IMG/VR virus record: IMGVR_UViG_3300017727_003535
Coordinates: 1 to 25,919 of that record
Reading direction: 5' to 3' (one strand)
From: a virus
Length of the DNA: 25,919 nt
Shown: piece after piece, positions 1 through 25,919 of the stretch
Layout of the letters: each line of letters starts with the position of its first letter
Numbering within the stretch: the first letter of the stretch is position 1
Notes under the pieces: model-generated
Databases searched by the model: none
Told to the model about the DNA's origin: nothing
What the model saw: only the letters and a program-made list of their open reading frames with translations
Position numbers and translations under genes: made by a program

Positions 1-249
1 CTGGATCTAACCATAGACTCCATGCGAGATCGTATGCTTCGTATCAAGCAGATATGTGGTGCGGGTATGCTGGACAAATACCACATGGATCAGAACACAC
101 AGACAGAGCTGGTGCAGTTCATCGCAGACAACAAGAGTTCTCTTCGTGAGATATCACTGAGAATGGTGCTGAAGATTGCGGATCTATGGAAGATGGCTCC
201 GGATCGATATCAGGACCTGGCGAGATCCACCTGCATGAAAGGTCAGTAA
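1..249 (+). CDS. C-terminal end of a probable phage AAA-type ATPase (partial)
   Basis: The reading frame is open from the first base of the window and ends with TAA at 247-249, so only the last 82 residues of a longer protein are present. The segment is helical and charged; its closing part (SLREISLRMVLKIADLWK) resembles the C-terminal lid helices of MoxR/CobS-like AAA ATPases of T4-like marine phages, where an S-x-R-x-x-x-K-x-x-D-L pattern is common. No Walker motifs fall inside the window, so the assignment rests on this tail alone. An internal ATG at 22 would give a 75-residue product, but the uninterrupted upstream frame argues for truncation by the window edge. Confidence 0.5.
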   Translation: MDLTIDSMRDRMLRIKQICGAGMLDKYHMDQNTQTELVQFIADNKSSLREISLRMVLKIADLWKMAPDRYQDLARSTCMKGQ

Positions 250-350
250 ACACACAGAATTCCGACTCCCTTCGGAACACTTGGCGAGTCATTGCTTCCT
301 TAACAGCAATATCAACAGCAATGATTCGTCACTTTTCACACACAAACCGG

Positions 351-378
351 TTGACCATTTGGTAATAGATGCTATTAT
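351..378 (+). promoter_or_regulatory. sigma70-type promoter upstream of the YodL-like gene
   Basis: TTGACC (351-356), a 16-base spacer and TATTAT (373-378). Transcription would start near 385, just ahead of the ribosome binding site at 391-398. Upstream, at 260-277, a short perfect inverted repeat (TTCCGA, 6-base loop, TCGGAA) follows the previous gene, but it has no T-tract, so I do not call it a terminator. Confidence 0.5.
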
Positions 379-404
379 TAAACTATAAACAAAGGGAGAT
401 GACC

Positions 405-767
405 ATGTATAAACTATATCAAATCAGAGTTACCAAAGCAGACAGAGATGCCATCAATGCAGGCACAGCCACAGCGGCACAGCAGGCTCTGTTTGATTCA
501 ATGTTTAGAATCAGACTGTCAGATGATGATGCACCCACAGTGACTGACCCAAGCATATACTCGCACGTGGCCAACCTCGCAGTGACAGATCTAGATGCTT
601 GTTTTGAGGTAGGCAATGTAGGACCAGAGTCTGCTATTGAAAGACTGAACCCAATGCACTCAGTATCAGTGGGTGATGTGCTAGTAGCAGAGGATGACAC
701 AGCTCACATCGTGTGTGGCGTAGGCTTTGCAGAGTTGAAAGACTTTACAAATCGCCTGGTCGCATAA
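405..767 (+). CDS. YodL-like small phage protein, function unknown
   Basis: A 120-residue soluble protein. The frame is open from 369, and ATGs also occur at 369 and 399. I choose 405 because the AAAGGGAG at 391-398 sits six bases upstream of it, whereas it is almost fused to the 399 ATG. The N-terminus starts MYKLYQIRV, and the C-terminal part has the pattern S-V-S-V-G-D-V-L-V followed by V-G-F-A-E-L. This recalls the YodL-type domain (short beta strand, 'SLSVSDVV', then an aromatic strand and 'GF'), a family common in phages and plasmids with no settled function. No signal peptide or membrane segment. It probably has its own promoter at 351-378. The family link is pattern recognition only. 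Confidence 0.7.
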   Translation: MYKLYQIRVTKADRDAINAGTATAAQQALFDSMFRIRLSDDDAPTVTDPSIYSHVANLAVTDLDACFEVGNVGPESAIERLNPMHSVSVGDVLVAEDDTAHIVCGVGFAELKDFTNRLVA

Positions 768-971
768 TCATTTTCAGAAAAGAAATTACCACCCCGGTCG
801 CATAGTAATTTGATTTAAAAGTGTTTTTTTGGAAAAGGCAACGGCCCATGGTGGCAAAAGGACCTGGTGGCCGATAAAATACCCCCATATTAAAAAAAAT
901 GCACAGCAGTTTTTTACACTGTGCCATACCGAATCTGTGTATGCACTGTGTGAACCGCTATAAGTATTCGT
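768..971. other. Intergenic stretch with a duplicated gene end and a hairpin
   Basis: About 200 bases without a convincing gene. The end of the preceding gene (GGTCGCATAATCATT, 758-772) is repeated with two mismatches at 796-810 (GGTCGCATAGTAATT), so the gene's 3' end looks locally duplicated. A perfect 6-bp inverted repeat (GCACAG 901-906, CTGTGC 919-924) encloses a T-rich loop. The rest is T- and G-rich low-complexity sequence. I see no strong promoter here. Confidence 0.4.
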
Positions 972-1040
972 ATGTTCAATCTAGCATTTTGGCTCACAGT
1001 AATAGCAGTAAGCATCTATCTGGGCATATACGTATGGTGA
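972..1040 (+). CDS. Possible 22-residue membrane peptide
   Basis: ATG at 972 opens a 22-codon frame (MFNLAFWLTVIAVSIYLGIYVW) that is almost entirely one transmembrane helix bounded by aromatic residues, as in many real phage membrane micropeptides. Its stop (TGA, 1038-1040) overlaps the start of the next membrane protein (ATG at 1034), which in turn overlaps the kinase-like gene, so the three could be translationally coupled. No clear Shine-Dalgarno sequence precedes it. A 22-codon frame of hydrophobic residues can arise by chance, so confidence is low. Confidence 0.35.
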   Translation: MFNLAFWLTVIAVSIYLGIYVW

Positions 1041-1252
1041 TACGAGTTGTTCAAGCTCTAGCAGGTGTACTAGCCTGTATCATGTGCATATTCATACTAG
1101 GACCACTGGCCATGCTGGTTGTGTGTGTCAGAGTGTGCAAACAGTGGATTATGTGCAGGAATGTGGACTACACAGATCTCAAAGCAGTGTATCCTATGTT
1201 CTGTGTGTTTGTGTTGCTGATACTGACCATCATGGGAGTTGCTCAGCTATGA
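1034..1252 (+). CDS. Small membrane protein with two predicted transmembrane helices
   Basis: A 72-residue protein with hydrophobic stretches near residues 4-32 and 54-71, joined by a basic and polar loop (R-V-C-K-Q-W and a D-Y-T-D-L-K segment). The frame is open further upstream (from 899), but that region has poor composition. The ATG at 1034 fits because it overlaps the stop of the 22-codon frame before it, and this gene's own TGA overlaps the ATG of the kinase-like gene (ATGA at 1249-1252). I recognise no family. An integral inner-membrane role is inferred from hydropathy; coupling to the kinase-like gene suggests the two products may be needed together. Confidence 0.5.
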   Translation: MVIRVVQALAGVLACIMCIFILGPLAMLVVCVRVCKQWIMCRNVDYTDLKAVYPMFCVFVLLILTIMGVAQL

Positions 1253-1875
1253 AACTCATAAAAGACACTCATCAAGCCACAGTGACTCAAGACGGTGATA
1301 GAATCATCAAACAGTTCAAACCTGGCTACAAGTTTCTCCTGCAGGATCATGCACAGTGGCAACACACTCTCAATCAGTTTTCAGCTCGTCACAGGCATTT
1401 TCCCCGAGTGATAGAGTGCAGTGAGGACAGTCTGATCATGGCACGAGCACCGGGTCATGCTGTGTGGTCTGAGAGTCTTTGGCATGGGAAGAGCATCCAG
1501 GAAAAGATTGCACAGACCCAACAACTGCAACTGATGTATTTCACATTTGTGACTCATGTGCTACAACACAACATAGAGCATCACACTCACATTGCTCATC
1601 ATGATCTGAATGCCAACAATATGTTCGTGCATCAGGATCAATTGATCTGCATTGATCTGAATGCTGTGACCACAGACAACCCTGGTGAGTACTACTGGAT
1701 TGAGTTTGGAGCCAAAGAAATAGCCAAACGAACCAATCTGCTACAACGCCAACAGCAACAGCATCAGCACCGACTCACTGTGGCAGAGCTACAACGTCAA
1801 GCTCTTCAATCCAAAGAACGACTGACTCGACAGATAGACAAACTGCAAAAACAACTGAGACAGAGCAAAAAGTGA
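1249..1875 (+). CDS. Protein-kinase-like / phosphotransferase-fold protein with coiled-coil tail
   Basis: 208 residues starting at the ATG of an ATGA overlap with the upstream membrane gene. Kinase-fold hallmarks are visible: a lysine in an N-terminal strand (R-I-I-K-Q, K21), a catalytic-loop motif H-H-D-L-N-A-N-N at 117-124 with Asp119 and Asn124 in the right spacing, and I-D-L-N at 135-138 in place of DFG. There is no obvious glycine-rich loop, and at about 160 residues the domain is smaller than an ordinary kinase, closer to the minimal lipopolysaccharide or aminoglycoside kinase-like folds found in phages. From residue 164 the tail is rich in Gln, Arg and Leu and likely forms a coiled coil. 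The substrate is unknown. Confidence 0.65.
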   Translation: MKLIKDTHQATVTQDGDRIIKQFKPGYKFLLQDHAQWQHTLNQFSARHRHFPRVIECSEDSLIMARAPGHAVWSESLWHGKSIQEKIAQTQQLQLMYFTFVTHVLQHNIEHHTHIAHHDLNANNMFVHQDQLICIDLNAVTTDNPGEYYWIEFGAKEIAKRTNLLQRQQQQHQHRLTVAELQRQALQSKERLTRQIDKLQKQLRQSKK

Positions 1876-1955
1876 CCTGCTCTGGGTGTTTCTCAGATCT
1901 AAAATTTTTACACAGCAATTTTTTTAACACAAACTAATACTCGGTTCACATCTGC

Positions 1956-1963
1956 ATTAAATA
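1956..1963 (+). promoter_or_regulatory. Late-promoter-like octamer ATTAAATA
   Basis: ATTAAATA lies exactly five bases before the ATG at 1969. T4-type late promoters (TATAAATA; NATAAATA in related marine phages) start transcription about six bases downstream, which would put +1 at the start codon. There is no Shine-Dalgarno sequence between, which fits a leaderless message. Confidence 0.4.
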
Positions 1964-1968
1964 TTGCT

Positions 1969-2631
1969 ATGGAACAGCTTCTCACACACATATATCATCG
2001 TCAATCCAATCCTCTGCACTCAATAGTGAATTCAGATGGCAAGATAAACAAATGGTCTCTGCCGATAGAACAGGATCTAGCATCAGCTGTGATTGTGGAA
2101 GTGTTGGAATACACCTACAACAATGTGAATCAATGGAAGTCTGAACCTGGAGATCACGGCACAGATCATCTGCGTTACAAACTGCCTCTGCCTGATTCTG
2201 CTCGTGGACCTGCACTCAAAGAACTGTACACAGTGTATTCAGAGAATGCTCGACCACACACAGAGGCACGCAATGCTCACTATGAGTTTGTCAGCATTGT
2301 GAGACCAGGTGGCACAGTGGGTCGTCACAACGATGTGCAACACATGAAAACGCCGCCTAAAGGATCGTCGCTGAGAAAGTCACGTTTCTCTGTGCAGTGG
2401 CCAGTGGACTGTGATTTTCGAGTGGACGGTGTGGGTCGATTGGATACTCGTCCAGGTCGTGTGTATCTGTTTGATCACTGTCGCAATCACTGGGTGGAGA
2501 ATCGAAGCACCGACACAGACAAGATAGACCTCAGCATCATGATAAACTCTGCTCCTCAGTCAGCACGATTGAATCGAGCAGTGCTACACAGCATCGAAGA
2601 ATGGTTTGAAGCCAACACTCTCACACTGTAA
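1969..2631 (+). CDS. 2OG-Fe(II) oxygenase-like protein (divergent fourth paralogue)
   Basis: 220 residues. The second half carries a double-stranded beta-helix iron triad: H-N-D at 120-122 and a distal His in R-N-H-W (H174), followed by a conserved strand D-K-I-D-L-S-I at 184-190. The architecture (HxD, then W/F-H, then a basic residue and a strand ending L-S) matches the three tandem paralogues at 9958-12037, but the 2-oxoglutarate-binding Arg is replaced by Lys185 at the equivalent place. Members of the Asp/Asn hydroxylase-like class hydroxylate protein side chains or small molecules with O2 and 2-oxoglutarate. The target here is unknown. It lies in the higher-GC block, upstream of a secreted protein and the iron permease. 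Confidence 0.6.
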   Translation: MEQLLTHIYHRQSNPLHSIVNSDGKINKWSLPIEQDLASAVIVEVLEYTYNNVNQWKSEPGDHGTDHLRYKLPLPDSARGPALKELYTVYSENARPHTEARNAHYEFVSIVRPGGTVGRHNDVQHMKTPPKGSSLRKSRFSVQWPVDCDFRVDGVGRLDTRPGRVYLFDHCRNHWVENRSTDTDKIDLSIMINSAPQSARLNRAVLHSIEEWFEANTLTL

Positions 2632-2640
2632 CACTGTCGC

Positions 2641-2648
2641 ACTAAATA
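2641..2648 (+). promoter_or_regulatory. Late-promoter-like octamer ACTAAATA
   Basis: ACTAAATA in the gap before the small secreted protein gene at 2681. The same octamer is found at 2987-2994 and, on the other strand, at 23100-23107 upstream of nrdA, always in an intergenic gap ahead of a gene. Confidence 0.4.
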
Positions 2649-2680
2649 AAAGCACAACAAGTTAGCAGAGGAACTCATGC

Positions 2681-2983
2681 ATGATTAAAACGTTTCTAAT
2701 GGTCATATTCCTTATGACAGAACCTGGCATTGAAGGCCGAGAAGCCTTTGTGATAGGTGAACCCAAATTTACCGACATACCCAACTGTCAGATGTATGTG
2801 CAGGCCAACATTGCAGACTTTCATGAAATCCTAGCAGACAAGTATGGCAGACCCAAAGAGATTGCTCAGATATTCTGTGTGCAAACAGATAGACTCGACG
2901 AGTTCATGAGTTCACAAGGTCTAGCACCACTGGAACAACCACGACAGCCCTCAGCACCAACCACTCCGGGACTCAGCACATAA
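2681..2983 (+). CDS. Small secreted two-cysteine protein, family member 1
   Basis: 100 residues: a short hydrophobic N-terminus (residues 3-12), then a segment with F-T-D-I-P-N-C (C37) and a second cysteine in I-F-C-V-Q-T-D (C66), and a Pro-rich tail. The layout (short hydrophobic leader, aromatic strand, first Cys after a D/N-rich turn, 15-30 residues, second Cys in a beta strand) recurs in three other small genes in this window (5343-5594, 9080-9337, 15386-15574). Export to the periplasm with one disulfide is inferred. An AGAGGAA sequence (667-673 of the 2600s, i.e. 2667-2673) serves the start at 2681. Function unknown. Confidence 0.55.
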   Translation: MIKTFLMVIFLMTEPGIEGREAFVIGEPKFTDIPNCQMYVQANIADFHEILADKYGRPKEIAQIFCVQTDRLDEFMSSQGLAPLEQPRQPSAPTTPGLST

Positions 2984-2986
2984 ACA

Positions 2987-2994
2987 ACTAAATA
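2987..2994 (+). promoter_or_regulatory. Late-promoter-like octamer ACTAAATA before the iron permease gene
   Basis: ACTAAATA immediately after the stop codon of the secreted protein and about 30 bases before the FTR1-family gene, which also has an AAAGGA ribosome binding site at 3015-3020. Identical to the octamer at 2641-2648. Confidence 0.45.
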
Positions 2995-3025
2995 CTGTTC
3001 TTGTTAAACGTAACAAAGGAACACA

Positions 3026-3628
3026 ATGATAACATCACTCGCGGCCACCTCTTTCATATGGTTTAGAGAAGGTCTAGAAGCATTCCTCATAATTCAAGCC
3101 ACGTGGATGCTCACAACCAACACAAGACAACGACTCGCACTGACACTCAGCACACTACTTGCAATAGCATCATCAATCACACTCGGCTACTTTGCCATTG
3201 AATACATACAAAAAGATTTTGATCGTGTGGAAGCCTACACATCTCTAGTGGCATCAGCTCTGCTATTCTGGACTGCCTGGTTCTGTCATGGAGCATCACA
3301 GCATCTGCACAACATCAAACACACCCTGACCAACAACCAAGTCAAAGGCACAGTGCTGGCTCTAGCAGTGATAGTGTACCTCACAGTGTTCAGAGAAGGT
3401 GCAGAGATAGTAGCATTCTTGTTGGCTCTGTATGTTGCAGGCGCATCTCTGACCAGCATTGGATTAGGTGCAGTGATTGGATTAGGTGCGTTAGGTTTGG
3501 TTGGTTACACAGTTTCCAAACGAATACAGAAGATACCTGTTGCAAAAATATTTAAAACATCCAGATGGTTGTTTGCACTGATGGCAGTGTACTTCTTATA
3601 CTATGGCATACACGAACTGTTAGAATAG
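3026..3628 (+). CDS. FTR1-family high-affinity iron permease
   Basis: A 200-residue polytopic membrane protein with both R-E-x-x-E motifs that define the FTR1/EfeU iron permease family: R-E-G-L-E at 14-18 in the first helix and R-E-G-A-E at 123-127 in a later helix. These glutamates coordinate iron during passage across the inner membrane. Hydrophobic segments lie roughly at 5-24, 38-58, 72-90, 107-136, 138-160 and 180-196. Cellular members are usually about 270-280 residues with seven helices, so this is a shortened version. No EfeO or EfeB partner is seen nearby. It is the last gene of the higher-GC plus-strand block, with a ribosome binding site and a late-type octamer upstream. An iron permease is an unusual phage cargo gene; a role in iron uptake during infection is inference. 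Confidence 0.85.
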   Translation: MITSLAATSFIWFREGLEAFLIIQATWMLTTNTRQRLALTLSTLLAIASSITLGYFAIEYIQKDFDRVEAYTSLVASALLFWTAWFCHGASQHLHNIKHTLTNNQVKGTVLALAVIVYLTVFREGAEIVAFLLALYVAGASLTSIGLGAVIGLGALGLVGYTVSKRIQKIPVAKIFKTSRWLFALMAVYFLYYGIHELLE

Positions 3629-3694
3629 AAACAACTATTGGTTGACTTCACTTTCTCCTAGGAAAAATTATTTAACAAAAATAGCATTTTCTTG

Positions 3695-3722
3695 TTGACA
3701 CACTTTGTAGTTGTGTTATACT
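3695..3722 (+). promoter_or_regulatory. Strong sigma70-type promoter of the leader-tRNA-mazG unit
   Basis: TTGACA (3695-3700), a 16-base spacer and TATACT (3717-3722). Transcription should start near 3729. This is the only strong promoter seen between the FTR1 gene and the DUF59 gene, so it probably drives the structured leader, both small genes, tRNA-Arg, tRNA-Leu, the MazG-like gene and DUF59. Confidence 0.65.
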
Positions 3723-3728
3723 ACATAT

Positions 3729-3941
3729 AATAAGAAATTGAATAGGCGACTCGACAATCAACACAGAGAAGCCTAAGGGTGGTTCCTTAATAGACCCGCA
3801 GTGATCCACGGTCAATCACTTACAGGTTGAGTGACACTGCCTGCAATTAAAAGTGTTGCACCACAAGGGGTTCTGGTCCAATTACTCGGGTAAGTGCAAT
3901 AATTAGCCACCAGGACCTCTTCCACGTATGAGGATTTAGTT
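3729..3941 (+). ncRNA. Structured 5' leader / candidate cis-regulatory RNA
   Basis: About 210 bases without a gene between a strong promoter and the ATG at 3942, dense in complementary segments: TAGGC/GCCTA (3743-3747 with 3771-3775), TAAGG/CCTTA (3774-3778 with 3785-3789), GCAGTG/CACTGC (3798-3803 with 3835-3840) stacked on TCACT/AGTGA (3816-3820 with 3830-3834), and a 12-bp helix with two G-U pairs between 3865-3876 and 3910-3921. The 3' strand of that helix contains CCTC (3916-3919), which can alternatively pair with the Shine-Dalgarno GAGG (3930-3933). The two states are mutually exclusive, as in translational riboswitches. I do not recognise a known class. All pairings were found by eye. 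Confidence 0.5.
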
Positions 3942-4157
3942 ATGTGGCCGTTTAGTAGTAACAACAACAAAAATAAATTAATCTATTCAGAAGAAGACTA
4001 CACTAACATGGTTAACAAATTTGCCTCCAATGTACTACCCTATCTAGATGAGACACGCCTAAGAGAAGCAACCAAAGATCCAACTATACAGAAAGATTTA
4101 AGAGTAGCCTTGCGTAAACTGTTAAAACTCAAAAGACAAAGCAAGATTATTCAGTAA
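3942..4157 (+). CDS. Small charged protein, unknown function
   Basis: 71 residues: a polar N-terminus with an Asn/Lys run, an acidic middle and a strongly basic helical C-terminus (R-K-L-L-K-L-K-R-Q-S-K). The start at 3942 has GAGGA at 3930-3934 with seven-base spacing. Its stop codon (4155-4157) abuts the first base of tRNA-Arg, so the mRNA is presumably cut during tRNA processing. It is the first gene behind the structured leader and would be its direct regulatory target. No family recognised; a nucleic-acid-binding role would suit the basic tail but is not shown. Confidence 0.65.
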   Translation: MWPFSSNNNKNKLIYSEEDYTNMVNKFASNVLPYLDETRLREATKDPTIQKDLRVALRKLLKLKRQSKIIQ

Positions 4158-4234
4158 CTGCCCTTAGCTCAGCTGGACAGAGCAACGGCCTTCTAAGCCG
4201 TGGGTCGGGAGTTCGAATCTCTCAGGGCAGGCCA
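4158..4234 (+). tRNA. tRNA-Arg (anticodon TCT)
   Basis: Full cloverleaf: acceptor CTGCCCT/AGGGCAG (7 bp), D stem GCTC/GAGC, anticodon stem ACGGC/GCCGT with loop CTTCTAA, T stem GGGAG/CTCTC (one G-U pair) with loop TTCGAAT, discriminator G at 4231 and an encoded CCA at 4232-4234. It reads AGA, a codon used often in the AT-rich phage genes here, so it probably supplements the host pool. It starts directly after the upstream stop codon. Confidence 0.95.
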
Positions 4235-4254
4235 ATTAACAACGGAGAAGATGT

Positions 4255-4452
4255 ATGAAAGTAGAAGACATAAGGATTGGACATAGGTTTATATGCCACC
4301 CCGAATCAAAGCAAGACCCCGGCAAGTACTATCATGAAGTTGTGGTAGACGAAGATGCAACAATTCCGCAGATGCTAAAAGCATTTGAAATGTATCTCAA
4401 TACTGCCGGTTACAACCTAGATGGAAGACATCTAGTACTAGAAGACCGTTAA
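4255..4452 (+). CDS. Small protein between two tRNA genes, unknown function
   Basis: 65 residues, soluble, acidic, with an alpha/beta look (V-E-D-I-R-I-G-H-R-F near the start, a helix L-K-A-F-E-M-Y-L and a final strand H-L-V-L-E-D). A GGAG sequence (4243-4246) lies nine bases before the ATG. Small proteins of this type with a 'D-G-R-H-L-V-L-E' ending recur in marine T4-like phages without assigned function, from memory only. It sits in the same transcript as the two flanking tRNAs. Confidence 0.65.
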   Translation: MKVEDIRIGHRFICHPESKQDPGKYYHEVVVDEDATIPQMLKAFEMYLNTAGYNLDGRHLVLEDR

Positions 4453-4458
4453 TGAATT

Positions 4459-4543
4459 GCCCCTGTGATGGAATGGTAGACATAACGGACTTAAAATCCG
4501 TGGGCCATAGGCCGTGCGAGTTCGAATCTCGCTGGGGGCACCA
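4459..4543 (+). tRNA. tRNA-Leu (anticodon TAA)
   Basis: Class II tRNA with a long variable arm. Acceptor GCCCCTG/TGGGGGC (two G-U pairs), anticodon stem ACGGA/TCCGT with loop CTTAAAA, variable arm about 4502-4517, T arm GCGAG-TTCGAAT-CTCGC, discriminator A at 4540 and an encoded CCA at 4541-4543. It reads UUA, the favoured leucine codon of the AT-rich genes here. Confidence 0.93.
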
Positions 4544-4570
4544 CCAATTTTAACTTAGGAGAAAGATAAT

Positions 4571-4951
4571 ATGTACGCATCAAATTTTGAATTAGTAGAA
4601 AACTTTATGAGAAGCATGAAGCAAGAAGTCAAAGATAGGCCCAGTTGGCCCAAAGGAGAGACTCAAGACCTCCGGGTAGATTTGATTAGAGAAGAACTAA
4701 ATGAGCTAGAAGAAGCAATGTCAACAGGAACACTAGTAGATGTTGCAGACGCACTTACTGATATTTTGTATGTTACTTACGGTGCCGGCCACGCATTTGG
4801 TATTAATCTAGACAAATGCTTTGAAGAAGTGCAAAATTCCAATATGACTAAACTTGACGAATCAGGAAAGCCAGTGTATAATGATAAAGGTAAAGTTATA
4901 AAAGGTGCAAGATATACAGCACCAGATTTGGATAAAATATTATATGATTGA
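4571..4951 (+). CDS. mazG: MazG-like nucleotide pyrophosphohydrolase
   Basis: 126 residues of the all-alpha NTP-pyrophosphohydrolase (MazG/HisE-like) fold. The metal-binding signature is intact: E-E-L-N-E at 41-45 and D-V-A-D-A-L-T-D at 57-64. The C-terminal extension (K-V-I-K-G-A-R-Y-T-A-P-D-L, 108-120) is typical of the phage branch. Family members hydrolyse nucleoside triphosphates to monophosphate and pyrophosphate; marine phage versions were first proposed to act on ppGpp and later tested on dNTPs. Which applies here cannot be read from sequence. A TTAGGAGA ribosome binding site (4555-4562) precedes the ATG. The gene ends inside the start of the DUF59 gene (8-base overlap), so the two are co-translated. 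Confidence 0.88.
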   Translation: MYASNFELVENFMRSMKQEVKDRPSWPKGETQDLRVDLIREELNELEEAMSTGTLVDVADALTDILYVTYGAGHAFGINLDKCFEEVQNSNMTKLDESGKPVYNDKGKVIKGARYTAPDLDKILYD

Positions 4952-5348
4952 AACAACTGATGATATGATGAACTCTCCGGGTAGCCCGGCTGTAGACCCT
5001 CATCTATCTTGCGACTTAAAAGACATTGAAGACAACACCGAAGCAAAAATAAAATATATTGAAAAAGTTAAAGAAGCTCTACAACGAGTATACGACCCGG
5101 AGATATCAGTAGACATATACAACTTAGGTTTAGTTTACGATGTAAAAATTACAAAAGACAATGCGGTATGGGTGCTGATGAGTTTAACATCAGCATTCTG
5201 CCCAGCCGCAGACATAATACCTCAAGACATAATCCAAGAGGTATCTACTGTAGAAGGTATTACTAAATGTGAAGTTAGAATAACAATGACTCCACAATGG
5301 GGCAGAGAAATGATAGAGCCTAATATTAGAGATATGATGGGACTATAA
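4944..5348 (+). CDS. DUF59 / MIP18-family Fe-S cluster assembly protein (SufT/PaaD-like)
   Basis: 134 residues from the ATG at 4944, which overlaps the end of the MazG-like gene. The domain occupies about residues 38-132: D-P-E-I at 51-54, then D-I-Y-N-L-G-L-V-Y-D-V (57-67), a conserved cysteine in S-A-F-C-P-A-A-D (C86) and the closing strand V-R-I-T-M-T-P-Q-W (111-119). These are the hallmarks of the family that includes SufT, the N-terminal domain of HCF101 and the PaaD group, which help insert Fe-S clusters into client proteins. Residues before 38 are acidic and probably disordered. A phage copy may service phage Fe-S enzymes such as the radical SAM protein at 13001-13981; that link is inference. 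It converges tail-to-tail with the next gene, with a 6-base overlap. Confidence 0.85.
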   Translation: MIETTDDMMNSPGSPAVDPHLSCDLKDIEDNTEAKIKYIEKVKEALQRVYDPEISVDIYNLGLVYDVKITKDNAVWVLMSLTSAFCPAADIIPQDIIQEVSTVEGITKCEVRITMTPQWGREMIEPNIRDMMGL

Positions 5349-5594
5349 ACTAGTACCCGGTGGAGTAATTTTAACTTTGTCTTCTGGACCGCAATCAATA
5401 GTTGATACTTTGATACCGTGATTTGCTCCGTACATTAATTCTAAGTAGTAATATAAACCGGATGCAAAATCTGTAGGTCTGGTTTGCAAATCTTGTATAC
5501 ACTGTTGTCTAGAATCGTATAATTGATCAGTCGCGTAGAACGTTTGTTCTGTTCCGTTTGGAAACATTAAGAGAGCAAAAACTAACCATTTCAT
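5343..5594 (-). CDS. Small secreted two-cysteine protein, family member 2
   Basis: 83 residues with a short hydrophobic leader (residues 2-11), then L-Y-D-S-R-Q-Q-C (C33) and a second cysteine in V-S-T-I-D-C-G-P-E-D (C68), the same pattern as the products at 2681, 9080 and 15386. The leader is short with a single Lys, so it is a weak signal peptide or an anchor. It is the only minus-strand gene between 1 and 7183 and lies head-to-head with clpP across a 46-base gap. That gap contains TTGATC-N17-TAATAT pointing toward this gene, a possible promoter. Function unknown. Confidence 0.55.
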   Translation of the reverse strand: MKWLVFALLMFPNGTEQTFYATDQLYDSRQQCIQDLQTRPTDFASGLYYYLELMYGANHGIKVSTIDCGPEDKVKITPPGTSL

Positions 5595-5608
5595 ATAATA
5601 TTATTTAA

Positions 5609-5629
5609 TAATTGATTACCGATCAATTA
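5609..5629. repeat. Inverted repeat between divergent genes
   Basis: A perfect 8-bp inverted repeat, TAATTGAT (5609-5616) and ATCAATTA (5622-5629), around TACCG, in the gap between the divergent small secreted gene and clpP. It overlaps the possible minus-strand -35 element and ends 11 bases before the clpP ATG, so it could be an operator or an mRNA hairpin. Confidence 0.35.
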
Positions 5630-5640
5630 ATCCATACATA

Positions 5641-6264
5641 ATGGTTGACTTTTCTTTGTATAAAACGTACAATAAGAATATGAAAAATTTAGTCCCTATT
5701 GTTATAGAACAAACAAGTAAAGGCGAGAGAAGTTATGATATCTTTTCTCGTTTAATGAAAGATAGAATTATTGTAATGGATGGTGTAGTCGAAGACCATA
5801 TGTCGTCTGTTATGTGTGCTCAATTATTATTCTTAGAGTCACAAAAACCAGAACAAGATATTACAGTGTACATTAATTCGCCAGGCGGATTAGTTACAGC
5901 AGGTATGGCAATATACGATACCATGCAGTATATCAAATGTGATATTAGAACCATAGTTATAGGACAAGCCTGCTCAATGGGATCTGTGTTAGCATCGTCT
6001 GGGACCAAAGGCAAACGATTTGTGTTGCCAAACTCAAGACACATGATACACCAACCGCTAGGTGGTGCCAGAGGACAAGCAACTGATGTACAGATTCAAG
6101 CAGACGAATTGTTGCGTTGGAAGAAAGTCCTAACAGAAATTTATCACAAGCACACTGGACAAACACTAGAAAAATTAAAAGACGACATGGAACGAGATAA
6201 GTTTATGACTGCAAAAGAATCTGTTGAGTACGGATTAGCAGACGAAATTGTGGAGAAAAGATAA
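5641..6264 (+). CDS. clpP: ATP-dependent Clp protease proteolytic subunit
   Basis: 207 residues, normal length for ClpP. The serine protease triad is intact: Ser112 in G-Q-A-C-S-M-G-S, His137 in M-I-H-Q-P-L-G-G and Asp182 in L-K-D-D-M-E-R-D. The oxyanion segment S-P-G-G (80-83) and the handle region around T-G-Q (172-174) are also present. ClpP forms tetradecamers that degrade proteins unfolded by host ClpX or ClpA. No ClpX-like gene is in the window, so it would have to use a host unfoldase. The start at 5641 is taken for lack of a better one; no clear ribosome binding site precedes it, and an internal ATG lies at codon 14. The stop codon shares a base with the next ATG (TAATG at 6262-6266). 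Confidence 0.93.
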
Positions 6265-6452
6265 TGCCAATTCCAGAAAGAGTATTAATTCCGGCCGCAA
6301 AAGATCCAAGCAGGTTTCATTTTTATACAAGTCTTATCAAAAGTGTTGTGCGTTTAGCAGGATGTTTAGTAGCCGCGGTTACTGGATCAGTAGTAATGCT
6401 GGCAATTTTTCTTGCTGTTGCAGAGTTTATAGGAATTATAGAAGAGTTATAG
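6264..6452 (+). CDS. Small single-helix membrane protein
   Basis: 62 residues: a basic, Pro-rich N-terminus (P-I-P-E-R-V-L-I-P) and one long hydrophobic segment from about residue 27 to 58. The ATG overlaps the clpP stop codon by one base, so it is probably translated by termination-reinitiation. No homologue recognised. A membrane role, possibly modulating ClpP or unrelated to it, is inference from hydropathy and coupling only. Confidence 0.6.
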   Translation: MPIPERVLIPAAKDPSRFHFYTSLIKSVVRLAGCLVAAVTGSVVMLAIFLAVAEFIGIIEEL

Positions 6453-6460
6453 AGCTAAAG

Positions 6461-7183
6461 ATGGTTAAACCAATTAGGTTAGTTAAATCTAAAGCACGTT
6501 TAAAAGTCCAACTACCTAATCAACTAAAAAAATATACCCAGCCAGACAAAGACGAACTTGCACTGTTAGATGCATTTGCTGAGGTTGATCCTATATTTGA
6601 AGGTAACCCTGACAAGTTTGATGTGATAGGCACTCGAATAAAATGGCAGAAACACGTAGTCAGTTATGTAGACCAACCAGGATACTGGATGGAGTTTGGA
6701 GTAAGAGGTGGAACCTCAATAGGTTGGTTGCTAGAACAAAAGCCCGGACAGGAGATACACGGATTTGATAGCTGGGAAGGTCTTCCGGAGCAATGGAGTG
6801 TAATAGCAGAAACATTTGATAAAGGTGCTATGGCAGTACCAATGCCTAAATTTGATTCTAACGTTAAACTGTGGAAAGGTTGGTTCAATGATACAGTAGA
6901 GCCATGGTGTGCAAATCATCCTGGCAATATTGCATATCTACATATTGATTCTGATTTGTATTCAAGTGCAATATATGTTTTAAACACACTCAACAAAAGA
7001 ATAGTACCCGGCACTATTATAGTGTTCGATGAACTGGCAAACTTTAGACTATCAACTAAAATGTCTAACTGGCCCATGCATGAATGGAAAGCTCTCAACG
7101 AATGGCTCAAAGAATATAATAGAAAAGTAGAACCTATTACAAGATCCTGTATGTATCAAGCCGCAGTTCGTGTAGTTCAATAA
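6461..7183 (+). CDS. TylF/MycF-type (macrocin O-methyltransferase-like) methyltransferase
   Basis: 240 residues with the class I SAM-dependent methyltransferase layout of the TylF family: glycine motif M-E-F-G-V-R-G-G-T-S-I at 77-87, acidic strand G-F-D-S-W-E-G-L-P at 101-109, the family hallmark H-I-D-S-D-L-Y-S-S at 161-169 and V-F-D-E at 188-191, whose aspartates bind the metal and sugar hydroxyls in characterised relatives. Those relatives O-methylate deoxysugars. Together with the glycosyltransferase-like gene that converges on it (7187-8110) and two FkbM methyltransferases further on, it suggests glycan modification. The frame is open upstream inside the preceding gene; 6461 is the first sensible ATG after that gene's end. 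Confidence 0.8.
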   Translation: MVKPIRLVKSKARLKVQLPNQLKKYTQPDKDELALLDAFAEVDPIFEGNPDKFDVIGTRIKWQKHVVSYVDQPGYWMEFGVRGGTSIGWLLEQKPGQEIHGFDSWEGLPEQWSVIAETFDKGAMAVPMPKFDSNVKLWKGWFNDTVEPWCANHPGNIAYLHIDSDLYSSAIYVLNTLNKRIVPGTIIVFDELANFRLSTKMSNWPMHEWKALNEWLKEYNRKVEPITRSCMYQAAVRVVQ

Positions 7184-7186
7184 TTT

Positions 7187-8110
7187 TTATATTATCTGAA
7201 GTGATCGCTTAATGTGTTTCCAGCATTCACCGTTTTCTAATTCTTCAACGTTCCATTGACAGTGAGATATTTTTTGCATCCATTCTTTTCTATCGCTAAT
7301 ATATCTTTCATATTCAATATTATCTAAAGAGTGTTTACTAACCAACCAAGCCATGTTGCCTGAATCTAAAGCAATGTTAGGCACACCGGCCAACACAGCA
7401 TCAACAGCCGATCCGGATGAAAAAGAAACAACACAATAAGCATCTTTAAAATCTTCTTCTAGTGGTCTTAAGTTATCTGGAAGTTCGTTTTCTACAATCG
7501 TTAAGTTCTCAAACTCTAGTAACCTAGATGTTAATGCATCCATACCTTTACGTGGTAGTGGATGTGGTCTTACTATTATAGGTCTTGTTGTACGTATTCT
7601 AATTTCTTTAACAGTATTGTAACACCATTCAAAAATATCTGTTCCTCGTAGACTTGCATCTCCAGGATTCTGCATCATGATAACAATGTTTTCTCCGTCT
7701 ACTTTCCATTCAGTATTAATGTCGTACCCTGTGTCTTTAAATACTTGAAGATAACGGTTAGGATCCATGTGTTCAAATCCCCATTCTGTTGTGTCCCAAA
7801 GAAATCCGTTTACTCCTACTCTTAAGTATTGATGGTTTATGCCTCGAACTCCTCTACCAATAACAGGAGTTTCTAACTGTACATACTTTTTAAAATTTTG
7901 AGCTATTTGTTTTTTAATAGTGTGATGAGGAGCACCTCGCCATTCTTTCCAACTGCCATACATTACAGCAGTATCAAAGTCTTCAGCATCCGGAACACCT
8001 TTTACAACAACAGCTTGATCTCCTACTACCTCTACACCTTTAGCAAATTCTAATAGTTTGTTTGAATAAACATCTCGATGTGCGGAATCTATAGCAATAG
8101 CAACTTTCAT
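7187..8110 (-). CDS. Glycosyltransferase-like (GT-B fold / capsule biosynthesis-type) protein
   Basis: 307 residues. The C-terminal half has the pattern of nucleotide-sugar-using GT-B or capsular-polysaccharide proteins: I-I-V-R-P-H-P-L-P at 178-186 and S-F-S-S-G-S-A-V-D-A-V-L-A-G-V-P at 229-244, the site where such enzymes hold the diphosphate, then a strand with the motif N-I-A-L-D-S-G. The N-terminal half has a Rossmann-like start (M-K-V-A-I-A-I-D-S). Related proteins occur in phages and in capsule loci. The donor and acceptor cannot be inferred. It is the last gene of a minus-strand run beginning at 8797 and converges on the TylF-type methyltransferase with only 3 bases between stops. Confidence 0.6.
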   Translation of the reverse strand: MKVAIAIDSAHRDVYSNKLLEFAKGVEVVGDQAVVVKGVPDAEDFDTAVMYGSWKEWRGAPHHTIKKQIAQNFKKYVQLETPVIGRGVRGINHQYLRVGVNGFLWDTTEWGFEHMDPNRYLQVFKDTGYDINTEWKVDGENIVIMMQNPGDASLRGTDIFEWCYNTVKEIRIRTTRPIIVRPHPLPRKGMDALTSRLLEFENLTIVENELPDNLRPLEEDFKDAYCVVSFSSGSAVDAVLAGVPNIALDSGNMAWLVSKHSLDNIEYERYISDRKEWMQKISHCQWNVEELENGECWKHIKRSLQII

Positions 8111-8114
8111 ATCA

Positions 8115-8453
8115 CTATTTACATTGCAAACAGGTCACCCCAAATTCTTTTTCTAAATATAACATCAATTCAGTTTTAAATTTAATCTCGTCTTCAACTT
8201 GTTTTTTACGAATTTTTCTTTCCACCAACTCTTCTTGTACAAGGTTTCTTCTTTTTTTAATAGTGATGTACGATAGTTGATGTATTAGTTCTTCAATGTG
8301 TAGCTTAATATCAATTAACTCTCGGTTCTGCATAAAGACCTGGAAATGTAATTGACTGTGTTCGTTTACGAAGTATTCATTAGGGTCAGATGATTTCACA
8401 TGACCACAGCTAGCCAACAGCATGAGTATAACAATAATAAACATTTTACCCAT
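8115..8453 (-). CDS. Small lipoprotein with coiled-coil body and C-terminal CxxC
   Basis: 112 residues. The N-terminus is a lipoprotein signal: hydrophobic I-I-V-I-L-M-L-L-A-S followed by the lipobox L-L-A-S-C with the acylated cysteine at residue 16. Residues about 40-100 are a charged heptad-like helix rich in Glu, Lys, Arg and Leu, and the protein ends C-L-Q-C-K. Outer-membrane or periplasmic anchoring is inferred. A lipoprotein next to small membrane and basic proteins recalls spanin/lysis cassettes, but the proline-rich character of outer spanins is absent, so I leave the function open. An in-frame ATG three codons later is an alternative start. Confidence 0.6.
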   Translation of the reverse strand: MGKMFIIVILMLLASCGHVKSSDPNEYFVNEHSQLHFQVFMQNRELIDIKLHIEELIHQLSYITIKKRRNLVQEELVERKIRKKQVEDEIKFKTELMLYLEKEFGVTCLQCK

Positions 8454-8466
8454 GTGTTGGTTGCTT

Positions 8467-8670
8467 CTATTTTCTTTTGGTAGGTGCTTTAATCTTCATT
8501 TTTTTCTTTTGTCCTTGCCCCGACAAATACTTAGGAGTCTTAGCTTTAATCTTAGCTTTTGGTTTTACCAGCATCTCTTCTGTTAGTACTAATACCTTTT
8601 CCTTCTCCGGAAGATATGAATTTACAACAGAGTTGACGATAATATTCCATACGTTCTTTAAAGACTTCAT
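8467..8670 (-). CDS. Small lysine-rich basic protein
   Basis: 67 residues. The first half is a mixed helix; the second half (about 34-67) is almost all Lys, Ala, Pro and Gly (K-P-K-A-K-I-K-A-K-T-P-K and K-K-K-M-K-I-K-A-P-T-K-R-K), resembling nucleic-acid-binding tails of histone-like proteins. It lies between a 39-residue membrane protein and a lipoprotein in one minus-strand run with gaps of 7-13 bases. The opposite strand also has an open frame here, but that is a shadow of the low-complexity Lys codons. Function unknown. Confidence 0.6.
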   Translation of the reverse strand: MKSLKNVWNIIVNSVVNSYLPEKEKVLVLTEEMLVKPKAKIKAKTPKYLSGQGQKKKMKIKAPTKRK

Positions 8671-8677
8671 GTTACAC

Positions 8678-8797
8678 CTATTTCTTTTTCTTATTAAACC
8701 AATTTAACGGATTTACTCTATCTGCTAAATTTTCTACTTTTTCGTTGATCCACCATCCTGCGATAAAACCAACAACAAATCCTATTGTTATAAACAT
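8678..8797 (-). CDS. 39-residue membrane protein
   Basis: A short gene that size filters miss: ATG at 8797, stop TAG at 8680-8678, with a strong AGGAG ribosome binding site five bases upstream of the start (AAAAGGAGATACT). The product starts MFITIGFVVGFIAGWW, a transmembrane helix, followed by an amphipathic acidic and basic segment and a C-terminal N-P-L-N-W-F-N-K-K-K-K. The positive tail predicts N-out, C-in topology. It heads the minus-strand run 8797-7187 and has a late-promoter-like octamer 17 bases upstream. Function unknown. Confidence 0.7.
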   Translation of the reverse strand: MFITIGFVVGFIAGWWINEKVENLADRVNPLNWFNKKKK

Positions 8798-8814
8798 AGT
8801 ATCTCCTTTTCTTA

Positions 8815-8822
8815 TACTTATC
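8815..8822 (-). promoter_or_regulatory. Late-promoter-like octamer GATAAGTA
   Basis: On the minus strand GATAAGTA (preceded by A) lies 17 bases before the ATG of the 39-residue membrane gene. The same A-GATAAGTA is found ahead of the genes starting at 18874 and 19610. It differs from the T4-type late box TATAAATA by T to G at position 1 and A to G at position 6. Confidence 0.4.
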
Positions 8823-8831
8823 TGATTTTAG

Positions 8832-8860
8832 TTGACGAAAATTGGAAATAGTACTATATT
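8832..8860 (+). promoter_or_regulatory. sigma70-type promoter giving a leaderless lipoprotein mRNA
   Basis: TTGACG (8832-8837), a 17-base spacer and TATATT (8855-8860). The ATG at 8867 begins seven bases after the -10 box, where transcription would start, and there is no Shine-Dalgarno sequence. A TATAAATA late box (8860-8867) overlaps the start codon and cannot serve this ATG in the usual geometry. Confidence 0.55.
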
Positions 8861-8866
8861 ATAAAT

Positions 8867-9079
8867 ATGATTATGAAAACAGTTATAACTTTATTAACAG
8901 CAACATTCTTATTAGTAGGTTGCAGTGGACACTTGAATACACCAGCAGTTAGCTTTGGTAAGAAGTGTGCTGAAACAAACGATGGGCAAATTGCTTACAG
9001 CTATGTTTGGTTGTATAGTAAGAACGAAGGCCTAAAAGCTAACAAAGAAAACTGTAACTTAATAGCCAATAAAAAGTAA
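8867..9079 (+). CDS. Small lipoprotein
   Basis: 70 residues with a clear lipoprotein signal: M-K-T-V-I-T-L-L-T-A-T-F and lipobox L-L-V-G-C, the acylated Cys at residue 19. The mature part has two more cysteines (C-A-E-T and E-N-C-N-L) that could form a disulfide, and a Y-S-Y-V-W-L-Y-S stretch. The start could be 8867 or the ATG at 8873; the promoter position favours a leaderless message from 8867. It is transcribed against its neighbours and ends at the stop codon of the minus-strand gene. Small surface lipoproteins in phages are often exclusion or lysis factors, but nothing in the sequence fixes that. Confidence 0.7.
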   Translation: MIMKTVITLLTATFLLVGCSGHLNTPAVSFGKKCAETNDGQIAYSYVWLYSKNEGLKANKENCNLIANKK

Positions 9080-9337
9080 TTAGGTATCAGTTCCTGGTTC
9101 TATCTTATAGGATACATCGCGATTGTCATTCGTGCATTCTGCATGAACCCAGTCGTATAGATATTTTTGTTGAATTATAAAATCTTGCACAACAACATAT
9201 CCGTTGTCGTTATTTTTCTTAGTTAACACAGCCTTGCAATCGTTAAGTGTGTTAAAAGTTAATGCAGAAGTAAATTCGTGATGACCATATAAAGTACCGT
9301 TTCCTATTAGGTATGCAACTATTATTATTTTAAACAT
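9080..9337 (-). CDS. Small secreted two-cysteine protein, family member 3
   Basis: 85 residues from the ATG at 9337. The frame is open 26 codons further upstream, but this start lies one base after the stop of the FkbM gene, and the product then begins with a hydrophobic leader (M-F-K-I-I-I-V-A-Y-L-I-G). Cysteines occur in F-N-T-L-N-D-C-K-A-V-L (C34) and W-V-H-A-E-C-T-N-D (C68), matching the arrangement of the products at 2681, 5343 and 15386. Export and a single disulfide are inferred. Function unknown. Confidence 0.55.
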   Translation of the reverse strand: MFKIIIVAYLIGNGTLYGHHEFTSALTFNTLNDCKAVLTKKNNDNGYVVVQDFIIQQKYLYDWVHAECTNDNRDVSYKIEPGTDT

Positions 9338-9338
9338 T

Positions 9339-9956
9339 TTATTTGTAATACAATACGTCGTATTGTCTGTTAGGTTCTGGATGTTCTGCAATAATTTCGT
9401 ATTTAGAAAAACCAATATTGCTCATGTATGCATTCATCTCATCAAAGCTAGGCAATAATTTATTAACTTTATCAATGTTTACTTCATTGATAACATAGTT
9501 TGCTCTTTGAAATATATCAATTGATCCTTGTATAATTTTTATTTCAGCACCTTGCACATCTTGTTTAATAAGATCGTATCTAGCATCAGTACCAACAACA
9601 GACGCAAGTGTTTTCATTTCTCGTTGTTCGCTATGCTCATACCCGCCAAAAATGTTAGCACCTTTTGAGTATATAGGTTTTACTTTGCCATTGGGTTTAA
9701 TTCTATGGTTAAGGTACATTGTTGTTGTTTTGTTTGTGTCACCAAGTACTTCAATGTAATGTTCGTTTGCAACAAGTTCTAAATTTTTAGAATGCTTTTG
9801 TCCTGCTTCAATACAAGTATAATGTGCGTCAGGCCAGATATTTTTACAGTTAATTGTCCAAAAGCCATTCCATGCACCGATATCTAAAATCTTTTTAGGA
9901 GTAAAGCCTTTATCTTTTTTTAAAACAGCATCTAAGTATTGATACATAGGTTCCAT
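9339..9956 (-). CDS. FkbM-family methyltransferase (first copy)
   Basis: 205 residues. SAM-binding glycine motif L-D-I-G-A-W-N-G at 24-31, an acidic residue closing strand 2 (C-I-E-A, 48-51) and the FkbM hallmark D-L-I-K-Q-D-V-Q-G-A-E at 128-138 followed by I-I-Q-G. FkbM-type enzymes O-methylate hydroxyls of sugars or polyketides and are common in phage and capsule or LPS gene clusters. Here it directly follows the oxygenase-like gene (1-base gap, 9957), as the distal member of the 12954-9080 run. The acceptor is unknown. It shares only the family core with the second FkbM gene at 13974-14576. Confidence 0.8.
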   Translation of the reverse strand: MEPMYQYLDAVLKKDKGFTPKKILDIGAWNGFWTINCKNIWPDAHYTCIEAGQKHSKNLELVANEHYIEVLGDTNKTTTMYLNHRIKPNGKVKPIYSKGANIFGGYEHSEQREMKTLASVVGTDARYDLIKQDVQGAEIKIIQGSIDIFQRANYVINEVNIDKVNKLLPSFDEMNAYMSNIGFSKYEIIAEHPEPNRQYDVLYYK

Positions 9957-9957
9957 A

Positions 9958-10740
9958 TTAAAACAGTTCTACTCCACCTTGGTGTTCATCAGGATTATAT
10001 AATCTGTGTGATTGGTTTGGTTTACAATATTTTTCAGTGTCTTCTAAATATCGAATACCGTTATACATTGTTTCTTGATCAATCCATTTCATTTCTATAA
10101 GTTCATCAACAAACTTATCGTAATCTATATCATCTATAGAAACATCCAACGAAACAATAGCACGAAGCTCTGCTGTGTTATTTCTTACCCAGTGCCATGC
10201 GTGTGTGTTCAACACAATTGGTTTTGCCATATTATACTCATGGCATTTGTGTTCGTGTTCCCATGGTGGGAATTGATTTTTTCCATCGTCAACTCCTGCA
10301 GGTATTCTTGTTGTTCTATCAATATCGTTATTCCATTCCCAATACGATGAACCAACCCAAGCCTTGTCAATGTCTTTTGGCATAGCAATAGGAACATTTA
10401 CAGCGGCCGCTCTGTCTCGGTCTCTATGACATCTAATATGTCTGTTCTGTTTTTGTTCAAGTATACAAATCTTGTTGATGTATTTGGCCCATGGTGTGTC
10501 GTCCATGAGTTTTAAGAATCGTTCATTGTGTTCTGGATTATCTAGATCCGGATAATGTTTACCAGTTTTTGGATCAGCATCGTAATGATGAAACGGAATC
10601 CTCCATATAGATCCTTCGTCTTTTTGTTTTTGTTTCCCGGCGACTCTAGCATTAATAATATCCATACCAAGTTTAGCCCAAGCTTCAGTCCAACCTTCTG
10701 GTGGAGTTATAATTGTAATGTTTGATTTCATTTTATCCAT
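9958..10740 (-). CDS. 2OG-Fe(II) oxygenase-like protein A (tandem paralogue)
   Basis: 260 residues, the longest of three tandem paralogues. The iron site is H-R-D at 105-107 (in C-H-R-D-R-D-R) and H183 in N-T-H-A-W-H-W-V, with R193 eight to ten residues later in E-L-R-A-I-V-S-L-D-V as the probable 2-oxoglutarate carboxylate ligand. V-N-V-P-I just after HxD marks the next beta strand. The layout matches the Asp/Asn beta-hydroxylase-like class. A C-terminal extension of about 50 residues, ending G-G-V-E-L-F, is absent from paralogues B and C. It overlaps paralogue B by 13 bases, so the three are translated in sequence. Substrate unknown; a small molecule, sugar or protein side chain are all possible. 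Confidence 0.7.
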   Translation of the reverse strand: MDKMKSNITIITPPEGWTEAWAKLGMDIINARVAGKQKQKDEGSIWRIPFHHYDADPKTGKHYPDLDNPEHNERFLKLMDDTPWAKYINKICILEQKQNRHIRCHRDRDRAAAVNVPIAMPKDIDKAWVGSSYWEWNNDIDRTTRIPAGVDDGKNQFPPWEHEHKCHEYNMAKPIVLNTHAWHWVRNNTAELRAIVSLDVSIDDIDYDKFVDELIEMKWIDQETMYNGIRYLEDTEKYCKPNQSHRLYNPDEHQGGVELF

Positions 10741-11399
10741 CCGTAGTATTTAAGTTTGTCACACATAGCGTCGTAAGAAATATTAGAGCAATCAATTGAA
10801 AGCTGGCTCCTTGATTCCTGCGATAGGTTTAAAACTGTATGCCACGATCGTGTGTTAATCATATGACAACCGTTTATTTTAAATTCTGTTAACTCTTTAA
10901 TAACCCTGTCTTCTATAGCATTTCTTTTTTCATCCCAACTACCGTCTGCTTTACAAGTTTCATACAGTTGATATTCCGCATCAGATGTTTTTATATTGTG
11001 CATTAATAGTTGCGATTGTTTGGTAATGTGAATAGGAAAGTTTATAGCATAAGATCTATTCCTGTCCATGTGCAAAGGCAAAGAAGAATAAGGTCCAAAC
11101 GTGAATAGTTTTATTTCAGTCACCTCAGAACGAAAAAAATCTCCAAACTCATCATCTATAGAAGTGTTCAGCCCACTGGTAATAATATTTTCATCCCACC
11201 CTTTGTTGTTACTGTACAACACGTGTCTTTCAAACTGACCAGTTTGACTTCGTTCTCCAGTGATAGGATTGTGACCTCTAATAGTTTCTTTCTCAACTTT
11301 TTGTACAACAACTTGTTTGTGTAGTACTGATTGACCAAGATTAGTTAATGCATCAACTAACTTGTTTGAAAATGTTATGTGTGTTGCATTTACAGCCAT
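10728..11399 (-). CDS. 2OG-Fe(II) oxygenase-like protein B (tandem paralogue)
   Basis: 223 residues. Iron ligands H110 and D112 in L-P-L-H-M-D-R-N-R, H187 in N-T-R-S-W-H-T-V, and a 2-oxoglutarate-binding Arg at 197 in E-S-R-S-Q-L-S-I-D. Both motif blocks align with paralogues A and C (HxDR-R, then N-T-x-x-W-H, then R-x-x-x-S-x-D), so the three arose by duplication. The N-terminal 90 residues differ strongly from A and C, suggesting a different partner or substrate contact surface. Its start overlaps the end of paralogue C by 10 bases. Hydroxylase activity is inferred from the intact triad. Confidence 0.7.
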   Translation of the reverse strand: MAVNATHITFSNKLVDALTNLGQSVLHKQVVVQKVEKETIRGHNPITGERSQTGQFERHVLYSNNKGWDENIITSGLNTSIDDEFGDFFRSEVTEIKLFTFGPYSSLPLHMDRNRSYAINFPIHITKQSQLLMHNIKTSDAEYQLYETCKADGSWDEKRNAIEDRVIKELTEFKINGCHMINTRSWHTVLNLSQESRSQLSIDCSNISYDAMCDKLKYYGWIK

Positions 11400-12037
11400 C
11401 CGGCGTCTCTAAAAATTTCAATAGTTTCTTCGTATGGAGTATAGTTAATGTCATAGGACAATATACTTCTTACATTTTCAAATATACCGTTGGATAGTTT
11501 ACGTATAGGTTTAGTAGCATCGTAGTTGTGATCAACCCAGTGCCAAGATCGTGTATTGAGTATCACAGGTTTCCCTAATTCGTATTTCTCACCTTCGTCG
11601 TCTAGATCAAATGTTGGATTCTGATCGTTTGGGTGCATCGTTAACCACTTTGGATCAATTGTGTTGTTTAACTCGTGTCTGTAAACTCCTAGGTGTGTAC
11701 CTGCAGGTATAACAACAGGAATGTTCAATGCACACTCTCTATCTCTGTCAATGTGTACTTTTTGAAATCTGCCATGCTTTAGATTCAACATCATTGCACC
11801 AGTTGTTATTTTAAGGATAGATTCTGGTATCCTAGATTGTATACTGTCATACAATTTGTTATGCTCAGGATTATCACATATGGCCTTCCCACCTTTGTGT
11901 ATACGTATTCTAAAGATAGAACCTTGATTAACAATTTCTTGTTTACCAGATTCAGCATCAGCTAACAGTGTCTTACACAAGGTTGTAATATCGTTCAACA
12001 AATCTGTTGGTATGTTTAATGCAGTATAGTTTTTCAT
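11390..12037 (-). CDS. 2OG-Fe(II) oxygenase-like protein C (tandem paralogue)
   Basis: 215 residues. Iron triad H95, D97 (V-H-I-D-R-D-R) and H166 (N-T-R-S-W-H-W-V), with R190 in E-N-V-R-S-I-L-S-Y-D as the cosubstrate ligand. It shares with paralogue A the N-terminal block G-S-I-[WF]-R-I and D-N-P-E-H-N, so A and C are closer to each other than to B. Its start codon overlaps the stop of the aminotransferase-like gene by 4 bases, making the order aminotransferase, C, B, A, FkbM a tightly coupled run. Possible role: successive hydroxylations on a common scaffold; the sequence does not show which. Confidence 0.7.
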   Translation of the reverse strand: MKNYTALNIPTDLLNDITTLCKTLLADAESGKQEIVNQGSIFRIRIHKGGKAICDNPEHNKLYDSIQSRIPESILKITTGAMMLNLKHGRFQKVHIDRDRECALNIPVVIPAGTHLGVYRHELNNTIDPKWLTMHPNDQNPTFDLDDEGEKYELGKPVILNTRSWHWVDHNYDATKPIRKLSNGIFENVRSILSYDINYTPYEETIEIFRDAGWL

Positions 12038-12954
12038 TTTTTAAACTCTTTGCTTTCATATTTATTGAGAGATTTATCTAGTCCACGCACATCTACCTTA
12101 CCGTCAATTAAAAATCTTAATGGTGTCCTAATTCCTACTAATTTATTATCCTGTGTTTTTGCAACATGAAATGCATTGGATTCTTTTAAGTTCCAATCCT
12201 TACAAACTTTGCTGTATATGTCTTTATATGTGTTCCACAAATAGTCTGCACCGTATTCTTTTATTCTATGCAATCCTAATACACAATCTGATCTGTTAAC
12301 GTAGTCGTGCTCGTTCATTATAGTTACAGGTCCGTTTTGTCGTTTTCGAGTCCATCGTACTCCAATTCTGTTTCCTCCCATACCAAATCCTTTTGACATA
12401 GAAACAAAAACAGATTTAATAACAGGATTGCTAACATCTAACTCAAAATTTCTACAGCAACCAAACCATGCTCCGTCTATGTGTATACTAATATTTTTTT
12501 GTTCTGCAACTTTTAATAACTGCGGAAAGTCTGAATGAAAATCTGTTGTTATGCAAGACGGATAAGAAATGATAACGTGTTCGCCTTCTATCAATTCGTC
12601 GGCACTTTTAATTTTTTTTATATCGCCGTTAGTCAATCTATCGTGATATTTGTATTCTCCCTCATACACTGCAATATTGTTTTTGTATTTCCAATGTAGA
12701 TCATCCATTGCATGAGTTGTTCCTAGTATAACATCTTTAATTGGAAATGTATTCAAGCCATGGTATTTTATATGCTGATGAGAATTAATCCACTGCTCAA
12801 ACTCATTAATAAAATCCTGCACCAATGTTGTGCTAGTAACAGCAGTCATATCAACTGTTCCAGTATTACGTATGAATGTAGATAGCTGTATTGGACGTTG
12901 CTTGGTAAAGTTTAGCCAATCTTTATTGTTAATGTCATATGCGTTCATAGTCAT
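12034..12954 (-). CDS. PLP-dependent aminotransferase-fold (fold type I) protein
   Basis: 306 residues. The PLP site is readable: I-H-I-D-G-A-W at 157-163 gives the Asp160 that pairs with the pyridine nitrogen, and S-V-F-V-S-M-S-K-G-F-G at 181-191 gives the Schiff-base Lys188, followed by G-N-R-I-G with the phosphate-binding Arg. The length is short for fold type I (usually 350-420), with a reduced N-terminal domain, so either a minimal decarboxylase/aminotransferase or a specialised relative. A second ATG two codons in (12948) is an alternative start. An AATAAGTA box lies eight bases upstream of 12954. It heads the run of three oxygenases and an FkbM methyltransferase. Reaction unknown; amino-sugar or amino-acid transamination are the obvious options. 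Confidence 0.65.
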   Translation of the reverse strand: MTMNAYDINNKDWLNFTKQRPIQLSTFIRNTGTVDMTAVTSTTLVQDFINEFEQWINSHQHIKYHGLNTFPIKDVILGTTHAMDDLHWKYKNNIAVYEGEYKYHDRLTNGDIKKIKSADELIEGEHVIISYPSCITTDFHSDFPQLLKVAEQKNISIHIDGAWFGCCRNFELDVSNPVIKSVFVSMSKGFGMGGNRIGVRWTRKRQNGPVTIMNEHDYVNRSDCVLGLHRIKEYGADYLWNTYKDIYSKVCKDWNLKESNAFHVAKTQDNKLVGIRTPLRFLIDGKVDVRGLDKSLNKYESKEFKK

Positions 12955-12962
12955 TACACATA

Positions 12963-12970
12963 CTTATTAT
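12963..12970 (-). promoter_or_regulatory. Late-promoter-like octamer AATAAGTA
   Basis: On the minus strand AATAAGTA lies eight bases before the ATG at 12954 in the 46-base gap after the radical SAM gene. It shares the ATAAGTA core with the boxes at 8815, 18880 and 19616, and would start a transcript two or three bases before the aminotransferase-like gene. Confidence 0.35.
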
Positions 12971-13000
12971 TAAAAATACTGATTACTTAACTTTTGAATA

Positions 13001-13981
13001 TTAAACAAACTGCTGGTTGGCTTTGCGTATGTCTGCTGTGTTGGAGTCGTTCCATTTGAACTTGGCTCTGCTACAGGTATTGCACATCATGTTTTTCTTC
13101 TTGTCGTTGTAGGTAGTATCGTAAATCAATTTGTGGTACCGGGAAACATTTTCCCAAACACCACTAACACCAATATCAAACACATTACCAAAGTCTGTCT
13201 GTCCTGTAGCATCATCACAGCATAAAACTACCTGCCCGTCTACTAGCACTTCAAGTGTACGCAGTATCTTTCCATGCACCATGTCACAGCCTTTTACAAA
13301 TTGTTTTTCAGATATCTTAAAATCTAGCCCATCTTCATCAAACTTGTTGTACACCAATCTGTTCTCTAACCAGTTAGTTTTCTTTTTTACTTTGCCGAGT
13401 GTTAGACTTTGTATTTCCTGGATCACAGGAGTGTAGTGTTTTTTTTCAGGATCTTGTATCTTGTGCTTAACACCAATATTCATCTTCTCACTAATGGAAG
13501 GATACTTGTCCTGTATCATCATCAGTCTTGCTTTTGTAACGTCCCAGTCCAGATCCATCCACTCTCTAATTTCTTCTTTGTTGTATCCTATAATGGATAT
13601 GTTGATCCTGTCTATGGTCTCTATGTATTTTTCTATTAGGTCACATTTCTTCTCACCGAAGCTCACAGCGTTTGTGGTCAGGCTTATCTTGAGACCGTGA
13701 CTCTGGCATATTTCAAAAATAAGTTCAAGGCTAGGGCACACCAACGGATCTGAATACCTCCATGGTTTTATTATTGTTTTGCCAGGATCTATGTTGTGCT
13801 TCTTTATACCGTCTGCAAAATCTTCAAGCAATAATTCAACTTGTTCGTCTGACATCCTCTTGCCTCGGTATTCCTTGTCTTTTTCTAGATAGGTGTATGG
13901 GCAACAGAAACATTTTGCATTGCAAAGATTGATAGGTTCAAACGCAAGTTCAATTGGTGTGGGCAGTGTAAGATCAAACAT
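13001..13981 (-). CDS. Radical SAM protein with SPASM-like C-terminal cysteines
   Basis: 326 residues. The 4Fe-4S cluster motif C-N-A-K-C-F-C-C gives CX3CX2C with C20, C24 and C27. K-P-W-R-Y-S-D-P-L occupies the usual G-E-P position. C-terminal cysteines cluster in G-C-D-M-V-H-G, V-V-L-C-C-D-D and C-N-T-C-S-R-A, with the strand and turn pattern F-G-N-V characteristic of SPASM/twitch domains that bind auxiliary clusters. SPASM proteins modify peptides (RiPPs, anaerobic sulfatase maturation) or act on sugars and cofactors. I see no obvious precursor peptide beside it. It overlaps the second FkbM gene by 8 bases, and both are visibly higher in GC than the genes on either side, suggesting joint acquisition. 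Confidence 0.85.
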   Translation of the reverse strand: MFDLTLPTPIELAFEPINLCNAKCFCCPYTYLEKDKEYRGKRMSDEQVELLLEDFADGIKKHNIDPGKTIIKPWRYSDPLVCPSLELIFEICQSHGLKISLTTNAVSFGEKKCDLIEKYIETIDRINISIIGYNKEEIREWMDLDWDVTKARLMMIQDKYPSISEKMNIGVKHKIQDPEKKHYTPVIQEIQSLTLGKVKKKTNWLENRLVYNKFDEDGLDFKISEKQFVKGCDMVHGKILRTLEVLVDGQVVLCCDDATGQTDFGNVFDIGVSGVWENVSRYHKLIYDTTYNDKKKNMMCNTCSRAKFKWNDSNTADIRKANQQFV

Positions 13982-14576
13982 GAGTCAATACCCAATCATC
14001 CATTCCGTCATAGTCCACAATCTTATAATTATTTTTAGTAAGCCACTCGAGTGCTTGGAATTCCAACCCCTTGTTAGTTTGCTCTACCACTTTGTTCTGT
14101 TCTATCACAATAAGAGGTTTACATCTTGATAACGTTTCTGTTGATCCTTGTAGGACTGCCAGCTCGTCTCCCTCAACATCGATCTTGATGTAATCCACAT
14201 CAGTAAAATTAAAACTGTCTAGCGTCCTAAGATCAACTGTTGTTTTTTCTTTATTGGTCATCACCACTCCTGTGGATGCTCCCCAGTAATCTGTTTGTCC
14301 GTTTTCTTCCCCCAATGCCACTTGATGGAAGTTGACTCGCTCCTTATCAAGCAGTCTCCACCTTAACCAATTCCTCATATCAAACGCCTCAACTTGCTCA
14401 AAGTCTCGCAACAGCTCGTGTGTGAAATTACCTACTTTACATCCAACATCAATAGCTCTCCTGAACTGAAGGAGATGTTTTCGTGATATGCTGTAGGTAT
14501 GAGCACACTGACCATTGCAATGGTATATCCTGTCACGTGCGGCTGTATCTAGGCTGTTCTGTCGATAGTCTGTCAT
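13974..14576 (-). CDS. FkbM-family methyltransferase (second copy)
   Basis: 200 residues. Glycine motif A-I-D-V-G-C-K-V-G-N at 41-50 and the FkbM signature D-Y-I-K-I-D-V-E-G-D-E at 128-138, followed by L-A-V-L-Q-G. Predicted to transfer a methyl group from SAM to a sugar or similar hydroxyl. It starts at an ATGA overlap with the stop of the upstream lipoprotein gene and overlaps the radical SAM gene by 8 bases, so lipoprotein, FkbM and radical SAM are co-translated. Its higher GC sets it apart from the first FkbM copy at 9339-9956, so the two are probably separate acquisitions rather than a local duplication. Confidence 0.82.
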   Translation of the reverse strand: MTDYRQNSLDTAARDRIYHCNGQCAHTYSISRKHLLQFRRAIDVGCKVGNFTHELLRDFEQVEAFDMRNWLRWRLLDKERVNFHQVALGEENGQTDYWGASTGVVMTNKEKTTVDLRTLDSFNFTDVDYIKIDVEGDELAVLQGSTETLSRCKPLIVIEQNKVVEQTNKGLEFQALEWLTKNNYKIVDYDGMDDWVLTHV

Positions 14577-14827
14577 TCACTATCCATTTCTTCAAACTCT
14601 TTAGTAATATCTTCTTCTTGGTGTTTATTTTTTATTTTTGGACAACTGTCTGGAGCAAACATACAACCAAGTACTCTGCCAATTGATCCGTCATAGATAT
14701 TTTGGTTTGGTTGTTGTTTAGTAATGGCTTCTTTTTTACCAGCACACCCAATTACAGAAAACAAAACTATTAAAAGAAATAATACAATAGTAAGTCGAGT
14801 CATCAGATTTTCAAAGCTGTTTTTCAT
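14573..14827 (-). CDS. Small lipoprotein
   Basis: 84 residues from 14827, or 76 from the ATG at 14803. A hydrophobic stretch (T-I-V-L-F-L-L-I-V-L-F-S) runs into the lipobox V-I-G-C-A-G, so a lipid-anchored envelope protein is likely. The mature part has a C-x6-C pair (G-C-M-F-A-P-D-S-C) and an acidic tail. It is transcribed from a minus-strand promoter that shares its -35 region with the divergent DUF2061 gene and is coupled to the FkbM gene by ATGA. Function unknown. Confidence 0.65.
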   Translation of the reverse strand: MKNSFENLMTRLTIVLFLLIVLFSVIGCAGKKEAITKQQPNQNIYDGSIGRVLGCMFAPDSCPKIKNKHQEEDITKEFEEMDSE

Positions 14828-14837
14828 AATTGATATA

Positions 14838-14866
14838 TATTTACTACAAATTTAACCGATTGACAA
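14838..14866 (-). promoter_or_regulatory. sigma70-type promoter of the lipoprotein-FkbM-radical SAM run
   Basis: On the minus strand TTGTCA (14866-14861), a 17-base spacer and TAAATA (14843-14838). The start codon at 14827 is ten bases beyond the -10 box, leaving a leader of about three bases. The -35 hexamer overlaps by five bases the -35 of the oppositely directed promoter. Confidence 0.5.
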
Positions 14867-14888
14867 ATCTACAGAGAAAGTATAATAT
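14860..14888 (+). promoter_or_regulatory. sigma70-type promoter of the DUF2061 gene, leaderless
   Basis: TTGACA (14860-14865), a 17-base spacer and TAATAT (14883-14888). TATAAT at 14881-14886 with a 15-base spacer is an alternative register. The ATG at 14895 starts seven bases after the -10 box, at the expected +1. Confidence 0.6.
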
Positions 14889-14894
14889 TAAGTT

Positions 14895-15170
14895 ATGATA
14901 ACAGAATTCACACATGGAATACAAGGAGCCGTAAAAGGTCTTATTAAAAGATCAAGTTTGCTCCTTGCATTGATATACACTTTAGGTCATATATGTATTG
15001 CTATGATGGTAGTAAGCTCTATGACAGGAGCAAGTCTATGGGAAGCAGGAGCAGTAGCATTAGTAGAACCTTCTATTAATGGTGTATGGTTTTATGTGTT
15101 ACATAGATGGTGGGCATCAAAAACCGTGCATAATGCTAAAATTAAGCAGAGTAAAAAGAGAACAAAGTAG
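14895..15170 (+). CDS. DUF2061-family membrane protein
   Basis: 91 residues. After a basic amphipathic start there are two membrane segments (about 22-43 and 47-68), then W-F-Y-V-L-H-R-W-W at 64-72 and a basic tail. The pattern K-R-S-S-L-L-L-A-L-I-Y-T then a second helix with E-P-S-I-N, and a closing Y-x-L-H-x-x-W, fits the DUF2061 family of small inner-membrane proteins of unknown function. The gene has its own promoter upstream and a hairpin terminator downstream, so it is an independent unit inserted between a minus-strand operon and tRNA-Thr. Confidence 0.65.
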   Translation: MITEFTHGIQGAVKGLIKRSSLLLALIYTLGHICIAMMVVSSMTGASLWEAGAVALVEPSINGVWFYVLHRWWASKTVHNAKIKQSKKRTK

Positions 15171-15201
15171 ATTACTTGATTAAGGTTTACCAGCACTGTA
15201 C

Positions 15202-15231
15202 GCCGCTTAAAACACGTTTAAACCGGCTTTT
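15202..15231 (+). terminator. Rho-independent-type terminator after the DUF2061 gene
   Basis: Stem GCCG (15202-15205) with CGGC (15224-15227), continued by TTAAA (15207-15211) with TTTAA (15217-15221) around the loop ACACG, followed by TTTTAT. It ends the DUF2061 transcript 30 bases before tRNA-Thr. Confidence 0.6.
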
Positions 15232-15260
15232 ATATGCACATATAATTGCTAATATACAAG

Positions 15261-15336
15261 GCCCCTTTAGCTCAGTTGGTAGAGCAACTGATTTGTAATC
15301 AGTAGGTCGTCTGTTCGAATCGGACAAGGGGCACCA
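15261..15336 (+). tRNA. tRNA-Thr (anticodon TGT)
   Basis: Full cloverleaf: acceptor GCCCCTT/AAGGGGC, D stem GCTC/GAGC, anticodon stem ACTGA/TCAGT with loop TTTGTAA, T loop TTCGAAT, discriminator A at 15333 and an encoded CCA at 15334-15336. It reads ACA. A TATAAT at 15241-15246 may be its -10 box, but no good -35 is seen. No gene follows on the same strand within the next few kilobases. Confidence 0.95.
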
Positions 15337-15385
15337 GACCAAATAATACCAAAATAACCATATTCACCAAAAATACCAAACAAGA

Positions 15386-15574
15386 TTATGTGCCTACTGA
15401 TCCAACAGGCTTACATTGATATTCTACCGTATCCCATTTTCCGTCTATAGGTATATTAGAATACACAGGCAACATTTGGTCACATTCTATTTCAGTATCA
15501 AACCATTGAACGTCTTGCTCAATGCAGGTTGATCCTAAACACACAGTTAACAGAATATGCCAAACTATTTCCAT
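15386..15574 (-). CDS. Small secreted two-cysteine protein, family member 4
   Basis: 62 residues with a short hydrophobic leader (M-E-I-V-W-H-I-L-L-T-V-C-L). Cysteines lie in W-F-D-T-E-I-E-C-D (C31) and V-E-Y-Q-C-K-P-V-G (C55), the pattern of the other family members at 2681, 5343 and 9080; two extra cysteines lie in and just after the leader. A strong GGGGAGG ribosome binding site sits six bases before the ATG, and that ATG overlaps the stop of a possible 24-codon gene (TAATG). It is the distal gene of the Rieske-type oxygenase transcript. Function unknown. Confidence 0.6.
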   Translation of the reverse strand: MEIVWHILLTVCLGSTCIEQDVQWFDTEIECDQMLPVYSNIPIDGKWDTVEYQCKPVGSVGT

Positions 15575-15648
15575 TAATTCCTCCCCATGTGTTTAGGACC
15601 GTGATCACGACTAATCCAATCTAATAATCTATACCAATTCTTACGCAC
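15574..15648 (-). CDS. Possible 24-residue basic peptide with GTG start
   Basis: A 25-codon frame bridges the gap between the oxygenase and the small secreted gene: the GTG at 15648 overlaps the last codons of the oxygenase gene, and the TAA overlaps the next ATG (TAATG). The product would be basic and tryptophan-containing (R-K-N-W-Y-R-L-L-D-W-I at 2-12). No ribosome binding site precedes the GTG. The end-to-end coupling is the only support. Confidence 0.3.
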   Translation of the reverse strand: MRKNWYRLLDWISRDHGPKHMGRN

Positions 15649-16699
15649 GGTATGGATCTAGATTTAGATACTTCCCCCATTCGGTATAATAGTGTCGCAT
15701 ACCGACTTCGTCGTGTATAGTTCCGTTCTCGTGTCTACCATGCAGTATACGTCTGTTCTCTGTGCCTTCACGCATTGTTGTTCCTTGCCCAGCCACTCCT
15801 ATTAGGTCTTCGTGTAGGTTACGTCCAAACGGTCCCCATATTGAGTTGTGATGGTTAACACGAGTTAATCTTTCTTCTGGTGTGTCTTTGCGTAGTCCAT
15901 ATCCTCTAAACTCTATTAGTACTTTGTTTGGTCCTAGTGGAGTTACTGAGTCTGAACGATATGCACTTCCTCGTAGGTTAAAATTGAATCCTGGAAATAG
16001 GTCAACCATGTACCACTGGTTGGGCGGCAGGTTAGGAAAAGATAATTCTCCGCGGTCTTCAAAACCGTCATACTCAGTATAGTTAACAGTAAAGCTAGAC
16101 ACGTTGACATGACCATTATCAAAAGGAACATTTTTTCTAGCGAAGTACTCATCATTGAATCCCGACACACGATTGAAGTAGTGCATGAAGTCATGATAAA
16201 ATTCTGAGTTGGTATCATGCCACAACTTGTAATTGGTATTGATGACTGCTTTGTGATAATGAAATACTTCTAGTTCTTCTGTGTCAATAGCATCAGCAAT
16301 ACAATCAAATGCACCTGCTGTCCATTCATCTACAGACTGCGTAGGATTAGGATCAAGTGTTACCCATACCATTCCTCCGTGCTTTACTTCACAGTGTAGT
16401 TTAGGTTCAACTGTTACAACAGGTGCTTTAAATGTACCGCTTGGTTGACTAACTCCATAGTTTCGCCATGCATGAACACGTTTGCCAGTGTTGTATGCAA
16501 GTACGTTTACACCTGCTATCTGTGAAGTTCTAAAGTCTCCTTGTTTATACATTTCACTAATGTGACATATAGGTACCCATACCTTTGAAAAGATACGTTC
16601 TTGTTCTTGTGCAAATATTTCTGGGCAGTTGTAGGCTGTGCTACTAATTGATTCTACTACTGGCTTCTTTAACCAGTTGGCGTGATTACGTGGTGGCAT
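15641..16699 (-). CDS. Ring-hydroxylating-oxygenase alpha-subunit-like protein lacking the Rieske cluster ligands
   Basis: 352 residues. The N-terminus (Y-N-C-P-E-I-F-A-Q-E, then F-S-K-V-W-V-P-I-C-H and G-D-F-R-T) is typical of Rieske non-heme iron oxygenase alpha subunits, and the catalytic domain keeps the facial triad: H169 and H173 in S-E-F-Y-H-D-F-M-H, Asp298 in L-H-E-D-L-I-G, and the bridging Asp162. But the 2Fe-2S motif (CxH...CxxH, normally about residues 80-125) is gone: R-V-H-A-W-R-N-Y-G (74-82) runs within about 20 residues into H-C-E-V-K-H-G-G-M-V-W, so both cluster loops are deleted. Electron delivery would need another route, or the protein no longer oxygenates. AAGGAG precedes the start. 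Confidence 0.75.
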   Translation of the reverse strand: MPPRNHANWLKKPVVESISSTAYNCPEIFAQEQERIFSKVWVPICHISEMYKQGDFRTSQIAGVNVLAYNTGKRVHAWRNYGVSQPSGTFKAPVVTVEPKLHCEVKHGGMVWVTLDPNPTQSVDEWTAGAFDCIADAIDTEELEVFHYHKAVINTNYKLWHDTNSEFYHDFMHYFNRVSGFNDEYFARKNVPFDNGHVNVSSFTVNYTEYDGFEDRGELSFPNLPPNQWYMVDLFPGFNFNLRGSAYRSDSVTPLGPNKVLIEFRGYGLRKDTPEERLTRVNHHNSIWGPFGRNLHEDLIGVAGQGTTMREGTENRRILHGRHENGTIHDEVGMRHYYTEWGKYLNLDPYRA

Positions 16700-16717
16700 C
16701 TAGTTCTCCTTACGATG

Positions 16718-16725
16718 TATTTAAA
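16718..16725 (-). promoter_or_regulatory. Late-promoter-like octamer TTTAAATA
   Basis: On the minus strand TTTAAATA lies 18 bases before the oxygenase ATG at 16699, with an AAGGAG ribosome binding site between. Similar to ACTAAATA ahead of nrdA and the iron permease. Confidence 0.4.
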
Positions 16726-16782
16726 CTAATATAACATGTAAAAAGACTGTTGTCTAATAGACTGTAACTATGAAGTAATAGT

Positions 16783-16809
16783 CAAAAGAAAAGGCCCCTA
16801 AAGGCCTTT
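16783..16809 (-). terminator. Rho-independent terminator after cspA
   Basis: On the minus strand AAAGGCC (16809-16803), loop TTTAGG, GGCCTTT (16796-16790), followed by a T-rich run (TTTTCTTTT within 16792-16784). A classic GC-rich stem and T-tract 18 bases after the cold-shock gene. Confidence 0.8.
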
Positions 16810-16826
16810 CCTTAAATATTCAAAAC

Positions 16827-17030
16827 TTATGAAGGTCGAATATCTGATGCTTGTGGACCTTTAGGTCCTTCCGCCATTTCGTAAGTAACTGCTTGATTCT
16901 CGTTAAGAGATTTATAACCGTCACCTGAAATAGCTGAGAAATGAGCGAATACATCTTTTCCGCCGTCGTCTGGAGTAATAAAGCCAAAACCTTTGTCTGC
17001 ATTAAACCATTTTACTTTTCCTGTTGCCAT
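16827..17030 (-). CDS. cspA: Cold-shock-domain protein (CspA family)
   Basis: 67 residues, full length for a bacterial cold-shock protein. Five-stranded OB fold with RNP1 K-G-F-G-F-I at 13-18 and RNP2 V-F-A-H-F at 27-31; the start [10 protein letters not shown] is nearly canonical. It binds single-stranded RNA or DNA and melts mRNA structure. AAGGAAAT precedes the ATG. It is the last gene of a three-gene unit (DUF454, hypothetical, cspA) with a consensus promoter at 17811-17839 and a strong terminator immediately downstream, so it is likely expressed independently of the surrounding late genes. It may act as an RNA chaperone for phage or host transcripts. Confidence 0.95.
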
Positions 17031-17051
17031 TTTTATTTCCTTAGTTATTAA

Positions 17052-17369
17052 TTATGCCGCCTGTCTTTCTACTTCTTTGTCTTTCACGACATGGGTAGCC
17101 GACTTCTTGCCTGTTTCTGGTCGGATAGGCTCCAACCATGAGTCCGCTATGTATGCTTTAGGTGAATCTCCAAACTGATTTTTCAATCCAGTTGCTTCAA
17201 TCCACCAGTAATGATCTGTCACAGGACACATGCATGAGACACCTCTAAAATCAAAGGTATCATTCTGCTTGTACTTTCCAATGTATTCTTTAACAAGGAC
17301 AATCTTGCCGATATTTTCAGGTCTTACTGAATGTATCACTTTTGCTAAATCACCTTGTTCACACTTCAT
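17052..17369 (-). CDS. Small soluble protein, unknown function
   Basis: 105 residues with an all-beta look: K-C-E-Q-G-D-L-A-K-V-I, then G-K-I-V-L-V-K-E-Y-I-G, then V-S-C-M-C-P-V-T-D-H-Y-W-W-I-E-A. It ends with a basic tail. The C-M-C pair with Cys3 and His53 could bind a metal, but the spacing is not a known motif. The 'removing one strand then W-W-I-E-A' pattern resembles SH3-like barrels often seen in small phage proteins. It lies two bases after the DUF454 gene and 21 bases before cspA in one transcript. Function unknown. Confidence 0.7.
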   Translation of the reverse strand: MKCEQGDLAKVIHSVRPENIGKIVLVKEYIGKYKQNDTFDFRGVSCMCPVTDHYWWIEATGLKNQFGDSPKAYIADSWLEPIRPETGKKSATHVVKDKEVERQAA

Positions 17370-17370
17370 A

Positions 17371-17790
17371 TTACTTTAACCAAGCTACTCGCTTTCCTTC
17401 TTTAACACGTCGAGCGTGTTCCTCTGTTGAGCCAGGATATCGCCAAGCCCAAATTGCTACTAGCACCATTGCACCACCACTCCACATAATCGCTTTCAGA
17501 TTCTCTGTAGCAAACCATGTAAAGATAATAGTTGATGCCATTACCAATACCATTAAGTACTTTCCCTTTGTAGGGAAAACACGTTTTTTATTCCAATTTG
17601 TTAAAAACTTACCAAACCACGGATGATTGTATAACCATTTTTCCATTCTTGGTGAGCTTTTAGCAAAGGCCCATGCAGCGATCACTAAAAAGATGCTGAA
17701 TGGAATACCGGGCGTTACAATTCCAATGTAGGCTAAACCTACACATAGAAAACCTATACCCATGTATATATATTTTTTAATTTGATTCAT
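17371..17790 (-). CDS. DUF454 (YbaN-type) inner-membrane protein
   Basis: 139 residues. The family signature is clear: an N-terminal helix pair with G-I-V-T-P-G-I-P-F-S-I-F-L, then A-A-W-A-F-A-K-S-S-P-R (38-48) and W-L-Y-N-H-P-W-F-G-K-F-L (52-63), and a second hydrophobic region at about 77-112. DUF454/YbaN proteins are small inner-membrane proteins of unknown role found in many proteobacteria. It is first in the three-gene unit that ends with cspA, directly behind a consensus sigma70 promoter, and has AAAGGCGG ahead of the ATG. A bacterial gene kept by a phage on its own promoter suggests a host-directed role. Confidence 0.8.
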   Translation of the reverse strand: MNQIKKYIYMGIGFLCVGLAYIGIVTPGIPFSIFLVIAAWAFAKSSPRMEKWLYNHPWFGKFLTNWNKKRVFPTKGKYLMVLVMASTIIFTWFATENLKAIMWSGGAMVLVAIWAWRYPGSTEEHARRVKEGKRVAWLK

Positions 17791-17810
17791 TTATGTACCG
17801 CCTTTGTTAT

Positions 17811-17839
17811 ATTATATAGTATGCTGTGCTTTTTGTCAA
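17811..17839 (-). promoter_or_regulatory. Consensus sigma70 promoter of the DUF454-cspA unit
   Basis: On the minus strand a perfect TTGACA (17839-17834), a 17-base spacer and a perfect TATAAT (17816-17811). It directly abuts the stop codon of the PAAR-peptidase gene, leaving a leader of about 14 bases before the ATG at 17790. Confidence 0.8.
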
Positions 17840-18874
17840 CTATGATCTGACTGGGCGGAAAATGCCAGATATTCTACCATTACTCGATCTCCAGCCACCT
17901 CTCCAACTATTTGTAATTGAGCCACCTGAAGGGTTGTTGTTTGTTGCACTTGCTTTATCACTTTGATTGCCGCCGACAAAAGTATATACACCTGGCGACG
18001 GAACAGTGTATATAAAGTTAACGTGACTGTAGTTCCAAACCACAATGTCACCTGGTTGACCATCTGATAGTGGCACAGGAACTCCACCGTATACGCTTGT
18101 TTTATCTCTAAAGTCATATGCTCTAGCACTTTGCATATATTTGTAACCTGTTCTTTTTAATACCCAATTACAGAATCCTGCACACCAAGGTGTTTGATCT
18201 GTTTTCCAATATGATGTATCTGGAAAGCCTAATTCTTTCCATATGCCTATAATATTTCCGTTACTAGGATCAACGGTTTCGTCCCATGCATTGGTTGCTG
18301 CTTCGTCTAGTAGCTGAGTTAAGAATCCTGGAATTCCATTTGCTGCTGCTGTTGAATTGGCAGCACTTGCATCAACTAGTGGAGTCGTAGTTCCTAGGTC
18401 GTCAACACCTGCTGCTGGAGCACCCTCATACCTTTGTGGTACTTGGTTCTCTGCAATAGTGCCATTACTTTGTGTACCACCAGTTGCTCCTACATCGGGA
18501 GGATTTGATATTGCTTCTTGTATAACTGCATTAATTGCTGCCGCTGCCGCAGGTGAAATTATAATCGGAGGTACATATCCTTCGTTTGCCCAAACGTTTG
18601 GAGAACCACTTTCTGCTGCATTAGCGACCCAACTTCCGTGTCCGTCTGTTGCATCATTCTTGCGGTGTACTTTTATGTTGTTTGCAAATACTGTAGGTGA
18701 ACCAGCCGCAGCAGGATCTCCACACGCAGTAGTATCGCCTATACGTACAGTTTGTTCGTTGTTTGTAAACACATTCTCCGAACCAGATGTGTATGCTTCT
18801 TGATGAAATGGATTGGGAGTAGGACTTGCATGTCCTTTGTGCTTATCTACATTTGTTCTTACTACTTCTGGCAT
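17840..18874 (-). CDS. PAAR-domain spike-tip protein fused to a CHAP/NlpC-like peptidase
   Basis: 344 residues in three parts. Residues 1-100 are a PAAR-like repeat region rich in Gly, Ala and Pro with repeated S-G-S-E-N-V-F / A-G-S-P-T-V-F / S-G-S-P-N-V-W units, the metal-pinned cone that caps phage and type VI secretion spikes. About 101-195 is a low-complexity Ala/Thr linker. About 196-344 is a cysteine peptidase/amidase domain: C231 in T-P-W-C-A-G-F-C-N-W and H284 in N-Y-S-H-V-N-F, with D-G-Q-P-G-D-I-V-V-W between, as in CHAP-type peptidoglycan hydrolases. It probably sits at the baseplate tip and opens the peptidoglycan at entry. A GATAAGTA box lies five bases upstream of the ATG. Confidence 0.8.
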   Translation of the reverse strand: MPEVVRTNVDKHKGHASPTPNPFHQEAYTSGSENVFTNNEQTVRIGDTTACGDPAAAGSPTVFANNIKVHRKNDATDGHGSWVANAAESGSPNVWANEGYVPPIIISPAAAAAINAVIQEAISNPPDVGATGGTQSNGTIAENQVPQRYEGAPAAGVDDLGTTTPLVDASAANSTAAANGIPGFLTQLLDEAATNAWDETVDPSNGNIIGIWKELGFPDTSYWKTDQTPWCAGFCNWVLKRTGYKYMQSARAYDFRDKTSVYGGVPVPLSDGQPGDIVVWNYSHVNFIYTVPSPGVYTFVGGNQSDKASATNNNPSGGSITNSWRGGWRSSNGRISGIFRPVRS

Positions 18875-18879
18875 ACTAG

Positions 18880-18887
18880 TACTTATC
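18880..18887 (-). promoter_or_regulatory. Late-promoter-like octamer GATAAGTA, five bases before the ATG
   Basis: The minus strand reads TAG-ATAAGTA-CTAGT-ATG: the G of the octamer is the last base of the upstream stop codon, and the spacer to the start at 18874 is five bases. Almost identical to the arrangement at 19616-19623. No Shine-Dalgarno sequence; a leaderless late message is likely. Confidence 0.45.
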
Positions 18888-19180
18888 TACTTTGATAGTG
18901 CAATACCTGTTGTAGTCTGTGTATATTGTTTGCTGATATTATCTTCTGTTTTAGCAACACAACTTACTGCTGTTGCTTTAAGCATAAATTTGCCATCTGG
19001 TGATACACTAAACATAAATGGTGCAAGGCCTAATCCTTTTTGCTGTGCAATAAGTACCATTGGCTTGTGCAATGTATAATGTGTATCAGTTTCTTCTTCT
19101 AAACGTCCTACGATTTCTTCGCCTGACGCAAGTTTAAAGGAGACATTATCGCCTACTTTGTATGGTGTTTCAATTAACAT
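18887..19180 (-). CDS. Sm/LSM-like small protein
   Basis: 97 residues. The first half reads V-G-D-N-V-S-F-K-L-A-S-G-E-E-I-V-G-R-L-E-E-E, the bent-strand pattern of Sm-like folds (strand, G-E-x-I-x-G turn, strand), then Y-T-L-H-K-P-M-V-L. Proteins of this shape are widespread in T4-like marine phages near the baseplate and nrd genes, as far as I recall, with no proven function. AGGA lies six bases before the ATG. It lies between glutaredoxin and the PAAR-peptidase genes. Confidence 0.65.
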   Translation of the reverse strand: MLIETPYKVGDNVSFKLASGEEIVGRLEEETDTHYTLHKPMVLIAQQKGLGLAPFMFSVSPDGKFMLKATAVSCVAKTEDNISKQYTQTTTGIALSK

Positions 19181-19184
19181 ATTA

Positions 19185-19439
19185 TTATCCTAGTGAGTGT
19201 CCAGTACCGTTATAACCTGTGTCTTCAACGTACTTGAGTAATTCGTTGTATCCACCGATCTTTTCTTCACGTACTGTAATTTGTGGAAATGTTCGTGCTG
19301 TTGGGAACTTTTCAAAAAGTTGTTCGCGAGTAAAGTCTACGTCTAATTGTTTATAGACAAATTCAAACTGATTCGTTTCACAAAACTTCTTAGCCCTGTC
19401 ACAGAACGGACAAGCTGGTTTTCCGTATATTTCTATCAT
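19185..19439 (-). CDS. grx: Glutaredoxin
   Basis: 84 residues with the thioredoxin fold: active site C-P-F-C at 10-13 following I-E-I-Y-G-K-P-A, the cis-proline strand T-F-P-Q-I-T-V at 50-56, and the glutathione-site G-G-Y-N-E-L. It would re-reduce the NrdA active-site disulfide via the C-terminal C-E-A-C of NrdA, using glutathione. It sits downstream of nrdA and nrdB in the same minus-strand run, separated by one small gene. AGGA precedes the ATG. Confidence 0.92.
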   Translation of the reverse strand: MIEIYGKPACPFCDRAKKFCETNQFEFVYKQLDVDFTREQLFEKFPTARTFPQITVREEKIGGYNELLKYVEDTGYNGTGHSLG

Positions 19440-19442
19440 GTG

Positions 19443-19610
19443 TTATCCTACGTAAATAGTTTCTTTCTTTTTATTAGTTACCTTAACCATGATAGCACCA
19501 GCGTTCTTCTTGGATATCGCCGCATTGATAGCAGTGGCTTCAGTACCGTATGTACCGTACGTTGTCCACGCTTCGAATGGGGAATGTCTTCTAAATTGAA
19601 CTCTGAACAT
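19443..19610 (-). CDS. Conserved-looking 55-residue basic protein
   Basis: A real gene below the usual size cut-off: ATG at 19610, TAA at 19445-19443, codon use like its neighbours. The product starts M-F-R-V-Q-F-R-R-H-S-P-F-E-A-W and continues with T-Y-G-T-Y-G-T-E-A-T-A-I-N-A-A, a compact alpha/beta unit, ending in a lysine-rich strand (K-V-T-N-K-K-K-E-T-I-Y-V). It fills the gap between nrdB and glutaredoxin, ending three bases before the glutaredoxin ATG. Upstream, TAG-ATAAGTA-ATAGT-ATG couples it to a late-type box. Function unknown. Confidence 0.75.
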   Translation of the reverse strand: MFRVQFRRHSPFEAWTTYGTYGTEATAINAAISKKNAGAIMVKVTNKKKETIYVG

Positions 19611-19615
19611 ACTAT

Positions 19616-19623
19616 TACTTATC
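19616..19623 (-). promoter_or_regulatory. Late-promoter-like octamer GATAAGTA, five bases before the ATG
   Basis: On the minus strand the nrdB stop codon TAG supplies the G of GATAAGTA, followed by ATAGT and the ATG at 19610. Fourteen of fifteen positions from TAG to the base before ATG match the site at 18875-18889. Confidence 0.45.
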
Positions 19624-20726
19624 TAAAGTTGGAAACCTTCGAATGTCTTTTCATCAACATCTTGCTTAACTCCGCCGATAATATAACTTTCGATTTCAGT
19701 TTCCTGTGGTGCAACTTGTAGCCCTGAGCTACTTAACCAATGTTGTGTCCACGGTAAAGGATTTGTTGTCAAAGGACGATCATATATTGGATCCATGCCT
19801 AATGCTTTAAGTCTTTTGTTAGCAATAAATTCTACGTATGCATGTAGTAAGTTTGCATTAAGTCCTACAATAGAACCTTTTTCAAACAAGTAATCTGCCC
19901 AACGCTTTTCTTCCTCAACACAAGTACGCCACATTTCATATGATTCTTCTTTACATTCTTTTGCAATTTTAACAAAGTCTGGATCGTCGTCTCCTTTTGC
20001 CCAATGCTTTAGAATGTGTGTAGATAAATTTAAGTGTGTTGCTTCGTCACGAGCAATAAGAGAAATAATCTTTGCAGACCCTTCCATCTTCTTTAATTCG
20101 CCAAATGCAAATGTACATGCAAACGAAACATAAAAACGTAAACCTTCTAAGATATTTACTACCATCATTGCTTTATACAATTGCTTTTTAACTTCGTACA
20201 TGCTACCTTTACCTTTGTACATGTAATCTGTTACAACTTTATGAAACTTATCGTATTCTGCAGATACACTTTCTGCTCTTGCAATAATTTGCTCATCATC
20301 TAAAATAGTATCAAACACTTCTGCTGGATCAGCATATACATTTTTTACAATGTGTGTGTAAGAACGACTATGGATAGTTTCTTGGAAGTCCCATGCTACA
20401 ATACAACTTTCTAATTCTGGATTAGAACAGTAAGGTAAAAAGTTTAAACAAGGTCCACGTCCTTGTACACTATCAAGTAGGGTTTGATATTTTAAGTTTG
20501 ATGTAAAGATATGTTTCTGTGCATCTGTAAATTCTGCATAGTCACCTCTATCTTTCTGTAAGGAGACTTCTTCAGGTCTCCAAAAATAACCTAACATAGT
20601 TTGGTTAAGTTTGTCATACTCCGGATAACGGAATACGTCATAACGTTGAGTGTTTTGATCTTCACCAAAGAACATATACTGCTTTGTGAAGTCTACTTTA
20701 TTACGATTAAAAACTGTCTTTGTCAC
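19623..20726 (-). CDS. nrdB: Ribonucleotide reductase class I, beta subunit
   Basis: 367 residues. Di-iron ligands are complete: D85, E116, H119, E194, E228 and H231, and the radical tyrosine is Y123 in E-T-I-H-S-R-S-Y, so this is a class Ia-type NrdB that uses a tyrosyl radical. It partners NrdA to make dNTPs for phage replication. The start codon is GTG at 20726, with AAGAGGAA upstream; the N-terminal T-V-F-N-x-N-K-V-D motif is canonical. A 17-base gap separates it from nrdA. The C-terminus (D-E-K-T-F-E-G-F-Q-L) is the tail that docks into NrdA. Confidence 0.97.
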   Translation of the reverse strand: MTKTVFNRNKVDFTKQYMFFGEDQNTQRYDVFRYPEYDKLNQTMLGYFWRPEEVSLQKDRGDYAEFTDAQKHIFTSNLKYQTLLDSVQGRGPCLNFLPYCSNPELESCIVAWDFQETIHSRSYTHIVKNVYADPAEVFDTILDDEQIIARAESVSAEYDKFHKVVTDYMYKGKGSMYEVKKQLYKAMMVVNILEGLRFYVSFACTFAFGELKKMEGSAKIISLIARDEATHLNLSTHILKHWAKGDDDPDFVKIAKECKEESYEMWRTCVEEEKRWADYLFEKGSIVGLNANLLHAYVEFIANKRLKALGMDPIYDRPLTTNPLPWTQHWLSSSGLQVAPQETEIESYIIGGVKQDVDEKTFEGFQL

Positions 20727-20743
20727 TGTGTGTGGTTCCTCTT

Positions 20744-23068
20744 TTATATATTACACGCTTCGCATTCTTCACCTTCAACTTCTTCTACTGGTTGTAGATC
20801 ACCGTTCATGTGTGAATGTCCATTCATTTCAACTTCTGGTTCTTGTACTTCGTCATCACCTTTAAAGTCATAAGTGTTTTGATAATAACTTGTCTTCCAA
20901 CCTAACTTATAAGTTGTCAACATGTCTTTCATCATTACGCTCAACGGAACTTCGTTGTTCTCGAATTGCGTAGGGTTGTATGACCAATTACCACTAATGG
21001 ATTGATCAAAGAATTTTTGCATCACTGCTACAATGTTGATATACCCATCATTGCTTGGCATATCCCAAAGTAAAGTATAGAAGTTCTTTAGTTGACTATA
21101 CTGCGGAACAACTTGTTTAAGAGGCCCTTTTTTACTCTTCTTAACGGACAAGTATCCTCTAGGTGGTTCAATTCCGTTTGTTGCGTTCGACACAACGGAA
21201 CTGCTCTCCGAAGGCATTTGTGCGGACAATGTGCTGTGCCTAAGACCGTGTAATTTGATGTCCTTGCGTAAAGAATCCCAATCATACTGTAATTTTGTTT
21301 TTACAACTCCGTCTATATCTTTCTTATATGTGTCAATTGGCAATATGCCGTCTGCATATTTAGTACGATCGAAGTATTCACATGCTCCACGTTCTTCAGC
21401 AAGTTCATTACTTGCAACTAACAAGTAGTATTGAAACGCTTCTGTAAGCTCGTGTACTAATGTCCATGCTTTAGGATCATCGTACTTAACTTTGTTCTTT
21501 GCAAGATAGTGTGCAAGTCCAATATAGCCTACTCCTAATGAGCGTCTGGCTTTTGTACTAATCTCTGCTGCCTTGACTGGATAACCTTGATAATCAATAA
21601 TTTCTTCTAATGCTCTAACAGCAAGATCACATAGTGGCTCAAGCTCTTCTAGTTTATTAATTAAACCTACATTGATAGCACTTAAAATACATAATGCAAT
21701 TTCACCTTCTTCATCATCAATGTGTTGAATTGGTTTAGTTGGTAGTGTAATCTCTTGACACAAGTTACTCATGTATACAGGATCTTTAAAAGAGCTGTGT
21801 GAGTTACTATGGTCAACATTCATAATATAGATACGTCCTGTTTCAGCACGTTCTTTTAACATGTTACCAAACAGTTCTTTTGCACTTACTGTTTTCTTCC
21901 TAATAGATGTTTTGCGTTCTGCTTTCTCATATACATCTTTGAATAAATCGTTATCGCCTGAGTAGAAAGCATCATATACTTCTGGTACTTCATGTGGCGA
22001 GAAAAGAGTTATGTCTTGACCGGTCAACAACCTTTCATAAAACAGTTTGTTAATCTGAATAGAATAATCTAGTCTACGTACACGATTGTCTTCAGTACCT
22101 TTATTGTTTTTCAACACAAGGATGTCATCAATCTCGTAATGCCAAATAGGAAAATGGGTTGTTGCTGAACCACCACGTACACCATTCTGTGTACAACTTC
22201 TTACTGTGGATTCGTAAACTTTTAGAAACGGGATAACACCAGTGTGTGCTACTTCTCCGCCCCTGATCTTCGAGTTAATCGCTCTCGTACGACCCGAGTT
22301 AATGCCGATGCCTGCTCGCTGAGCAATATAATAACCAATAGCGGAGTTGCTGCTAAAAATACTAGACAAAGTATCGTCAACATCAACCAATACACAACTA
22401 GCAAACTGACGGATTGGAGTACGAACTCCAGCCATGACTGGGGTTGGGATATTGATTTTAAAAAGGGAGGTCGCGTCATAATATTTCTTTACATAATTTA
22501 ATCTTGTGTCTTTAGGATAGTTTGCAAACAATGTTGCCGCAATCATCATATACATGAACTGCGGAGTTTCATAGATGTCACCATTACTTCTGTCCTGACA
22601 CAAATACTTATCCACAACTTGACGAAGACCTGCATAAGTAAATTCTTCATTACGGTCATGCTTTAACCAAGTGTTCATTTTCTTTAGTTCAGTATCAGTA
22701 TATTGATCTTTAATTGCACTATCATAGACTCCACGCTCTATGTTGCGATCAATTATAGTATTGAGAGAATCATGTTCATACTTTGTATATACTTTTTTAT
22801 GTAGTCCATACAACAACAATCTTGCTGCTGCATATTGATAATTAGGATTTTCTAACGATATAAGATCGTTCGCGCTCTTAATTAATATTTCTTGGATTTC
22901 TTCTGATGTCATGCCGTCATAAAACTGTAAATCAGCGTTCATCTCGATCTGCGAACTACTCACTCCAGCAAGACCAGCACAAGCTTCTTCAACAACAAAG
23001 TGCATTTTATCTAAATCTAAAATCTCTTTGCTACCGTTTCTTTTTGTGATGTATATATCTTTGCTCAT
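20744..23068 (-). CDS. nrdA: Ribonucleotide reductase class I, alpha subunit
   Basis: 774 residues, full length. The N-terminal ATP-cone (about 5-95) gives allosteric activity control. Active-site residues are present: C225 (F-A-S-C-V-L), N435/C437/E439 (N-L-C-Q-E-I-T) with the thiyl radical on C437, and the partner C460. The C-terminus ends with C-E-A-C (769-772), which shuttles electrons from glutaredoxin. It reduces NDPs to dNDPs. It is upstream of nrdB, with a late-type ACTAAATA about 32 bases ahead of its ATG and AGAGAG just before it. The presence of the ATP-cone distinguishes it from NrdE-type subunits. Confidence 0.97.
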   Translation of the reverse strand: MSKDIYITKRNGSKEILDLDKMHFVVEEACAGLAGVSSSQIEMNADLQFYDGMTSEEIQEILIKSANDLISLENPNYQYAAARLLLYGLHKKVYTKYEHDSLNTIIDRNIERGVYDSAIKDQYTDTELKKMNTWLKHDRNEEFTYAGLRQVVDKYLCQDRSNGDIYETPQFMYMMIAATLFANYPKDTRLNYVKKYYDATSLFKINIPTPVMAGVRTPIRQFASCVLVDVDDTLSSIFSSNSAIGYYIAQRAGIGINSGRTRAINSKIRGGEVAHTGVIPFLKVYESTVRSCTQNGVRGGSATTHFPIWHYEIDDILVLKNNKGTEDNRVRRLDYSIQINKLFYERLLTGQDITLFSPHEVPEVYDAFYSGDNDLFKDVYEKAERKTSIRKKTVSAKELFGNMLKERAETGRIYIMNVDHSNSHSSFKDPVYMSNLCQEITLPTKPIQHIDDEEGEIALCILSAINVGLINKLEELEPLCDLAVRALEEIIDYQGYPVKAAEISTKARRSLGVGYIGLAHYLAKNKVKYDDPKAWTLVHELTEAFQYYLLVASNELAEERGACEYFDRTKYADGILPIDTYKKDIDGVVKTKLQYDWDSLRKDIKLHGLRHSTLSAQMPSESSSVVSNATNGIEPPRGYLSVKKSKKGPLKQVVPQYSQLKNFYTLLWDMPSNDGYINIVAVMQKFFDQSISGNWSYNPTQFENNEVPLSVMMKDMLTTYKLGWKTSYYQNTYDFKGDDEVQEPEVEMNGHSHMNGDLQPVEEVEGEECEACNI

Positions 23069-23099
23069 TTCTCTCTCATTTTAATTTTGTGTACAGAGG

Positions 23100-23128
23100 T
23101 ATTTAGTTTTAGTACCTGCGAATGCAGG
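23100..23128 (-). promoter_or_regulatory. nrdA leader: hairpin and late-promoter-like octamer ACTAAATA
   Basis: On the minus strand a perfect 5-bp hairpin CCTGC-ATTC-GCAGG (23128-23115) is followed by ACTAAATA (23107-23100) in the gap before nrdA. The hairpin has no T-tract. The octamer is identical to those upstream of the iron permease and the 2681 gene. Confidence 0.4.
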
Positions 23129-23131
23129 ATC

Positions 23132-23233
23132 TTAGTGGCTAAAATTTATACCAGTGAACGTTTTATAATACTTGTTTAATTGTACAGTCAGAATGTGTGT
23201 TGGACAAGAAGAAAATATATCTTTCTTAGCCAT
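23132..23233 (-). CDS. Possible 33-residue peptide between tail fibre and nrdA
   Basis: ATG at 23233, six bases after the tail-fibre stop codon, opens a 33-residue frame starting M-A-K-K-D-I-F-S-S-C-P-T-H and ending T-G-I-N-F-S-H. It fills most of the gap before nrdA. There is no ribosome binding site, and the frame is short enough to be chance; it could also be a gene remnant. Confidence 0.3.
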   Translation of the reverse strand: MAKKDIFSSCPTHILTVQLNKYYKTFTGINFSH

Positions 23234-23239
23234 TTCTAA

Positions 23240-24811
23240 CTAGACGCCGTATTGAATGTCGAACGACAGAGACCCTGTAGCACCTGTAGCAATAGGATTC
23301 TTGTAAGACAACACTACTGTATCAGTACCACTGTCTGTGTCATTGTCACGTAAAGCGGCTGAAAACTCAAAACCAGTCATTACAACACCACCCACTGACG
23401 CAGTAGTAGTGTCGGAATATTCGTAATTATCTGACAAAGATAATTTTGAGATGTCATCACCAATTGTGATTTGAACAAATCCTCTTCGAACATGGTTAGC
23501 AAGTCTTAGTGTGTAGTTAATTTTCATAAATGCGTTAAGTGCTGAGAAAACAGCAACAGGTCTAAAACTGTCAGTTGTATAAATCTCTGAATAGTTTTTG
23601 TCTGTGAAACTAGCAAAGTCTCCACCTTGCACTTCTGCAATGGCTGCTACAGTCTCTGTGTTCACGACACCTGCGTCTTGTTGTCTATCACTTGTACATT
23701 CACGGACTACGTTGTTTCTACTTTCACCAAACTCAACAATAGTTGATGTTGGATTTGCAGATGATCCTGTGTTGTTTCCACAACTTACAAAATCACATCT
23801 ACTAATTTTTGTACCGTATCCATAGTTTGCATAGAATGCTTGTTTGGCAATTTCAGTAAAGTTACAGTCATTAATAATCCAGTTGTTACCTTGCCCTGTT
23901 ACTCCTGCAATGTAAATGGCTGTGTCATTAACGTTAAAGTCACTGTTTGTAATTTCAACTTTAGTTGCTGTGTTTACTGTTTGGTTGCACTTTATACTGA
24001 TGGAGTTATCTTTGAACTTACATTGTTTAATTTTAACTGCGTCTACTTTAAGACCTGCTAAATCGTTGTTCCATATTACAGATGCACTCTCTGTAGCATA
24101 GTTTGAAACTGGTGCACCTAAGCTATATTCTCCATCGAATATAATTCCTTCTAGCTCTATATCTTTTGCTCCTGTAAGAACAAGTGAACCTGAAGAACGT
24201 TTAATAGTAAGGTTACTAATGTGTATGTTCGTTGGACGGTCGCTACTTGTAAATGATGCTAAAGAAGTTCCTTGTGAACTAATGAGCTGTATGTTTCTTG
24301 TGTCTAAGTTTAGTATTGCACCCTCTGCTGTTTCACCTCTAATGATTGCGTTACTAGGAACATCAAGCTCACCAGTAAACAAGTATTCACCATTAGGTAT
24401 AACTAATACTTTTTTAAAGTCGGGGTCTGCATTTCTAAATAGTTCAGTAAAAGCATTTTCAAATGCAGTTACGTTATCAGTTGAACCGTCACCTACTGCT
24501 CCAAAGTCTGCAACACTAACTTCCATCTCATCAATCTTACCTAATAGTGTACGTGATTGACTTTGTGTAATTGAAGGATTATCTGATGCAAATTTATAGC
24601 TAGATGCTAGTTCTAAAATATTATCATGTTCGGTTAATACTTTTGTATTACCTACGTAAGGAGCACCTTCTGTAGTTGATCCATTACCAATATACAGTTC
24701 TTGTGTGTCTACTGCCCATGCTAATTCTGCTGAACTTAATTGCGGTACACCACTAGAAGAGTTCTTTTTACCTCTTCTGATCTGAATCTTTGATATTTGA
24801 ACTACAGCCAC
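23240..24811 (-). CDS. Tail fibre / receptor-binding-type protein with beta-helix
   Basis: 523 residues. The first 60 residues (I-S-K-I-Q-I-R-R-G, then L-S-S-A-E-L-A-W-A-V-D-T-Q-E-L-Y-I-G-N-G) are the adaptor-like N-terminal domain of phage fibres (major-tropism-determinant type). V-A-D-F-G-A-V-G-D-G-S-T-D at 100-112 begins a right-handed parallel beta-helix of the pectate-lyase/depolymerase superfamily, with irregular N-x-x-I and K-I-x-x-C-x-F repeats to about residue 370, then a beta-rich C-terminal domain. It probably binds host surface glycan and may cleave it. The start is GTG at 24811 with AGGAG seven bases upstream. A CATAAATA late box lies further up. Confidence 0.75.
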   Translation of the reverse strand: MAVVQISKIQIRRGKKNSSSGVPQLSSAELAWAVDTQELYIGNGSTTEGAPYVGNTKVLTEHDNILELASSYKFASDNPSITQSQSRTLLGKIDEMEVSVADFGAVGDGSTDNVTAFENAFTELFRNADPDFKKVLVIPNGEYLFTGELDVPSNAIIRGETAEGAILNLDTRNIQLISSQGTSLASFTSSDRPTNIHISNLTIKRSSGSLVLTGAKDIELEGIIFDGEYSLGAPVSNYATESASVIWNNDLAGLKVDAVKIKQCKFKDNSISIKCNQTVNTATKVEITNSDFNVNDTAIYIAGVTGQGNNWIINDCNFTEIAKQAFYANYGYGTKISRCDFVSCGNNTGSSANPTSTIVEFGESRNNVVRECTSDRQQDAGVVNTETVAAIAEVQGGDFASFTDKNYSEIYTTDSFRPVAVFSALNAFMKINYTLRLANHVRRGFVQITIGDDISKLSLSDNYEYSDTTTASVGGVVMTGFEFSAALRDNDTDSGTDTVVLSYKNPIATGATGSLSFDIQYGV

Positions 24812-24837
24812 TTATTTGCTCCTGAAATTGTTATTAG

Positions 24838-24845
24838 TATTTATG
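24838..24845 (-). promoter_or_regulatory. Late promoter CATAAATA of the tail-fibre gene
   Basis: On the minus strand CATAAATA lies 26 bases before the GTG at 24811, with an AGGAG ribosome binding site in between. It fits NATAAATA exactly, as expected for a structural gene. Confidence 0.55.
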
Positions 24846-24907
24846 TCAATCAGTTCGCAAGTAGGGATAGCTTGTGTAACCTTGCTACAATTGCTTGTAT
24901 AGCACTA

Positions 24908-25618
24908 TTATGCTTTTGATGCGTAGTATTCTTCTACTTTAGAAAGCCACTTGTCTTGATATTCGTTCCAAGTATCTGGAGTAACATCGAACTGTTGATA
25001 CTGTAAGTCTCTGCTACACATAAAAATGTGTCCTTCACGTATATCAGTACCATATACTTCATTATGTGCCATTGCATAGGCTACTAACTGTAGATAGTAA
25101 TCTTCAACCCATTCTGCTTTCTTAGGTTTGTTAGTTTGCTTATGGTCCATAATAGCAGGTTTGCCCTTGAACACACCACATAAGTCTGTTGTGCCTGAAT
25201 ATAAACCTGGAAAGTATAATGCTTGTTCTATTGACCATATTTCATCTACATGTTTTAAACCATTTTCAATGATAACGTCTGCCATCTTGTTTGCTTGTAC
25301 ATGCACAGGATTATTACCCGGTTGTCGTTGTTCGCCTACAACATACCTTTCTAAGTTGTTGTGCATTGCAGTACCAACTCCGGCTGCTTCAGTTGTGATG
25401 CGTTTTGCATTTGCTTCACCAACTCGTTTGCGCCATTCAATAAGGTGAGTCATATCTTTAGTCGAACTAAGAATAGTTGTTACACTTGGTAACTTCTCAT
25501 CGTCTGGAGTTAGGTAAACACGTTTGCGTGTTACAGGATCATTGATCTGTTTTAACGATTTATATTCAAAACGTTCAACGAAAGGTGGCGGTGTCATTTC
25601 TATAGTTTCATGAGTCAT
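24908..25618 (-). CDS. PD-(D/E)XK nuclease (RecB/Cas4-like exonuclease)
   Basis: 236 residues. The nuclease core reads G-T-A-M-H-N-N-L-E (82-90, with H86), E131, G-T-T-D-L (D145), I-M-D-H-K-Q-T (157-162, the D-x-K catalytic pair D158 and K160) and Q-L-V-A-Y-A (177-182), in the order of RecB-family PD-(D/E)XK exonucleases. Phage members act in DNA recombination, host DNA breakdown or end processing. Transcription comes from a sigma70-like promoter, with the ATG at the expected +1. The C-terminus could be extended by about 20 residues by a +1 frameshift near the stop. No helicase partner is in the window. Confidence 0.8.
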   Translation of the reverse strand: MTHETIEMTPPPFVERFEYKSLKQINDPVTRKRVYLTPDDEKLPSVTTILSSTKDMTHLIEWRKRVGEANAKRITTEAAGVGTAMHNNLERYVVGEQRQPGNNPVHVQANKMADVIIENGLKHVDEIWSIEQALYFPGLYSGTTDLCGVFKGKPAIMDHKQTNKPKKAEWVEDYYLQLVAYAMAHNEVYGTDIREGHIFMCSRDLQYQQFDVTPDTWNEYQDKWLSKVEEYYASKA

Positions 25619-25625
25619 ACTGTAT

Positions 25626-25654
25626 ATAGTACTACCTTTTTAGTATTTTGTCAA
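25626..25654 (-). promoter_or_regulatory. sigma70-type promoter of the nuclease gene, leaderless
   Basis: On the minus strand TTGACA (25654-25649), a 17-base spacer and TACTAT (25631-25626). The ATG at 25618 begins eight bases after the -10 box, at the expected +1. There is no Shine-Dalgarno sequence. Confidence 0.6.
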
Positions 25655-25661
25655 GTGTGGA

Positions 25662-25919
25662 TTATGTTTCTTGGGATAATTGCTGTGGTGCTGCACTTGC
25701 TGCCGTTTGATCTACAGCGTCTTGACTGCTTTGATCACCTTGTGGGGATTGGGGATCTGCGTCTGGCGCACCTGGTACATCCAATTCAATTCCGTCTGCG
25801 TTAAAGTTCTTTACAAGACTTTGGATTGCAGGACTGCTGTCGTAAATTGCTTTGAACGTTTCGTAGTCTGCTGCTAATTGGATTTTATTTTTTAATGCTA
25901 AGTTTGAAAGTCCTGCCCA
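25662..25919 (-). CDS. C-terminal part of a phage protein with acidic, Gln/Ala-rich tail (partial)
   Basis: The minus-strand frame is open from the last base of the window to TAA at 25664-25662, giving the last 85 residues of a protein whose start lies outside. The first half is folded-looking (L-S-N-L-A-L-K-N-K-I-Q-L-A-A-D-Y, then A-I-Q-S-L-V-K-N-F). The rest is a disordered Asp/Gln/Pro/Ala/Ser tail. No family recognised. Open frames on the plus strand here are shadows. The nuclease promoter lies just beyond its stop codon. Confidence 0.65.
   Translation of the reverse strand, partial: WAGLSNLALKNKIQLAADYETFKAIYDSSPAIQSLVKNFNADGIELDVPGAPDADPQSPQGDQSSQDAVDQTAASAAPQQLSQET

Follow-up and report, generated by a model that had tools for sequence, protein, structure and literature searches.

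A short FTR1-family permease gene of uncultured T4-like viruses suggests iron import into infected cells

Iron limits growth across much of the open ocean. Do phages use only the iron already in their host, or do they actively acquire more? The window analysed here, a 25,919-nucleotide stretch of viral DNA (IMG/VR record IMGVR_UViG_3300017727_003535), raises this question with a gene that resembles those of FTR1 iron permeases and that lies among several genes for iron proteins. Does the gene belong to a phage, what would its product do, and is it linked to the iron proteins around it? A phage iron permease, with a promoter that is possibly iron-responsive in relatives, makes the larger question testable with one gene.

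The FTR1 gene and its predicted protein

The gene is a single open reading frame on the plus strand (start ATG, stop TAG) that encodes 200 amino acids, and its product scores above the curated cut-off of the Pfam FTR1 profile (4.7e-15, 56.1 bits against a cut-off of 25.3). A preliminary description, made from the letters of the window, had recognized both R-E-x-x-E motifs of FTR1 in this membrane protein; the profile match and an alignment of 63 FTR1 proteins bear this out. Only R14, E15, E18, A19, R123, E124 and E127 are invariant in the alignment, and the window protein keeps all seven, that is, the two REXXE motifs and one alanine. AlphaFold performed poorly with seven phage sequences alone (pLDDT 45.5); the 63-row alignment was used in their place and yielded a confident model (pLDDT 87.5) with six helices, in which residues 14-18 fall inside helix 2-29 and residues 123-127 inside helix 109-137, the predicted helices 1 and 4. 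EfeU and Ftr1p proper have seven helices, against six in this model. Past position 200, where the phage protein ends, 76 homologs extend by 25-449 residues (median 67); nearly all of them are cellular, and the shortest extension (25) belongs to a phage protein encoded on contig G009. The score with the NCBIfam EfeU equivalog was 63.1 bits, far below the cut-off of 255, and a fold comparison of the model with the PDB and the BFVD viral library returned no match at E <= 0.001. The window protein, as modelled, is an unusual FTR1 with six predicted helices and without TM7. Among the window ORFs scanned, none encoded EfeO/M75, EfeB, P19, a multicopper oxidase or another ferroxidase partner. Small secreted-looking proteins with paired cysteines, mutually alike by eye, are encoded at 2681-2983, 5343-5594, 9080-9415 and 15386-15574, and similar ones are found on related contigs.

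Table 1. Features of the window around the FTR1 gene and the joint
Feature	Position	Strand	Basis or remark
3' end of a phage gene, family phrog_1250	1..249	+	The longer copy in G001 scores 239 bits
Asp/Asn beta-hydroxylase-like 2OG oxygenase, upstream of FTR1	1969..2631	+	PF05118, 23.8 bits (cut-off 22.6)
Small secreted-looking protein, between oxygenase and FTR1	2681..2983	+	No family match
Inverted repeat TTGTTA-AACG-TAACAA, upstream of the FTR1 start	3001..3016	+	Read from the sequence; not the element of the relatives; may be chance
FTR1-family iron permease, six predicted helices, no TM7	3026..3628	+	Pfam, alignment, model
First REXXE motif (R14 E G L E18)	3065..3079	+	R, E, E invariant in 63 homologs
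Second REXXE motif (R123 E G A E127)	3392..3406	+	R, E, E invariant in 63 homologs
DUF59/SufT-like Fe-S assembly protein	4944..5348	+	PF01883
ClpP protease	5641..6264	+	Family match; also adjoins FTR1 in G002, G003, G005 and G008
Stretch of 161 bp identical in G001, L209/L211/L212 and the window; chimera or recombination joint	16413..16573	.	Sequence comparison
Right part (csp, PAAR-CHAP, glutaredoxin, NrdB, NrdA, tail fibre, exonuclease); probably another phage	16574..25919	.	

Phage origin of the gene and a joint inside the window

Orthologs of the gene lie on eight IMG/VR contigs. Identity to the window's copy is 100% for the ortholog on G001, a contig of the phage that also makes up the left part of the window, and about 60% for the other seven. 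All of them keep the same length and motifs and have the C-terminus YFLYYGIHELLE in common; since it is kept by all of them at this level of identity, the gene is maintained and not decaying. FTR1 is phage-borne, because the 91-kb contig G004 unites it with T4-like MCP, TerL, sheath and UvsW genes. On G001 it is accompanied by UvsW and by proteins that resemble a T4-type helicase and primase (the latter two by eye), and the FTR1 side of the window is itself tied to phage DNA by its left end, which lies inside the phrog_1250 gene. The location in phage genomes expected of an auxiliary metabolic gene is thus documented by the G004 core genes, by UvsW on G001 and by phrog_1250. The carriers are uncultured T4-like viruses of (probably marine) bacteria, and the orthologs probably sit in accessory islands of several distinct phages. 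No ortholog was found among 50,697 deposited phages, and the window protein had no match in PHROGs or in the BFVD fold library. A ninth contig, G009, has a different FTR1 of 33% identity; at 39095-40419 (L296, L297), the gene for this second phage FTR1 (237 aa) lies beside one for a 4Fe-4S ferredoxin. FTR1 was lacking from 49 of 50 further contigs, all of which are fragments and so weak as evidence of absence.

The two parts of the window probably have different origins. Positions 1-16573 correspond to G001 with 11 mismatches in 16.57 kb; the window then departs from G001 inside an oxygenase gene, beyond which G001 goes on with a reductase, a TonB-dependent receptor, DUF6580 and a helicase-like protein. 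The window sequence that begins at 16413 is shared with L209, L211 and L212, at 99-100% identity over every stretch of overlap. These are three short contigs of another phage, whose oxygenase gene has a different 3' part (78-81% identity), and in L209 that gene is followed by those for a NifU-domain protein and then a peroxiredoxin-like protein. The preliminary description had treated the 26 kb as one phage, a premise that was not confirmed: with 1-16573 belonging to the G001 phage and 16413-25919 matching the other, the two parts overlapping in 161 identical bases, reading the window as one genome was rejected or is at least unsafe. The window is probably an assembly chimera or a natural recombinant, which look alike in sequence; a chimera is thought likelier, because each half continues its own way elsewhere. 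Since the right part is probably another phage, NrdA, NrdB, glutaredoxin and PAAR-CHAP are unusable as context for FTR1, and the 161-bp joint warns that an association of genes on one metagenomic contig may be artefactual. The oxygenase gene (window 15641-16699; L209-L224) is a mosaic whose 5' and 3' parts have different relatives among phages, and this ring-hydroxylase-like gene may be a real recombination hot spot.

The probable joint at 16.4-16.6 kb is also what could be said in favour of FTR1 being a cellular contaminant or an assembly artefact, and the preliminary description had allowed for positions 1-3640 being cellular DNA. The joint, however, sits 12.8 kb from FTR1. G001 repeats the left part, and seven other viral contigs have orthologs together with phage genes, which contradicts that doubt. 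Cellular contamination as the source of FTR1 was ruled out by the phage core genes on the same contigs and by phrog_1250, and we consider an artefactual origin of either kind extremely improbable.

Several of these contigs carry further transport and haem genes. On G001 (L021:18713-20000, L022:1-596), the T4-like contig of the phage in the left part of the window, a TonB-dependent receptor with plug and barrel (PF07715 and PF00593) adjoins DUF6580 and an FNR-like reductase. G004 (L016-L020), a contig with capsid and terminase genes, has at 22600-27203, in reversed orientation, an apparently complete ABC transporter operon of the branched-chain amino-acid/amide type, with two ATPases, two permeases and a binding protein (Pfam checks cover three of these five). 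Shortly downstream of FTR1 in G002 (L004:4176-6727), and likewise in G003, lies a gene for a TctA tripartite-transporter membrane subunit (PF01970), accompanied by one for a secreted binding-protein-like protein. A porin-like protein of Gram-negative type is encoded in G003 (12192-13130; PF00267) and G008 (11815-12753). The 107-kb phage contig G052 has the haem-synthesis genes for porphobilinogen deaminase and uroporphyrinogen decarboxylase side by side (85544-87339; L293) and, by eye, seemingly also haem-oxygenase-like and CsgG-like genes.

Cellular relatives and the upstream region

Short FTR1s, which extend 6-8 residues past the point where the phage protein ends, were found in 8 of 297 genomes (~3%) of one alphaproteobacterial order. 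The eight genomes are about 1.0-1.2 Mb in size (1.0-1.5 Mb in the whole order) and AT-rich in the stretches read, and proteorhodopsin was present in all 14 genomes of the order tested. FTR1 has been reported in the SAR11 strains HIMB114 and HIMB058 (PMC4771312). From the small AT-rich genomes, the proteorhodopsin and that report, we infer that the order is probably SAR11/Pelagibacterales. The SAR11-type short FTR1s have about 213-233 aa, no TM7 and both REXXE motifs, and in the tree they form one group with the phage proteins (support 99/92; 98/91 with the core columns alone), the G009 protein being clearly near the SAR11 type and the window's clade much less so. Identity of the window protein to these short FTR1s is about 28-31%, and to any cellular FTR1 at most about 35% among the matches listed, which included no recent, identifiable cellular donor. 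By alignment and tree, the equally short SAR11-type FTR1s are the nearest cellular relatives of the phage protein among the matches listed, and a minimal six-helix FTR1 common to phages and streamlined bacteria is thereby defined. None of the eight genomes with a short FTR1 has an M75/EfeO gene. Consequently, the use of FTR1 without EfeO/M75 has a cellular precedent.

In G005, G006, G007 and G008, the element TTGCGAAT-N7-ATTCGCAA occurs with 0-1 mismatch upstream of the FTR1 start codon, and no second site as good was found anywhere in the contigs scanned. The promoter scan of G005 gives TTGCGA and TATACT, spaced by 17 bp, around the element. G002-G004 have it in decayed form, and it is absent upstream of FTR1 in the window and in G001. 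Fur boxes are known to precede SAR11 FTR1 genes (PMC4771312), and most of the SAR11-type FTR1 genes have 7-1-7 Fur boxes such as TGAGAATCATTCTCA at the equivalent position. The phage element agrees with these boxes in its half-sites and differs from them in its spacing (7 bp versus 1 bp in the 7-1-7 box); overlapping Fur repeats are one way to read its 19 bp (compare PMC7762939). Fur control of FTR1 in the phage relatives is therefore possible, and the predicted promoter of its own under a Fur-box-like repeat in four related contigs suggests that FTR1 expression there follows the iron state of the host. The 636-bp FTR1 cassette with the predicted promoter is 91% identical between G005 and G006, whose match at the DNA level is otherwise limited to purF; because the two contigs differ in other respects, the cassette appears to move as a unit. 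The purF gene is also 91% identical (G005 23306-24639, G006 2711-4044).

The window itself yielded no comparable signal: the promoter scan found sites no more numerous than in shuffles, and there was no T4-type late promoter TATAAATA near FTR1. The gene is probably read from an upstream promoter in the window phage. A broader picture, which we offer tentatively and would not yet favour, is that lytic phages of SAR11-like hosts share a portable iron-permease cassette with a Fur-controlled promoter, so that iron would be imported only when the cell is starved, and that the window phage has lost the operator and joined the gene to the upstream transcription unit.

Proposed function and known systems

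The iron proteins listed in the preliminary description are largely real. The DUF59 protein (65.3 bits), the radical SAM/SPASM protein (radical SAM and SPASM at 13001-13981) and the mononuclear-iron oxygenase (ring-hydroxylase-type, 15641-16699) were recovered. NrdB is present too, but right of the joint, so that it probably belongs to another phage. Among four proteins described as 2OG-Fe(II) oxygenase-like, that at 1969-2631 passes the Pfam cut-off and the other three do not: the one at 9958-10740 stays below it, two have no Pfam match, and the assignment of these three relies on a shared H-x-D...H pattern.

Whether the permease specifically feeds iron enzymes of the phage itself (2OG oxygenases, radical SAM proteins, DUF59-dependent Fe-S proteins and NrdB) as a linked module is a separate matter. 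Such genes do lie near FTR1 in the window; in G006 and G007, FTR1 is ~1.6 kb from NrdB; and the density of radical SAM genes is higher in contigs with FTR1 (6.4 versus 2.9 per 100 kb; 30 in 470 kb versus 40 in 1363 kb), a comparison confounded by contig content and length and biased by a comparison set mostly picked by core gene. However, the NrdB of the window lies beyond the chimeric or recombinant joint, and DUF59 occurs in only one of the nine FTR1-bearing contigs, namely G001, whose phage also supplies the window's left part; co-occurring in no other FTR1 phage contig, it was rejected as a partner of FTR1. Pelagibacter phage Mosig has plentiful 2OG oxygenases, and rubrerythrin, ferredoxin and ferrochelatase are annotated in it, but it has no FTR1. 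Many 2OG oxygenases are thus normal in a marine T4-like phage that manages without the permease. A dedicated module of this kind is unlikely. Of the iron supply that the phage was proposed to carry, there remains an FTR1-family permease on a phage genome; its service to the iron proteins seen here is not supported. The same proposal had named the virions as a destination. Tail iron is discussed in the literature as a 'Ferrojan horse', and the lineage has contractile-tail genes, but no link in sequence between FTR1 and tail genes was seen, and we hold incorporation of the imported iron into virions to be very improbable. That FTR1 feeds these particular enzymes or virion tails is in either case an unsupported guess.

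The protein might also move a metal other than iron (such as Mn, Zn or Pb), or have lost transport and taken on another membrane role. Its six helices, the missing TM7 and usual partner, and a score under the EfeU cut-off would fit this, as would its identity of at most about 35% to cellular FTR1 among the matches listed, which leaves some doubt whether the substrate is Fe2+, Fe3+ or another metal. On the other hand, it keeps all seven invariant residues and groups with SAR11-type FTR1s, whose genes carry Fur boxes, and phage relatives have a Fur-like element; we judge a change of metal or loss of transport improbable. It is likely, from motifs, model and relatives, that the phage FTR1 is an auxiliary iron permease of minimal, six-helix form that imports iron during infection. 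Inserted in the inner membrane of the host during infection, it would import ferrous (or ferric) iron into the infected cell and so might keep up the supply while host synthesis is shut down, which would allow iron enzymes of host and phage to keep working. The safest function that we infer for it is general iron import into the infected cell. Taken together, the sequences suggest that T4-like viruses with an FTR1 of their own import iron into the cells they infect.

Like EfeU/YcdN of the Escherichia coli EfeUOB system and yeast Ftr1p (OFeT family), the phage protein is an FTR1 family member with two REXXE motifs. EfeU, a protein of 276 aa with seven helices, acts together with EfeO and EfeB (PMC9174327); the phage protein is shorter, at 200 aa, with six predicted helices and no partner seen in the window. 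It is more like the SAR11-type short FTR1s in short length, lack of TM7, both motifs and membership of one tree group; their genes mostly have a 7-1-7 Fur box upstream, while the window gene is without one. Our search of the open-access literature turned up no description of FTR1 as an auxiliary gene of phages, apart from a doubtful case, a potential prophage region of Geitlerinema sp. BBD_1991, where the account itself speaks of likely false positives (PMC5177637). That region is a predicted prophage stretch in a cellular genome. A functional parallel is cyanophage PstS, the product of an auxiliary gene for phosphate uptake under the control of the host PhoBR system (PMC10976474). Both are phage-borne nutrient-uptake genes with a promoter that is, for FTR1, possibly host-regulated; PstS is a binding protein for phosphate, FTR1 a permease for iron, and host control, established as PhoBR for PstS, is suggested for FTR1 by sequence alone and in relatives of the window phage. 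If the Fur reading is true, the virus would sense the iron state of its host and FTR1 would be the iron counterpart of cyanophage pstS under PhoBR. Auxiliary genes for nutrient uptake are thus known; what is new is that the nutrient is iron, that the permease is minimal and that its relatives may have a Fur-type operator.

Follow-up and report, generated by a model that had tools for sequence, protein, structure and literature searches.

A travelling FkbM methyltransferase-radical SAM gene pair with a proposed lineage-specific extension in a putative sugar-tailoring island of a marine T4-like phage

Pelagimyophages carry O-chain genes and radical SAM cassettes in a host-recognition hypervariable region, a combination that has been read as serving host O-chain modification (PMC7029224), and an abundance of Fe-S genes has been described for T4-like environmental viral genomes (PMC5332604). 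The locus analyzed here, in a 25.9-kb virus fragment (25,919 nucleotides, hereafter the window; IMG/VR record IMGVR_UViG_3300017727_003535), resembles both. Its tailoring island shares with the pelagimyophage islands, including that of Mosig EXVC030M, the setting of a variable region in a T4-like marine phage as well as glycosyltransferases, radical SAM cassettes, Asp/Arg-hydroxylase-like proteins and a distant PLP relative (PMC7029224). Whereas the Mosig island lies beside tail fibres and holds another gene set, the window island, to judge from the near-identical contig L002 described below, has primase/DnaB on one side and ClpP on the other, and is further distinguished by three orphan 2OG oxygenase paralogues and an FkbM-radical SAM pair. 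As in the Fe-S-rich phages, a radical SAM enzyme is encoded together with ClpP, a PaaD-type Fe-S assembly protein and a glutaredoxin (called from its CPFC sequence) in one phage, although the published work covers Fe-S gene sets and not a tailoring row (PMC5332604). Pelagimyophages also harbor a recurring cassette beside their tail fibres that encodes FA-desaturase-like, PLP, TauD, methylase and Asp/Arg-hydroxylase proteins, which shows that the combination of PLP, 2OG and methyltransferase genes is a repeated theme with differing members.

The window NrdA is approximately 72% identical to those of T4-like cyanophages and of Mosig EXVC030M, and we therefore assign the window to a marine T4-like phage; four related contigs, themselves fragments, were searched for NrdA and none was found. 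On the minus strand, the island runs from a small lipoprotein gene (14573-14827; 84 residues, lipobox VIGC) through genes for an FkbM-family methyltransferase, FkbM1 (13974-14576), a radical SAM enzyme (13001-13981), a compact fold-type-I PLP-enzyme-like protein of 306 residues (12034-12954), the putative Fe(II)/2OG oxygenases 2OG-C (11390-12037), 2OG-B (10728-11399) and 2OG-A (9958-10740), and a second FkbM-family methyltransferase, FkbM2 (9339-9956), to a small secreted protein of 85 residues from its ATG (9080-9337). This is the order originally predicted, and every open reading frame was found in its place. The accompanying description of nearly all junctions as overlapping by 4-13 bp is accurate at five of the eight (lipoprotein/FkbM1, 4; FkbM1/radical SAM, 8; PLP/2OG-C, 4; 2OG-C/2OG-B, 10; 2OG-B/2OG-A, 13) but not at the remaining three. 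Single-base gaps separate 2OG-A from FkbM2 and FkbM2 from the secreted protein gene, the latter when the ATG at 9337 is taken as the start (a TTG start at 9415 yields an overlap of 77 bp), and a 46-bp non-coding gap (12955-13000), the sole sizeable break in the row, follows the radical SAM gene. The small lipoprotein yielded no match in a Pfam search and was matched only in L002. Adjoining the row, as predicted, are a glycosyltransferase-like gene on the minus strand (7187-8110), an assignment that is weak since it derives from a DUF6716 match at E 0.3, and a TylF-type O-methyltransferase gene on the plus strand (6461-7183; Pfam E 2e-12). A search for the T4-type late promoter (TATAAATA) returned a single site, which is not above chance, and a distant-DNA search with the island among 50,697 phage records gave no match.

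The original prediction put the island forward as the best candidate for an undescribed pathway, to be doubted if neighbourhoods elsewhere were to show the genes coming and going independently. Members of the radical SAM family occur in 31 IMG/VR viral loci at 40-100% identity, which collapse into 22 clusters when grouped at 95% identity and into 10 when grouped at 70%. Of the 29 testable loci, 16 have an FkbM gene that runs 1-8 bp into the start of the radical SAM gene. This count misses L003, where the pair is present, because a longer radical SAM start was called; once L003 is added, and with it L017, in which the contig ends within the FkbM gene, 12 of the 22 clusters contain the pair. An adjoining FkbM gene is absent from about half of the radical SAM loci. 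In L012 and L015 the pair has an orthologue of FkbM2 (52-54% identity) next to it, a relative of the TylF gene adjoins the radical SAM gene in L004 and L006, the glycosyltransferase-like family is found near it in 12 loci, and a distinct oxygenase-like family with an HxE...H...R pattern occurs nearby in 11 of the 22 loci examined.

In contrast, the PLP gene and the 2OG trio were found nowhere but in L002 (contig 3300017755_003289), which matches positions 3004-16699 of the window at 99.75%. The match ends exactly at 16699, the start of an oxygenase gene, and gene content differs beyond this point. In the available sequence of all other radical SAM loci the PLP, 2OG-A, 2OG-B and 2OG-C genes are absent, and a profile search of the sequence from all of these loci recovered no further relative of the trio. 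The viral-contig scan was pattern-based and used single proteins, and it missed the 52-54% relatives of FkbM2 in L012 and L015; genes described here as private are therefore those for which no close relative was found. At this sensitivity and across IMG/VR, the FkbM1-radical SAM pair alone is conserved and the island is not a fixed gene cluster. That the genes spanning 9339-14576 form one pathway is not supported, the undescribed-pathway reading is borne out only in part, and the concern about independent movement proved partly justified: the pair stays together, while the PLP gene and the 2OG trio are private to the window and L002. From these gene distributions we regard the FkbM-radical SAM pair, with the glycosyltransferase-like and TylF genes nearby, as a travelling module, to which the PLP gene, the three 2OG genes and the second FkbM gene would add a lineage-specific extension. 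A radical SAM family found here only in phages so far co-travels with an FkbM methyltransferase across ocean T4-like phages, and the pair offers a concrete two-gene unit for studying how phages remodel host surfaces.

The radical SAM protein exceeds the Pfam cut-offs for both the radical SAM (PF04055, E 1e-7) and SPASM (PF13186, E 1e-7) domains, and its CxxxCxxC motif (C20, C24 and C27) is invariant in all 31 family members. SPASM domains, which hold two auxiliary clusters, are defined by the seven-cysteine motif CX9-15GX4C-gap-CX2CX5CX3C-gap-C (PMC6231123). A twitch domain amounts to the first half of SPASM, with four cysteines that hold a single auxiliary cluster. In the phage family, C232, C254/C255, C300 and C303 show no variation among members whose sequence reaches these positions, and the C-terminal region contains only five cysteines in 25 of the 31 members and six or seven in five more, with one member incomplete. 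The CX5CX3C part falls outside the conserved set, despite the PF13186 match. Judged by these cysteines, the tail is of the twitch type, with one predicted auxiliary cluster, rather than a full SPASM domain, so that of the original radical SAM/SPASM assignment the first half stands and the second does not.

Comparisons of fold point in more than one direction. An AlphaFold model (pLDDT 77) matched BtrN best in VIA-align (Z 16.8, rmsd 3.2 over 231 residues), effectively tied with the RiPP maturases ChlB (Z 16.6) and SuiB (Z 16.2), and the top Foldseek match was DesII, a deoxysugar enzyme. A sequence-profile search of the PDB returned BtrN as the sole match (E 3e-4), with both domains aligned, including the twitch. 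BtrN (PDB 4M7T), a radical SAM dehydrogenase of the twitch type from the butirosin pathway, shares with the phage enzyme a common fold, the CxxxCxxC motif and a twitch with a matching CxxC end; at 17% identity, however, the two differ in that the phage family is longer and carries the invariant sequences CNAKCFCCPY and PWRYSDPLV. The phage enzyme may accordingly be akin to BtrN-type dehydrogenases in fold and profile, a likeness to be read alongside the tie in Z with the RiPP maturases. BtrN oxidises a hydroxyl of an aminocyclitol by two electrons, for which its auxiliary cluster is the proposed acceptor (PMC9012708). Two genome-contig scans for cellular relatives gave only a spurious 33-residue match and so traced no host origin for the phage enzyme.

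Both FkbM1 (PF05050 E 1e-15; TIGR01444 E 4e-14) and FkbM2 (PF05050 E 3e-8) exceed the curated PF05050 and TIGR01444 cut-offs, bearing out the prediction of two FkbM methyltransferases. The PLP protein remains a putative PLP enzyme on the evidence of motifs and one weak relative: D160-x-A and S185-x-S-K188-G-F-G...R-I-G supply the Asp and the Schiff-base Lys, and the same motifs occur in a weak pelagimyophage relative annotated 'putative aminotransferase'. Its Pfam scores fall below cut-off (Pyridoxal_deC, E 0.06; Aminotran_1_2, E 0.2, with 11.3 bits against the class I/II cut-off of 19.7), a PDB profile search gave noise and valine-pyruvate aminotransferase at E 0.12, and the predicted structure (pLDDT 44) is unusable for fold comparison. 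On a reading of its motifs it resembles class I/II aminotransferases more closely than DegT-type sugar aminotransferases; the predicted aminotransferase-like character is thus backed by motifs and relative but not by Pfam.

A similar division applies to the three predicted 2OG oxygenases, which are paralogues of 17-34% identity. All three retain HxDRxR...NT(R/H)xWHxV...R (HxDRxR...NTRSWHWV...VRSILS in 2OG-C), with the iron triad H110/D112/H187 (2OG-B numbering) invariant and the 2OG-binding Arg present; this Arg was read from the sequence as VRS, LRA or SRS, since MAFFT misaligns it in 2OG-C. The Pfam scores, on the other hand, are sub-threshold: 2OG-A reaches only E 0.0087 and 16.4 bits against a cut-off of 22.6 for PF05118, the Asp/Arg (Asn) beta-hydroxylase family, and 2OG-B and 2OG-C had no match to Asp_Arg_Hydrox. 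A profile of the trio aligns at the motif residues with phage Asp/Arg-hydroxylase relatives at E 6.5e-4, with a probability of only 28%, and tblastn searches in phages with 2OG-A, 2OG-B and 2OG-C gave no matches. The active-site motifs of the tailoring-type enzymes are intact, and the orphan trio represents a source of chemistry that is without assignment.

Across the radical SAM loci the surroundings are rich in sugar-type genes, comprising GT61, a GT2 just under cut-off and NAD epimerase/GDP-mannose dehydratase, accompanied by sugar C-methyltransferase-like (PF08484), CTP_transf_3, NTP_transferase and asparagine-synthase-like genes and further FkbM genes. In the closest relatives, L002 to L009, the region is variable, and T4-type primase and helicase genes, where covered, precede the radical SAM gene; ClpP comes after the radical SAM region in L007 and L002. 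The explanation that we favor, at a probability of roughly 0.47, is that the island is a cassette for tailoring sugars or glycans, situated in the hypervariable region of this marine T4-like phage and assembled from the travelling module and its lineage-specific extension. It builds on the observed gene order, motifs, conserved pairing and glycan-rich neighbourhoods; the substrate, the order of steps, the acceptor and the purpose we infer as follows. Acting like BtrN, the radical SAM enzyme would abstract hydrogen at a carbinol carbon within a sugar or cyclitol unit, and its auxiliary cluster would accept the second electron to leave a ketone, which the PLP enzyme may transaminate. The succession of a twitch radical SAM gene and a PLP gene suggests such an oxidise-then-aminate scheme; in butirosin biosynthesis, an aminotransferase works on inosose intermediates. 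The 2OG enzymes could hydroxylate nearby carbons, the FkbM enzymes could O-methylate hydroxyls and the glycosyltransferase-like protein would transfer the finished unit to an acceptor, the likeliest being the host surface polysaccharide (O-chain), which might alter receptor identity during infection.

The original prediction had left open whether the phage makes or decorates a small molecule, a surface glycan or a nucleotide. Tailoring enzymes and glycan-rich loci support that general view and favor the glycan option, because the radical SAM/FkbM pair sits among glycosyltransferases and nucleotide-sugar genes in related phage loci, while DNA and a free small molecule are without positive evidence. 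Hypervariable phage regions are glycan-gene-rich anyway, so this co-location is suggestive and not proof; peptides or amino acids are the classical substrates of Asp/Arg-hydroxylase-like 2OG enzymes, which counts against a sugar substrate; and since other radical SAM loci lack the PLP and 2OG genes, the products of these genes need not share a substrate with the pair. The tie of BtrN with the RiPP maturases, the class I/II rather than DegT-type character of the PLP motifs and the loci without an adjoining FkbM gene likewise weigh against the favored explanation. A complete multi-step pathway to an unusual sugar or cyclitol bearing amino, hydroxy and O-methyl groups, in which radical oxidation and transamination are joined by as many as three hydroxylations and by two O-methylations, is improbable in our estimation; its product would be either a glycan unit of a new kind or a small molecule that is secreted and possibly binds metal.

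Alternatives to the glycan-tailoring cassette were ranked in the order of stacked independent genes, protein or peptide modification, a diffusible molecule and DNA modification. Under the leading one, which we consider unlikely, there is no joint pathway, and a hotspot of independently gained auxiliary genes is transcribed as one unit in which the FkbM-radical SAM pair has one function and the PLP/2OG genes another. The restriction of the latter to one other, near-identical contig fits such stacking, as do the break in L002 similarity at an oxygenase gene start and the position of the 46-bp gap, which falls exactly where the travelling pair meets the private block; the overlapping junctions inside each block, the FkbM2 orthologues that adjoin the pair elsewhere and the recurring theme of radical SAM plus oxygenase suggested by the HxE...H...R family argue against it. 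It is slightly less likely still that the radical SAM, 2OG and PLP enzymes instead alter a small peptide or residues of a virion protein such as a tail fibre. The radical SAM fold does match the RiPP maturases ChlB, SuiB and SkfB (Z 14.8-16.6), the 2OG enzymes are Asp/Arg-hydroxylase-like, and pelagimyophage relatives of the PLP protein reside in a cassette beside tail-fibre genes. However, the CxxxCxxC motif begins at residue 20, apparently leaving no room for an N-terminal peptide-recognition domain, the tail is of the twitch type, the neighbours of the radical SAM gene are sugar enzymes, and the small open reading frames of the row are of lipoprotein or secreted types with no evident precursor-like peptide among them.

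A diffusible phage-made molecule, possibly metal-binding and linked to iron supply, would suit the tailoring-only enzyme mix and the iron permease, TonB receptor and oxidoreductase genes noted below, but these may merely serve iron enzymes, and no scaffold-making enzyme (NRPS, PKS or siderophore synthetase) was seen in the window or scanned neighbours; we consider this reading very improbable. We give the least credence, and very little, to DNA or nucleotide hypermodification. Phage clusters for DNA hypermodification include radical SAM, PLP, 2OG and glycosyltransferase classes, and a fragment of this size may be missing further genes; nonetheless, no gene for DNA modification, whether hydroxymethylase, TET/JBP, dNMP kinase or another, was detected in the window or the scanned neighbour families.

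The block common to the window and L002 encodes an iron permease of the FTR1 type (3026-3628), in which the REGxE motif occurs twice, and L002 additionally encodes a TonB receptor and an oxidoreductase. The small secreted protein at the end of the row was entertained as a RiPP precursor, a reading that was dropped because the protein weakly resembles (20-24% identity) two small secreted open reading frames elsewhere in the window. It may belong, as a distant member, to a small phage family whose two further copies in the window are at 5343-5594 and 15386-15574.

A conserved pelagimyophage cassette adjoins the tail-fibre genes at loci L035 and L039-L049, where it comprises FA-desaturase-like, PLP, TauD, methylase, FMN reductase, N-acetyltransferase and Asp/Arg hydroxylase genes and looks like a distinct, so far undescribed pathway.

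Within the window, a plus-strand gene at 3026-3628 encodes an FTR1-type iron permease (Pfam E 5e-15) with two REGxE motifs and without a match among 50,697 phage records. A MazG-like pyrophosphohydrolase followed by a PaaD/MIP18-type Fe-S assembly protein (4571-5348, plus strand) forms, together with a glutaredoxin (19185-19439), an Fe-S support set suited to an iron-heavy phage. The minus-strand gene at 15641-16699, at the start of which the match to the near-identical contig L002 stops exactly, encodes a ring-hydroxylating-oxygenase alpha-subunit-like protein that shares 70% identity with a protein from SAR116 phage HMO-2011, its 'methanesulfonate monooxygenase'; reading the protein by eye, we found a retained YHDFMH stretch and no Rieske cluster motif (CxH...CxxH).

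Three small secreted minus-strand ORFs (5343-5594, 9080-9337 and 15386-15574) share a Cys/Gly pattern at 20-24% identity and possibly constitute a single phage family. Three small lipobox proteins around the enzyme island (8115-8453, 8867-9079 and 14573-14827) could be spanin-like. At L009, a related locus carrying the radical SAM gene, a RuBisCO-large-chain domain gene (5983-7170; Pfam E 2e-36) adjoins nucleotidyltransferases downstream of the FkbM methyltransferase-radical SAM pair, and a CTP_transf_3/RraA fusion lies at 1179-2489.

Follow-up and report, generated by a model that had tools for sequence, protein, structure and literature searches.

How can an oxygenase function that has lost the cluster from which its iron is fed with electrons? 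This question is raised by a gene at positions 15641-16699 (minus strand) of a viral sequence of 25,919 nucleotides (IMG/VR record IMGVR_UViG_3300017727_003535, positions 1 to 25,919), hereafter called the window. Within a single chain of a Rieske oxygenase, over 40 Å separate the cluster from the iron, and electrons travel from chain to neighbouring chain via a bridging acidic residue (PMC7948474). A first-pass annotation of the window had described a Rieske-type oxygenase without Rieske cluster but with intact iron ligands (H169, H173, D298), and proposed either another electron donor, for example a partner subunit, or a binding or esterase-like role. Here we propose that this protein, named alphaC, probably forms the catalytic half of a methanesulfonate monooxygenase split over two chains, and that it takes its electrons across a subunit interface from a Rieske-reductase fusion of the host.

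The window encodes a Rieske-less alpha subunit

The alphaC gene encodes 352 amino acids and has a ribosome-binding site region (AAGGAG; 16700-16712, minus strand) upstream of its ATG. Pfam, alignment, AlphaFold2 and PDB matches identify the product as a catalytic alpha subunit of an MsmA-type (methanesulfonate monooxygenase-like) oxygenase that is devoid of a Rieske domain. PF00848 (Ring_hydroxyl_A) is the only Pfam match (residues 141-345, E 3.5e-8); the Rieske family PF00355 is not matched even at E 10, CxH...CxxH is absent from the chain, and no PHROGs family matches it. The 2-His-1-carboxylate catalytic domain of Rieske non-heme iron oxygenase alpha subunits is therefore present (PF00848), and the same-chain [2Fe-2S] domain with CxH...CxxH is missing. 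Between aligned positions 80 and 101, alphaC has 19-21 residues versus 68 in full-length MsmA. The deletion thus amounts to 47-49 residues, more than the roughly 40 first estimated, and in the alignment it removes exactly the stretch with both cluster-binding loops. A scaffold remnant of the Rieske domain with deleted loops is left at residues 1-112 (16364-16699, minus strand; alignment and model), and the catalytic domain extends over residues 126-341 (15677-16324, minus strand; alignment and PF00848). An AlphaFold2 model built from 51 relatives (pLDDT 81, pTM 0.85; residues 30-150 mostly above 90 pLDDT) predicts with confidence a full alpha-subunit fold in which the N-terminal scaffold is still present. 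The PDB entries that match it best, aligned over nearly the whole length, are without exception alpha subunits of Rieske oxygenases, among them terephthalate dioxygenase (7vju, E 2.6e-19) and carnitine monooxygenase CntA. By alignment, the iron ligands His169 and His173 lie in the motif E-F-Y-H-D-F-M-H (residues 166-173; 16181-16204, minus strand), which also holds the probable bridging residue Glu166, and the third ligand is Asp298 (15806-15808, minus strand). The three ligands are invariant in the aligned phage (n = 17), SAR116 (n = 15) and full-length (n = 16) sequences.

Loss of the cluster is fixed in viruses, and the gene is under purifying selection

IMG/VR contains more than 600 copies of alphaC. 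The Rieske motif was found in 0/162 of the viral copies examined and the iron-ligand motifs in all 162, so the loop loss is fixed across the phage relatives. Sister phages with a complete CxH...CxxH, the case named in advance as speaking against the annotation, were sought, and the search turned up no Rieske motif in any viral MsmA. An isolated deletion, frameshift or assembly error is ruled out by the agreement of 162 viral and 15 SAR116 copies, and a pseudogene by purifying selection: the median dN/dS of viral alphaC is 0.037 in the catalytic part and 0.18 in the N-terminal part. The near invariance of ligands and catalytic half (dN/dS about 0.04) also disfavours the suggested binding or esterase-like role.

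At least two phage lineages carry alphaC, namely HMO-2011-type loci and RNR-bearing, T4-like loci such as that of the window, and no conserved neighbour common to both was evident. HMO-2011 infects Ca. Puniceispirillum marinum IMCC1322, which belongs to SAR116. Its gp61 is the sole full-length close relative among cultured phages (70% identical to the window alphaC), and the gene is missing from 12 cultured Roseobacter and four Pelagibacter phages with HMO-2011-like terminases. Two phage-like contigs from metagenome-assembled genomes, L097 and L098, were left out of the bacterial counts. They are labelled Rickettsiales and Hellea, probably through binning errors; L097 resembles the window in its RNR and tail genes, and L098 has short phage-like neighbours.

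SAR116 bacteria encode a complementary Rieske-reductase fusion

The signature CxH-X26-CxxH is specific to the alpha subunit of methanesulfonate monooxygenase (MSAMO), MsmA. A scan of bacterial genomes yielded two types of relatives: proteins of ~410-430 aa with this signature and, in SAR116, shorter ones of 362-364 aa that are Rieske-less. Loss of the cluster is thus not specific to phages, since SAR116 chromosomes encode an equally Rieske-less protein; the window alphaC is 77% identical to that of IMCC1322. The SAR116 orthologue belongs to an msm cluster that also encodes MsmB, MsmC and a reductase, in the order divergent ABC transporter, alphaR-MsmD, beta subunit MsmB, Rieske ferredoxin MsmC, x282 (a 282-aa protein) and alphaC. 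In IMCC1322 (L174, 7900-12502), a dmsABC-like set is inserted between the ferredoxin and x282 genes, and one SAR116 genome has two alphaR/alphaC sets (G001 contigs C16 and C45; L085 genome).

The alphaR-MsmD protein (~800 aa) combines an MsmA-like N-terminus, an intact CPH-X26-CMFH that is kept in all alphaR, a degenerate catalytic region and a complete flavin reductase. Pfam detects Rieske, Pyr_redox_2 and Reductase_C domains in it and does not detect PF00848; the model of alphaR is of modest confidence (pLDDT 69). The two proteins are reciprocal, each retaining what the other has lost. Identity to full-length MsmA in the catalytic region is 73% for phage alphaC, 73% for SAR116 alphaC and 32% for alphaR, and in the N-terminal/Rieske region 41%, 39% and 66%, respectively. 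E166, H169, H173 and D298, invariant in alphaC and full-length forms, are lost in 10/10 alphaR, likewise in that of IMCC1322. Only 22 of the 93 catalytic-region positions that are invariant across alphaC and full-length forms are retained by alphaR, and alphaR proteins share 87% identity in the Rieske region versus 50% in the catalytic region.

These comparisons also bear on the bridging residue, for which Asp162 had been proposed, probably wrongly. D162 is invariant in active forms as well, yet it is kept in the dead copies of IMCC1322 and L090, where E166 is gone. Since E166 (E-x2-H169) stands at the aligned position of CntA E205, a proven bridge, it is most likely the bridging acidic residue of alphaC and, judged by the alignment, the predicted electron carrier across the subunit interface. 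In CntA, electrons cross between neighbouring subunits through the bridging Glu (PMC7948474).

Among 136 genomes of the SAR116 order, both halves occur in 12, a one-piece MsmA in one, neither in 123 and a single half in none (Fisher p 2e-17 for co-occurrence, a value that ignores shared descent). In two genomes the halves are non-adjacent; alphaR and alphaC share a contig there and are separated by about 11 kb. The complete genome of IMCC1322 encodes both, and therefore the host of HMO-2011 encodes the partner. The earlier suggestion of another donor or a partner subunit thus pointed in the right direction, the probable partner being the SAR116 Rieske-reductase fusion.

No such partner was seen on the viral side. 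The other open reading frames of the viral alphaC flanks (1.46 Mb) contain no Rieske motif, and no viral contigs with alphaR, full-length MsmA, beta subunit, x282 or ferredoxin were found by single-protein scans, which reach close relatives only, and an alignment scan with two peptide patterns. Phage alphaC copies do not lie in an msm cluster that includes MsmB, MsmC and MsmD. Within the reach of these flank and contig searches, a Rieske partner encoded inside the phage was rejected.

A proposed split enzyme shared between phage and host

In SAR116, the one-piece MsmA has probably been replaced by alphaC and alphaR-MsmD. Their co-occurrence suggests that they form one complex. Electrons would then pass from NADH via the reductase (MsmD) domain to the Rieske ferredoxin MsmC, to the alphaR cluster and through Glu166 to the iron of alphaC. 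A mixed alphaR/alphaC ring, together with the beta subunit MsmB, could work in principle, because in ordinary Rieske oxygenases the Rieske cluster of one subunit feeds the iron of its neighbour. The alphaC iron would hydroxylate methanesulfonate, or a close analogue, to yield formaldehyde and sulfite. During infection, phage alphaC would replace or top up the host subunit within the alphaR complex, and the phage would probably benefit from sulfur and C1 units supplied by sulfite and formaldehyde. Several observations speak against this reading. The system occurs in only 13/136 SAR116 genomes, although phages with alphaC are very common, and no even alternation of two subunit types is possible in an alpha ring of three members. 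The closest cultured relatives of the window phage, HTVC008M and Melnitz, infect SAR11 and Methylophilales, and the scan for alphaR covered SAR116; a host of the window phage would presumably carry alphaR as well. Phage and SAR116 alphaC are 93% identical in the catalytic domain and 52% in the N-terminal part, and the latter value may mean that their partners differ.

Potentially, alphaC could instead form a homo-oligomer that is fed directly by host MsmC or another 2Fe-2S ferredoxin, with alphaR as a structural or regulatory leftover. An MsmC-like Rieske ferredoxin is encoded in the same host cluster as alphaC, ferredoxins are common in all hosts, and with direct feeding the phage would not depend on hosts that bear msm genes. 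However, the conserved Rieske region of alphaR (87% versus 50%) is then left unaccounted for, as is the retention in alphaC of Glu166 and of an alpha fold with its Rieske scaffold, and we consider direct feeding unlikely. It is slightly less likely still that the enzyme is the same split one and that the phage version acts on a small substrate other than methanesulfonate. Other sulfonates or sulfur compounds would be compatible with the ABC transporter and the dms-like genes found next to the SAR116 cluster, and the substrate assignment of split forms is based on sequence; against another substrate stand the catalytic identities to SAR116 alphaC and canonical MsmA and the 93 catalytic-region positions common to all alphaC and full-length forms. 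Finally, phage alphaC might be a decoy that occupies host oxygenase complexes and shuts off or redirects the host pathway, in line with the single subunit brought by the phage and the faster evolution of its N-terminal half. A decoy would not need to retain iron ligands and a catalytic half, which all 162 copies do under a dN/dS of 0.037, and this function appears very improbable.

Relation to known systems and previous reports

The proposed split enzyme resembles several characterised oxygenases in part. MsmA of the Filomicrobium, Hyphomicrobium and Methylosulfonomonas type is homologous to alphaC over its full length (56-64% overall, about 73% in the catalytic region) and has the same iron ligands and E166; in contrast, alphaC lacks the MSAMO-defining CxH-X26-CxxH, which is found in host alphaR, and needs a separate Rieske provider. 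CntA shares the alpha fold and inter-subunit transfer via a bridging Glu (PMC7948474), but it carries both centres on one polypeptide and is a homotrimer. In the characterised caffeine N7-demethylase complex of Pseudomonas putida CBB5 (NdmC/NdmD/NdmE), a Rieske-less oxygenase subunit is likewise served by a reductase on which the Rieske domain is placed (PMC4408171). The feature that marks such split enzymes, a Rieske domain on a separate reductase-linked protein, is present in SAR116 hosts; the likeness to NdmC is one of analogy, not of sequence membership. NdmCDE belongs to a different oxygenase family, NdmD has an extra Rieske domain whereas the SAR116 reductase is fused to an entire, degenerate alpha subunit, and the alphaC catalytic half is carried by phages.

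The absence of the motif from HMO-2011 MsmA, from one of the two IMCC1322 MsmA and from many viral or GOS 'MsmA' was already known and was left unexplained (PMC4433239). Marine viral msmA was described as a sulfur-cycling auxiliary gene (PMC4928673, PMC10134843), and other papers took it as functional in methanesulfonate degradation. HMO-2011 gp61 and the second IMCC1322 'MsmA' belong to the same Rieske-less alphaC family; they were published as catabolic MsmA or auxiliary metabolic gene, and the separate, dead Rieske-bearing protein was not mentioned. The literature searched, which comprised papers other than the original HMO-2011 report, gave no account of the dead catalytic site of alphaR or of a split enzyme. 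What is new here is that the missing Rieske half is present in the SAR116 host. On present evidence, viral msmA cannot act alone, and its effect hinges on a host with the Rieske half. The usefulness of phage alphaC should be predictable from one host gene. The Rieske-bearing 'MsmA' of SAR116, which serves as a marker for methanesulfonate oxidation, itself lacks an iron site. The pair alphaC/alphaR is also a clean system, provided by nature, in which to study electron transfer between subunits.

Evolution of the two halves

All alphaC, including those of SAR116, group in one clade that is separate from full-length MsmA (100/100); the alphaR sequences likewise form one clade, within alphaproteobacterial MsmA (96/95). 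In the best tree SAR116 alphaC is nested among phage lineages; AU tests reject neither phage monophyly nor SAR116 monophyly (p 0.30 and 0.115), so that transfer between phage and host in either direction is compatible with the tests. A further-reaching and rather doubtful reading gives a viral origin to the cross-species enzyme of a viral catalytic half and a bacterial electron-delivering half. As the deepest branches of the alphaC tree are viral, alphaC might have been viral first and plugged into the complete MsmA of the host; after its later uptake by SAR116, the host's own alpha subunit could have given up its catalytic site and fused to the reductase.

Other genes of the window

Four further proteins of the window contain HxD...H (1969-2631, plus strand; 9958-10740, 10728-11399 and 11390-12037, all minus strand). 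The first matches the Asp/Asn beta-hydroxylase family PF05118, and the second does so below the cut-off. Close to three of the four, a radical-SAM/SPASM protein (13001-13981) is encoded together with FkbM methyltransferases, and these genes are possibly a cluster for peptide or glycan modification. The window also encodes an FTR1-family iron permease (3026-3628, plus strand; PF03239, E 4.7e-15) and an iron-sulfur assembly protein of the MIP18/SufT-like family PF01883 (4905-5348, plus strand), which adjoins a MazG-like pyrophosphohydrolase.
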